Source: Isoetes taiwanensis
Taxonomy: Eukaryota; Streptophyta; Lycopodiopsida; Isoetales; Isoetaceae
NCBI GenBank assembly: GCA_021234155.1
Contig: JAJEKV010000037.1
Span: 1,792,171 to 1,856,170, forward strand
Direction: 5' to 3'
DNA length: 64,000 bases
A program made the translations under genes and the position numbers. The notes beneath the pieces are model-generated. The model was given only the letters and a program-made list of their open reading frames with translations. It was not told the origin of the DNA and did not search any database. Below, piece after piece: positions 1-64,000 of the stretch. Positions within the stretch are counted from its first letter, which is position 1. Each line of letters starts with the position of its first letter.

Positions 1-2204
1 CATGATGCATGATTTAACTAGCCTTTGCGCAAATTCGCATGGCTCAATCATGCAACAAACTAGAAAGACTTCATTGAAGGAGTTCAATTATCTACTCCGA
101 TGAAAATTTTCATCTAGTGAAAAAATAAAATGCATGCATCAATGGAGAATCAATGGACCAAGAAGCAATATTCGATGATCCTTTGTTCCATGTCGTAAGG
201 CTAGTAGCTATTATTTCTCCCGAAAACTGTAATTATCTTGGAAATTGAAGCAATACCTCTCGCCTTCTCCTTTTTTTTTTTTCAAGCTCCTCCGATGCCT
301 ACCTGAGTTCCATTTTCATCATGGCTTTTGGTTTTGAAAATCTCCTCTTCTTTTAACTGGAGAATTTTCTTCATAATTACCTTGTAATTTGCCTGCAATA
401 ATGCAAAAGTTCAAATAAGTGATTGAAGGGAAAAATCCAAAATTTTCGTGGTAGAGAGATGCTCTCATACTTTACCACGCTAGGCGCCGAGCTTGATGTA
501 GAGAGCAAATACCTTCATATTTCTCAACAATCTTGCACTGGCCCTCAAATATCATGGCTTTTGTTGAATGTCAGAAGCATCAAAGATGCTTTGAATAGCT
601 GCAATGACCAACAAAAGCAAGCAATGGTGATCCTGGCAAAGCCGTTAAACTCAAAACTAACTATGCTATCGTACAGTTTTGGGCACAAATATGCTCAAAC
701 TAGAACCTAGGTAACAAATCTGGCATAAAGCCTGTGTAACTCCATTTTTGGGCTCCATTTGCATTCTCGGATCCTTGCAAAGAGCTGTCATTCTCCCGAC
801 CTGTTAGTTTGGAAGCAGATAGGTCATACATGCAGCCGTTTGGCGCCATAGCCATATTGCCAGAAACCTTTTTAGCCAACAGTATGTCTCATGCAATTCC
901 TGCCAGAATGGAGAGCTTTCAATCAGTTAAAAGGCCAAAAAAAATATGAAGCGAAATTGAAGCCGAACTCCAAAAAGGTTTCTGGTACTTGATTGCTCCC
1001 ATAAAACGTTTCCTGCATTGACCTGAGGCCTTCCTCAATCGCCAAATGCAACGAAAACCCCCAGAGGAAGATCTAAGAACAAAAAAAAATTCCTTTTCTG
1101 GAAAAAGCACTTCAATAAGAGCCGTAGAAATTTAATTCCAAGCATTAATTACGGGTGAATATTTGGAAACTGAAAAAAAATATATTTTTGTGGAAACCCT
1201 TCCGGATTTCAGGGAAATTTGGAAGGGTTTCCATATTTTTTTTTTAATAACCCCAATCGGGGGGAGATAGTGTGAGTGTTATTTTAACGGTTTATTTATT
1301 TACGGTTTGGCTTTTTTCTCAAAATGGCCAAATGTTTCTAGAATTATCAAAATACGTTTGACACATATTTTATACAAAATTTATATAATTTATTAATACT
1401 TATTGTTATGCCCCTAGAATATTTAAAATGCTCCTATACTTTTAGTATTTACAAAATACCATAATAGATTGTGACAAAAATATTTCCAAAAAGGCAACAT
1501 TTAAATGTTTTTATTTAAAAAAGCAACATTAAAATTACAGCTCATAGAGAAGCAGTGTATGATCAAAATCAATTTTAAAAAATTGCAATGGAGGAAAAGC
1601 ACAATAGATTACTTGGATACTTCAAAGTAAAGCTAGAGGAGTGGCATGCCAAAAATCAATGAAGTAGGGAAATGTAACATGGAGAGAAGGGAGAGCACTA
1701 CTTCTGGAGAAGGAGACAATGGCTTTCAACGACCTTTTCTCCACTGCCGTTTCTTAGCCTTTTCTTAGCCTTTTCTTCCCTGTCATTTTTTGGCACAGTG
1801 TTTTTTAAATATGAGAATTTGATTGACCCATTTTGGTAATTCCAGAAACATTAGGCTCTTTGAAAAAAAAGGTTAGATTGTAGAGGCATTTTGGTGAATT
1901 TCCCTTGATTTTAAGGTTTATTTGGACTCTAGACAAAGACATGCATCAATTTGACATGCTCATAAACCAGTTGTTTAGTGGATATCCTCATCACTAGGTT
2001 AGCAAGCTCATATAGTTCATACTATAGTTCCTATATTAGAGTCTCTCTTGGATCCTTATTTTGTTCATGATGTACATATAGGGAAAGTTTAGCTTGTAAG
2101 TACATATAACTGCAACTTGGATATTCTAATGCCATATGGGCGAACAGTTATGTAGGGTTCATATGGGCGAACATATTGGACAATGTTGAGAAGCGGTTGT
2201 TCGG
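1..2204. other. Left flank, no confident gene
   Basis: AT-rich DNA without a recognisable family. The reading frame at 423-710 (+) encodes about 95 residues of fairly protein-like composition, but it starts at a TTG, matches nothing I know and could be an exon fragment. A perfect 13-bp hairpin lies at 1191-1203 / 1221-1233 (arm TGGAAACCCTTCC, 17-nt loop) between A/T runs, as expected of a small MITE remnant. The rest shows poly-A/T runs and nothing else I can support. Confidence 0.4.
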
Positions 2205-2209
2205 CTGGT
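2205..2209. repeat. Target site duplication CTGGT (left) of outer retrotransposon
   Basis: CTGGT directly precedes the outer LTR start (TGTGACG) and is repeated at 28169-28173 directly after the outer 3' LTR end (CGTCACA). A 5-bp duplication is the usual size for Ty3/gypsy integrases. It shows that 2210-28168 went in as one insertion. Confidence 0.93.
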
Positions 2210-2222
2210 TGTGACGTTCCAA

Positions 2223-2249
2223 GTATTTATACGGTATACGTATAAATAC
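2223..2249. promoter_or_regulatory. AT palindrome at LTR start
   Basis: Arms GTATTTATAC / GTATAAATAC around a GGTATAC-like centre, 13 bp from the LTR edge and conserved in both LTRs (also 26595-26621). TATAAATA resembles a TATA box, but a position at the very start of U3 would be unusual for the core promoter. A protein-binding palindrome is as likely. Function is inferred only. Confidence 0.3.
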
Positions 2250-2482
2250 ACTAACACGTCACGCAGTAGAGATACGCCACCATGGGGTACTTTAGCCTAG
2301 GGGGTTGACCTTGAAGGGATTAATTTAGCTATGCTAAATTAATTATTAAACGATAATTACCTATAATTAAGGAAATAATGCCTAAATTAGTTTAATTAGG
2401 ATAATGGATTAATTAGGAAGGCGCCACTTGGCCAAACTCGATTGGCCAGCATGGGGATGCTAATTTGGGGCATCAACATTGA

Positions 2483-2487
2483 ACCCT
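2483..2487. repeat. Target site duplication ACCCT of inner retrotransposon
   Basis: ACCCT at 2483-2487 is repeated at 11789-11793, flanking the inner element exactly. Removing one copy plus the element restores the sequence seen uninterrupted in the outer 3' LTR near 26850-26870. This proves that the inner element inserted into a pre-existing LTR. Confidence 0.95.
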
Positions 2488-3971
2488 TGTGACGGTCCTT
2501 CGCCCGACACCGATTAATACTTAGATACATAACACAAATACCTCAGGATCCACGGGTGCAGAACCTGCATATCGACCCACAACCCAAAAATAGCATGTTG
2601 CGGCATCCCTGAGCTACTGGTCTCTAGCTCATGAGACCACCTTCATCTAGGTGCAACTTGACATGACCAATGTCAAGTCCTCACTAGCGAGCTTCATCAG
2701 TGCCCACTCGCTAGTGTCGAGTGACTAGCACTCGTGGCCTCAGTTTCTGCTTAGTCTCCCCGGAGAGCTGTGGGCAGACCAAGGTGCAACTAGGCTAGCA
2801 ACATGAGCGATTTCCATATTTTTCTATGGATATGCTAACTCGAGAAATATTGTTTATGAACGTGCATCCAACTTGATTTGGTAAGGTCCATTATTAAACG
2901 ACCTTGTTATTGCCTAAGGTTACCTGTAGAATGGATGTTGTTACCCATCATCCAGATATTCGTCATTCCTATATTTATAATATGCTCGAACGAAGAACTA
3001 AGCAACAGAGTTGGCTTAGAGAACGGCTCATACTCACTGTATTTTATGCCTAATTTGCCTTGTGAATCTAGGAATGTTTTTCTATAGTCCACACTTGAAT
3101 GACAATTTAAGTAGCTTAGCTTAAGAAAATAACATTATGTTAAAAACTATGATTGGTTGATAACGGGACCTGTTCTCCCAATTTCGCATCAGATGAAGAA
3201 CCCTGGCCGGATCCTATCTCGATTAGACCAAAGGTCATTCCGACCTGTGAAGGAGACCGGATCCTCCAGTTCCTTGGCCGATTTCCCCTTATCCCTGGTT
3301 TATAGCTGTTATTTGCAGGTGAGAAGCACGATTCTGAAGGTTTGACAATAGATTAGTTAGGGTTTCTGCAAAGCCGGAAGTCCTGGCTGATCTAGCAGCT
3401 ATTTACTCTTACATCTAACTTATTGCTTTCTTAGTACTATATCTTTTGTGTTTCCACCTCCTTTGGCCATGTTCAGCGCAAGTAGCAGCCGGATATCTTG
3501 GCCTGCACCGTGAAAACGGTTCCAGAGGGTTTTTACCAGATCTGTATATGATTGAATATGGTCTGGGCTATAAGGAAATCTATCCTACAATCGAAATGCA
3601 TGCAAAAACAGTTCGGATTTGCCTGGCCGATCTCCTTTTGAACTCATTTACGCATCAACAGCATTGAATAAATCGCCCCAGAGAAAAGCTGGGATTTCCA
3701 TTGATATTCCTTTTAGTTTTATGATGAGATTTGTTCTTTCATTCCATTTACTAATACTTAGAGCATTTAGAAGATTACGATCTAACCTGTGCACGCTTCT
3801 TTGAACTTGTTACCTAAATTCTCAACACCTTCCTCCTCGATCCTCCCCCTTTTGATCTGATTCTAACTACTTGGAATATTTCTTTGCCACGTCTTCTCCA
3901 TGCCACATCATCTTCTTATTATTTAATAATATACCTTAGAGCCATACAGCCATAATAAAATTCACATCACA
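2488..3971 (-). repeat. Inner 3' LTR (left side of the window copy)
   Basis: Begins TGTGACGG and ends ATCACA on the + strand; 1484 bp. It aligns over its whole length with 10308-11788. Differences are few and cluster in short stretches, many at CAG/CTG/CCGG-type triplets (for example around 3180-3330 versus 11000-11150). Reading frames inside it, such as 3446-3667, recur in the other LTR and are not genes. Confidence 0.95.
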
Positions 3972-3985
3972 TTCTTATCCCCTTT
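3972..3985 (-). other. Polypurine tract of inner element
   Basis: On the - strand this reads AAAGGGGATAAGAA and directly abuts the 3' LTR, the expected site and composition of the plus-strand primer. Just internal to it, 4007-4024 repeats the last ~18 bp of the LTR edge (AATAAAATTCACATCACA). Confidence 0.85.
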
Positions 3986-4042
3986 AAGATTCGACGTCCT
4001 CGTCGAATAAAATTCACATCACATTGTTACAAATATACTCCT

Positions 4043-7000
4043 TCACAACTTCATGTATTGTTTATACTTAACAAGTTTGATACATCTTTTAGACAACCTT
4101 ATTCCATGGCATGATATAGATTGAAAAAGGTTCGGGAAATCTTTAGCATATTTTGCTTCGGCTTCGTTTAGCTCCATCCATGTTGCATCCTCTATAGGGT
4201 AATCCGCCCATTGTATAAGGATTTCTTTGATCGTTCTACTACGCAGCTTCCGTTCCCGATACTGCAATATTTGGGATGGCGTTACTTCAAAGGTGTTATT
4301 CTCCTGGATTAATTGCAAATCCGGAAGCACTTGATCTCCATCATGTAAGGAAGGTTTTAATAAACTGACATGAAAAACATCATGAATCTTTACATGTGGT
4401 GGCAGCTCTAATTGGTAGGCTAGGTTTCCCATTCTTTTAATGATTTTGAAAGGACCAGCATATCTTGGAGCAAGTTTGCTACATTTCCCAATTCTAAGCT
4501 GACTTTTCTTTGGTTTAACACGGAGATATACAAGGTCTCCCACCTTGAATTCTCTATGTATTCTATGCTTGTCTGCAAATTGCTTCTGTCTATGTTGTGC
4601 TTCTGCTAGCCTGCTCCTTATAAGCTGCACTTTATCTGCATATTCCTCCAACATTTGTCTAGAAATTTCAGATTTAACCATGGGATCATACCAATTTATT
4701 GGGGCATAACAATCCTGTCCGTAAAGTGCTTCAAAAGGTGTCATTCCTATAGATTCCTGTTTAGAATTATTGTAAGCAAACTCTGCTAAAGGTAACAATC
4801 CTTCCCATTTCTTTGGATTGTCTTGACAGTACATCCGCAACATATCCTCAAGAACCCTGTTTACTCTTTCTGTTTGCCCATCAGTTTCTGGGTGATAGGC
4901 TGTGCTCATCTGCAATTGAGTTCCAACTCCCTTGAAAAACGAAGTCCAAAAGTTACTGGTAAACCTTGGATCTCTATCTGAAACAATACTTGTAGGAATG
5001 CCATGTAAACGAAAGATGTCATGAATAAAGATATTAGCAGTTTCCTTCGCTGTTATTGTTTTTCTAACTGGAAAGAAATGAGCATGTTTAGTTAACCTGT
5101 CAATCACCACAAGAATAGCATCCTTTCCTGTTTGTGTTCTTGGCAATCCTACTATGAAATCCATGCTGATAGATTCCCATTTTCTTTCTGGAATAGGTAA
5201 TGGCTGCAAAAGACCAGGTGCTCTAATCTGTTCAGCCTTAACACGTGAACACATCACACAATTTTGGATGTACTTACGGACATAATCTTTTAATCCTGGC
5301 CAAAAGAAACTTCTCTTTACCTTGTGATATGTCTTATGAAACCCTGGATGACCTGATATTACTGCATCATGGCACTCATTTAGTATCTTCTTTTTAATGT
5401 GATCTATTGCAGGAATACAAACTCTTGATTTGTATCTCAATATTCCCTGTTCAAAACTATAATTATCCTTTATCTCCAGATTTTCTTTTTGTACTTCCTT
5501 CAATTTCGGTCCAAAGTAATTGTCTGTAGCAATAGTATTTTTCACCTCATCCAACCAATCTGTTGTAATCATCGTTATTGCATAACAAGCTGGAAGTCTA
5601 GACAAAGCATCTGCAACAACATTTGTACTACCCGTTTTATAATTAATCTGAAAGTCATACTCTTGAAGAAATTCCATCCATCTACGCTGTCTCAAATTCA
5701 AATTAGGTTGCTTCATAAAGTACGCAAGGCTAGCATGGTCAGTATGCACCTCAAAATGATTCCCTAATAGGTAATGTCTCCAAGCTCTAAGTGCATGCAC
5801 AATTGCCAATAATTCCTGATCATGGGTGGGATAATTTCGTTCAGCATCATTTAGCTTATGAGAAATATATGCACATACATGCCTGTCTTGCATCAATACA
5901 GCTCCTGTCCCTTCCCCACTAGCATCTGTCATAACCTGATACTTCTTACTCGGATCTGCCACTTTTAAAACAGGCGCATTTATCAACTTCTCTTTTAATT
6001 CTCTGAAAGCTTTCTCACATTTCTCGTTCCATTGGAAAGCAATATTTGATTTTGTAAGCGTTGTCAAGGGACTTGCGATTGTAGAGAAACTTTTGATAAA
6101 TTTTCTATAGAACCCTGCAAGTCCTAAGAATGAGCGCACCTGTTTTGGGCTTTTAGGAACTGGCCATTCTCTTACGGCCTCAACCTTTTTGGGATCAGGT
6201 TTAATTCCCTCTGCTGAAACAATATGACCTAAATAATCCATTTCGGTGCTACAAAATGAACACTTGACTTTCTTAGCATACAATTTTTCTCTTTTTAAAA
6301 TACCCAAAACAATTCTCAAATGTTCTCTATGCTCTTCTAAATTCTTTGAGTAAATAAGTATGTCATCAAAGAACACGAGGACAAACTTATCAAGATATTC
6401 TCGAAAAAGATCATTCATTAGACACTGAAAAGTTGCTGGTGCATTTGTCAAACCAAAAGGCATGACCACAAACTCAAAGTGCCCATATCTTGTAGAAAAA
6501 GCTGTTTTGGGTATATCACTCTCTTTGATTCTTATCTGGTGATATCCAGATCTAAGATCTATCTTTGAAAATATTGAAGCTCCTTGAAGTTGATCAAACA
6601 AGTCATCTATTCTAGGCAATGGATACTTATTCTTAATTGTGATATCATTTAATTGCCTATAATCAACACACATACGCATAGAACCATCTTTTTTCTTAAC
6701 AAATAATACTGGAGCACCAAAAGGTGAAATACTAGGCTGTATGTATCCTTGATCTAACAATTCTTTTAACTGTCTTTTTAATTCCACTAACTCTGATAAA
6801 GCAAATCTATATGGAGCTTTTGATGGAGGAGAAGCTCCTGGAACCAAGTCAATCGCATGATCAACATATCTTCGAGGGGGTAACTCCGTCAACTCTTCTG
6901 GAAACACTTCCTTGAACTCCTCGAGGATGTCCTGCACATCATTCATGTATACTTGATTAATCTCTCCTGACCCTTTGAGTACAAGCAACCCCAACCTTTC

Positions 7001-7258
7001 ATGCTTCCTAATTGCCCTCTTGATTTGCTTGCGACTAATGGGCTTAGGAGTAAAATACTGCTTATTCAATCCTTCCAATGTATATAATTCTTGATGTTCC
7101 TTAGATTTTACTCTCACAACTCTTTCATGACAATCTACTATAGCATGCACCTCACTAAGCCATTCCATGCCTATAATCATATCATATGAGCCTAGCTGAA
7201 GCACATGGAAATTTGCAATTGTAGGCATGCCTTGCACTTTCAATTTTAATGCATGCAC
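4043..7258 (-). CDS. pol: Inner pol: end of protease, RT, RNase H, integrase, chromodomain-like end
   Basis: Open frame of 1071 residues; the GTG at 7258 is only the frame edge, not a real start. Residues 1-45 are the end of the protease (GMEWL). RT spans about 130-325 with [13 protein letters not shown] and the catalytic FFDDILIYS (D298, D299). RNase H spans about 435-560 with D445, E482, D507 and D550. Integrase has the HHCC zinc finger (H630, H637, C667, C670) and the catalytic D700, D761, E797, a D,D-35-E spacing. The GPF/Y-like segment [10 protein letters not shown] is at about 930. A CHD-type chromodomain-like stretch ([18 protein letters not shown]) is at about 1010-1030. It copies element RNA to DNA and inserts it; the chromodomain-like end typically reads histone methylation. 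It is intact as read and joins the protease frame only through a frameshift. Confidence 0.95.
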
Positions 7259-7431
7259 ATATTCATTAGTAGCTTTTCTCTTACATCAGCCATTTTCACC
7301 ATTCTTAAGGCTTGTTGGTTAGTATTCAATCCAAACAACTTGACAAGCCTTGGTGAAATAAAATTGTGAGTGGCTCCCATATCAATCAAAATACTAAAAG
7401 GAACTTCATTGATTTTACCTTCAACTTGCAC
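7246..7431 (-). pseudogene. Inner retroviral-type aspartic protease, N-terminal part
   Basis: Encodes the catalytic loop FSILIDMGATHNFIS. The usual D-S/T-G triad reads D-M-G here, a change at the residue next to the catalytic aspartate. The frame is offset by one base from gag upstream (near 7431) and again from pol downstream (within about 7258-7275, where a stop follows NMCMH). The two shifts separate gag, protease and pol. I read them as single-base indels rather than programmed frameshifts, since no convincing slippery site plus structure is visible. A polishing error in the assembly is an alternative. Confidence 0.75.
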
Positions 7432-8865
7432 TGTGTTGTTCCTTGATCAACGGCTGCACAAACTTGCATATCTTCCTCTAAATCCATGAGGGTTGCCTGA
7501 TGAGCTCTCATTGCCCCCACATTCTGAGATCCTTGAACTTTGGCATTTGAGTTATTCTTCTTAGGACAAAAACGTGCCCTATGCCCCTTTTGCTTACAGT
7601 AAAAGCATAAATTCTCCTTCATGCACTTATCATATTCAACTTTCTTCTTTTCTTCATCCATCTGTGACATTGCATTCAAAGGCAACTTAGGAATATTATG
7701 AGAAGTTTGATGGACCTGAGAGTTTGATTCATCTCTATAATTCCTCTGGAAATTTCCTCTTTGTTGCTCCCTACGGTTGGCATTCTTCTCCTCCTTAAGG
7801 ATGCTCTCGAAATATCGAGCCTTGTGCTCCGCTTCTTCCAAGGTAAGTTGATCACATCCAACTAATTTTTTAAGCTCCATATCTAGTCCTTGCACAAAGC
7901 GACTAGCTAGTTCCTGCAGTTAAAAACTAATTATTACTTTTATAATACCTAATTTAGAGAATGATGCTTGCTTAACAGAATGATTCTTGCCTTTGGATCT
8001 AACTTTGGACAATGTCGTTCCAAAGTAGAGAATTCTTGTATATAGTTATCCAAGGATTGCCCTTTCTGTTTACATTCCATGAATTTGTTCATCTGTATAA
8101 TATGAAAGGAAGGTGGACAATATTTCGACATGAAGAGTTCCTTGAAAGTCTCCCAAGCGACTTCTTCATCAGTCACCTTATGTGCTGCCTTATGACGATT
8201 CCACCACATCAAGGCGTTCCCTGTCAGGCTCAATGCCACCACTCCCACTTTTTCTTCCTTAGGAACTTGTCTTACAACAAAATAATTTTCAGCCTTCTGA
8301 ATCCAAGCTTCTGTCTTAACTCCATCCTTATCAAAACCATCAAATAGTTCCAACTTATACTTCTTGGCAATCTCCTTTAAAGCAGATGACTTCTTTTGTG
8401 CTTGAGAGCTTTCCTTCCCTTGGCTCATAGGCGTAGATGATGCCGTATCCTCTTCTTTGTTCCTTTTCCTCCTCCTAGAGTGCGAGCTTAAGGGCATCGA
8501 AGATCCTCGTTGGTGGCTTCTCCCACTAGGTGCTCTCAATACTGGTGGACCTCCCACATCTCCCTGTTTAGTCAATCAGGATTAAGAAAATTTCCCCTTA
8601 AACAGCTTGCAAATTAATGATCTCTGACCTGTCTTTGCCCTTGTCGCAGTTTTTCGATTTGCATTTGCAAGTTTTGCATTTGTTCTGCGCTAGCTCGATT
8701 CAGATCAGTAAGTTGGTTCTCTATGCTGGTTTGAAAGCTTAAGAAAGCTTGCAACATAGAAGATTCTAAAGTTTTCCTCATGCTGTCAAAATTATCCTCC
8801 TCCCGATTGGCATTATTAGCAGCATGATGAGGACTGGATAGATGTTCCCTAGGAAGTGGTTCCAT
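7432..8865 (-). pseudogene. gag: Inner gag (capsid / zinc-knuckle), split into three frames
   Basis: Read on the - strand from ATG 8865. Part 1 (8629-8865) starts MEPLPREH and is helical. Part 2 (7949-8563) holds the retrotransposon gag region with AWIQKAENYF and ALMWWNRHK. Part 3 (to about 7432) starts LASRFVQGLDME and contains the zinc knuckle CFYCKQKGHRARFC. Parts 1 and 2 are separated by 65 nt that look like a perfect intron (GT at 8628-8627, AG at 8565-8564) and keep the frame when removed. Parts 2 and 3 are separated by about 40-90 nt ending in TTTTTAACTGCAG, but I find no donor that restores the frame. It packages element RNA into virus-like particles. Confidence 0.8.
8564..8628 (-). 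other. Probable spliceosomal intron inside inner gag
   Basis: On the - strand the upstream exon ends AGACAG, the gap starts GTCAGAG and ends CTGATTGACTAAACAG, containing a branch-point-like CTGAT and a stop codon (TAA) in the gag frame. The 237 nt from ATG 8865 to 8629 are exactly 79 codons, and removing the 65 nt joins RQGQRQ to GDVGGP in one frame. At 65 nt it is near the minimum for plant introns. Confidence 0.55.
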
Positions 8866-8959
8866 CTGGAGAATACATAAAAGTTTGTACTCAATGAACT
8901 CTCTAAATGTCTTGAAATGACATCAAACTATCTGAACTTTCAAAACAGATCTCTATCCT

Positions 8960-8996
<37 letters not shown>

Positions 8997-10290
8997 CCCA
9001 TGATTCTTATAGAGGCCATGACATAATCACCACATTCCTTACTTATTATCTATACCCATTCATTCAATTTATTATCTTACATCCATTAAGCAACCATATC
9101 ATGAACTAGGTTAATTGGCTAATATCACACAGAATTTAGACATTAACAGTTAGCAAACCACCAGCTGCCCACTCCGGTCCTACACTTGTAAGACCTGCCT
9201 CTAATCCTTGAGTTTCCTCAAGTTGGAAGGGGAAGCAGCATGTTTCTTAACATAGCCATATGCTACCCACTGGTGGATTGACCCCCCACAATCATAACTT
9301 CGCTACTTCGGGTTCCACGGGTTCCACGGGTTCCACATATGTGTCCAGCGTGTCCTGCGTGTCCAGCGTTTCGCTCTGCTATAATTGTGTCAGGTCCACA
9401 TAGGCATATCCTATGTGTTTTCAGTGCTTACTGCTAATTGCAATCAACCTATGTTAATTAAACATCAATTACCTTTTTTTTTTTATTATTATTATTATAT
9501 ATTTTACACTCCAAAATTGCAAGTTCATGTACATACCAACATTAATCCCAAATTAATCACAAAGGAAAAATCGAGATTATGTCATGGTCCTCCTTCATGG
9601 CTGGGGAACAATTGTGTAGGAATAGTTTAATAATGATTATTTTGTGGCGTATACACACCCTGACATAAGACAAGCTATAGCCTTCCGTGACCATTACTCA
9701 TTAATCACGCTGACACTGTCTATTTCATCACCTCTAACCCCCTTTTTTTTTTTTTTTTTTTTTTTCTATGTGACAAGGGGATTCTAGGTTAAAAGTTCCA
9801 ATTTTCCAGTTACATTGTGAGTTACTCGAGAGGTGACAAAATACTAACCGTCAAAAGGAAATGGGTAAAGACCCTAACACAAAGCAGAAACAACTCTATG
9901 TGAGGTGGTAAACAATCTAGAACTACCCATTTTTTTATTTTACATCATGATACTTTGTCCCATGAGTCATTGATGCAATCTTACCTCCAATGTAACTCCA
10001 ATTATGGGATAGGAAATAACAACTATACTCCATTGGTTTACACCTACCCATACCATACAATAAGATATTCCAACCATGTTTAAATATGTTACCAGTTTTG
10101 TATATCTCTATCACAGGTTCTATGGTAAAAAAAAGGTGCTACAATTTGGAAAAATAAATGGCCATTATACCTTGGACATAATATGCTTGCATTGAAAATT
10201 AACTTAGGTTGGGTTATCCTCTGAAGTTATTGTAAATAAGGAGTACTTGAATTCAGTTCCCTAAACAATATCTAGGTTCAACCCGTGACT
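8866..10290 (-). other. Untranslated leader of inner element
   Basis: About 1.4 kb between PBS and gag start, with no coding signal. It contains long T runs on the + strand (about 8960-8992 and 9744-9765), a T/ATT microsatellite near 9475-9500, and a short imperfect repeat of GGTTCCACGG / GTGTCC(A/T)GCGT units at 9308-9370. Confidence 0.7.
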
Positions 10291-10303
10291 GGCTCTGATA
10301 CCA
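10291..10303 (-). other. Primer binding site (tRNA-iMet), inner element
   Basis: The - strand reads TGGTATCAGAGCC, complementary to the 3' end of plant initiator methionine tRNA. It starts 4 nt inside the 5' LTR (10308-11788). This is the usual primer of plant chromoviruses. Confidence 0.95.
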
Positions 10304-10307
10304 ATTT

Positions 10308-11788
10308 TGTGACGGTCCTTCGCCCGACACCGATTAATACTTAGATACATAACACAAATACCTCAGGATCCACGGGTGCAGAACCTGCATATCGACCCAC
10401 AACCCAAAAATAGCATGTTGCGGCATCCCTGAGCTACTGGTCTCTAGCTCATGAGACCACCTTCATCTAGGTGCAACTTGACATGACCAATGTCAAGTCC
10501 TCACTAGCGAGCTTCATCAGTGCCCACTCGCTAGTGTCGAGTGACTAGCACTCGTGGCCTCAGTTTCTGCTTAGTCTCCCCGGAGAGCTGTGGGCAGACC
10601 AAGGTGCAACTAGGCTAGCAACATGAGCGATTTCCATATTTTTCTATGGATATGCTAACTCGAGAAATATTGTTTATGAACGTGCATCCAACTTGATTTG
10701 GTAAGGTCCATTATTAAACGACCTTGTTATTGCCTAAGGTTACCTGTAGAATGGATGTTGTTACCCATCATCCAGATATTCGTCATTCCTATATTTATAA
10801 TATGCTCGAACGAAGAACTAAGCAACAGAGTTGGCTTAGAGAACGGCTCATACTCACCGTATTTTTATGCCTAATTTGCCTTGTGAATCTAGGAATGTTT
10901 TTCTATAGTCCACACTTGAATGACAATTTAAGTAGCTTAGCTTAAGAAAAATAACATTATGTTAAAAACTATGATTGGTTGATAACGGGACCTGTTCTCC
11001 CAATTTAGATCGGATGAAGAACCCCGGCGGATCCTATCTCGATTAGACCAAAGGTCATTCCGACTGTGGAAGGAGACCGGATCCTCCGGTTCCTTGGCCG
11101 ATTTCCCCTATCCCCGGTTTATAGTCATTATTTGCGGTGAGAAGCACGATTCAAAGGTTTGACAATAGATTAGTTAGGGTTTCTGCAAAGCCGGAAGTCC
11201 TGGCTGATCTAGCAGCTATTTACTCTTACATCTAACTTATTGCTTTCTTAGTACTATATCTTTTGTGTTTCCACCTCCTTTGGCCATGTTCAAATGCAAG
11301 TAGCGGCGGATATCTTGGCCTGCACCGTGAAAACGGTTCCAGAGGGTTTTTACCAGATCTGTATATGATTGAATATGGTCTGGGCTATAAGGAAATCTAT
11401 CCTACAATCGAAATGCATGCAAAAACAGTTCGGATTTGCCTGGCCGATCTCCTTTTGAACTCATTTACGCATCAACAGCATTGAATAAATCGCCCCAGAG
11501 AAAAGCTGGGATTTCCATTGATATTCCTTTTAGTTTTATGATGAGATTTGTTCTTTCATTCCATTTACTAATACTTAGAGCATTTAGAAGATTACGATCT
11601 AACCTGTGCACGCTTCTTTGAACTTGTTACCTAAATTCTCAACACCTTCCTCCTCGATCCTCCCCCTTTTGATCTGATTCTAACTACTTGGAATATTTCT
11701 TTGCCACGTCTTCTCCATGCCACATCATCTTCTTATTATTTAATAATATACCTTAGAGCCATACAGCCATAATAAAATTCACATCACA
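10308..11788 (-). repeat. Inner 5' LTR (right side of the window copy)
   Basis: 1481 bp, TGTGACGG to ATCACA on the + strand, paired with 2488-3971. It carries the transcription start region for the - strand element, but I cannot place a promoter by eye. Reading frames at 11263-11484 and 11436-11621 mirror those in the other LTR and are not genes. Confidence 0.95.
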
Positions 11789-11793
11789 ACCCT

Positions 11794-13102
11794 TGTCCCA
11801 TTTGACCCCAAAATCGAGCCAGGAGGAGGAGCTGTGAGCGCCCAAGCTGTTGCTGAACACGCCCAAGCTGTTGCTGACACCCAGATTGCTGAAGTATGGA
11901 AGTGCCCCATGATAACAGCTCTAGCAGAAACTCGGGTTAGTGGGTAGTCTAGCTTGAGCTTCTAGGATGGTGCCTAAGTTAGTCTTCTCTGGTTATCTTT
12001 GTTAGGATTAACCCTTCTTTGGTATTTAGGATTACATTTCAATTATGGATTATGCTTTGTTAAGTAGGGATGGATGAATCTATGAAAGTATCTCTATTAG
12101 CTTCCATAAAGCAGGAATTAGAGAGGGGTAGAGACCTCTGTGCCTTATACTCTTAGTATACTCCTAGTAGCTCCTTTAATTCCCAATAGTTGCGGCCTGT
12201 GCACAAGAGACCACCGAGTCATGGATGCTATGGGGTTGCTTAGCACCAGAGAAGGGACGCAGTGGTGAAGTGGGGGTGGGGTCTTGCACGAACATACAAG
12301 GCTCCTGGGACTCCTACAGTGGGCTGGGCCTGATAGCCGGTCACGTAGAGGGCCGGGTATGGGTCCGACACTCCCTAGGTGCAGAGTTGTGACCCGTATG
12401 GGGCACCCTGTACTTTGTGTAGATTTAGGGGAGTAAGTCGGGTACGGATGCGGGGGTCGCTGATGCGGCACGTATTCTCTAGCTAACCCATGGAACCGCT
12501 GTGATCCTGGAAGGGGACGCTTCCCCGACCTGCCTCATCGGACAGGTCTTCATGAAACCTGGAGTAGGCTCGAAGGGTGATACCTTGAGTCTGCGTCTCC
12601 GGAAGGCTATAGTGATGCCATAGCATGATTCGACTCATCTGCAAAGTGTGCACAGGAGGGGCAGATGGAGTGGACAACCCTAGCCGATGTTCTATGCCAG
12701 CCGACGCCATGCCAAGATTCGGTCTGCTGATCTCTTGAGACCTAGTCGTCAGTTGATCCTCACTGGAGTCTGAGCCGGGGTAGAACCATGGGTTTGGGGT
12801 GTTTTCTCTAGTATTAAATGTACCTTCTCTGTTATTATCAGTTGGATGGATGTGCCACCCTTCGTGGTGGTATTTATGATGTGATTATGATGTATGCTGA
12901 CCTTGTATTCACGCTTCCGCGACATAGGAGCCCCATTGAAGGCGTGGGCCGAATGACCCCTCTGTGTCCTTCACTTGAGCATCTTTCCATAGATGGCCCG
13001 AGTTAGACGGAGGGCCCTGCTCATGGCGAGATGGTTGCCATGGGAGGGGGAAGTCCCCGTATGTATACGCCCGAGCGTCGTATATGTTCTGGGAGCGTCA
13101 CA
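11794..13102 (+). repeat. Outer 5' LTR, second part
   Basis: Continues the LTR after the nested insertion and ends GAGCGTCACA, just before the PBS. It aligns with 26860-28168. The two LTR copies differ by many substitutions and short indels, so the outer element is clearly older than the inner one. A copy-specific rearrangement is visible at 11830-11885, where the phrase CCCAAGCTGTTGCTGA is duplicated compared with 26890-26945. Confidence 0.93.
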
Positions 13103-13103
13103 G

Positions 13104-13116
13104 TGGTATCAGAGCC
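13104..13116 (+). other. Primer binding site (tRNA-iMet), outer element
   Basis: TGGTATCAGAGCC starts one base after the LTR end at 13102. It is the same initiator-methionine tRNA primer as in the inner element. Confidence 0.95.
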
Positions 13117-14330
13117 GTGATTTTGGTTGCCCGAAATCATAGCACTGACCAAACCCTAACTCGCGAGTTCGGTAGTTAGGTGGGAGTTTAAGCTAGTGTG
13201 ATTGTTTAGCTCTTTGACGTTTGGTTTTGTGCTAGGTTGATGTAGTAGATTGTAAGTTTTTAAGAGGTTAGGGCAGTGTATGGCAAAGTATTTGAAATGA
13301 ATGGGAAATTTTCCTTCTAGCTTTAAGATGGACAGGCATCTGTAGATTTGAATGGGACTTATCCTACTAATAAAATTTCGGTTCGGAAAATTTCCTTCAG
13401 ATCTCATAAACAAAAGGATACTAGAACAAATTTGTACCCTACAAAGAAAGCACAATATAGTATTAAATTCTAGCAAAAATAACATAAATAGGTCATGTTC
13501 CTAGGAAAATGCACCTCTAATGAGTAATATATTTTTTCAATGAGTAGCTTACTGTAGCAAAGTTAAAAGTCTTCTACATTAGCTCCCTCTAATGAGATGT
13601 GAAGTGTCCATGTGGAACTCGTTCCTTGATTCATGAACTTATTCTTTACTAACTAACCATATTAAAAGCTCCTATGACTTATTTTTTGTACCAGAAAAAA
13701 TCCTACCTATATAAAAATGAATCGGAAAAATCCTTATACGCCTCTTTTTTGATCGGCCGTATATTCTACTATATTTCAAGTGAATCAGAAAATCATTTTT
13801 TGAACCGGAAATTCTGTGAAGCGCCTAGGACTTTGCCACAGATAGGGTTAGGGCGACTGGAGGACCCAAGTTTGGAAGGGCTATAACTTTTTGTGGGTAG
13901 CTCAGATGAAGGCGAAAGTGGTTCCAATGGATCGGGCATATCCCAAATACCCTAAGAGGGTCATCAGCAGGCGGAAAAGGGTTAAGGAGGGGCCCCGAAA
14001 GTCAACTCGGGCGCCGCTTGCTTTTCATCGACTTAGAATCGTGGTAGGAACGCGTATAATGCCGTCGGCGCCCGACCGTATAATCGCGCGCATTTCCGCT
14101 GTATAAATATTTAAAAAAAAAAATTGAACAAGAAAATTTTTAAAATTTAAAAGTTAGGCGGCCGTTATTTTTTTTACTCCTCCCCTGTTTTACACGCCTC
14201 CGCCCGCTAGATCCGGCGCCCGCCATAGCTACCATACCGGAGCATTGTATTTCTTTCCCTCCTTTGTATCGCGGGTCTATTTGGACCTAGCGCCTCACTT
14301 CCTGCCGCCCTAGACACCAGCGCCATAGTT
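13117..14330 (+). other. Outer element leader upstream of ORF1
   Basis: About 1.2 kb without a convincing gene. 13300-13830 is AT-rich with two direct GGAAATTTTCCTTC-like repeats (13303, 13386), possibly a small insertion. From 13850 the sequence becomes GC-richer and pyrimidine-rich toward the ATG at 14331 (TTTCTTTCCCTCC at about 14250), which could serve as a splice acceptor or 5' UTR. The small reading frames 13674-13886 and 13891-14106 are not convincing. Confidence 0.5.
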
Positions 14331-14885
14331 ATGGCCACCACCAAGAGTACCATAGACCCCACTGGCCTCATCATAGCCCAGATTTATGCCTTAATCGCAC
14401 AGCATATGGCTACCAACAGTGCCTTGATTGATATACTTCTGGATGAGCTGGTACTCCGATTTGCTGACGACGCTAGGATACCCTATCCAATATATCATTA
14501 CTCGGAGCAGTTTTTGATTAAGTTGAATCTCCGACAGCTTCCTTATACCATGGCCGAGCAACCTGATTTGGTCATGATGATTAAATTTTATCCTCCTGAA
14601 TAGGAACACTCTGCGGAGAAGGCCATAAGAACGGAGGCCGACCGTATCCGGAACTTGGCCAGGGAGGATGACCGCAGGGAGGTGGAACGAGCTGATACGG
14701 CGGCTCGGGGTCGTGAGTATAGGTACTTAGGAGATGGAGTCGCCGTCATTGATGGCAAGGCAATCAAGCTTCCCCCATTTGAGTGGCATGAAGCTTCCCA
14801 GAGCTTCATGTGGGGGAGAGATTCCTGACATCAGTCTGGATTATTTGACGACGGTCCAGATTGATATGAGCCAGCGACCCAATCA
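14331..14885 (+). pseudogene. Accessory ORF1, N-terminal half (broken)
   Basis: ATG 14331 starts MATTKSTIDPTG and runs through a helical, family-less segment of about 90 residues to an in-frame TAG at 14601-14603. The same frame then continues with a charged stretch (ARGREYRYLGDG) and a hydrophobic one (VIDGKAIKLPPFEWHEA) to a G-run at 14812-14816, where an extra base shifts the frame. The shifted frame continues as DISLDYLTTVQIDMSQR up to the Mutator-like insertion. The 3' half resumes right after that insertion (18011 on) with [14 protein letters not shown] in a compatible frame, so both halves were once one protein of about 420 residues ending in a histone H3 fold. No function is recognised for this half. 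Confidence 0.7.
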
Positions 14886-15002
14886 TTAGGGTTTTTTTGA
14901 GATTAAAAAAGGGCCTTCAAAACATGCCAACTAAGCCAAATGAAGATAAATGAACTACCAATCAGAAATCAGAGCCTGACGGGTCCAGTCAGCAAAACTG
15001 TC

Positions 15003-15316
15003 ATAACTAACTCACTGGATCACATTTTCTAGCATAACTATTGATAGAAAAGTCCAAATGAGCTTTCGTTTAGTGCAATAGATAGATCTCATTGAGATCT
15101 TTTCAATCTTAGGTGCTTTGCACATATTTTAACCACTTATAATTGTCAAAACTCCAAAAAATATGATTTTTACTATTTTTTACTATCCTACGGGAGTAAA
15201 AGATATGCAAACCACCTAAGGTTGGAAAGATCTCAATGAGATCTATCTATTGCACCAAACAAGAGCTCATTTGGACTTTTCTATCAACAATTATGCTAGT
15301 GATCCAGTGAGTTAGT
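15003..15316. mobile_element. Foldback MITE nested in the Mutator-like element
   Basis: Arms of about 110 bp. The left arm starts ACTAACTCACTGGATCAC (about 15007) and the right arm ends with its reverse complement (about 15296-15313). Further paired blocks are GATAGAAAAGTCCAAATGAGC, GCAATAGATAGATCTCATTGAGATC and CACCTAAG-like ends. The spacer is about 70 bp. No coding capacity. Confidence 0.8.
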
Positions 15317-15320
15317 TCAG

Positions 15321-15643
15321 CGAGAGCCCTCATAATTGTATTTTGGACGTACGAAATCAACACCATATAGTATTCCGGTTGAAATCTTATAGTATTTTGC
15401 GAATCTTATTATACAGTATAGCAAATCTTGTACTTGCATACCCCACAAACGAGGAATTTTACGTACGGTGTAGATTATGGAATAAGGGGCGAATATGCCA
15501 ATCCGACAGCTCTCGATGCCCGGGGTCACCCCCCGTGTGAATATGCACCAAACCAAAGGGGGTTTAAGGGGGATTTTAATTTAAATGTGTTGGATCCAAT
15601 GGTTATATTTATTAATGTCAATGGTAGTTATGTGTTGGTTATT
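15321..15643. mobile_element. One-ended copy of the foldback family seen at 30651 and 52751
   Basis: Contains the core (in reverse orientation relative to 52857-53068) plus one terminal arm (CACCAAACCAAAGGGGG to TGTGTTGGTTATT). The other arm is missing where the 15003-15316 MITE abuts. It is followed at 15662-15674 by the hairpin GGCCCTTCGGGCC, as in the other copies; another such hairpin is at 15799-15811. Confidence 0.75.
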
Positions 15644-16453
15644 ATACTAAAAAAATTTTTTGGCCCTTCGGGCCATAAAAAAAAAGCAGACGTGAGAATA
15701 TAAAAGACATTTAAAACATGTAGCAATATGTGTTATGTGTTTATGTTAATAATGTTAATGATAGCTATGTGTTGGTTGTTATATCGAAAAAAAATTTCGG
15801 CCCTTCGGGCCTAAAATTTCTGTTCTCGTTATTCTAATCAAACTAGAACGCAAGCAGTTTGCATAAAAAATGGAAAGCAGAGGAGTCAATTAATATACAT
15901 AAGCAACTTTTTCATTAAATGTACACCGCCAGCCAAAGGTTTAGTAGCTTCTTATGCTGAGGAAAATAAGAAATGAGGAAGAGCTACATAGTTACTTCCT
16001 CCAAAAAAAAAATGCAAATAACTACCAAATGGATACAATAGTGTCATGAATGGAGCAAGAAGTCAGAAGAGTTTTGGAGTGCATGGTAATCATTAATTAA
16101 AAAGGGAGAAGATACACAATAGAGTCCAAGTATTTAAATGCATTGCCAACCCAAATAACTACATTGTATGAACAATAACCATGTCCACTGCACTCAACGT
16201 GATTAAATTAATGTTTCCACCTAATCGTAACAACTTACATTATGTTGTTCAACATCGAAAAAATCCTTTGTACTCTTGCATTGATGTCTATATGATTCTG
16301 TACACCAGAAAAACGCCATGCAAATAGGGAGAAGAACGCCATGCAAATAGGGAGAAGGAAAATATATTGAGCTTTTACGTAAGAATGAAACAATATAAAA
16401 TCTCTGCTGCAAGCTCACTTTAAATAAAAATTGGGATCGACGTCACTTGTTAC

Positions 16454-16693
16454 TTTTTCATTTGCTTTGGCGTGGATGATCTTTTTAATTTCGGAGTTAA
16501 CCAAATAATCAAAAGAATCAACGTGTTGCTTAACAAGCCCCCTGACCTGCAAGGAAAACCATAATGACGTGCCTCACATGGAAACAATTTCGTTTCAGTG
16601 AGGAAATAACATACCTTTAGAAACGCTGGAAGCAGCTGAAATTTATCTACTGAAGTTTTAATAGATGCTTCTAAGGGTTTCTTGTTCAATGAC
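16454..16693 (-). pseudogene. NRPC2: Captured exons of RNA polymerase III second-largest subunit
   Basis: Two exons on the - strand. Exon A (16615-16693) encodes SLNKKPLEASIKTSVDKF then QLLPAFLK, and ends in donor GTATGT. Exon B (16454-16546, 93 nt) follows acceptor TTGCAG and encodes [20 protein letters not shown] then [11 protein letters not shown], ending at donor GTAAC. This matches the N-terminal region of NRPC2/RPC2, where DKFQL.P.FLK precedes [14 protein letters not shown] and KKI..AN. Only about 57 of roughly 1150 residues are present, so it cannot encode a working subunit. It keeps an intron, so it was captured from genomic DNA, not mRNA. The second-largest subunits of Pol I or II are less likely from the wording of the motif. 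Confidence 0.8.
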
Positions 16694-16939
16694 CTGCATG
16701 AAATCAGCATTACTACACTGGTTTACGCAGGACAAGATTCTGTATAGTGAATCGAAAACTTGACTTTATCTGAATGTCTTCCAATAGAGATGGTAACCCG
16801 AGAAGGTGATAACTTACATGTTCGATGAGCCTGGAGCAGAACGAACCTGGAGCAGATCGGCACAATACAGGTTGTCTCCTTTCACTTCCACCAAATTCTA
16901 CTCAGACCTGAGATGTGTGCATAGGATTATTGTGTGCTT

Positions 16940-17720
16940 ACAGTTCGGTGGGACCTTGAAGGGTTTTCACAAGCTCTTCAATCGCCTTTGCCATTGCATG
17001 CATGGCCTCTGCATCATCCTCCATCAAAAAACAGTCTTTGATCAAAAAACAGTCTTTGTTTTTTTGTGACTTGGGGTTCCTTCTATATCTGTGTCAACAC
17101 AAAAAAGGGTCACTACTTACTGTGTTGGTCAGTTCCGCTCATAATCCAAAAAATGCCTCTTTTCATCCATTTCGACCAAACAGAATCATCCTTTACTTTA
17201 ATCTACCAGGACAAGGAAAAAGGAGAGGATCTTTGACCTGATTCGATACGGATGGCATCTGTCGCACCAGTTCTTAGCTCTTGCCCCAAATTTGGATCAA
17301 TGCCCAAATTCTCCAAATCAACCTCACAATCTAAAATAGAACTTGGACTGATTACAGGCCTGCTGCTTAGCCAAGAATCAAGCTCCTTGAATATATCCTT
17401 ATCGAAACAAGAGGGCAGCTTCTTTTCCCTTCTATCTTCCGGTTGCATTGGCCAAAAGGGCTCAACCCCAGGGAGGCGTTGCCAATCTCTAATTCGTTTA
17501 TAATCAGAAACAAGGCTGAACCATCTCTTTTTTACAGGCAACGGGGTCTCTATCTACTTTACGAGATCTCATAGACTCTGAGATAGATTTCCATTTATGG
17601 GTACTTTAGGCGCAGAGACAGAAGAAGAGGAAACGCCCGTCATGCTGGCGGATGGCATAGATGTGGGAGGTATGGCCACCTCCACGAACCCTAAAGTAAC
17701 CTAAAATAACCCTAAAGTGA
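16940..17720 (-). pseudogene. Captured exons of an unrecognised host gene
   Basis: The - strand reads a serine-rich start (about 17700-17590) with two stops, then an open stretch 17541-17240 with KKRWFSLVSDYKRIRDWQRL, GVEPFWPMQPEDRREKKLPS and LDSWLSSRPVISPSSILD. It ends near a donor-like GTCAAAG. A later segment (about 17030-16945) encodes MEDDAEAMHAMAKAIEELVK, TLQGPTEL, before a donor-like GTAAGC. The composition is that of a real plant protein, but I do not recognise it. It lies on the same strand and upstream of the NRPC2 exons, so the element carries a chimera of two gene pieces. Confidence 0.5.
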
Positions 17721-18012
17721 ATAAAAAGAAATAAAAAGGAATAAAAATAAAAAGGGGTAAACCATTGGGGATATGGGATTTAGACCATAAAAATGCAGAG
17801 TGCACTCTAGATATACTGATTAGTATGCTTCGCATAATACGCCCATGAAATCATATGAAAACCATGCCAAAAAGCGTATAAAATCACAAAAAAACCCCCT
17901 GTTATAATGCTACATATTGCTGACTGGATTACCAATTCTGTTTTCTGATTGGTAGCATATAGCTTAGTCAGCAGTTCTTAGAAGGCCCTTTTATGATCTC
18001 AAAAAATCCCTA

Positions 18013-18723
18013 ATGCGATACCACGCTGAACTCCTTCGCCGCATTGTAGAACGACAATACGCTGAGGTTGAAGCCGACCTCAATGGAGCCCGTGAGTTCC
18101 GGGAGGAACAGGAAAGACTCCAACGGGAACGAGAGGAGAAGGCCCGACAGGAACAGCAGGACCAGCAGGGTAATGGGGGACTAGAAACCGAGCAGGGGCC
18201 AAACCAGGCGGACAGACCACCCATTAAACACCGGAGGAAATTCGTAGCCCATAAGTCCGGTAGCCAGTACAAGGAGAAGTTGAAGGTTGTCGGAGCTATT
18301 GGGAAGAACACGAGTTCCCGCCGGAGGCAGGAGCGGGTGGATGCTTCCCGGCCCCATCCTGTCGTTGCGGGCAAGACGGTACCACCGCAAAGAGGCCCGA
18401 CTCCCAAGCCTGCTCCACCGAAGAAGCCCCACCGGTTCAGGCCCGGTACCGTGGCCTTACGGGAGATCCGTAAGTTCCAGAAGACCACGGAACTTCTGAT
18501 ACGGAAGCTTCCTTTTCAAAGGTTGGTTCGGGAGATAGCCCAAGAATTCAAAACCGACCTCCGCTTCCAGACTTTTGCCATACTAGCACTTCAAGAGGCT
18601 GCAGAAGCCTATTTGGTGGCACTTTTTGGTGATGCAAATCTTTGCGCTATCCACGCAAAGAGAGTCACTATAGTGCCGAAGGATTTGGCCCTGGCCCGCA
18701 GGATTCGGGGAGAGCATCCTTAG
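18013..18723 (+). CDS. Accessory ORF1, C-terminal half: coiled coil plus histone H3 fold
   Basis: Open 236-codon frame after the Mutator-like insertion. Residues 1-50 are a charged coiled-coil-like stretch ([20 protein letters not shown]), and 55-135 are basic and proline-rich ([22 protein letters not shown]). Residues 139-236 (18427-18720) match the core of histone H3 from [16 protein letters not shown] to [10 protein letters not shown], with about 15 differences in 98 residues by eye from plant H3. The helices and loops are the canonical length; the longer loop 1 of CENH3 is absent. Positions equal to H3 C110, H113, R116 and D123 ([13 protein letters not shown]) are kept, as are the K36/K37-like lysines, but the normal tail with K4, K9 and K27 is replaced. 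It probably enters nucleosome-like or H3-H4 complexes; this is inference. It lies in sense between LTR and gag, so it is part of the element. Confidence 0.9.
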
Positions 18724-18980
18724 TGGGTTTTGGGAATACTCGCGTTGTAATCATTTTTGTTATATTAAATAGAAATCCACATTTTGTCCTTGTGCCATGT
18801 ATGAACTAGATAAGTTGCCTCTGGGTGTAATATTATAAAAAAAAAAAAAAAAACGACAATCTTGGCGTCGGCATAAAATAAGTCATTTAAAAAAAAAAAA
18901 GGGGGGGTAAAGGATCTCTAGGGTTTCATTTTCAATTGTCCATATTTGTTTATCTTCCTACCTCCTCTCTTTCAGCGCCT
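18724..18980 (+). other. Spacer between ORF1 and ORF2 with two A runs
   Basis: Holds A18 at 18837-18854 and A11 at 18890-18900 followed by G7. Next come the plant 5'UTR-like phrase TCTAGGGTTTC (about 18917) and a good splice acceptor CTCTCTTTCAG (about 18965-18975) six bases before ATG 18981. The A runs could mark a past poly(A) tail, as expected if ORF1 or its H3 part was captured through mRNA. Confidence 0.55.
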
Positions 18981-20381
18981 ATGGCCGCCATCAATTTGCT
19001 TGCATGGTACTAGGATGGGGAGCACTGGGATCCACAGGTTCCCTTTGACCTTTTACAGCCTTTCCTACGCCAGCGCCTCGACCTCATCTCTAATATGCAA
19101 CGGCACCCAGATTATGCCGGATTCCTACAGTTTTACACAGAGGAGATGCTCCCCCTGTGTATTCCTTTTGGGGAACCTCCCCAGTTGTACCTAGAACGGG
19201 ATGTAGTCCGAGAAATGCTTGGGGATGACACCCACGCATATGATGTGCTCAAAGGCAAACTTAAATGGGGTAAACAACCACCAGTTGTTCAGCACCAGGG
19301 GCGACAATATCTTGAAGTTGCCTTTGCTCTAGCCATCCTCATGGATCAGTACGTTGAGGATGATACCTTGTCAGCCGAGAAAGGCAAGCTTCCCGAGTCT
19401 TCAAATGAGGAAGAGGACGAACACATCAGCATGGACGACTTTGTACGTTGGAAGCAGTTGGCAGAGGAGATGCCACCGCGTCGGGAGCAAGCAGCACGCT
19501 TGTCCGGGTTGGATGCCCTTCCAGTAGTGTATCATCAAGGACAAGAGTATCTTCTCTTGGATGATATCATCTGGACTTATCACATAGTGGCCGGATTCAA
19601 GCGCCGACGCAAGGATCACGTGCTCTATGAATTGGCAGAATACTGTATGGATGATTTTATAGATTTCACCCCTATTGATCTTCCACAAGAGGTACACCAG
19701 CTACTCCAATTTCGTCAGGAAACCATAGAGCCAGCTGCTACTCTGCTACGGCTTAGGGATTTGATGCTGCAGGATCCACCAATTCAGCCTCCTCCGGATG
19801 CTTTTACAGCTATGGGACCTCATGTCCCAAATATTAATATGGTTGAAGTTCCCTCCGGTTCGAACGAGGAGGCAGAGGATCTATACAATAACCCTGCTCA
19901 TTTGAAGGAAGAACAGGAGGAACTCAAGGAAGAGGAAGTCCCTATGGACCTAGATAAGGAGATCGCCACGTCGGAGACTTTGCAGGGGAAGGCGTTAGGG
20001 AATCACCTCATCCGCTTCTTCCTATCAGCGTTTTGGCAGGGGCAAGTCCTTTTTATAGCCCGGGAGTTAGGGCCAGAGGCCGAGGCTTCATGGTGGAACC
20101 TCCGTGCTCTTTCCACATTGGCAGGGCACAAGAAGCTTCCCTATCGCACGCTTACTTACGTACTCGTCCGACGGAATCTTGCCCTCACTGCATTGGGGCA
20201 CGATATTGCACCATGGATGAGTATGAAGCTTCTTACGGCGGCCCCATTGGCTGCCACCTATCCGCCAGAGGTTGCCTCCATTGCAGCTGCCACAATAGAC
20301 CCAGGGGTGACTTTGTTACGTCATCGACCGCCACCGCCACCTCCTACGCCTATGGACCGGGATGCCGGCATTAGTTCGTAG
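18981..20381 (+). CDS. Accessory ORF2, unknown protein
   Basis: The ATG at 18981 (MAAINLLAWY) is followed by an in-frame TAG at 19011-19013, then an open frame to 20381; from the next ATG (19095) it is 428 residues. The block PVVQHQGRQYL (residues 63-73) recurs as PVVYHQGQEYL (143-153), each followed by an aliphatic helix, so the N-terminal half looks like a two-fold repeat. The middle is acidic (EEQEELKEEEVPMDLDKE), then comes a helical segment (FFLSAFWQGQVLFIARELG) and a proline-rich end. No enzyme motif or known domain is recognised. It sits in sense between the H3 ORF and gag, behind an acceptor-like CTCTCTTTCAG, which suggests expression from a spliced element transcript. One stop makes this copy damaged, or the start is at 19095. 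Confidence 0.65.
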
Positions 20382-20576
20382 CCTTTTATAGTATCTATTG
20401 TATGAGCATAGCCTTTGAGCTACTTGAATATATGTAATTTTGCGCTGATGATCTTTGCGCATCTTCTTTTGAATACAAGCAAATTGTCTTTTTCCTATAA
20501 TACTTGTCTTCCTCTTTTAGAGTTTGACGTATAAGGAATAATTCAACTGTTATGTACTCATACTTACCGTCTTGCA

Positions 20577-21038
20577 GACGATGAAATTGAGGAAAATGAA
20601 GAACAAATACCCGAGGAATTACGAGAGGAAGATCATACACCTCTAGACCAAGACTATGGTCAAGAATATGTGGAGTGGCACCCAGAGGATGTTCAGTACG
20701 TGGCAGAGGAGCCTATTGAGGAAGGAGAACCCTACGACACAATCAAGAGCTTCGAAATTGTCAACATTCTCCGTGAACGCGCTTTCGAGCATCTGGAACA
20801 TACTCTCCGACGGACCTGGAATTACTGGCAGATGACGAAACATGAGGCTTTTATTGATGCAAATAACTATCTATGGCAGATTTTCTACGCGTTGAGGGAT
20901 CTCTTCAAGTTACTCATCATCAGCCCCACGTTAGATTATCAGTTGGTCATTATCCAGGCATGGGCTCGCTACAAGCTAGTTAGGGCAGTACGGGAGAGTA
21001 TTCGTTACTCTATCCTGTACCCTTTCGCAGAGCCCTAG
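20577..21038 (+). CDS. Accessory ORF3, unknown helical protein exon
   Basis: An open frame begins right at a strong acceptor (ACTTACCGTCTTGCAG, ending 20577). It reads DDEIEENEEQIPEELREE, acidic, then EYVEWHPEDVQYVAEEPIEE, and a helical basic half (ILRERAFEHLEHTLRRTWNY, WARYKLVRAVRESIRYS) to the TAG at 21036-21038. No in-frame ATG lies near the 5' end, so it probably gets its start from an upstream exon by splicing; the acidic stretch resembles the end of ORF2 in style. About 150 residues. No domain recognised. Confidence 0.5.
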   Translation, partial: DDEIEENEEQIPEELREEDHTPLDQDYGQEYVEWHPEDVQYVAEEPIEEGEPYDTIKSFEIVNILRERAFEHLEHTLRRTWNYWQMTKHEAFIDANNYLWQIFYALRDLFKLLIISPTLDYQLVIIQAWARYKLVRAVRESIRYSILYPFAEP

Positions 21039-21269
21039 GCCTATTTTGCACGCCTTTTTCATGGCAAAGTTTTGTATAATCATTAAGTTTTATATTCTAC
21101 GGACTTAATTTTGTTAAAACCTCCTCCAATGTAATTATCACCACAACTTTATAATAAAGTTCTTTCTCTTAATCCTCTTGTATTCTCTTTACCGTTTTTT
21201 TTCTAGTGCTGCTCAAAATGATCTTCATTGTGACACTTGGTACCACAATATCTTTTCTTATACCTTCTT
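21039..21269 (+). other. Spacer before gag with a splice-acceptor-like site
   Basis: AT-rich, with an AATAAAG polyadenylation-like phrase at about 21151 and a long pyrimidine run TTTTTTTTCTAG (about 21195-21207). A further TTAATATAG is at 21276-21284, just inside the gag frame. No coding signal of its own. Confidence 0.45.
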
Positions 21270-24200
21270 ATGGTTAATATAGACGGTGCACGCAACGCCT
21301 CATGGCAGACACCTTCAGATGCTAGCAGGCTAACACCTGAGCAAGAACTCCTGTTGATCAAGCGGCAGTTAGTGGAGCTGCAGGCTTATGTGTTGAATGC
21401 CAACCCTCCACAGTATATGCAAGAGAACGGACCGGAGTTACCTCCGTTACCGCCAAGTCCACCACCACAGCAGCCACCTGCACCGGAACCAGGCCCTGTA
21501 CCTGCAGAAAGGAGGCACCGTTCTAAACGCCGTCGAAGCTCGTCTACAGATAGTGCGACCTCCTCGCAGTCAGCCACTTCTGTCTCTTCAGAATCATCGA
21601 TATCGTCTGGTGACCATGCAAAGGCCCGGGATAAGGAGTACCGTAAGACGGTTGATACCGCCATAACTAGTATATGGAAAAACAGGAAACTGGCCCAGTT
21701 TGATGGGAAATCTAGAGGCGGCCTGAATGCAGAGTCCTGGTTGGACGAGATGAAGGAGTTTGGAAAATCCTATGGCATGACGGAGAAAGATACAGGAAAA
21801 GTTGCCACCACAAACCTTACAGGAGCCGCTCGTATTTGGTGGAAGGGCTATGCTAGAGCCAAGCATCTAGACAGAAGCAGATGCAAGTTTTAAAGGTTTG
21901 CCAAAGCTTTTAAGTCGCATTATGTGCCCCGTGCGCACAAATGCCAACATATTCAAACTTTTTACAGGTTGGAGCAGAAAGGCATGTCAGTTCAGGCCTA
22001 CACAGATGAATTCATGCGCTTGAGGCTGTATGTGCCAGGAATGAATGAGAAGAGGGCGGTGGAGGGCTATATTGAAGGGTTGGCCCCATCAATTAAACGA
22101 ATGGTTAAGGCCATAGACCCGAAGTCAGTTGCAGAAGCTGAGGCTAAGGCATTAAGCCTTGAAGAGGATACGCCACGAAACCAGTACCAGCGTCCTGCAT
22201 CTTATTTCCAGCCGTGCCCGTACACACCCTACAAGCCCCGTTCACCAAGTTCGGGGCCCTCTCAGCAGAACTCTTACGGCCGCCAGGAAAAGAAAGTCAC
22301 CTTCAGCATGCCCGACAAACCGAACAATGTCGGTAAGGAAGTTCGGAACCTCTTACAGTCTATTCCCAAAGAGGTCCGAGAGCAGCTCCGCAGAGACAAG
22401 GCATGTTACAGGTGTATGCGGCCTGGGCACTTCATGCAGAATTGCCCTTATGTCACACAGACTGCCCAGCTGGCCATGGCCGACCTCGATTGGCACGATC
22501 TCGAGTCTACACCACCTGTCGAGGAGGAAGCTCCCGAGTATATTCACGGTGCATCCCATATCCTTGCAGCCATAGTAACCGGCAACGCTGAAAGTCAGCC
22601 TGCCGTTATTTCCACCGTAGGTCAAGTAGACAGTAAGCCTTCCATAATTCTTATGGATACGGGAAGTACACATAATTTTGCTTCTCCTAGAATGGCCCAG
22701 GTATTGCAGCTTGAGACTTTGAGGTCCCGACCAAAACCTGTCACCTTAGCCAGTGGTAAAATCAGACATACTCATGGCCGTCGCATTAATCTTAAAATGC
22801 AACTGCCAGGTGCACCAGTTGCATTAGGTGCCGAGTTAATGGATATTGGCAAATATGATCTGATTGTTGGTATGGAATTCTTGGCATCTGCAAAAGCCAA
22901 TATAGACTGCGAAAAATGGGAGGTTACCTTCAACGCAGCTAATGGAGCCCGCATAACTATAAAAGGTGATTCCTTAAACCCCATTATGCAATCTATGTCC
23001 ATCAGGCAGTTAAATAAGGCTATACGCAAGGATAAGCTACTTTGCGTTATCAGACTTGCATCCATCGAGTCAGATGCTAAACAGAAGCAAGTAATTGATG
23101 CATTACCAGAGAGCATTGCTAATCTCCTCAGGGAATTTACCGATCTCTTTCCAGACGAGATCCAGAAACTTCCTCCATTCAGAGGGGTAGAATGTAAGAT
23201 AGATTTGGAACCAGGTACAAAGCCTACCAGTAAGGCCCCGTACCGTATGAGTCCCCCTGAGTTGGCAGAGCTTAAGAAGCAACTTCAGGAGTTACTAAAC
23301 CTAGGCTTCATCCGGCCTAGTGTTTCACCTTTTGGCGCTCCTATCCTTTTTGTTAAGAAGAAGGATGGCTCCCTCAAGATGTGTATTGATTATCGGCAGC
23401 TCAACAAGCATACGATCAAGAATCGTTATGCTTTGCCGAGAGCAGACGATCTTATGAACCAGTTGGCCAAGCACTTCTCAAAGATTGACTTACGCTCCGG
23501 ATATCACCAAATAAGAATTAAAGAGGAGGATATCCATAAGTCTGCTTTTCGCACTAGATATGGGCATTATGAGTTTACTGTTATGCCTTTTGGATTAACT
23601 AATGCCCCTGCAACTTTTATGCGACTGATGAATGATGTCTTCCGACAATACTTGGATGATTTTGTTATTTTCTTTGACGACATTCTCATCTATAGTAAGA
23701 CTCTGGAGGAGCATGAGAAACATCTTCGGTTGACCCTACAAAAGCTAAGACGTCACCAGCTCTTTGCCAAGTTCTCTAAGTGCAAGTTTGCCACTCCGAA
23801 GGTGGATTATTTGGGGCATGTCATTTCAGCAGAGGGAATTGCTACAGATCCAGCAAAGATAGAGGCAGTGAAGGATTGGCCCATTCCAGGTAATGTCTCA
23901 GAGGTCCGAAGTTTCTTGGGATTGGCAGGGTATTACCGGAAATTTGTTAAGGATTTTGCAAAGATTGCAGCACCTCTTACTGATCTTACAAAGCATGAGA
24001 AAGTGAAGGATTGGATTGAGCATTGGAAAGCAAAGGTCCAGGGGAGTTTTCAGAAGCTTAAGGATGCTTTAACGTCAGCACTAGTCCTCACATTGCCGGA
24101 CCCCGAAAAGGATAAACTAGTAGCAACGGATGCTAGTAAGATTGCTATCGGTGGAGTCCTAATGCAGGAGGAGAGAGTTATTGCCTATGACTCAAAGAAA

Positions 24201-25932
24201 ATGAACGAGACTGAGCAACCTTCTTGGTAGAAGATTCCAATGGATACGGATCATCAGAGTCTCCGTTATCTAACCACCCAGCCGAATCTCAACCTTCGTC
24301 AGAGGAGATGGATGGAATTTCTGGAGGAGTACGATTTTGAGATTATGTATAAGCCTGGGAAACACAATGTGGTTGCGGATGCGTTGTCACGCCATCCCTT
24401 GGTAACCCGAACCCATTGTAATGCTTCCACACTCACTAGTGACTTCGGGAAGCAGATAGAGCAGACATTGGCCACAGATCCAGAATTCCGTGACGTGTAG
24501 GATAGTTTGACTAAGGAGGCACGCACAGATAAAGAACGTAACGCTTCCCGTTCGTATAAGAAAGAGGGCAATTTGTTATATTACAAAGATAAGTTGTGTG
24601 TGCCTGAGACTTCAGGAGTACGTAAGCTAATTCTCCATGACACACACAACAGCCCTATAGCTGGACATGCAGGTTTCATGAAAACCTATTTTAAGATCCG
24701 CTCCAGTTATTTTTGGCCAAGTATGAAGAAGGACATTGCCAGGTATATTAAGCAGTGTCAGGTCTGCCAACAAACCAAGGCTGAGCAATTAAGGATTCCA
24801 AAAGAGTTGCAACCTCTGGATGTACCCAATGCTAAATGGGAAGTAATAACCATGGATTTCATTGTGGGCCTTCCACGTACTCTCCGTGGATATGATGCAT
24901 TAATGGTAATGGTCGACAAATTGTAAAAAATGGCTCATTTCTTGCCATGTCGTACCACGGATACAGCCTTCGACACTGCTTTGCTGTTTACAAAGGAAAT
25001 TTTCAGATTGCATGGAATGCCACGTGTTATAGTATCCGACAGGGATCCCAAGTTTGTAAGTGCATTCTGGAAAGATTTCTTTGCCACCATCCAGACCAAG
25101 CTTGCTATGAGTACAACATATCATCCTCAGACGGATGGTCAAACAGAACGTACTAATCGCATTATAGAGGATATGCTGCGAAGTTATGTGTGGAGTAAGC
25201 AATCACAATGGGCTGACTATATTTATTTGGCCGAGTTTGCCTATAACAGCATGAAACAGGAATCTTCTAGAATGTCTCCCTTCATGATAAATTATGGTTA
25301 TCAATGTCTTACTCCCGACACATGGCATAATCCTGTTTCTAAGGTGGAGGTTTCTCAACAACTACTCTTGGAAATGCAAGATTTGGTTGAGGAAGTTCGT
25401 GGCTACTTATTGGCTGCACGCAGCCGTCAGAAGAGTGTCGCAGATAAGCACAGAACCCCACGAATTTTTCAGGTGGGCGAATCAGTTTGGCTCAAGATTA
25501 AGGTTAAACAAGCCAAGCTTAAGATTGGTAACTTGCAAGAAGCTGGCACCCAGATGGGCTGGGCCGTTCAAGATCATTGAACGTGTTGGAGAACAGGCAT
25601 ACCGTTTGGATTTGCCACCCCGCTTGAAGATCCACAAGGTCTTTTACGTCAGTCTTCTGAAACAGCACACCCCAGATCCCGAGGAGATCTTGGATACCCC
25701 CACCCTTCTTGAAATGACAGAAGAGCATCTAGATATAGTGCCTGAAGCTCTTCTTGATCGAGCCTATAAGCAGACCAGAAGGAGTCAAATGCTGCAATAC
25801 TTGGTTAAGTGGAAACACTTGCCAGTTGAGGATGCTACGTGGGTGATGAAGATAGACCTTGAGAAGCACTATCCGGCGGGAATCTCAGGGCCGCACCATC
25901 AACGATGCTATCAACCCCGCACCCGGCGGTAA
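21270..25932 (+). pseudogene. gag-pol: Outer gag-pol polyprotein, disabled
   Basis: ATG 21270 (MVNIDGARN) opens one long frame for gag and pol, now broken by stops at 21891, 24228, 24498 and 24924 and a one-base shift near 25530-25545. Gag has ESWLDEMKEF and AARIWWKGYA, and the zinc knuckle [14 protein letters not shown] (22405-22446). Protease is [13 protein letters not shown] (about 22650), triad intact. RT has [13 protein letters not shown] and [10 protein letters not shown] (about 23670). RNase H lacks roughly 33 residues around 24228, including its second acidic residue region, but keeps TDHQSLRY. Integrase has the zinc finger (GHAGFMKTYF...CQVCQ), [16 protein letters not shown] and TDGQTERTN. 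The end QMLQYLVKWKHLPVEDATWV is chromodomain-like. Apart from the 25.5-kb shift the frame is preserved, so decay is mostly by substitution. Confidence 0.93.
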
Positions 25933-26569
25933 GCTTGAAGACTTGATCCGCCAAGGATTAGGCAGTAGAGGGGTCGATGCATTGTGGTTAACAATAGTTA
26001 CCGATGATGAGATCACCTTCGTGTTCTCTAGGACGTGGTGTATTGTCAATGTGGGCATGACCGCGAATTGCTTGCAAAGCATGTAGCTGATAGGCCGCGT
26101 TCATCCCGGCTATAATAGGAACTTGGCCATTCCTTACGACGCAATGAATTGCGAACCATAGGCATGATAGGTTCCCTTGTAGATAGGTTTTTTTCTTTTA
26201 TTTCTTATAGGGGGTGGTCCCTACAACCACAACCTACTTATATTATCTATACATACTAATGTATTCACATGTGCAGGCCAGTGAGCAGTTCGTGACCTGC
26301 CCGTGTATAGAGGGTTGCTGATGGCCCAACTTCTCCAGTTTTATTTTGTCTACATGTGTTATCTTTTTGTCACTCTGATGTTGATATTGGACCTCGGTCC
26401 TTGAATTTTATTTATTGTGATAATCATGTGAAATGCACCTTGGTGCTTAAACTATTTTAAACTTTAAGTTTTAATGTATTACCTTCGGAAATAAGGAATT
26501 ACCTTCCTTCTTTCATGTATAATTTCTTATATTTACACTAACCCTAATGCTGAGGACAGCATTATTTTT
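25933..26569 (+). other. 3' untranslated region of outer element
   Basis: No convincing ORF. It ends with GCTGAGGACAGCATTATTTT just before the PPT, the GAGGAC-type motif often found ahead of the PPT in plant chromoviruses. The inner element has the related GACGAGGACGTCG. Confidence 0.6.
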
Positions 26570-26581
26570 AAGGAGGGAGAA
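26570..26581 (+). other. Polypurine tract of outer element
   Basis: AAGGAGGGAGAA directly before the 3' LTR start TGTGACG, the expected plus-strand primer. Confidence 0.92.
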
Positions 26582-28168
26582 TGTGACGTTCCAAGTATTT
26601 ATACGGTATATGTATAAATACACTGACACGTCACGCAGTAGAGATACGCCACCATGGGGTACTTTAGCCTAGGGGGTTGACCTAGAAGGGATTAATTTAG
26701 CTATGCTAATTTAATTATTAAAAGATAATTACCTATAATTAAGGAAATAATACCTAAATTAGTTTAATTAGGATAATGGATTAATTAGGAAGGCGCCACT
26801 TGGCCAAACTCGATTGGCCAGCATGGGGATGCTAATTTGGGGCATCAACATTGAACCCTTGTCCCATTTGACCCCAAAATCGAGCCAGGAGGAGGAGGAG
26901 GCGGAGCCAAAGTCGTTCTTGAACACGCCCAAGCTGTTGCTGAACACCCAGGTTGCTGAAGTATGGAAGTGCCCCATGATAACGGCTCTAGCAGAAACTC
27001 GGGTTAGTGGGTAGTCTAGCTTGAGCTTCTAGGATGGTGCCTAAGTTAGTCTTCTCTGGTTATCTTTGTTAGGATTAACCCTTCTTTGGTATTGAGGATT
27101 ACATTTCAATTATGGATTATGCTTTATTAAGTAGGGATGGATGAATCTATGAAAGTATCTCTGTTAGCTTCCGTAAAGCAGGGATTAGAGGGGGGTAGAG
27201 ACCTCTGTGCCTTATACTCTTAGTATACTCCTAGTACCTCCTTTAATTCCCAATAGTTGCGGCCTGTGCACAAGAGACCACCGAGTCATGGATGTTATGG
27301 GGTTGCTTAGCACCAGAGAAGGGACGCAGTGGTGAAGTGGGGGTGGGGTCTTGCACGAACATACAAGGCTCACGGGACTCCTACGATGGGGCTGGGCGAG
27401 ATGGCCACGAGGGTCGGGTATGGGTCCGGCACTCCACGGTGCGAGGTGTGACCCGTATGGGGCACCCCCTGCACTTTGTGTAGATTTAGGGGAGTAAGTC
27501 GGGTGCGGATCGCGAAGGGTCGCCCGATCGCGGCACGTATTCTCTAGCTCACCCATGGAACCGCCGTGATCCCGGAAGGGGCGCTTCCCCTCGACCTGCC
27601 TCATCGGGACAAAGTCTTCATGAAACCCGGGTAGGCTCGAAGGGTGATACCTTGAGTCTCGTCTCCCGAAGGCTATAGTGATGCCATAGCATGATTCGAC
27701 TCATCCGAAAAGTGTGCACAGGAGGGGCGGATGGAGTGGACAACCCTAGCCGATGTTCTATGCCAGCCAACGCCATGCCAAGATTCGGTCTGCTGATCGC
27801 TTGAGACCTAGCCGTCAGTCGATCCTCACTGGAGTTTGAGCCGGGGTAGAACCATGGGTCTGGGGTGTTTTCTCTAGTATTAAATGTATCTTCTCTGTTA
27901 TTATCCGTTGGATGGATGTGCCACCCTTCGTGGTGGTATTTATGATGTGATTATGCTGTATGCTGACCTTGTATTCACGCTTCCGCGACATAGGAGCCCC
28001 ATTGAAGGCGTGGCCCGAATGACCCCTCTGTGTCCTTCACTTGAGCATCTTTCCATAGATGGCCCGAGTTAGACGGAGGGCCCTGCTCATGGCGAGCTGG
28101 TTGCCATGGAAGGGGAAAGTCCCCGTATGTATACGCCCGAGCGTCGTATATGTTCTGGGAGCGTCACA
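26582..28168 (+). repeat. Outer 3' LTR
   Basis: 1587 bp, TGTGACG to CGTCACA, uninterrupted. It serves as the reference for the empty site of the inner element. The frames 26768-26977 (-), 27212-27604 (-) and 27884-28072 (+) have counterparts in the 5' LTR and are chance frames. It is followed by the CTGGT duplication. Confidence 0.95.
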
Positions 28169-28173
28169 CTGGT

Positions 28174-28330
28174 CAACCCAAAAATTTTTAGTATGTTTTA
28201 GCTGTCGCAAGGTCTACCATGCATAATTGAGGCTACACTGAATTTTGGCCTCAGTTCTAATTCCACTTGAAGCTAGCCATGTCCTATATCTACACCATGT
28301 GAACCAGCCATAAACCTAGCTTATACTATT
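28174..28330. other. Former target flank
   Basis: Short unremarkable stretch between the retrotransposon and the tandem repeat. Nothing recognised. Confidence 0.4.
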
Positions 28331-29335
28331 CCCATCGATCCGAGACATCGGATCGCCATTCTAGAATGGGACGAGCATGCATGTTTTGCATGCATGCGGG
28401 CGGCGCATGCCCATTATGGTTGGGAGTTCGCTATTTTAGGCGCGATTCTGCATCAACATCTCATCGGCGCTTCCTCTTCTCTCTCAGCAGTACCTTATTC
28501 TCTTTGATTGTTTCCCAGGCAGGGGAGGGGCTTCTCCCTGCTTGGTTTGGCCAATTTGGCGTTTCTTTCTTGCCGTCCTTTTCCGGCCTTTAGCCTTCGT
28601 CCTGTGACCTTCGTCCTCGATCCTAGTTTGTAAGGAAGTCCTTTGGTATTCGGGCGGTTTGTTGGTTTCATGCGAGTCCCATTCTAGAATCCCATCGATC
28701 CGAGACATCGGATCGCCATTCTAGAATGGGACGAGCATGCATGTTTTGCATGCATGCGGGCGGCGCATGCCCATTATGGTTGGGAGTTCGCTATTTTAGG
28801 CGCGATTCTGCATCAACATCTCATCGGCGCTTCCTCTTCTCTCTCAGCAGTACCTTATTCTCTTTGAACCCACCCTCCCCCCCTTCTTTGTTTTTGTATT
28901 TTTATCGCTGGCACGCTACAGAATCAGCCCCCTCCACTGGGAGGTTTGTTTTGTCTTGTTGTTTTGTTGGTGATGTGCGTGTACAAAGGTTAGCGGCGAC
29001 ATCCTGTTTCGACTTTTCCATTCGTGGGTTTTGGGAGCGATTTTTATGCCTTGCGTTTGTCCAAGCCCCTTGCCGAAGGCTTATCACTAGGGTTTTTCCT
29101 CGAAAACCCGAAAGGGCGGGGTTTTTTAATCCCGGTGATAAGCTTTCGGCAGGTACACTAGCCCAATCTCTATTAGCATTGTATGTTGGGGTCCAAATGA
29201 TATAATTGGATTTTCCCTTTATTTTTTGTGGGTAGTTCGCATGTGTGCGGCTACCCACTATCCACCATTGTAGAAAATCTGCTGAGATGAATGAGAAGGC
29301 GGTTTGTTGGTTTCATGCGAGTCCCATTCTAGAAT
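28331..29335. mobile_element. Two short TIR elements in tandem, sharing ends
   Basis: 28331-28507 is repeated at 28691-28867 (177 bp, offset 360). The phrase GGCGGTTTGTTGG to CCATTCTAGAAT at about 28652-28690 is repeated at about 29298-29335. Ends are inverted: ATTCTAGAATGGGAC at the start (28359, 28719) and GTCCCATTCTAGAAT at the end (28690, 29335). I read two related elements: a short one (about 28359-28690) and a longer one (about 28719-29335) with a different middle. Each is preceded by the same 27-bp CCCATCGATCCGAGACATCGG-type flank. No transposase. Confidence 0.65.
29085..29215 (+). repeat. LINE-3'-end-like hairpin segment inside the longer TIR element
   Basis: Shares with 35370-35455 (3' end of the LINE) the order GGTTTTTCC, GAAAACC, AGGCRGGGGTTTTTTAATCC, a stem partner of the upstream ATCACTA / ATCATTA, then TAGCCCA and TTGTATG(T)TGGG. 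This suggests a captured LINE 3' tail or a SINE that uses the same tail. Confidence 0.45.
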
Positions 29336-30650
29336 AGATGCAGCGAATTGGGGTTCACCACTTTAGGAGGTTTAACCATTGCTCGAGTTTTAATACTGCT
29401 TTAAATGTTTTTGCGTCGTTCGAATGACATGGATATCTTGTATATATTCTATCTAAATTCAATATTGAACAGTTTACATAGCTAATGTGAAGTGGCAAGA
29501 CCCGAGGAAATAAAAGGAACATAATACACAAATAAATAGAAATTGGAGTAATTTTATACATCACATAAATACCAAAATAAGAAATAAAATAACAAAGATC
29601 AGTGACACGTATCACAATCTTATTGGACAAAGGGCCAGAACGGCAGGTAAGCAATCTTTCCGGTCTAGAGAAAAACCGTTTTGGATTTTTTCTTGGCAGA
29701 TTTCCCTAAAGGTTTTGGGGTTATTAGCAGCCGGGAAACTTTTTCGATTATCCAAAAATCGGGAATTTTTTTTCTTTGTATGATTTGGGGTTTGGGTAGT
29801 GTTTGGGGATAAAAATTTCTAAACGGGCTGGAGCAGCTGTGCCAGATTTGTGGCTTGATGAAACTATATTGGCAAATTGATCTTTTCCAGAGGATCTTCA
29901 CAGTTATTGCTTACTTCTGCCGATATAACGGCATGTGGGTTTGGAGATTCAGTGTGATTTGTGACTTGGCTCTGTATGGACTTTGGTTTATAACTAGATG
30001 ACCTGTCAGGGGATTCTTTGGCAGAGGATCTAGGAAGGGTTCTTTTCTCATGAAGGTTTTGATTTGGTCTATTTGGTCTCTACATCGTGGAATCATGTTT
30101 AAATCGGTATGTTGCCTCCAAAATTGCCTGCACCTGTGAATGCGTTCTACTTTAATTAGGGTTAGAAGTAATCCTGTGGGACACAACCTATGCATTTGTC
30201 GAATTCGCATGCATCATGTTCTTGACCACTAAAACAATTTTAGGTAAGCAAATTATTTTGCATAGTGAATTTTTTATTTATATTATGGAAATCCGCCCTG
30301 ATCGGAGCCACCAATCCAAGGCTCTATTTCTAGGGTCTCATCTTTATATTTGAATATAAATTGCCATCGGGTTGGAAGGTTGATTTAGTTAATGGCATGC
30401 TTGCAGATTATGGAGCAAATGTTTTGATGCAGTAATGGGCTTCAAGTCTACATGTCCTTTTGTATTCATCTTCTAAGCTTTCTAATGTGACCAGGTAGAT
30501 GGAGAAGCATATCACATGACATTTTAAATTCAATTACAACTTTTAAGCTGTAAGTATTTCGATTATTATTTTCCATAACTTAACATTTAAAGTAGAAGCT
30601 TCAGCATCATAAGTAGGGAGTTAGACAAACATGGAATGTTATTTTATTCC
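29336..30650. other. Intergenic, nothing recognised
   Basis: AT-rich with short frames on the - strand (29355-30210), none resembling a known protein. 29690-29820 has a run of short G/T-rich phrases (TTTTGGGGTT, GGGGTTTGGGT). No gene can be supported. Confidence 0.35.
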
Positions 30651-31034
30651 ACACAAACCATTACATTCCACACTTAAAAATAAAATTCCCCCTTAAACCC
30701 TCTTTGGTTTGGGTGCATATTCACATGGGGGGTGACTCCGGGTATCGAGAGCTGTTGGATAAGCATATATGCCCTTTATCCCTCGATCTAGACCGTACAT
30801 AGAGATCCTCGTTTGTGGGGTATGCGTGTACAATTTTGGTATACTGTATAACACAATTTACAAAATACTATAAGATTTGAGGCAATGTACTATATGTTGT
30901 TGATTTTATACATGTATAATATGATTTTAGGGGCTCTCGCTGCCCTACGTCACCCCCCATGTGAATATGCACCCAAACCAAAGGGGGTTTAAGGGGGAAT
31001 TTTATTTTTAAGTGTGGAATGTAATGGTTTGTGT
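30651..31034. mobile_element. Foldback MITE, 384 bp
   Basis: Terminal inverted arms of 86 bp: 30651-30736 starts ACACAAACCATTACATTCCA and 30949-31034 is its near-exact reverse complement. Both arms contain the GGTTTGGGTGCATATTCACA block shared with 52751-53172 and 15321-15643. The core matches the other copies (TGGGGTATGC, ACTATAAGATTT). A hairpin GGCCCCTTCGGGGCC lies just outside at 31054-31068. No ORF. Confidence 0.85.
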
Positions 31035-31069
31035 TATATCTAAAAATTGTTTTGGCCCCTTCGGGGCCT

Positions 31070-32420
31070 TCAACAAACCGAAGGGCCCGAACGTAATGAA
31101 TTGTATTTATTTTAAAAAAATTTGGGTCTTGGTTGCTTATTATAAACCAAGTCGTTGGCATATCTTTTTGAACATGCAACACAACATGGTGAATAGTCTG
31201 CAGCACATTCCATTGCAAGAGGTTTCCCAATACTTCTAAAATGCTTATACCTAAAACTGAGATTGAAGACAGTGTTTATGAAACTTTAGCAATACGCATG
31301 TAATGCCTTTGCACTACAGACCAAAATCTTGGCACAAATCATCTTCATGATGTGCCTATATGGTATGTAAGAACATCCGCAACAAAAATTTGACCGGATT
31401 TGAAAGATAAACCAATGGATACTTCTATTGCAAGGCATCAGAAAAGCTTATCTGAGCAGGTTTATATGTAATCAGACCATTTGTAGATCTTTTTAAGATC
31501 AAACTCATAAATCTAACAAAGACAATGAGAAAGCTAATAAGATGAAATCAAGATTATCCATAATTTTGCCAATTTCAAGATCTGTGGCATGAACCAGCAA
31601 ATATAACTACAAGCTTTGATCACAGTTACAGAAATCTTTCATTGCACTTTGTGGCATAAACTATCTAATGTGTTTTATTCTGCTGCGACAAAAGTAAGAA
31701 ATAAATATCTTATTTTTGTGGAAGCCTTTTTGGAGCAAAACTTCACAATATGTTTCGAATAGGAAGCAGTCATTTGTTGGTTTCTTTCCTGGAACTTTGA
31801 GAGGATGCTGGCTAGGATAGGCCTGCAACAAATTCTTAATGCCATAGATTAAAGAAAAGGATTTGGGTCCAATAGTTACCTCGTTGAAATCGACATGGGT
31901 TGTTGTGAATCTTGTTGGTCAGCAAATACCCAGGGATTTGAGCTGCCATGGTGCCGCCACAGTTGAATGCAGATGACGAGAAAGATAGTAAAGGCTTCTC
32001 TTCGGCTTTTGCAGTAGCCCAACAATCTTAGAATCAGCTTTGTACAATCATTTGAAAGACACTGCTTCCTTCCCTTTGGCAATACTGCAAACCCTACCAA
32101 AGCCGTCTGGAACAGGACTGTTTTGACATAGAAAATGTAACCAAAGATGGGCATACCATATACCATCGAAAAGAGCCCGGAGAGAGCTTTCCAACGTAAT
32201 AAGCCTTACCTGAAACGGAGTCCTGGAACAAAAGTTATGCTAGAAACTGTGTTGCCGGCGAAAAGCGGTGCTACATGGTGCCCAGGGTTTCACAGAAGGG
32301 TAAAGGTTCTATCTTTTTATTTTTTATTTTAAAAGGTTTTTTTATTTTTTTTCTTTTTGAAAAGGGCTTTTATTGTAAGCCATTCAATCTCGTCTTTTGA
32401 AAAAAGTGTACAAAAATACA
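31070..32420. other. Intergenic with a possible exon on the - strand
   Basis: Mostly featureless. On the - strand about 31960-31885 encodes MAAQIPGYLLTNKIHNNPCR and ends in a donor-like GTAACT, which could be the start of an exon or gene fragment. I do not recognise it. Around 32421 the phrase GAAACCCCCTGTTATTATGC matches the subterminal part of the Mutator-like element (17893) and 55725. Confidence 0.3.
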
Positions 32421-32466
32421 AAAGAAACCCCCTGTTATTATGCTAGATATTCCTTCAGTCACAACA

Positions 32467-32790
32467 AGTGATATAGAAGAACCATACGCCAAGCAAGGTT
32501 ATCTCTTTATAAGTTAAACTCTTCTCACTTTGTTGAATGATTTATGCACATACATGCTTTATTGTTTCTGATTGAAGGAATAAGACACGTCAATATGGGC
32601 TCCCAATCCTACTATTCGAAGATTAGTGATATAGAAGAACCATATGCCAAGCAAGGTTATCTCTTTCTAAGTTAGTCTCATCTCACTTTGTTGAATGATT
32701 GATTATTTATGCACATACATGCTTTATTGTTTCTGATTGAAGGAACAAGACACATCAGTATGGGCTCCCAACCCTGCTATTCGAAGATTT
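32467..32790. repeat. Tandem duplication, about 158-bp unit
   Basis: AGTGATATAGAAGAACCATA starts at 32467 and again at 32625. The second copy has a short insertion (GATTGATTATTTATGC) and a few substitutions. Each unit ends with GGGCTCCCAA.CCT.CTATTC. Confidence 0.85.
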
Positions 32791-32940
32791 ATCAATGGTA
32801 TTTCTGGAAGATCTGTATGCACGCTCTCTCTCGAGTCAGAGCAACTCCATGCTTCAAATCTCCATGTGACAAAGTTTCAGAGCGGCTTCTTAAGGTGAGC
32901 TATGGCTAGCGGATTCTAAAATTTATGCTGCAAGGAGCTA

Positions 32941-33405
32941 TATTGAGATATGGATATAAGATTTTCTTTGTTATTTCTCTAGACTCATGCTGTCATGTCC
33001 GATTCTTTTGCCTAATAATTCCCTTCATAAATAGGTGATGGGTCCAACACTGCCAAGTTCTCCAATTGCTGAATTGTAGAACTCTTAAACTTTCCATCAT
33101 GACCATTTACATGCTTCAAAAGAAGCATCCTCTGTAAGATGCCTTAATCAGACTTAACTTTCCTGTATGTTCTGTGCAAGTTCTCGTTTCAAATCCACAT
33201 CCTGTTATGTTGAGATATGGATATATGATTTTCTTTGTTATTTTTCTAGAGAATGTTGTGCTCATGTCCGATTCTTTTTGCTAATAGTTTTCTTCGTGAA
33301 TAAGTGATGGATCCAACGCCTCGAGATTTTGAATCTCTCCCGTGATTGAATTGTAGAAATCTTAAACCTTTCCATCATGACCATTTACGTGCTTCAAAAG
33401 AACAG
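32941..33405. repeat. Diverged tandem duplication, about 265-bp period
   Basis: 32941-33133 (GAGATATGGATATAAGATTT to GCTTCAAAAGAA) recurs at about 33209-33405 with many substitutions. The second copy ends exactly where the (AGAAT)n pentamers begin. Confidence 0.75.
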
Positions 33406-33475
33406 AATAGAATAGAATAGGTTTTTAGCGTCCACGGAGACCAATTGGCCTATGGAAGCGTCCTATGTTCGTCCT
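33405..33475 (-). mobile_element. LINE 3' end fragment, reverse orientation
   Basis: (AGAAT)n followed by TTTTTAGCGTCCACGGAGACC.. AATTGGCCTATGG is the reverse complement of the plus-strand LINE end at about 35450-35525 (CCTATTGGTCTTCGTGGACG then pentamers). It is either a separate 5'-truncated copy or an inverted part of the neighbouring LINE. Confidence 0.6.
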
Positions 33476-33729
33476 TTCAAATCCACCTCATGTCTTTCAT
33501 GTAGTTAGTGTACATCTGATGCTTTTATAGAGAGTAAATTTTAAGTCACCCTTCAAGTCAAGCTCCAAGTCATCCTTCATAGTTCAAACTCCAAGTCACC
33601 CTTGAGCCTATCTACGTTTGTTATAAACCCTAGATTCAAGAAGCTTCAATAGTACTAGGACTTTAGCCCTTAAACTGCATGATTTGTTTTACACGCTGTT
33701 AAGTTCAATACCTAGCATCCAAATTTTTG

Positions 33730-35525
33730 CATATAGGAATAACATACTACAAAACCTCATTGTTTGTTTCACATGCTTATCTACAATAGACCATATTTTC
33801 ACATTGCGCATGCTTATTGAACATAGTCGAAGTTTGAAACAAGACCTCTATATATGCTTTGTGGATTTTACTTCTGCTTTTGATACAGTACCACGCGAGC
33901 TTCTTTGGCAGCGCTTGCAGGCATTTGGGGTTCCACAAGATCTTCAAAATGCAGTTTATCGGCTCTATGAAAGGGTTTTTGCTAAATTTCCAACATCAAT
34001 ACTCAAATCACTAGCAATATTGGAGTTCGTCAGGGTTGCCCTTTATCTCCTACACTCTTTGGCTTGTACATTGATCAATTGGAAGAATGGCTTGATAATC
34101 ATGGCGGCGGAGGTCCACATTTGGCACACTATATCATTAGGCAACTTATGTATGCTGATGATGTTTCACTTTCCGCACATACCGCTTGCTAGTATGCAAA
34201 GAACATTTACATGCTCGCACAGTTTACGGAGAACACACAGTCAAGGCGTGTTAATCGCAAAAGACCAAGCTTTTGGTAGTTCAATCTTCTCGTCACAATG
34301 TTCCCCTATGCACTATGATAGCCGCGAAGTTGAAGTTGTAGATAGCTACAAGTATCTTGGTGTAGAATTCTGTAAGAACACACTTTGGGAACAATGTATT
34401 ACCAAGCCGGTGGTTGCCGGATGGAGAGCACTCTATGCCATGCAAAACAATTGTTTTCGCCAAAGAAATTCATGATTGGCCACGGAAAGCCCACTTGTTT
34501 TGGGCTTTGGTAGAGCCTGCTTTCTTGTATGGTTCTCAAGTGTGGGGGCTGCCATTAGTGCTAGTGCTTGGGAGAGCTTGGAGCGGGTGCAAAAGTCCTT
34601 TCTCACTTACGACCTTGAGTTAAAACAACGGTGCCCTATGCTATTCTTTTACAAGAGACAGGGTTTTTGGCCTCTTCAACATTCCGCCATGAAGCGCCAT
34701 CTCCACTATATCCGCAAGGTGCACCACATGGATGATGTTAGGTATCCCGTTCTTGCACTTGCCATGGTCAATCTCCTCGGCGTTTGAAATGATGTTGGAA
34801 AGAGCATTGCACTACATGGTTTGCCCGTTGGGTTGTGCAACCAGAAAGCATCGCCGATGCTTGCCGCCTCGATCCCGAGCTTTTGCAACAATATCTTAAT
34901 GGTCGTTTTTCTCAAAAGATATGGGACGCAGCTTACTTTGGCCCAAGTGAAAACCGGTCATTATCATGCACACATAAATCCCACTTTTGGCACCGGGGCC
35001 CTAAGCTTATTTGCTTGCTTCATTGTCCAGAACAAGCTTGTAGCTATTGCATCAATTCGCACCGGGTCCCCAGCTACGGATTGAGATGTAGATGGGAGCG
35101 GCGCCGCACTTGCCGCGAGAAGCGAGACTATGCCTGTTGCCGTTCATGTGTTATTGAAGATGAAAGCCATACTCTTCTCGAAGTTGCCCCGCTTTTGAGA
35201 TAGTCCGGAATCATTTTTCGACCTTAGCATTCCATTCCATGCTTCCACAACTTCTCAGCGCACCATCTGTGCATGACTTGGTATTATACATACTTGAGGT
35301 TCTAGATAAACGTCTGCAATTACTGAGCCCTCAGTAGTCATTATCTAAGCTTGTCTAGTATCATCATTACTGCAAAGGTTTTTCCCTTGAAAACCTTTCG
35401 AGGCAGGGGTTTTTTAATCCTAGTAGTAATGATTGTACTAGCCCATTGTATGGGTCCCATGACCTATTGGTCTTCGTGGACGTTAAAAAAACTATTCTAT
35501 TCTATTCTATTCTATTCTATTCTAT
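33730..35525 (+). mobile_element. LINE, 5'-truncated, with RT and C-terminal cysteine motif
   Basis: In order: RT start (STIDHIFTLRMLIEHSRSLK, FVDFTSAFDTVPRELLWQRL, 33770-33960), then in another frame VRQGCPLSPTLFGLYIDQLE and LMYADDVSLS (YADD at about 34150), a post-RT region (ALVEPAFLYGSQVWG, about 34500; RVQKSFLTYDLELK) and a cysteine-rich end (RRTCREKRDYACCRSC, VIEDESHTLLE, about 35100-35185). A 3' UTR with a hairpin follows, then TTCTA pentamers ending near 35525. At least three frame changes make it inactive. The endonuclease half is missing, as usual for 5'-truncated LINE copies. The pentamer tail instead of poly(A) separates it from the L1-type LINE at 44-47 kb. Confidence 0.88.
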
Positions 35526-36790
35526 CCAAAAATCTTCTGCTGGAAATAAGAAAGCCGCAGCTCCTACTTAACAATGCTCTGGAAGTATATAACAATGAGT
35601 AGATTTCGTTCACATGTTGCTGCAAAAATGGATATGTTCAAGAGGCTAAATTACAACACTTTTAATTGTGGTGGCATCTAGTTTTCCAACCGAAAAGATG
35701 TGTCCAATGGTTAGCAAGGGCTTCATCTTTGTTTTCATTGGCTACTCGAGGTGTTAGCTTTTTTTTTTTTTTTCCCTGCCACATGCTATCTCAATTTTGT
35801 GTCCAAGGACCTGGAGAAATCCATGGCTTTTAGGAGAGTAAATATGTCCAACATAGTGCCATAGATTGCATTACGACCAATAAACAATCACGACATGTCA
35901 AGAACTAGATACAGAAATTGGCTGCAAGATGTCTGCATATTCAAGATGGACACATATTCAAGATTCAATGTCAGCATGTTGCACTTAGAAATAGATAATT
36001 AGGGAGTTTGGGGACTAGATTGTTGCAGAAATTTATAAATGGGCGCCATGAAATGCATATGTTAGGCAATATTTCTTGCCAATATATTTTGCAAGGCAAG
36101 TACAATTACCGTGTCTCTATCTCACGAAATACCATCATTGCAAGGTATAGGAAATTACATACCACAACTTATGATATCCAAAATAGATTTCTTGAGACAA
36201 GGTTAATTACCAGGTGACTATCTCAAAAGAGTAGGCCGTTGCAGGATATGCATGATCACCGAATTATATAATTACAAATAATTATAATAAACCATTCTTT
36301 ATTGAAGAAAATGGATGCGAACATCTGATAAGCACTTCCATATCTTGAAAGTGCATAGTAATATGCCATATTGTGATTTCAAGGTATATAGTATTTGGAA
36401 AATATATAACCACAACTTGCAATATCACTAAATAGATTTCTCAAAGCAAGTGTGATTACAGTGCGACTATTTCATAAAGAGTATCGTCATTTGCAGGATA
36501 TGTAATGTCTAGGAATTATATGAATGCTTATTGAATTAAAATGGATGCGAGCATTTCATTTAAACACTTCCATATGATTACAACAGTCCTGAACCATTTT
36601 TATTGAAGAAAATGGATACGACATTTGACTTAGGCACATCTATATATTGATTTTGCATAGTACATTTGTTAAACCGTCTTTTGCCAATATGAACCTCATT
36701 GAAACCCATAAAATGACGGCATCACCTCTCTTGACATTAGACCAAAACCAAGGTGTTTAGGTATCTATAACTCTATGCATTGCATCAAAA
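35526..36790. repeat. AT-rich, two diverged repeat units
   Basis: Segments at about 36120-36365 and 36375-36660 share the order ACATACCACAACTT / ATAACCACAACTT, ATAGATTTCT, GTGACTAT / GCGACTAT, TTGCAGGATATG, GAAGAAAATGGATGCGA and ACTTCCATAT. They are an old tandem duplication. No coding region. Confidence 0.5.
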
Positions 36791-36800
36791 TGTATTTAAC

Positions 36801-36828
36801 GCCCGACAACGCCAGGCACCGTTTCTAG
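36801..36828 (+). mobile_element. Possible Helitron 3' terminus
   Basis: GCCCGACAACGCCAGGC (degenerate hairpin) then ACCGTTTCTAG followed by T. Plant Helitrons end in a GC-rich hairpin about 10 nt before CTRR and insert 5' to a T. The 5' end was not identified. A similar hairpin lies at 37007-37024 without a CTAG end. Confidence 0.4.
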
Positions 36829-36833
36829 TCATA

Positions 36834-39800
36834 CATATAATCTTTTCTCGTTTTTTTTACGAAAAATTCTCAGAATACCCGAAAAATGCCTAGCACAAAC
36901 CACAAAAGATTCAAAGTTGTTTTGAAGCCAAAAACAAAATTGTGCGACAACATGATAGTCAAACTCAAGGTATCTTATAGATATATTCGTCTTCTCTGTT
37001 ATGGTGGCCGGCGTTGCCGGGCTTTAGCAAATGTGGATTGTAGAATGGTTTTGCATTAGTAGGCTTTAGAATAGTGTCATAATAAGGATGCCATGAGTGA
37101 ATTAAGGTGCACTACAACATAGGTATGCAAAGATTTGGCAGCCGATGCAATTCCAATCTCGAAGCTCGCAAGGTTCTACTTCTTTTCTATACATGAAACC
37201 TCATTCGAGATATCCTAAAATGATTGAACTAGTTAACTGTTCAACAACATTTTAACAACCATTTATGTAAAGAAGAGAATTGGAAGTCATGACATGAGTA
37301 AAAGCTTCTAATATGGTTATGATAGTTTTCATATAAGTAGATAAATTGGATTTGTATGCCTGGAAATGAGATTGTGTAGGATGTTGTCGATCTATGATAA
37401 GTATTTTGTGTATTATAAAGAATGGCTTAATGAATCAAGTGGTTTTGGACCATTTGCAATTCAATTAGAAATTGAAGTTTGAACATAATAATTGCTTACA
37501 ATATATGTTTTAGAACCTATTTGTGTGACTATGAAAGAACAAAAGCACCAATTCTTGAAACGTTCGAAGCAAAAGTTGGTAATTGTGTTGAGAGGAATGG
37601 TAGATGTTAAGGTGGATGACAAACATGTTGTAAGAACGGAAATAGATAAGCTTGATGGACGATATTATTTCTTGTTGGTAAGCAGAGTGCTAGTCTTGTT
37701 GTATGAGCTTAATAAAATGGCAAAACAACTTGATTCTCAAATAACAGGAGTTTCACAAATCGTTATATTTTTTAGGACATTGTATTCCAAGAGACTTTAC
37801 TACAATCACATGCTTTTTACCATAAATTTCTCTTACTTCAAGAGCTATAGAGCATGTCATGGTCAAATTATGATATTAGAAATCAATGATAAAAAATCTA
37901 GACAAAAGAATGCAATGGCTATGCATAGGTGCTCTATAGTTGAAAAAATGCAAACTCGTGCATGAAATACTTGGAGACCTACCATATAGTCAATGGCCTA
38001 TATGTACCAAGCTACAGCTATAGACTCCTGCATAGATTTACAATTAGCATGTACAGGGAGCACATAAGATATAGTTGCCTGCAACCACTTTGGTAGGCAA
38101 AATGTCATCTTTGCTTTTTAAGGTTATGAACAACAAAAAAGGCTCTATCTCAAAGATAATTTATTTACATCGGCTTCCATTATAAATTTCCATTTTTAAA
38201 CAGAATGATTGACAAATAATCCAGTAGATGAGAAAAAGTAAGCTTGGAACCCTTGTTCATCTACAAAAGGCTCCAGCTTCCGCTGCTACAAAATGTTTTA
38301 GCTTCCCCCATTACAAAACGTTGTGGCTTCCATTCTTAATCTTCAATAATAATGTGGCTCATTTGTTAAATTGTTTATATTTCACCATGCCTTCTTCAGC
38401 TTCGCTGTGAATCTAACTTTGACAGTTTCTGAGCTACCCAATCAGGTGTACCTTTTGAATTGTAGTTCTATGCCTAAAATCTGGACTTTTGATGGTTTTT
38501 TGAAAGTAATAATGTACATTTGTCACTTCTCATTCATGCAAAAAAATGCTAGCAAGTAAACCAAAATTCAATAAAAAGGCCTACTTTTTTCCCTCTATTG
38601 TCCCACCATGCAGAGGGATCGGAGAAAAAGGCCTGCCAAAGCTTAGCAGTTTCTAAGTTTCTATCTAAAAAATAAGAATTTCAGGATAGAACATCGGATT
38701 CATAAGGTTAATAATAAGATCAAACACTTAATACTTGAAACAAATGTCCTATTTCTTTACCTTCATAAGATGTGGCCTGTGAATCCCATGGTTTGCGAGG
38801 ACCTGTTTGAAAACCAGCTCCGGGCTTAAATGGAAGAAAAGGTCACGTAACTAATAAGATTTTAAAAATTTAAAATATGGTTGTGCAAGTTAAAACGGAT
38901 TTGGTTGTAGGTTCATATACCTTTGTAGTATCTGGTTCACCTGATTAGAATCAAGTAATTATGGGCCATTGAGATTCGAGACAATGAGGGCTTGGGGCAA
39001 AATACCCTTGAAAGAATTGTTTTAGACCTGCATCTATCAAATGTCCTTTATTACCCATTCGCTATAGATAAGATCGTCTTAGCAAAGATAATCTTAGAGA
39101 TTGATATATCAAGGAATCTTGGTTTGAAGTGCAATTATATGAATTGACTTTGTCATTGTCTATATGTAGATGGCATGTTGTATTGTGGATATGATAGCTA
39201 TGTCATAAAACTCATATGACATACACAAAGATGCAAATACGACTCTCATGTGATGTTGCTATGATTAATCTCTATAATTAAACTCGTAGTTAGTTTATTA
39301 TAATAAAGTTGCAAGATATTTAGTTTCTAAAAGAAAACATGCACGTAAATTGACACGAAGACCATCTGTGTCTAAGTTTATTTTTTGTAATTGTAAATCA
39401 AGAAAGAACCAAAGAGCATGGACTGGAACCAAAAAGTACTAACATGTGGATTAGCACATCCATGCCCCATCTGTTGCTGCTAAATTTCGTGACTGAACTC
39501 TATAAGTTATTTCATAACATATCAAAGAGATGCAATCTAGATATAATGGTAATCGTCTTAGTAATTATTACATGTTGTTCCAGCTCAATCAAGCTGCAGG
39601 CAGATCCTCATGTCGTTTCACACTTAAAGGCTCTTCACCTAGCAAAAAAATTCTCAAAGCACTTTAAAAATTTAGCTATATTCAGGCTATCATCTAAGAT
39701 AACCAAAGGGCATGGGCATTCAATGTGGAAAATTTGTAAAACATGCTATTCTACAAGATATGTGAGTAAAATAAGTTTCCATTGAGCTGTACAATTTACT

Positions 39801-39900
39801 TACAAAATCTTGTACGCAAAGAGGACGATATAATGCCTGCTTTTGCTGCAAAATGTGCAAAAAATCCATAAGCATAGTGCATGGCTAACAGGAAAAATGT
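36834..39900. other. Long AT-rich stretch with no supported gene
   Basis: The longest frame (37492-37965, +, 157 residues with a TTG start) encodes a lysine/leucine-rich peptide (VIVLRGMVDVKVDDKHVV) that I do not recognise. It might be a decayed gene but could be chance in AT-rich DNA. The small frames at 38228-38559 and 39444-39785 have no family resemblance. Confidence 0.35.
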
Positions 39901-39931
39901 TGTGTTTACCTACAATCATTTCATACAAATA

Positions 39932-42190
39932 TCAAGCCTTTCTTTGAGTACCAAAATATAATCTACTCTGAATTCTGTCCCACTCCTTTGATGTTTCTAT
40001 CTGCCTCAATTTTGCTGTCGCTTGTTGCAAGTTCTTAAGTCCTTGTCCAAGCTGTGCTAATGATAGAGCTCTCGGTAAAGCTTCAACTGCGCGCTCAATT
40101 CTATTTCCATTCATAATTATACCTGCCCCTGCAAGAACACTTGCACCAAATACAACCTGATGGCCGTGCACCAAAGATGCTTACCACGGTGCTTTCTCAT
40201 AACACTATAAAAGCTTGTCTTTATAGTAGATATGCTAATCCTTCAGGCTGTTTGCTACAATGCTATGGGTCTGTAGCTTTACTTTTTCCAAATCAATGCA
40301 ATTTTAAGAGATATTAGGACTTTTGGAATTGGGAAGATCCTTTCTTTTAAACTAAAAGTGGTTTGAAAATTGGCGTTATTGCCCTTGATGCAGCCATTAT
40401 GACACTCTTTTTGGCCTGAAGCATCCCTATCTTCACAATTGCTGGAACTTTAAAAAATATTACCTTCATAACTGTTGAAGCTGATGTCACGTGGGATAAG
40501 GATGCCAGTCCTACAATAGCTGCTGCACCTGCACCTACAACAACTACGGGCTTTTCTTTAAGTCGACCTGTGCTTCCATCTTTTCTATCATTTTCTTCAG
40601 ATTCTCCATACACAAAGCATTCTGATGCAAGAGCACTCACCTCAGAAGTTCAAAATAGAATGATGCTCTTGGTGACTTGGAACACTACCAAATCATTTCG
40701 CATACAACATACACAACTTATACCACATGTTAAAGATCTACAAATGAAGGCATATATGTGCTTCATGATTTGAGCTCTCTGCTTGAATAGAACAACTATA
40801 TTGGTCCAGCACAGCCATTTGCACATGCAAAATAATAGGAAAAAAACTCTAATAAATGAAGCTTAAAAATCTGAACGATGAAACTCTAGCATTTTCCTCT
40901 CATCCAATTAGAAATGTATAGCTGCAATATTGCATGCTTTTAGAAATTATTTTACAGTGCACCTTATAATTCTTCACACAGTGGACCTCTTGAAAAAATA
41001 TTAAACCTCTTGTGTGAAGATGGGATGATGAGATCTGAAATTGGAATAAGAGAAACCGTGTGGAGCCGGAATGATAAGAAAACAATTGCTATAACCGGAA
41101 GCAACAATAAGAGAAAGCTAATTTTATATGTCCAAACTCATACTTCAACCCAAATATTACAGAGTAAAATATATTGTTCTTGCCTCGTCATTCTAAACCT
41201 CATGTGTTGTGTTACTTACAATTGATACCATGTCGAAGAACAACCACTCTCCTAAGCATCGCCTATCTGCAAGAAATGTAACAATAAGAAACACCCAGCA
41301 AGCATATACCGGCAATTAAATAAATCATACCTCCATTTCTGAATCACGGGTCTCCTAACCCATGCATGCAACTGCCCTACACAATTTATCTTGCTGCATT
41401 ATTCCATGCTTGTTTTCCCGCTCCTGTGGCCTTCTTAAAGGCCCATCACGAATATATCAAGAGTGCATGTTTCAAATGCTGACAGTAAGAATCGGATAAA
41501 GGTCTTGCAATGGACAAAAGCTTAGTACCTATAAAGGAAGAACAAAGATTTGTAATGAGGAAGATCGTCACGAATGTATCAGAGAAGAATGTATCAAAGA
41601 ACAATTGTCACAAATGTATCAAAGAAGAATGTATCACGGACAAACTTACAAAGAAGAACATGTACCTCTGCCACTGTGAGGAGTAGCAGCTACTCCTGTT
41701 AAAATCATGCATAAGAAATATACATGCGCACTGTGTGAGACTCCTACCAGAATCATATTGCAAATGCTAATGCAAGAGACATAGTCCTCATCTTCCAGGA
41801 TTTGTATGATTTGTGGATTTGTACCAGGAATGCCTGCCATAATCTCAGGGAGACCCCAGTCATTTCTGGAAGATGCATTATCCAATCTGCATAAATCAGG
41901 GTCTGTAACAACGCAGATTACCCATTTTTGAGGGAACCAACAACACATCTGTTGGCCTCCAGGCATGTACCCATAGATTTCAAGCCAGAGTAAGCTCCAT
42001 TATCCAATCTACAAAGATTTTTCAAACGCTCTAAGGCAGTACCTACAACATCAATATGCAGAGTTAAATACTTAGATCAATGTACGGATAATAGAAATCG
42101 CCAAATTACAACACATACAATTCCTCAAGTAGTTGATTTCGTCTTTACATACCTGACTACAACGAACTCGCTGAATTCAAACTCCGCCAT
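39932..42190 (-). CDS. Possible intron-rich unknown gene (exons only partly resolved)
   Basis: Several - strand pieces look like exons. 42190-42153 starts ATGGCGGAGTTTGAATTCAG (MAEFEFSEFVVV) and ends at donor GTATGT. From 42042, after acceptor TTGTAG, come ALERLKNLCRLDNGAYSG and, after a stop or unseen intron, VTDPDLCRLDNASSRNDWGL, GIPGTNPQIIQILEDED (to about 41780). 41266-41220 is a 47-nt piece between TTCTTGCAG and GTAAGTAA (RRCLGEWLFFDMVSI). 40640-40350 is VSALASECFVYGESEEN and a glycine/alanine-rich VVVVGAGAAAIVGLASLS. 40160-39932 is VVFGASVLAGAGIIMNG to LYFGTQRKA and a stop. The LCRLDN repeat is faintly armadillo-like. The frame from exon 1 into exon 2 does not fit as read, so it may be a pseudogene. 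Product unknown. Confidence 0.35.
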
Positions 42191-42960
42191 AGCCGTCGCT
42201 TGCTTCAACGGCTGGTAAAAAAATCGTAAGATTTTTGAACCCTAGGCCATGGTTCAAAAGAAACGGAGGAATGGAAGGGCGAACATACCCGAGTGCCCAT
42301 CGGCTACATGAATAAGCATCCCTTCATCTGTCTATAAAGTCGTTGCAGTCCCAAAGAGCCGATTCAATGAAGTGGCAGTCAAGAAACGTCAAGAACAACC
42401 CAACCTGTAGGGCTTACCTATAGTGGCATCTTAGTGCTAAGAGCCCCAGTAGCAGAGCAAATCCACGATGTCCTCCATGCCGTTCACATACTCATGCCGG
42501 ATTTGAAGGTGGAAATAAAAAAGGGGCAAAATCGAAACCAAAATCAAGGCTAAGGAATTTTTCCCGATTTTTGGCAAATCGGAATTGTTTTCCGGCAGGC
42601 AAAACCCTCGAAACCTTAGGAAATCAAGTTAAGAGAAAATTCCAAAAAGTTTTCGGAACCCCGGAAAAACCAAATTTAAACAATAGGATAACAAGTTAGA
42701 AGTGTACAACTATTATTATAGCAGTTGTTGTAAGCTCAATTCCAATTTCAATTAAAATTGTTGTATAGAATAGAATTGAATTGGATAAAATAGAAACGAT
42801 GTAAATGTGCTTCCTCCAATGGCACACACTATTATATGCTCTTCAAACATCCTCGAAGCAATACGTTCACATATCCAAAATGATCAAAATATCATAGATT
42901 CCTATTGTTAGTGTATTTCGAGCACTAAGTGCATAAAGTTTTAACCAAAATTCATATAAT
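42191..42960. other. Upstream region, nothing recognised
   Basis: Contains G/T- and A-rich phrases, and an AATTGTTGTATAGAATAGAATTG-like imperfect inverted stretch around 42730-42785. No gene supported. Confidence 0.35.
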
Positions 42961-42963
42961 ATA

Positions 42964-42992
42964 CTAGTAATAGTGCCCAGCGTTGCTGGGCA
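42964..42992 (-). mobile_element. Helitron-like 3' terminus, reverse strand
   Basis: On the - strand: TGCCCAGCAACGCTGGGCA (perfect 8-bp stem, 3-nt loop), then CTATTA and CTAG followed by T, a textbook plant Helitron 3' end. The element body would extend to higher coordinates. A similar but decayed hairpin (CAGCCTTGCTGGGC) is at 43070-43083. Confidence 0.5.
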
Positions 42993-43139
42993 TAAGTTGA
43001 GAACCTGTATGGACGGTAACATGTTAAGCTCGGGGTCCTTTTCATAAATCTAATATAATAGAAACCAAGCTCAGCCTTGCTGGGCTATAAGAGATTCTTG
43101 TGCATTCGATACCATTTTCCCTTCTCCGTGCCTTTTTGC

Positions 43140-44140
43140 TCTATCATGCATTTCCCTTTTTCTTTTCCTTTTTTAATTTTTTCCTACACACCTCCCTTTT
43201 TTTTTTTTTTCCTTTTTCTCACTTTCTCTATATGTTTTTCTTTTTTCTTTTTCCCATTTTTCTTTTTTTAACCCCGTTTTCCCTACCCTTCTCTTTCCTT
43301 TTTTTTTTTTTTTTTCTTTTTTCTGACGAATTTTTTCCTTTCCCTTTTCATCACTTTCCTGCTTTTCTCTTAATTTGTCATGCCCCTTTTCTCTTTTCTT
43401 TTTCCCTTTCTTTTATTTTTCTCTCTTTCTCTTTCCCTTTTTCCATGTTTGTTTTCCATTCCCTTTTTTCCACCTTTTTCATGTGCCTTTTTTCCTCCTT
43501 TCTCTACCCTCTTCCCCTGGTCCCATTTTTCCCCTTTCCAATTGCCCATTTTCCTATTTTGTTTTTCCCTTTTTCATTTCTTCCCTCCTTTTTTCACTTT
43601 TCCCCCTTCCAATTTGTTTCCTTCCTTCTCCCTTTTATGTCTTACCTCTTTCCCTTTCCATTTTCTTTTCCCCTCTTTTTCCTTTTTCCTTTCCCCTTGG
43701 ACAATTTCTTTTTTCCATCCCCAATTTTTCCATTTTCCTTTTCTCCTTTTGCTCTTCCCTGTTCTTCCTTTTTTCCTATTCTCATTTCCCTTTTCCTCTT
43801 TTTTCCTTTCACGTCTCCCTTTTCCCTTTTTCCTTTTCCATTTGTCCACTCCTTGCTTTCCCATTTTTCCCTTTTTCCTTTTTCTACATTTCTCTTTCGC
43901 TTTTTCTTTTTTCTTTTCTCTTTTACTCTTTCTCTCTCCCTCCCCTCCCCATTTTTTTTTTTAATTTGCCCTTTCATTTTCTCCCTTTTTTGTTTCCCTT
44001 TTCCCTTTTTCCATTTCCCTCTCCTTTTTGTTTTCTTTTTTTCTTTTTTTCTTTTCCCCCCCTCCCTTTTCCTTTTCCCCTTCCTTTTTTGCCATCCCCT
44101 TTTTCCCTTTCTCCCCTTCCTTTGCCCTTTTTCCTTATGC
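43140..44140. repeat. One-kilobase polypyrimidine tract
   Basis: About 1 kb of almost pure C/T on the + strand, built from irregular TTTTCCC / TTTCCCTTTT units with rare ATG, CAT or GG interruptions. All long frames here (349, 275 and 194 codons of F/S/P/L on +, K/E/G/R on -) are by-products of composition and not genes. Such tracts can form triplex (H-DNA). Confidence 0.95.
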
Positions 44141-44430
44141 CCATTCTGAAACTTTTAAACCATGGAATTGAAGTGAATCTACACCATTGGTATACCATCT
44201 AAAAGACTAAATCTGGCCGTCTAATCGGATGGTCAATCTCAATCTAGGGTTTGATACATGACATAGATACCTACTTATGCTATAATTTTATAATGTAAGA
44301 AGATACCTATCATGCACATCCCGACATCCTCGTAGCCTGCAAATAAGAAGAATACCTCCTTTCTTTTCTCCATAGTCGAATATCTAGCATAATAACATGG
44401 GGTTTCTTTTTTAATTTTTGTACGCTCTTC
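44141..44430. other. Unremarkable spacer
   Basis: Nothing recognised between the pyrimidine tract and the LINE tail. Confidence 0.4.
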
Positions 44431-47230
44431 AAATTTTTTTTTTTTTTTTTTTGGTGGAAGAACAAAAAAACTATTTAAATTTTTTTTTATTACAAATGAG
44501 TGCTAAGGAAGGTGGAGATAACCCCAAACGTCATCTTTAACATCATCGTGTAACCTTGAAACCAAATACTAGTCATGCAGACGAGATTTAATCTCTTGAT
44601 AAAGGCTAGTAGCAGGAGAGCATTCACCTCTGAAAACAACTGGGCATTTGTTTTTCATATCACCCAGCAAACTAAAGCTCTGCAAATATTAAAAGCCCAC
44701 TATTTAGAGCATGGCCACTTGCGAGGAAGAAGGCTGAGAAGGATTTGCTAGCTAGTGAGACGCACTCGGAAAGACGCATGAACAGGAGCCCAAATGGGTC
44801 GAAGGTGATCGCATAAGATTAGAGAGTGCTCTAATGACTTAAGGGCAGTTTTTGCAAACTGGGAAAAGAGGGCTAATAGCCGGCTTAAAAAAGGTAGATC
44901 CCGACGTTGATTCTCAATGCGCGATGCATAACTTGCCAAAGTAAAAGAGACTGCTTTGGAGGAATGTTCTTGTCCCAAACCCTGGACCAAACAAGCCGAT
45001 GACTGGCATCTGGAATTGCTAGTTGCCAATGAGGTGAGGGAAGCCAAGAACGCTGCATACTGAGATGCTTGTAGAAATTTCTGACAAAGTCAACAGTCTA
45101 CGGATACTCTGCACACACGCAGGAATTGGAGCGTTTAAAGCCCACAAGGCACTACATTTTTTCCAGTTGAGCAACCACCCAGATGCCAGAGAGAAAATGT
45201 TTAGAAGCTATTTAGCTCTATTCAAATTGGTGTGAGTAGCATTGACCAAGAGAAATGTATCATCTGCGAATTGATTGTAGATTATTTGTGAACCATCAGC
45301 CATACTCAAACCTTGGAGGAAGTAGTCATCCATTGCGCATCGAAGAATGTGACAGGCCCTCCACAACAATGGTAAAAAGAAAAGGTGCCAATGGACATCC
45401 TTGTCTAATACCTCTCCTCACTAAAAATATGTCAGACCGTAGCAAACTTCAGTAACTTCCATAATATCTCACAAAAGAGTGACTCGAAACACAACTTAGA
45501 CATGATCTGTAGCAGAAAGGTCTAAGACGCACTGTCATAAGCTTTGACAAAGTCAAGCTTGAGGTACACTAATTGTTGCCGAGTCCAATGTTGCCCAATA
45601 CATGCCTTCATAAAAATATGCCGCCCAGGCAAGAAGCCGGATTGGATTCCCCTAGTACGAATTTCAACTTCTAGGTATACGCCTTGTAGACCTCTAGCAA
45701 TAAGGTAATGGGCCTCCAATAAGAAATCGTCTTAGGCTCTTTGACCTTAGGAATCAAAGTGATGATACCAGTGTTCAAGATCTTGTCCAACTGATGAGCT
45801 TGCAAAAGATCTTAATATATCTGCCATAGCAACCCAGATGTCCACTCCCAAGTGATCCTAAAAAACTCCACAAGGATGCCATCCCTACCTGGACACTTTT
45901 CACTTGCCACAAGGTCTATAGCTTCTTAAAGGTCCTACAAAAAATGAGTGGAACTTCTAGGCGCTGCTGTTGTTCAGAAGAAATTATTGAAGAAACTTTG
46001 GACATCACAATTCCTCAAGCTCCATCCTTGAAGGGAAGTGATTCCTTCTCGAAGAAGGAACCAAATGTGGCAAGAAGAATTGTTTCAACTGCTTTGGAGA
46101 GGAGATGAGATCACCATTATCACATTGAAGAGAGGATAGAGCAGAACTTTGTCCTTTATACGAGCAGACTTGAAGAAAGCTTTTGAGCATCTATCACATC
46201 TCTAAGCCAAGAAACTCCTGCTTTTAACTTATTGGCCCTTATCTCTACCTCTTCCAACTCCTGAATTTGTCCCACCAACTCTACTTCTCGAACATGGTGA
46301 ATATTTTGAATCCTCAACTGCTCTAACTCGTTGTATTTCTGCCTCATCACAGCTCTTTCATGCTGGAAAAGTTCATGGTCCCATTGCTTTGCAAAGGATT
46401 CAACATCGCCAAAAGCAAATACTATTGTTTTCTTAAACATGCTTGCAACCCTCTAAGAAGTCCTCATATGCCAAATACTAAGTATTGAGCCTGAAGATGG
46501 TCTTTTTTCGACCATGGATAGGGAGATTATTGTGCTTTATAATCTGAGGATGATGATCTGATACTGTTTGCAACACGCAATTTTACAATGGCGGCCAACA
46601 TATCTGTGTTGTGTGTGTATGTTTGCATAAGACCTACCATGTCTGGCTGCAGCTCTTGGTTCTCCCAAAGGCCCATTAGACCAGGTGAAGCCACCATCTC
46701 CTAGAACCCCAAGAAAATCATACTCAAAGAGAAGTTTGTCCCATTGTTCTTTCTCGAAGCCTGAAACAATGTCGCCACCATCGGGAAACCTGTCAGCTGC
46801 ATCTTCAATCATATTGAAGTTTCCAAGGAGCAACCATGCAACATTATCCCCCCATTTCTTCATTCTATTCCCCAGAGAAGCCTACATGGATGCCCTTTAC
46901 CTAGGCACATTGGACAATGTTGACAATGGCCCACTTGCAACTATCTTCCTTCCATCCATCTACCCCATTTATGATTGGCTATAAAGACGATCCTAGTGTC
47001 CAATGGCTAAGAAATGAAACTCCCACCTCTGGCTCTACTAGAGACACTAGCCAATAACATGCTGACATCCCATCAGATTTAATAACACACCAACAGAGCC
47101 TCTATGGCCTTTATACTCTTGCAAATAGAGAATGTGCAGGTCAGTCTTCTAACTAACTACTTGTGCGGCTCTATATCTTTTTGAGGGGGAGGACTTAAGC
47201 CCTCTAACATTTCAAGAAACAACATTTATT
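44431..47230 (-). mobile_element. L1-type LINE, full-length-like but dead
   Basis: On the - strand, 5' to 3': endonuclease start (NVRGLKSSPSKRYRAAQVV, about 47220), LLGNFNMIEDAADRFPDGGD and GDGGFTWSNGPLGEPRAA (46863-46640), linker (AKQWDHELFQHERAVMRQKY, 46440-46160), RT fingers (TRGIQSGFLPGRHIFMKA, KLDFVKAYDSA, 45690-45525), RT palm QFADDTFLLVN (about 45275-45243) and a C-terminal region (45047-44748). It ends in poly(A), seen as T runs at about 44438-44452. Many stops and frame changes. EN-RT order and the FADD box are typical of plant L1. It mobilised by target-primed reverse transcription in the past. Confidence 0.85.
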
Positions 47231-47451
47231 TCAATAAAGGATCTAGCACACCTGGAGCGCACCTTTCTTTTTTCGCCTGGCACACCATTCAGGGCAACAC
47301 CCATTTTCTCTGCGAACTCCGTTGAATTCAAGAAGGTATTCTCCTCCTCCTATTCTTTTGTTTCCTCTTTTTTTATGTTACCTCTTGGCCTTTCCTCCCT
47401 CTTTTTATCGCACACTTTATTGGCTCCCAAAACTAAGTTCGCAAATCAATC

Positions 47452-47774
47452 GGGTTCGCCCAGGCGAACCCCAACAATTCGCCCAGGCGAACCCGTCGGA
47501 TTCGCCCAAGCGAACCCGCAGACGACGTGGCGGGACAGTCGCGGGCGCGGGACGCCTGCATGGCATTCCTACCGGGTTCACTTGGGCGAACCCAAACCCG
47601 GGTCAGGCTGTCGTGTGGCAGGCATGGCAGATCGCAAGGCCGGATGCCAGAGTCACCTACCGGGTTCGCTTGGGCGAACCCACCGGAGTGCGACCTGACA
47701 CGGCGTACGTGGCCAGGGCAGGACAGTGCGGTATAGGCCACATCACGACCTACCGGGTTCGCCCAAGCGAACCC
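47452..47774. repeat. Left array of six 20-bp palindromes
   Basis: Copies at 47452-47471, 47478-47494 (short), 47501-47517 (short), 47574-47593, 47662-47681 and 47755-47774. Arms are GGGTTCGC / GCGAACCC around CCAG, CCAA or TTGG. Spacers between the last four are about 68-80 bp. Frames through it give repeated GFAWANP-like peptides, which is a side effect of the repeat. Confidence 0.92.
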
Positions 47775-48097
47775 AAGGAGGCCATCTTGCCCAAAAGTTG
47801 GGCGTCTCCAATGGCGCCCGAGTTTTGGCTATGGCCACCAAGAAAGCTGCTGTCAAGGCTGGCACCGGAAAGAAATCTTGGCTTCCTAGGCTGGAGGCAG
47901 CTTGGTAGATCCCGAATGGCTCGACGGATCATAAGTTCCTCCCTTTGCCTCAGATTTGCTTCTTTTTGTCTGGCTTAACAATGCCGGATAAAAATTCGTG
48001 TTTGAATTCAAATATTGCATAGAATTAGTTGATTTGCATCTGTTTTTTCTGGTTTCGCAATGTCGGATCAAATTCTTGAAATAATGCTTAAAATCGA

Positions 48098-48815
48098 TTG
48101 GTTTGTGAGTTACAGATTACCTGGAGACTTCGATTTGATCCGCTGGGGCTGGGAAAGGATCCGGCGTTTTTGAAGTGGTACAGAGATTTCAAGTATAAAT
48201 CTCATAAAACCACCCCTTTGGACCATCCTACTCCTTTGAATCCGTTTGTTCGGATCAGAAAGTTCAACTACAGAGAATTAAAAGCAGCGTGATTTAGCAG
48301 CGCCAGGAAGCTCGGGCAGGGCGGATTTGGGTCTTCCAAACGGGCAGCTTGTAGCAGTAAAGAAGCTTGATGCAAGCTCGATTCAGGGCGAAAGAGAGTT
48401 CCAAAACGAACTTTCTATCATGCAAAGAATTGCGACTTCAAAATTCGTTGTGGGTTTGATCGGATTTTGCTCTTCCGACGATTTAAATGGTAAGAAATTG
48501 CTGGTTTATGAATATATGGATCCCCGGAGCCTGCAGGAATTGTTGTTTGATGTGGGCGATTTGTATCAGGCCTTAAATTGAGAGACCAGATTTGGGATTA
48601 TGCTTGATTTGGCACAAGCGCTTGATTTTTTGCATTCAAAATGCGATCCGCCAGTGATTCACTGCGATGTGAAGCCCAGTAATGTGTTGTTGGATCAAGG
48701 ATTGAATGCGAAAATTGCACGACTTTGGGCTGGCGAGGTTAAAAACAGAGCAATCTGGCGAAGAGGCAGATTCAGGTTTGATTGAACAGGAAAAAATTCG
48801 ATGTGCTAGCCCCGT
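48098..48815 (+). pseudogene. Receptor-like (RLCK/Pelle) Ser/Thr kinase pseudogene fragment
   Basis: Reads a juxtamembrane part (FVRIRKFNYRELKAA, about 48245-48290), a glycine loop remnant (ARKLGQGGFG) with a deletion after it, NGQLVAVKKLDASSIQGERE (ATP lysine, about 48350), KLLVYEYMDPRSLQELL, then DLAQALDFLHSKCDPPVIHC, DVKPSNVLLD (catalytic loop, about 48660-48690) and DFGLARLKTEQSG (activation-loop start, about 48722-48760). It is broken by TGA after KAA, the loop deletion, a TGA at 48578-48580 and a frame change just before DFG. The rest of the C-lobe is absent; the frame runs into the right palindrome array. Wording resembles the Arabidopsis At1g80870/At4g25390 kinase group (recalled, not checked). 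It is cargo of the surrounding element. Confidence 0.85.
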
Positions 48816-48819
48816 GGTT

Positions 48820-49119
48820 GGGTTCCCCTGGGCGAACCCGGTAGGGCACAATCAATGCTCTGCCAATGCTCTGCCAGTACTGCCCGTGTGGCCCCCGCCA
48901 GTGGGTTCGCTTGGGCGAACCCGGCAGGGCATCAATCACAGATCTGCCATCTGCCAGCATAGATCTGCATTACGTCAGAGTAACCCGGGTTTGGGGTTCG
49001 CTTGGGCGAACCCGGTAGCAACGCCATGCAGGCATCCCGCCCTGGCGACGCCCCCGCCACGTCATTTGCAGGTTCGCGTGGGCGAATCCGACGGGTTCGC
49101 CTGGGCGAAAAGCGAACCC
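48820..49119. repeat. Right array of five palindromes
   Basis: Copies at 48820-48839, 48903-48922, 48994-49013, 49071-49089 and a compound copy 49093-49119. The array is inverted relative to 47452-47774, with matching spacers. Confidence 0.92.
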
Positions 49120-49179
49120 GGTTGGCGGCTCAAGTTAGTTTCAGGAGCCGATCGAAGCACCGTCTTTTTATTCCTCCCC

Positions 49180-49730
49180 GTTAGTCTCTTTGTCGAACAT
49201 GTTCCGCTCCTATCCCTTGTTGAAGTCCATATCTAGGTCTATCTCATCCTTGTCATAGTCGGCAGTGCTAGTATCCTGGAAATTTTTCTCTGCTATTGCA
49301 AGCTCGACAACCAGAACCATTGGTCCACCTTCAACGAGCAACTGGAATCTAGTGCTCATGTCAATATATCCTGTGTTGAGACAACATCATGGCCCGTAAG
49401 AGCATTAATATTGTCCTTCTTTCTCCTAAAAGCCTTGATCTCTTTCAGCCCAATTTCGGACATACTAGAGATGCCCTTGAACGGATCCATAAGGCTACTA
49501 CCTCTACTTTGCTGGAGAGCAGGTTGCAAGCTTCCCAATTCCTTCGCTAAGTATGGATGCTGTCGGGGTTCCGGATTCTCTATTGCCTCCCTCGAGCTAT
49601 CGGTTTTTCTTTTCTGTTGCGCAAGCTTATGCATTTTTCAAGCTAGACTTTTCTTCTCATCCAGCATGATCTCGAACTGCTCAAACAATTTGATCTGATC
49701 TTCTACCCTGTCTCAAAAGGAAAGGCTCGG
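49180..49730 (-). pseudogene. Unrecognised gene fragment
   Basis: The - strand encodes RVEDQIKLFEQFEIMLDEKK (about 49705-49650), a stop, then MHKLAQQKRKTDSSREAIEN, LAKELGSLQPALQQSRGSSL and MSEIGLKEIKAFRRKKDNIN (49634-49400). After a frame change come RFQLLVEGGPMVLVVELAIA and DYDKDEIDLDMDF (about 49345-49205). The composition is protein-like, but I do not recognise it. It abuts the palindrome element on the right. Confidence 0.4.
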
Positions 49731-50345
49731 TGGCCCTCCCATAGTGCAGCCCTGCTAAATGCGCCACAAGAAAAGAAGTCCAAGACCTCACACCCCTCCA
49801 TCATAAGGGCCAGATTCGACATGCGGCAGCGGCACTTCTCTATGATATCTCAACTTCCGGCTCCCTTTTTTCAGGGCAACAACTCCCTGATTCCATTGCG
49901 GTAGTGGCAGTTTGAAGCCAGTTCAAAATAAAGGTTTAAGATCTAGTTTTTACAGGAATCTACGGCAAGATTTACATGGCACTTGATTCGAGTTTTAAAT
50001 GCCAGGGGATCACCCCTGTCACTTAAGCGAGAGTTTTGGAGTTAAGGCGGCAGCGTTTTTGGTTTTAGGAGGAGTGTTTTGCTAATTGCTAAATGCTGCA
50101 ATGGAATCAGAAGACCGGTGTTAGTTACGACGTGCCATCCTAAAATTGGTTCACCCAGAATTGACACGCATCTAATTTCCACAGTCGAATCTGGCCCTAA
50201 GCTTCCTTGTTAGGTATATGCAGGTCCTTGCATCCAACTGACTTGAAAGGGCCCTTGTCCATGATGCACCAGGATTCTTTTCTCCCCATAGATGATAGAA
50301 TCAACAACCTGAAATATAAAAATAGTTTCATAATTAGAAATGTTG
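49731..50345. other. Unremarkable stretch
   Basis: No gene supported; the short frame at 50197-50406 (-) has no family resemblance. Confidence 0.35.
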
Positions 50346-50350
50346 AAATG

Positions 50351-50532
50351 AAATTGGGCAGCTCTCCAATTTGACGAGATTTGTTAAAAACTATCATCAG
50401 GGACACATCAAAACTATCAGTGGCAATGTTGCATCACAGGGGATGCCAAATTAGGCGGCCGCCCAATTTGGCACAAGCTTATATTGGAAATGGAGATCTT
50501 AGGAGAGCCAAATTGGGCGATCGCCGAATTTG
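50351..50532. repeat. Three AAATTGG..CCAATTT hairpins
   Basis: Imperfect palindromes at 50351-50372 (AAATTGGGCAGCTCTCCAATTT is 22 nt, arms AAATTGG / CCAATTT), 50446-50471 (arms CCAAATTAGGCGG / CCGCCCAATTTGG) and 50508-50532 (CCAAATTGGGCGA / TCGCCGAATTTG). The last two are 36 bp apart. Confidence 0.75.
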
Positions 50533-50920
50533 AACTTAACTATGAGGCAACAAATCGCACTCAGTGTTAGGGGTCTTCTTGAAAACCTTGTCCTCATTAC
50601 GCAGGTATGAAGGAAGCTTTGTGTACTCATGTTTATGATCCGGATTGTTGAAGCAAAGATCCACCTCCAATGTGATGTCATCAGTGACATGCCCACTTGA
50701 AATTGGTGAACATTCTCAGGCAGTCCTTGACTTCATCTTTCTCGTCCTATAGATGACCATCTACAAATAGTTGTGCCATCTGCTTCATTCTGAGCCGTAA
50801 CTCCTCATCGAGGTGGATGAAGTTGGCATAATCACGTAATGAATTTTCTTTTTTTTTTTTGGTGTCAACTTGGCAATCGTCAGTCAATCCTGCAATCCAA
50901 ATAAGGTGTTTAGTGCTTTA

Positions 50921-51487
50921 TCTTGAGAGGCTTAGGCTCAAGTTTGTTAGAAAATGTGACTTTGGCTTTCTGTGAAACTTCGTCATGTCCAAACCATAGT
51001 TACAGTAATTAAATATTAAGGTGGCCACATGGATTGTCATTATGACTTCTAACTGAATGAGTTAAGATTGGAGAATTCGTAGTAATTGTGTAGTCACTTC
51101 GAATCCTGCCACCTTGGAATGTATATTTAGATTCATAGATAATACATCAAAAGCAACCCCAATCTAGAAATTGGATTCTAGGAGCCTTTTTTGGAAGCAA
51201 CGATCTACATTGGATTATGTAGTCGTAAAGATAGGCATTGTCTGGAATTTGATAAATTAATGCTAGTGCTACTTCTAAATTCAAGGAACTTAACAAGAAA
51301 TACATGTAGACTTTAGTTTGTGCTCATCACCCAACTGGAAAGTTATAGCTAAGGATTGAGTCTTTCACTATAGGCTTATCTGAGAGGCTTAAGCTCAAGT
51401 TTGTTAGAGGATGTGACTTTGGCTTTCTGTGAAACTTCGTCAAGTCCAAACCGTAGTTACAGTAATTAAATGTTAAGGTGGCCACCG
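50921..51487. repeat. Direct repeat pair of about 105 bp
   Basis: GGCTTAGGCTCAAGTTTG to TTAAGGTGGCCAC at about 50930-51028 recurs at about 51387-51485 with seven or so differences, spaced by about 457 bp. It could be a solo duplication or the edges of a decayed element. No coding region. Confidence 0.7.
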
Positions 51488-51845
51488 TCAAGCGCATGTG
51501 ATATGGAAATTTTTGTACATTGGCTCTTTAAACCCATAATCAGAATATTAAGCTGGCACACCTGCAAGCACATATCAGGATGTCGCCTGTGTACGTCCAT
51601 CGCACGTTGTAAGGCAATCTACGGAATAGCGTAAACCGTTAATTGTTGTATAATCGAATTAAATTGAATGGTCTAATGCATATTGTAGAAACTGGATGCA
51701 TCCTAATAGTGCAAGTGTTCTAGGCACATTGACAAAGTTAGATAGATAGAAACACACGGTAAGAGACCGTATTTATATTTATCAAGAGGGTGCTAGATAT
51801 TCTTCAATATGTTCTTCACATTTGGTTTGCAATCTCCTCATATGC

Positions 51846-52050
51846 CAAAGGCTGATGTTTGTGGATAATGTGACTGACATATGTCATGTTTGTGGATGTA
51901 ATTAGGTATGTACTTGAATGTTTGTCACCTACAAAAGCGTTAAGCCAAAGGCTGATTTCTGTGGATAAGGTGGCGAATGTCATGTTTGTGGACATAATTA
52001 GGTATGTAGATGAATCTTTGTCACATATAAAAGCTTTAGTTGTCTACCTA
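51846..52050. repeat. Tandem repeat, two units of about 102 bp
   Basis: GCCAAAGGCTGAT.T.TGTGGATAA starts at about 51845 and 51947. Both units contain GTCATGTTTGTGGA and end near TTTGTCAC.TA.AAAAGC. A third, shorter piece (CTACAAAAGCTTTAATT) follows. Confidence 0.8.
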
Positions 52051-52059
52051 CGCCTACAA

Positions 52060-52750
52060 AAGCTTTAATTATCTTTGAGCTTTGCTGTATAATGGGATTT
52101 TCAAGATTTTTGGAATGGATGTGATTTCCTTTGAAAACAGGTATGATATTGAAAATACGAGAGGCAGATGATAGAAATGTGTGTGATGTGTCATTTTCGA
52201 TTACTCAATCTAGTTTAGTTTAGCTAAGTTTGTGTTGGGCAAGGAATCTGAACTCGTTGGTGTGGTTTCGTTCAGTGGAGTATGTTTTGGCAATAAATCT
52301 GAACTATGTGATGACTTAGAGACATCACTGTAATTGTCCCTTATATGAAGAATTTGCAATGAGCGACAATTGCAATTAATGGTTTCTGATCCATTTAGCT
52401 TAGTCTGCAATGGCATCTAGTTTTACAGTTACTTCAATGTGTGTAGAAGAGGTGCACATTGAGGACTTGAATTATGCAATGCTTTTGGCCAGTGCAATGA
52501 TTCCATTAATTCAGAGATGGAGTTGCCTGAATTGCAGAGTTTATTTTATTTAGAGCCAGGTTCACAAGGAAGTGCAGAAAGAAGTGGATTAGTGGGCAGT
52601 GCAGAAAGAAGTGGATTCGGTTAGAACTTGGTTGGATATCAAGAACTATGGCATTGTACCCATAGATCCCATCTCAATATCCTCAATATTCTGTTTGCAA
52701 TATCTATTTACATAATTACTTAATGTACATCCCTGTTTTGCAAATTTCTC
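52060..52750. other. Intergenic, nothing recognised
   Basis: AT-rich; one short direct repeat of GTGCAGAAAGAAGTGGATT (about 52572 and 52599). No gene. Confidence 0.4.
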
Positions 52751-53172
52751 AATAACCAACACATAACTACCATTGAGACCATTGAATCCAACACATTTAA
52801 ATTAAAATCCCCCTTAAACCCCCTTTGGTTTGGGTGCATATTCACACGGGGGTGACTCAGCACCAGAAATGTTGGATAGGCATATTCACCCCTTATTCCT
52901 TAATCTACAATCGTACATAAAGTTCCTCGTTTGTGGGGTATGCAAGTACAAGATTTGCTATCTTTGTATAACAACATTCACAAAATACTATAAGATTTCA
53001 AGCGAATACTATATGGTGTTGATTTCGTGACGTGCAAAATACAAAAATCACGAGGGCTCTCGCCCTACGTCACCCCCTGTGAATATGCACCCAAACCAAA
53101 GGGGGTTTAAGGGGATTTTAATTTAAATGTGTTGGATTCAATGGTCTCAATGGTAGTTATGTGTTGGTTATT
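52751..53172. mobile_element. Foldback MITE, 422 bp
   Basis: Inverted arms of about 105 bp: 52751-52856 starts AATAACCAACACATAACTAC and 53069-53172 is its reverse complement with few changes. The core is shared with 30737-30948 and 15321-15540. The outside right hairpin GGGCCCTTCGGGCCC is at 53190-53204. Flanks contain GTTATGTGTTGGTT repeats, as near 15770. Confidence 0.88.
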
Positions 53173-53204
53173 ATACTAAAAAAAATTTTGGGCCCTTCGG
53201 GCCC

Positions 53205-55617
53205 TAAAAAAAAAATAAGGACGTAAGAATATTAATTAATGTTAATGGTTGTTATGTGTTGGTTGTTATGTGTTGGTTATGACATAAGAATATATCAATG
53301 TTGTACTATAATTACATTTCTAAGGTTTCCAATTGCATCAAATTAGGAAAGGATGGTGGTTGGGCCATATTTAAAACCTCATAAAACTTGGATAACCACC
53401 ATATTCAATACCATATTGCAACGTATGAACATCAAATTTCAAGTGTAACTATTGTGTAACAAAAGTACCAAGATGATTGCATCATTCCACACTAAGAATA
53501 CTATCCCCAATATGAAGTAATATCGCAAAGATATTTGCAATGACAAACAAATTCTATAATCCACATTCCACGTTATGCAAAAATGTTAGGTATGGAGTTG
53601 GAGTTCATATGGAGTCATCTTGTGAAAAGGATAAATCGGACATGACATCCGGATAAAGGACTCGACATCGGTTTGTCCTAAAATTAGAGAACATTTTCAC
53701 AAATAACAACAAATATTAACTAGGGGGTAATTAGCTTAGTGAAAAATAATTTTTTATTTTTGTATATCACACATACTTTTTTTATACAAGATGACTTTTG
53801 AACATGGACCCGATGATATAGATATCTAGACCATTCGGTTTGAAAATATTCTCATGTCAACAAATGAGATGATTCTAGGATGGATATTCCATCCAGTCTA
53901 TTGTCTCAACCATCCTCCAAACAAGGGATATCGAGCTTATGAACATAACAAAGATGTCAAGTGAAATTATGTGTAGCAAAATTGGCATAGATATCTTTGG
54001 GTGACTAAACACCATACCAATTGAAGCTTCACGGAGAAATATACAAAGATCGTGAAGAGGGCTAATAGTTATTCTTATAATTTAACAAAAGTAACGATGC
54101 CATGTTATTCTATTGATAAGGCCTCTTCCAAATAAACTTCCAAACCAAGGTAGCACAATATAGACCATGTACCAGAACATAATCTCCTATTACGTTTGTG
54201 AATGGAGGGACAAAATAGGAGGCACTTTCATTTTTTTTTTTTATTGGCTACTCCAACTGCAACATTGCTTACCCGCAAAAGCCAATGAAATGCAATTTGT
54301 ACAAATGGAGCAAAATAAGACAAATTTTGTTACACAAAGAAAGTCTAATTCTTGGCCAACAAAATCAGAACAATACTACTCCACGCACCACAAGGCCCCG
54401 TACCATAATAATCCATCTTATAGGGGCTGGTAGGATTGCAAGATCTGCTTTTGAATCTAAGCATGTTCAACACCATGTTTGAAGTATGCAATGAATTAAG
54501 AGGATTTGCTTTGACTGGCTGTTGCAAATGGATCCCTTGAATTGGAACTCAACTCTAATGCAACTCCCATAGCACAAACTACAATACTTGCAAAAATGTT
54601 CACACAAAGAAGGTGATGAACCTTTAGGAGCTCTTAATGTAAGATCTGTCCCGTAAGCACGTGGGCTATGTTTGGGACTATGCCATGCTTATATTAAGGT
54701 GCCCGGGTATCCCGAAGAGAACCTAATCAGAGATTCCTTCCTTCGAGATGTGCTCCAAAAAGTAGGATTGGTTGGCTGCAAGAGTATAAGATTGAAAAGC
54801 CAATTTGCACTTGAATCACCATCTCGCACAAGGTCAAACAGAAATGAAAGAAGTGCATAATGCAGCAAACGTTTTACACCAAGAGGCTTCTAAAGATTCC
54901 GACAAATCTGATCTAGGTGGCGGGACCGCAGAAAAGTGATAAAGAAGACCACCACCGATCGGGGCATATACCGATAAGTAAAAGAAGTAAAAACTCCACA
55001 ATTTCTTTTAGAGGTTCAACCTAAACGAGATAACCATGCTTGGTATTTGGATTCGGTGTGATACTCGGGAGAATAGAAACAAAACACAATAATGTAAACT
55101 GACAATCTGTTTCCAAATCAATTTCAACGGATAAGCAATTACAACCACGGAATCCTCTTCTCTGCAACGCCGATAAAGTAGCCCCCGATAACATACAAAA
55201 CCATGCTGGTCCTTGGCTTGCATGAACATCTAATACAACGGAACATGGTTTGAAATGCAAGGGGGCTAAAAAGGCTGTAGATGGGCGATTCCTGAGCTAG
55301 TAATAATCACGAGATACACTCTACTGGGCCATACGCCAGAGCCCATCCCCCTGCGAGAAAAATGCTATCCCCTGTTACTCCGCCATGTCTATCCGAGAAA
55401 AATGCTTCCTGAAGCTCGGAAAGGAGGTGTTGGGGAGCCATATCTGCTCCAGAATATGAGAGCAGAGAAGTCGATTCCAGAAGAGAGACCATATGCCTCG
55501 AACCCTAAAATATGCCCTTTCGACTCCTGCATGCAAAGGGAGGGTTGTACATATATTTTTCTTGTACATCTCGACAAATACATGGGTGCTAACCATTAAA
55601 AAAGAGTAAAAAATCAA
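53205..55617. other. Intergenic with scattered protein-like frames
   Basis: No supported gene. 54672-54860 (+) and the - strand frames 55008-55635 have reasonable composition but no family resemblance. The latter end at a pyrimidine-rich 5'UTR-like stretch and might be captured exon pieces, since 55618-55755 resembles a Mutator-like end. Confidence 0.3.
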
Positions 55618-55755
55618 TGCAGCATGTATGCGCACTCTAGAAATACTTATTAGTACACTCCATCAGATACATTCACCAAATCATAGCAAAACCATAGGAA
55701 AAAACAGTATAAAAATACAAAAGAAACCCCCTGTTATTATGCTACATATTTCTTG
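55618..55755. repeat. Subterminal segment like that of the 14886-18010 element
   Basis: In the same order as 17795-17925 it has GCAGA/GCAGC.., CACTCTAGA.ATACT.ATTAGTA, CCATGAAATCATA-like, AAAACCAT and GTATAAAA, then AAACCCCCTGTTAT.ATGCTACATATT. It is probably one end of another member of that family; the terminal ATTAGGG part is not seen. Confidence 0.5.
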
Positions 55756-55850
55756 TGCTTCCGCACCTTTGTCAGCTCTATAAAGTTTGTGGATAAGATA
55801 GTTATATACAGAGAGAGAGGTTGGGAATATTATCAACTTTGAACATGCTC

Positions 55851-56740
55851 TTCAAAATTTCATAAGCCTCCTAGTTTCTGTAAGTTCAAGGAATAATCTA
55901 TATCCCACTAGGACTTTACCTGCCTTGCAAAATTCATCAATAAGGATGCTATATGTATACAAATCTGGAGTAATTCCCCTCACACCTCACAGTCATCTGT
56001 TCAAGAACTTGCTAGCTTTAAATATTTCATCTGCCATATAATAGTTGTGGAGTAGAATATTGCAAGTAAAAATGTCAGGTTTGAAACCCTCATTCTTCAT
56101 AGTGTCAATGGACTTGAGAGCATCTTCTAGTCCAGAAGCAGAACAATGTCCACTAACTAGAATATTATAAGTAATAATATCAGGACAAATACCATGTGAT
56201 CTCATCTCCTGAAATAGCTTTCCTACTCCTTCCAAATTCCCATTTGTGCAAAACCCATCTAACAGAATATTGAATATTACAATAATTGGCACGCAACCAC
56301 GATTTTTTATTTCCTTAAAAATATTTAGGGCTCGGTTTAGATCACCAATTTTACAGAATCCACTTAGAAGAGAGCTATATGTGTAAATGTTTGGATAGCA
56401 ACCCTTCAGGATCATCTAATAAAAAATAGAACAAGCTTTATCCATTTTTCCTACTTTTGAAAAGCCATCAATAATACTATAGACAATGTTAGGCACACAA
56501 TCCTTTTCATTTACTTCTTCAAATAACTGATATGCTTCATCAAGCTTGCCTATTTTACAGAATTCGTTGATAATTGAGCCATATGTGACCACATTTAGTG
56601 TTTCAGCACATTCAATCATCTGTTGCAATACCTTGCATGCCTCATTTAGTGTTCAGGCCTTACAAAGTCCATCAATAAATGTGTTGTATGTGAATAAATT
56701 AGGAGAACATCCCTCTTTCTTTATTTCATAGCTCCACTTT
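55851..56740 (-). pseudogene. PPR (pentatricopeptide repeat) protein pseudogene
   Basis: On the - strand a run of about seven P-type repeats: GCSPNLFTYNTFIDGLCKA, ETLNVVTYGSIINEFCKIGK, a shortened VPNIVYSIIDGFSKVGK, YPNIYTYSSLLSGFCKIGD, CVPIIVIFNILLDGFCTNGN, CPDIITYNILVSGHCSASG, FKPDIFTCNILLHNYYMAD, and after a frame change near 55990 ITPDLYTYSILIDEFCKAGK. In-frame stops are TGA (about 56660) and TAG (about 56413). PPR proteins bind organellar RNA in mitochondria or chloroplasts; functional ones here would be several hundred residues. No start or transit peptide is visible. It is a fragment or dead copy. Confidence 0.9.
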
Positions 56741-57360
56741 CCCAGCACGAAAGTAACTCTGGAGAAAATTGCCAAATGTAAAGCTATTTGTTGGGAAGCC
56801 AGCAACTAGCATTTTCTCATACATAGCATGCGACTAGAGGTTTCCATTGTGCTTGTAAGAGTTTTGCCTTCTAGACCATTAAAAAAATGTTAATGCAATG
56901 TATGGGGCATTCGGCTGCTTCAAAACTTTTGTCACTATGAACGGCGTTAGAATCTCTGGGTGTTTATGTAATTCTGCATCAAAGCATGTGCTCGTCCTTC
57001 TTCTCCACAAGATATCTAAGATCTTCTTAGCAACCAATGTGGTTGACTCTAAGACTTAGCAGTCCTATGTCTGAGTCTGAGAGAATCTTAGCAGGTTTAA
57101 TTGTCCTGAATAACAAGGATAACCAAAGTTCGAAGCTTCCACATCTTAGAAGTAACATGATCAGATCATCATTAATCGATAGATTCGCTCCTGCCGCTGC
57201 CCGCTGGCCTCCCCCATGCCCCTGTCACCACCGGAGGGGATTGCATATCCACCTTCCTTTTATCTGCCAGAACAATCCCACGCAATCGCTACTGTCTAAG
57301 TGTCAGAATCGTCACAAACCCCCCAAGGAAAATCCCAGACAATCGAAGCCATGCACTCAA
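56741..57360. other. Spacer, nothing recognised
   Basis: Contains a proline-rich frame (about 57180-57369, + strand: ARWPPPCPCHHRRG) that I cannot assign. No supported gene. Confidence 0.35.
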
Positions 57361-57799
57361 AATCACTAGAAAAAAAATAACATTCTCTCCCCCTATCTCC
57401 ACGCATTCTCCACGTGGAGAATATAGGGTAAAGGGTGGAGAATAAGGGGAACGTTAATTGCGGCCGATGACGGATTGATGCCGAAGCGGCGACGGATTGG
57501 GAAGCTGCGCCTGACGGATTTGGCGACTGCCGCTCGCTCTGAACAGGTCAGGAGCTCATACATTCATGCAATAGTATATATCCTCTAGATTTGTAGATTC
57601 AAATCATGAAATTAGAGCGATCTGCATAGTTCTGGAAGAGCCTTTACATTATATTTGAGTTCAGCAGGATTTAGCAGATTGCAAGATAGTCGTGCAGGAT
57701 TACTTGTCTTGTAAATCCCCCTGTTACAAGAAAACGTCTAATTCGCAGCATTCAAACAACAGGAACTTGATCGAAAACAACAGGATGGCCTTGTTGATA

Positions 57800-59390
57800 A
57801 CTCCGCCAAGGCTAATTTGAAGAAGCCTGGCTTTGTGGCATGGAGGCTCTGTTTATGATGCCCGGTTCGGCCAGTACCTCTAACCGTGTGATTACTCTTT
57901 TCAAATCAACCGAGAATAGAAATGTAGGAACTTGTTAGACCTTATAAACATGCCTCTTGCTTCAGATCAGCCATATTCTTGATTAGTCTTGCTTTTACCA
58001 ATTTGAGCTTATTTTGCCACCAATTTGCGAAACTTGCTTCCAAATTTTACCATTTGTCATAATTGAACATGTTGATGGTTGTTAATCCTTAACAATGACT
58101 TCCCGCCTTACCCGGATTCCTTTGATTTCGCGGATCGTCCCTTGAAAAGATAATTAGAGAATAAAATACTTAAGACAGGTTAGAGTTAACTCGTAGGTTG
58201 CGTGGATTAAACAAAGTATTGTAACATATGTGAGATTTGTCATATTTGCATCCGCATCATGGGCCACATTATTAAAGTATTAATTATCATATTTGCCCTT
58301 TGTATGAATCCGGTGGCCTAGGTGCTCTTGACGCTTCCATACTCGTTTTCACGACTTGGAATAGTATGGGGAGTGACCTTTCAAATATTATATGGTTTGT
58401 TAGGCTCCTGGGATTTTGCAGATCTCGTTAGGCTGGCTCTATATAGAATATAGAACCCGCAAGGAAAAGGAGAATGTCAACTTCAAAAACCATGTCATTC
58501 AGGTGCACACTTATTTCTTCTATTCCGCATTTTTTCTAGCACTTTTGAATAGGATTTTTGAAGTTCTGGCTGGTTTGCGATGGTTTAAAGTTTTAGATGG
58601 ACTCCTTGGGTCATATTGGAAAGCATTTGGTTTTACGTTTAAACTGTACATTCCTGCTATTTGGCTCTATAATTCAGCTCATTGCATGTGCGAGGTTGAA
58701 CTGCAGCAACATATATTATGGAAGTGACCAATTTGACAAGCGCACCGACCTACATATTTGGCGCATCTTTGCATGATGGCCCCATTTGTGTCTTCCTTCC
58801 ACAACTCACGGGATCTGGTCTTTTATGGGTGTTGGAATGACAACATACGGCATGGTATATGACGATTGGTGCTCTCATTCATGGGCCGGGTATGGCTTAT
58901 GTTGCTAGCTTCCTAAACCTGCAGGCCTCAAAATTTTAATCTGAATTTTGTGGTTGCGTAAGATGAAGGAGTCGGAACCTGCTTTGCCTCTACGAAAGTT
59001 TAGTTCTATATTTTCTTTGGAGCAACCAACATATTATACACCTTTGGTGGTCATCTTTATTCTGATTATGCGTTATCATGCTTAATAATTTCCAACTAGA
59101 ACCTCTAGCATTTATTTACTCTTCTTCTTATGTATTACGTTGAAACAGGGAAATAATGCATGCAATGTGGAAGCCTCAGAAATTCAAATCTGTTTACTTC
59201 TTCTCCTCCATGTATGTCCTTACTTTGACTTTGCCCTCTGCGACTGCGGTGTATTGGGCATATGGAGATGAACTATTGCATAATTCAAATGCTCTTGCCC
59301 TACTTCAAAAAAACGTCAAAAAAAAAATGATCACGTTGCACTCAGAGGATTATACGGGATCTCTTATAAGGCTATTGTAAATTTTGGTAT
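57800..59390 (+). pseudogene. AUX1/LAX-type auxin influx carrier pseudogene
   Basis: Pieces in gene order: WHGGSVYDA (57836-57862), LYIEYRTRKEKENVNFKNHV, IQ ending at a donor GTGCAC (58437-58502), WFKVLDGLLGSYWKAFGFTF (about 58580-58640), then one frame over CTFLLFGSIIQLIACA, a drifted stretch ending GVGMTTYG (about 58845), and after acceptor GAAACAG the exon EIMHAMWKPQKFKSVYFF, YVLTLTLPSATAVYWAYGDE, LLHNSNALALLQKN (59151-59315). These are signature blocks of AUX1/LAX proton/auxin symporters of the plasma membrane. Introns are kept, so capture was genomic. Frameshifts, a stop after YDA, a lost splice acceptor before WFKVLD and missing N- and C-terminal parts show that it is dead. Confidence 0.88.
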
Positions 59391-61300
59391 ATATCTTACT
59401 CTTCTCAGATACCGTCATATTATCTGTCTTATTATCTGATACTTTGCTGGCCCCAAATGAAGTGTTCACAATTATCTGGATGATTATCCAGCTGCAACAA
59501 GCATCTCGTCTAAGGTTGATATCAAGTCCTCAAGTCTTCTTTTCCCGTTAAACGAAGTGCTGGAATTTGTGGACCTCTGGATAATAGAGTTTTCCTTGGC
59601 TTATAATGGTCCTCATAACGTGCTTTCTACACCTGAGAAATTAGATGAGCTCATTAAGTCTTTCAAATTGTGTTATATGAGTTGGAACTTCTCTCTTTGT
59701 CAACACATTTCCATCTTCAAAAATATCCATCGGCAGACCATCAAGATACACATTATGAATCGAATACAAGCTTGCCTCTTATTGCGCGGTTAGAGGGTGA
59801 ATCATCAATTGAGGTAGAGTGCAACGTGTTAGCATTTTCTGAAGGGAACTGAATGAACTGTTTACAGCTTGCATTTCCAATTTTAGATGCATTGCAGGTG
59901 GGCTCTTGATATATGTTCATGCCTTTTAGGAACCGAATGAACTGTACAGCTTGCATTTCCAATTCTAGATGCATGCAGGTGGGCTCTTGATATATGTTCG
60001 TGTCTTTCTTTTGGATATATGTTCCGTGGATGCTGCCAAGCATTTAAGCTTTTGTCAAGAAAGGATTCAAGGAAAGTGACATCAGATTCACAACTTACAA
60101 AGCTTTGGAGAATGAAATATTCTATAGATTGAAGTTTGACATTGCCACTGTCACAATGGTACTTAAATCCTGACATCCCGAGAGGCACCCTGATTAATTG
60201 CGTAAAGAACATTACATCCTTTTCTGGTACAATGTCCATCTTAACACTGTTGTTTCTTGGTGCCAAGGTTATTGAAAATTTGCGTCCGTGCCAATGATTC
60301 TTTGACGTGCAATTGCTAGGTTCCCAAGTATGGTCAGCATTACCATCATTTGTTCATTGGAAAGATACGCATCTCTCTAATATCTCTAGATAAAGCCACA
60401 CAAGTGGGGAAATAATCAATTACATGGTCGTGAACGTTGCAAGAATTGGAGATACATTATACATGCATTTATCCTGGTGCCCACCTTTGTGGATCACTCT
60501 GGTACTATTTTCTCTAAAAATATATGGGCTTAACAGCAATATGGAACCTTGATTGCCACTATTATCATTGTTGCTGCAAACATTGCACTTGCGAGCGCCT
60601 CCATCTAGAAGAAATATTTTTAAGCACGACCAACATGATGCACAGGCTGGCACAAAGTATTTTAAGGTATATTTCGCATTATTTAAGATGTTCTATGAGA
60701 CATTTATTGTGAAGCTATTTGTTGTGGATAGGAATGCATTCTTAAAGTTTTGGCATACAGGCAGTAGTATTTGAATATGGACAGGATAGTGTGAATTTTG
60801 TCCAACACTAAACTATATGTTCAGGAGGATGGTAAAATAGCTCAGGCAATTGGACCTCAGAGCTGCTTTGAAGACCCAACTTGCCATGTCTATGCCACTA
60901 GTATCACGTACAATTTGAACAGCAAGGTTGGATCATATCTTGCTAAAGCATCTTTGGGTAAGATCCTTATTTCTAGAATGTTCAATATAGAAATCACTTG
61001 ATGTATAAAGTAATTTCAGGATTTTGTGGAGGATAAGGGGATTGTATGCAGTTGGATTATTATGCAAGCATTTAGAGGAGCTTATCGTATTCCCATTTGA
61101 TCTATTGGTGCATGGATTTGCAGCTGAGATGGGGCTTATTAATATTTCATAGGATGCCCCGAGCTGATATCTATTTTGTTACTCTATTTTGTTACTGTAG
61201 ATAATGTATAGATGCTGATATAGACGATGTACAAATGCTGATATGGCTCATAAACTTTTAGAAATGATGTGGTGATGTAGAAATTTTAATGGTAAATTAG
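59391..61300 (+). other. Interior of the CACTA-like element, poorly assigned
   Basis: Contains a direct repeat GAACTG..TACAGCTTGCATTTCCAATT followed by GATGCA..GCAGGTGGGCTCTTGATATATGTTC (about 59850-59915 and 59935-60000). At 60825-60990 (+) an open piece VQEDGKIAQAIGPQSCFEDP, CHVYATSITYNLNSKVGSY is protein-like but unrecognised. The later AUX/LAX exons were not convincingly found. Confidence 0.4.
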
Positions 61301-61559
61301 AGGTGAACAAATGGTGAATCGAGTCCAAGATTAATAATTAATTCTCCACTAGTTCTCCATGATTTTCAGGGAGAAAATTCTCCACGTGGTAAAGGTGATT
61401 TATAGGTGAATGCACGGTGAATGAGAAGTAGATTCTCCCTTAATTTTCCAACTAGAAAATCAAATTTTTTTTGTAGTGAAATATTATAGAATATGTTAAA
61501 AAATACTTCGTCCAAACTAAATCAAGGCTGTATAAGGGACACTCCCCCTACAACAAAAG

Positions 61560-61825
61560 GGTTGCCCCAAGCAACCCAAAAAACATGACCTGCCATTCCA
61601 TTCCAGCCAGCTCCCATTCCAGAGCAGGAATCTGCGCATTATTGTGGCCAGCTCCCATTCTAGAGTAGGAATCTGCGCATTGTTGCTGCTCCACAACGTG
61701 AAGGTAAGCATTTCTGGTGACCTTCGGCATCTCAAGCAGGGTTTTCACGTAGTTAAGCTTTGGCATCTCGAGCAGATAGTAAGTTTCGGCATCTTAAGCA
61801 GGGTTTTCACGTAGTTAACCGTCTG
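61560..61825. repeat. Short tandem repeats
   Basis: CCAGCTCCCATTC.AGAG.AGGAATCTGCGCATT at about 61609 and 61650; TCGGCATCT.AAGCAGGGTTTTCACGTAGTTAA at about 61724 and 61786. No gene; the - strand frames here are by-products. Confidence 0.75.
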
Positions 61826-62865
61826 TTTTAGGTTCGTCAAGAATGATGTGCCCATTTGTCATTTCTGATTAGTATGGTCGCCACATGGCGAGCTCTCATT
61901 GGACATTAAACAAGAATGAAGACTAATTTACCTTGACGTCCGGAGTTGGAAGACCCAACTTCCATTCCGGATTCAGAATGCACGGCACGGAAAAGTGACT
62001 TTGCATGTTACGGAATAAAAGCGACTCTGTTTCCTTAACAACCTAGCCCTCAAGTTTAATGCTGAGATCAGAACTCAGCCATTGATTGCAATGGTGTTAC
62101 CCACCAGTAACACATTAAAAAGTGCATAAACGCCTAATTTAGGCACAATTTCATTAAAATGAGAAATTTCGTGATTCCAATTAGGGACGAAATTGTTTTT
62201 TAATCCATTTTATGACCAATTTTTGAGCAACTATGGCGCCATTAAGCTAAAATATGTATCTAAAGTGTCATTTATTGGCACCATTAAAAATACTAACAGT
62301 GCATATAATGGAGCTAAAGAAACATTAGATTACAAAATCTGTAAAATTTGTATATTCATTGATTTGTATATCCATAAATTTGCCACACCAAGCTAGGACT
62401 TGGAAGAGAGAGTCTGTAAACAAAAGTATTATTGTACAATTTACATTTCCAATACTGGAGAGACTTTAGTCTATTCAGCAGGATCAGGTTCCCCAATGCC
62501 AGTGCCATGGCTGGATGAAGCGCCCATAGGATCTCCTTGAAAGGTCTCGAACCCTGTGGCAATGAAATCTGGATCAGTTAAAATGTCCAGATTGAATTCG
62601 ATATTCTTGATCACATCATAGTCAACATCAGGTTCCTCTTGAAGTATCATATGACTTGATGGATCTACCGCATGATCATGGTGAGCCCATTACTCGCAAA
62701 GCTTTTAGCAGGTGTGGTGGAGAAGAAGTTAACTTCGATTAAGCCGGGAAGAAGTGAGTGCGTCTGATTGGCGGTGGGGGTTTAACCGCCCACTCCCAAT
62801 CGACCATATATTCACTCTCGGAGAATCCTTATGGAAGCTACTGCTTAATCGCGTGGCGTGACTGT
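61826..62865. other. Intergenic, nothing recognised
   Basis: Includes a short GTTACCCACCAGTAAC hairpin (about 62097-62112) and AT-rich DNA. No supported gene. Confidence 0.4.
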
Positions 62866-62879
62866 CTTCTTTGTTTTTT

Positions 62880-64000
62880 GTAGATTTCAAGACCACGGTC
62901 CCTCGGGACCTCTTTGTGGCAAAGATTTGCATTATTTGCATGCCCCACGGGACTTACAAAATGTCATCTATAGACTCTATGATGGGATATATCTTTGCAT
63001 TGCCCGCATCATATCGGCAGTTACTAGCACCATAGGGGTTAAACAGGGGATGTCTGTTATCTCCAACGCTCTTTGGTCTCTACATTGACAAGTTGGAGAC
63101 CCGGATGCAAGAACATGGGGGGCGGTGGCCCGCAGCTACCGAGGCATATAGTATAAGGCAATTGCTCTCTGTCGCGACGATGTAGACTTGCTATCCCACA
63201 CGGCCGGGGAGTATGCGGCGGCATTTGGGCGCTCTTAGTGGGTTACGTGACACAACAGAATGACGGTGAACTGCGAGAAAACTAAGCTCCCGGCAGTCCT
63301 CTCCTCGCAACATGATATCCCGGATCTCTATTACGAGAGGGGTAAGGTGGATGTTGTAAGGACCTTCAAGTATCCGGGAATCGACTTTTTGCGCTAGCAT
63401 GTTATGGGATGACTGTGGGAAAGACGGGTCAGTAGCGGGATGGAAAGCCCATATGCTATGCGAGAATAGCCGCTCTGAGAATAGACCTATGTGACCGGGC
63501 ACGAGAGCACACTGCTCGAGCACTTTCGTTGAACGGTATTGTTGTATGGGGTAGAGGTCCGGGGTCCAAAGAATTAGCAAGAACACACGGGATAAGCTAG
63601 AGAGGGTGCAAAAGGCCTTATTAACATACTGACCTAGGTATCAAGGACCACGGTGCCTTATCGATTTTTGCTATATGAGACGGGTTACGCCCCCCCGCAA
63701 CATTCCGCTATCTTGCTGACATCTTGCATATTTCCACAAGGTCACCAAAGATGGATGCACAACGTCTTCCCAGGGGCTTTGTTATTGGCACAAGAGCCAC
63801 AACGACCGAAGAGGGTATGGCGGGAGAGCAATGTCGGGGGTGGTTACATAGCGTGGTCTATAGACTACCAGCCAGATTGTGGCTATGCCCTCGATGCCCG
63901 GGACAGTACTTTTATCTAAATGAGCGCTTTGCCACCACTCGTGGGATGCGACCACTGGTGCAAAGCCTAAAACGAGCACTACCACACGCAGTTAATCCAA
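62880..64000 (+). mobile_element. LINE fragment, decayed, continues past window edge
   Basis: Related to the 33.7-35.5 kb LINE: VPRDL (about 62900), then RDLQNVIYRLYDGIYLC (62945-63000), GVKQG with LSPTLFGLYIDKLETRM in the next frame (63030-63110), GLRDTTE / NCEKTKLP-like (63240-63290), and a post-RT end near TLNERFATTRGMRP (63915-63950). Many frame changes. No 3' tail is inside the window. Confidence 0.8.

What the first reader, a model, noticed from the sequence alone, without database searches (positions are those of the whole stretch)
18013..18723. A retrotransposon ORF that ends in a histone H3 fold
Seen: an uninterrupted frame in sense orientation between PBS and gag of a chromovirus ends with 98 residues that follow histone H3 from [16 protein letters not shown] to the end (RRIRGEHP), about 15 differences by my eye, no gaps. 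The surrounding gag-pol has several stops but this domain has none. Known: plant LTR elements can carry extra ORFs, but I know of no LTR element described as encoding a core histone. Inference: the element may have domesticated an H3 gene to act on chromatin, packaging or integration.
Basis: partly seen in the sequence, partly recalled or inferred. Interest (0 to 1): 0.95.

Follow-up and report, generated by a model that had tools for sequence, protein, structure and literature searches.

The report
Jumping gene family carrying histone H3
A large family of plant jumping genes carries its own copy of the core of histone H3, one of the proteins that package DNA, and natural selection has kept that copy almost unchanged, which suggests the element uses it to act on its host's chromosomes.

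Summary
Confirmed, and stronger than first read. Window 18013-18723 ends in an ungapped histone H3 core (Pfam Histone 4.9e-40). It is the C-terminal part of a longer accessory protein (ORF1, 421 aa in intact copies) of a Ty3/gypsy element with a chromodomain; in this copy a 3.1-kb DNA-transposon-like insert splits ORF1.

It is no single-copy accident. Two capped searches of the source genome list 238 distinct H3-carrying places besides 15 host H3 genes. At least 31 of 76 reverse-transcriptase copies have an H3 upstream on the same strand.

Across 30 copies H3 dN stays near 0.025 while dS rises from 0.12 to 0.63 (dN/dS about 0.2 to 0.04). Between two lineages the rest of ORF1 is 35-39% identical, the H3 core 81-86%. 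Tail motifs around K4/K9/K27 are absent in all copies read; most recalled DNA-, H3- and chaperone-contact residues are kept. The chaperone site reads FAIL/HAIL (host SAVL/TAVL/HAVL), like xAIL in some viral H3s.

Best mechanism (inferred): ORF1p pairs with host H4 and enters or binds chromatin as a tail-less H3. Assembly size matches Isoetes taiwanensis. My searches of an open-access library found no report of a histone-encoding retroelement.

The parts
2205..2209 (+). 5' target-site duplication CTGGT
   Evidence: CTGGT on both sides of the element
2210..2490 (+). first part of the split 5' LTR (TGTGACG...)
   Evidence: 281 sites aligned to the 3' LTR start, K2P 0.022
2487..11803 (-). nested, younger Ty3/gypsy element inside the 5' LTR (its LTRs 2487-3985 and 10307-11803, 98% identical); not part of the H3 element
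   Evidence: no H3 match there in a tblastn of the window
11788..13102 (+). rest of the 5' LTR, ends ...CGTCACA
   Evidence: 1304 sites, K2P 0.065
13104..13115 (+). primer binding site TGGTATCAGAGC (initiator tRNA-Met type; the type is recalled)
14331..14888 (+). ORF1, N-terminal part (begins MATTKSTIDP); in this copy a stop at 14601 and a frameshift near 14800-14815
   Evidence: found directly before H3 in 29 of 29 other copies
14884..18015 (.). DNA-transposon-like insert with 38-bp terminal inverted repeats (89%) that splits ORF1 in this copy; not part of the family
18013..18420 (+). ORF1, middle part: predicted long helix (P0001 residues 2-53) and basic Lys/Arg-rich linker
18421..18720 (+). 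ORF1, histone H3 core (H3 positions 36-135), stop at 18721-18723
19095..20381 (+). ORF2 (428 aa; its frame extends up to an ATG at 18981 with a stop between); no known domain
   Evidence: dN/dS 0.135 for codons 19095-19934
20586..21038 (+). ORF3 (150 aa); no known domain
21270..25932 (+). gag-PR-RT-RH-INT-chromodomain with several stops, an RNase H gap and a frameshift (start approximate)
   Evidence: Chromo E 2.6e-08
26582..28168 (+). 3' LTR
28169..28173 (+). 3' target-site duplication CTGGT

Best explanation
A Ty3/gypsy chromodomain element of this plant lineage took up a host H3 gene, probably once, long ago and of the H3.3 type. It fused the H3 core to the C-terminus of an accessory protein (ORF1) encoded between the PBS and gag. 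Shown by sequence: the fusion, its high copy number, its linkage to the element, and strong purifying selection on the H3 core. Inferred: the H3 core still folds with host H4 and is handled by host H3-H4 chaperones, so that ORF1p (predicted coiled-coil helix, basic linker, tail-less H3) is built into or anchored on nucleosomes. Because the part that would carry K4, K9 and K27 is replaced, such nucleosomes could not receive those marks. My preferred role is therefore to keep the element's own new copies from being silenced, or to tether its complex to chromatin.
For: H3 core, ungapped. 238 distinct non-host places. In 29 other copies compared: ORF1N directly before H3 in 29, leader in 28, LTR end in 22; ORF2 after H3 in 29 of 30. 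H3 upstream of RT in 27 of 76 by lists and 31 of 76 with fetched stretches. dN/dS 0.078, dN flat at 0.021-0.027 while dS rises. Lineages A-B: H3 81-86% identical, rest of ORF1 35-39%. Host-element synonymous sites saturated (pS 0.92), pN only 0.11. E77 and L90 in all 15 host genes; lineage C keeps H87 as in the one host H3.3-type gene. Contact residues (positions recalled): R42, T45, R49, K64, F84, V117, T118, C110, D123, L126 invariant in 43 lineage-A copies; R63, R69, R72, R83, K115, R116, H113, R129, I130 in at least 41 of 43. Tail motifs ARKS/ARTKQ/KAPRK absent in 48 of 48 rows read (46 distinct copies). L077 shows no ORF2 or ORF3 but has ORF1-H3 in a 453-aa open frame directly before gag. 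The site FAIL/HAIL parallels SAIL/TAIL of viral H3s, which the review PMC9145170 (section 9) thinks likely to form nucleosomes with host histones.
Against: No expression, protein or binding data. H3-H4 pairing was not modelled: the one single-sequence model of P0001 has mean pLDDT 57.6, with the H3 helices at low confidence. The loci used for dN/dS were the best protein matches, which favours low dN, although the other ORF1 parts of the same copies have 2.7 and 4.2 times the H3 dN. R40 is kept in 39 of 43 copies only, and position 86, on my recalled DNA-contact list, is T in 43 of 43. F87, E105G and T107A are unusual and could impair assembly. RT copies without a listed or seen H3 are 45 of 76 (the lists are capped); in 6 of 12 fetched stretches no H3 was seen. 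Loss of the tail does not prove an anti-silencing role.
Confidence: 0.55

Rival explanations
1. Packaging or nucleocapsid aid: the H3 core with its basic linker compacts the element's RNA or cDNA inside the particle or in the nucleus; nucleosome entry is not its role.
For: Basic linker and predicted long helix; giant-virus histones form nucleosome-like particles (abstract in the listing); most recalled DNA-contact residues kept.
Against: Packing would not require the H3-H3 and ASF1 surfaces (C110, H113, D123, L126, R129, I130) to stay nearly invariant; no histone domain was found in ORF2 or ORF3 as a partner.
Confidence: 0.15
2. Nuclear import or integration tether: the H3 core borrows host H3-H4 import and assembly chaperones to bring the integration complex to chromatin, without making lasting nucleosomes.
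For: ASF1-contact residues (recalled) kept; the chaperone site 86-90 is a cluster of changes; gag-pol of the same element carries a chromodomain.
Against: The chromodomain already offers a chromatin tether; nothing tested here links ORF1p to integrase.
Confidence: 0.22
3. Ordinary gene-fragment pick-up: the H3 piece is a passenger spread by the element and has no function.
For: Transposons that captured host genes are known (PMC6431247, passage); individual copies decay (stops in 4 of 30 H3 parts).
Against: dN/dS 0.04-0.08 over deep divergences, H3 more constrained than ORF1N, ORF1mid and the ORF2 part, and present in three lineages and in a copy without ORF2/ORF3.
Confidence: 0.03
4. The H3 ORFs are a host H3-variant gene family into which elements inserted, not a part of the element.
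For: A run of A follows the H3 stop in the window (18837-18853), as after a retrocopy.
Against: Same order ORF1N-H3-ORF2 in 28 of 29 other copies. In the 16 RT-H3 pairs H3 is upstream on the same strand, 0 on the wrong side, 0.05 pairs expected by chance; one search adds 11 such pairs and 1 opposite-strand neighbour.
Confidence: 0.02

Closest known systems
Single viral H3 histones (Manila clam xenomavirus, Dishui Lake phycodnavirus, Sylvanvirus; review PMC9145170, section 9 read whole)
   Same: One H3 without partners, 73-87% identical to host H3 in the fold, some with longer or divergent N-terminal tails, chaperone site SAIL or TAIL.
   Different: Those are DNA viruses or metagenome viral contigs and judged relatively recent, sporadic gains; here it is an LTR retrotransposon, in at least 238 listed places, an old fusion to a long accessory protein without the usual H3 tail motifs.
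Bracovirus H4 of Cotesia wasps (PMC9145170, passages)
   Same: A histone recruited from a cellular H4 gene, with an extended tail, carried by a provirus-like genome and incorporated into host nucleosomes.
   Different: H4, not H3; it serves a wasp against its insect host.
Phalaenopsis Gypsy elements with an AlkB m6A demethylase ORF (PMC9289625, abstract, outline, section 12 and passages)
   Same: A plant Ty3/gypsy lineage with an added ORF related to a host gene and kept.
   Different: An RNA demethylase. Section 12 reports 15 extra domains from 121 angiosperm genomes; a histone is not among those named in that text (figures and supplements not seen).
Ogre elements with extra ORFs (PMC6431247, passages; a position between PBS and gag is recalled)
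   Same: Large plant Ty3/gypsy elements with 1-2 extra ORFs beside gag-pol.
   Different: Those ORFs are called of unknown function there, and the word histone does not occur in that paper's main text.
Host histone H3.1/H3.3 (15 genes found)
   Same: 83-88% identical core for the copies compared; E77 and L90 in common with most copies.
   Different: No tail motifs; T86 (A86 in lineage B), F87 (H87 in C), I89 and A107 in the copies read.

Membership tests
Histone H3 | Histone fold with H3 alpha-N helix, ungapped to H3 | tested here: met
   by sequence:
Histone H3 | N-terminal tail with K4/K9/K27 context | tested here: not met
   0 of 48 rows (46 distinct copies; L002 not caught by the motif) hold ARKS, ARTKQ or KAPRK in the 45 residues before the core
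Histone H3 | Pairs with H4 in a nucleosome | not testable with these tools
   only residue conservation
Histone H3.3 type | H87 and L90 in plants (recalled); host gene L049 has T31, H87, L90 | tested here: inconclusive
   L90 in all copies read; H87 only in lineage C, F87 in A and B
Centromeric H3 (CenH3) | Longer loop 1 than H3 (recalled) | tested here: not met
   no insertion against host H3 over 99 residues in the sequences
Ty3/gypsy chromovirus | Order PR-RT-RH-INT with a chromodomain after INT | tested here: met
Ty3/gypsy chromovirus | LTRs, 5-bp target-site duplication, tRNA PBS | tested here: met
Ty3/gypsy chromovirus | Placement in a named clade by RT tree | not tested
   no reference set of plant RT sequences was at hand
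Single viral H3 histones | Carried by a virus and close to host H3 in the fold | tested here: not met
   the carrier is an LTR retrotransposon; the works-like comparison stands

The most novel reading that the evidence does not exclude
A retrotransposon family that encodes its own histone: ORF1p is a selfish, tail-less H3 variant that host chaperones load with host H4 onto the element's own DNA, making chromatin that cannot be marked for silencing. It would be the first retroelement with a nucleosome subunit of its own.
Probability: 0.33. Interest if true: 0.97.

Novelty: new variant of a known kind. Interest (0 to 1): 0.9.

Why it matters
How transposons and host chromatin fight is usually studied through marks placed on host histones. 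A transposon that brings its own H3 core, without the markable tail, kept by selection over many copies, would let that contest be tested directly: whether tail-less H3 enters chromatin, where, and whether it shields copies. It also extends histone capture, so far described in DNA viruses, to a retroelement.

Tried and rejected
Non-autonomous H3-only elements: L033 showed an LTR soon after H3, but it is inverted, so this was dropped.

CenH3 mimic: no loop-1 insertion. The weak Pfam hits to CENP-S, CENP-T and CENP-Q are below the curated cut-offs.

Structure of ORF2: single-sequence model, pLDDT 36, not used. Structure of P0001: pLDDT 57.6, used only for the helix pattern; no fold search was run.

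Relatives elsewhere: P0001 against 5.8 billion proteins gave 7981 matches; of the 120 listed, those I looked at by name or sequence are H3-containing host proteins. Its residues 1-126 gave no hit at E<=1, and ORF2 none at E<=0.001. Viral contigs: none; plasmids: none.

Left open: whether ORF1 exists without H3. The search with ORF1N alone did not complete. The lineage-B query did not complete. The six of 12 stretches upstream of RT without H3 are unexplained: L066 has ORF2 only, L067 the end of ORF2, ORF3 and gag, L072 LTR pieces, and L068, L070, L076 no match.

Rows dropped: L059 and L064 as duplicates of L014 and L005. L065 and L069 (H3 in two frames) were left out of the tree and counts; L073 was not used for them either. 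The overlap between the list and the 238 places was not fully computed.

Full report
The observation. The frame 18013-18723 is open and its last 100 residues align to histone H3 without gaps. I count 15 differences from canonical plant H3.1. Against the host-type H3 typed, tblastn finds 87% identity at 18430-18714 and no other good match in the window (next E 4.1).

The element. It runs from 2210 to 28168, flanked by CTGGT on both sides. Its LTRs begin TGTGACG and end CGTCACA. The 5' LTR is split by a younger Ty3/gypsy element on the other strand whose own LTRs are 98% identical. A PBS-like TGGTATCAGAGC stands at 13104. Then come ORF1, ORF2, ORF3, and gag-PR-RT-RH-INT with a chromodomain. LTR divergence is 0.022 over 281 sites and 0.065 over 1304 sites, so this copy is old, and its gag-pol is broken.

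ORF1 is longer than first seen. The apparent start at 18013 lies at the edge of a 3.1-kb insert with 38-bp inverted ends. Upstream of the insert, from 14331, lies the first part of the ORF with a stop and a frameshift. In the 29 other copies compared the two parts are adjacent. L003 and L005 each hold an intact frame of 421 aa, with the histone match at residues 307-417.

The source genome. G000 has 1,658,258,908 bases in 1110 contigs. The Isoetes taiwanensis paper gives 1658.30 Mb, 204 scaffolds and 909 unplaced contigs, 1113 in all (PMC8566536, passages).

Copies. P0001 gave 12,353 first-look candidates; the 150 scored all match (E at most 2.3e-95). The canonical H3 query gave 9064 candidates, 150 scored: 15 genes at 96-98% identity, then 135 matches at 71-86%. 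Merging the two lists without the host genes gives 238 distinct places. I read 45 of these rows as sequence, 43 distinct copies; the rest are known by listing only. A lineage-C query listed 150 places of 8850 candidates, at least 8 of them already counted; the full overlap was not computed. The tool calls such counts lower bounds.

Linkage. Of the 30 copies, the window's own is cut by the insert. In the other 29, ORF1N stands directly before H3 in 29, the leader in 28 (not L014), and the LTR end within the 1.5-kb flank in 22; ORF2 follows H3 in 29 of all 30 (not L006). Of 76 RT places, 16 have a listed H3 upstream on the same strand within 10 kb, none on the wrong side, 0.05 expected. With the lineage-C list it is 27 of 76, with one opposite-strand neighbour. 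Of the top 15 RT places, 3 have a listed H3; stretches fetched upstream of the other 12 show H3 in 6 and not in 6. In all 31 of 76 have an H3 and 45 have none that I saw.

Selection. By Nei-Gojobori on 30 copies (435 pairs), pooled dN/dS is 0.160 for ORF1N, 0.254 for the middle, 0.078 for H3 (bootstrap 0.061-0.108) and 0.135 for the ORF2 part. In H3, dN is 0.021-0.027 in every dS class while dS rises from 0.12 to 0.63. The reading is that H3 changes are mostly neutral decay after insertion, while the lineage that transposes hardly changes. A first pass with another alignment gave the same picture (H3 0.096 pooled, 0.46 falling to 0.05). The copies are the best protein matches, which lowers dN; the contrast within one protein remains.

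Origin. All 15 host genes carry E77 and L90. E77 stands in 35 of 43 lineage-A copies (Q in 8) and in L071, L074 and L075; L077 has D. The 15 host genes form one clade (SH-aLRT 97, quick tree without bootstrap) apart from the elements; the inner tree is poorly resolved. Host to lineage-A synonymous difference is saturated (pS 0.92) with pN 0.11. Lineage C keeps H87 as the host H3.3-type gene does, so I favour an H3.3 source; this is inference. I89 and A107 in each lineage read suggest a single capture.

Lineages. A is the window type; B is L065, L069, L071 and L077; C is L074 and L075. Between A and B the rest of ORF1 is 35-39% identical and H3 81-86%. Before RT that is 94-95% identical to the window's stand ORF1 pieces at 47-81% and ORF2 pieces at 37-50% identity in L065, L069, L071, L074 and L075 (the short ORF1N matches there are 36-56%), which points to exchange of modules between families. 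L077 has LTR end, leader, ORF1 (453 aa) and gag, with no match to ORF2 or ORF3.

What is kept and what is lost. In 43 lineage-A copies, 0 hold the host residue at 86, 87, 89, 102, 105, 107, 124 and 125, and 0 of 37 at 135; position 54 is F in 42. In B and C some of these are still host-like (I124 and Q125 in L071, Q125 in L074, L075 and L077). Contact residues for DNA, the H3-H3 bundle and ASF1 (positions recalled) are kept in all or nearly all lineage-A copies, except R40 (39 of 43) and position 86 (T in 43). None of 48 rows (46 distinct copies) holds ARKS, ARTKQ or KAPRK before the core. The chaperone site is FAIL in 42 of 43 lineage-A copies (FPIL in one) and in both B copies tested, and HAIL in both C copies; the host has SAVL (11), TAVL (3) and HAVL (1). 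The review of viral histones reports SAIL and TAIL in single viral H3s and thinks these likely to form nucleosomes with host histones (PMC9145170, section 9).

Mechanism. The kept surfaces are those an H3 needs to pair with H4, with itself and with chaperones, and the lost part is the one the host marks. That is why I favour entry into, or anchoring on, chromatin with an anti-silencing or tethering use. The first step (pairing) is moderately supported; the use is a guess.

Literature. Searches of an open-access library returned no paper; the rows shown for searches include none whose title or abstract start reports a retroelement that encodes a histone. Subscription papers are mostly not in that library. 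The I. taiwanensis and I. sinensis genome papers do not use the word histone in their main text. The orchid study is the nearest precedent I saw for a host-like domain kept by a plant Gypsy lineage.

Noticed in passing
window 14884-18015: 3.1-kb DNA-transposon-like insert with 38-bp inverted ends CATTAGGG...CCCTAATG; it holds a palindromic pair at 15029-15299. Family not assigned.
   Followed up: partly
window 19095-20381 and 20586-21038: ORF2 and ORF3 between the H3 ORF and gag: no Pfam domain; no protein relatives for ORF2 (ORF3 not searched). The ORF2 part tested is under purifying selection; both present in L031 and L034, no match in L077.
   Followed up: partly
L065, L069, L071, L074, L075: RT 94-95% identical to the window's while ORF1 pieces are 47-81% and ORF2 pieces 37-50% identical, which suggests exchange of the accessory ORFs between families.
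   Followed up: partly
window 18837-18853: Run of 17 A about 114 bp after the H3 stop, possibly a trace of a polyadenylated H3 mRNA; a plain A-run cannot be excluded.
   Followed up: no
window 18961-18975 and 20566-20577: Splice-acceptor-like stretches before ORF2 (CCTCCTCTCTTTCAG) and ORF3 (by eye), which could mean spliced messages for each ORF.
   Followed up: no
L031:2962-3096: A piece of LTR sequence lies inside the gag region of this copy.
   Followed up: no
window 13276-13843: About 570 bases of the 5' leader have no counterpart in the copies in which both sides align.
   Followed up: no
window 55993-56415 (-): PPR-repeat ORF (Pfam PPR_2 1e-44).
   Followed up: no
window 33684-34475 (+): Reverse-transcriptase remnant (RVT_1 6.8e-07, at the curated cut-off), non-LTR type by look only.
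   Followed up: no
window 43100-44200: Low-complexity Phe/Ser/Pro-rich stretch open in several frames.
   Followed up: no
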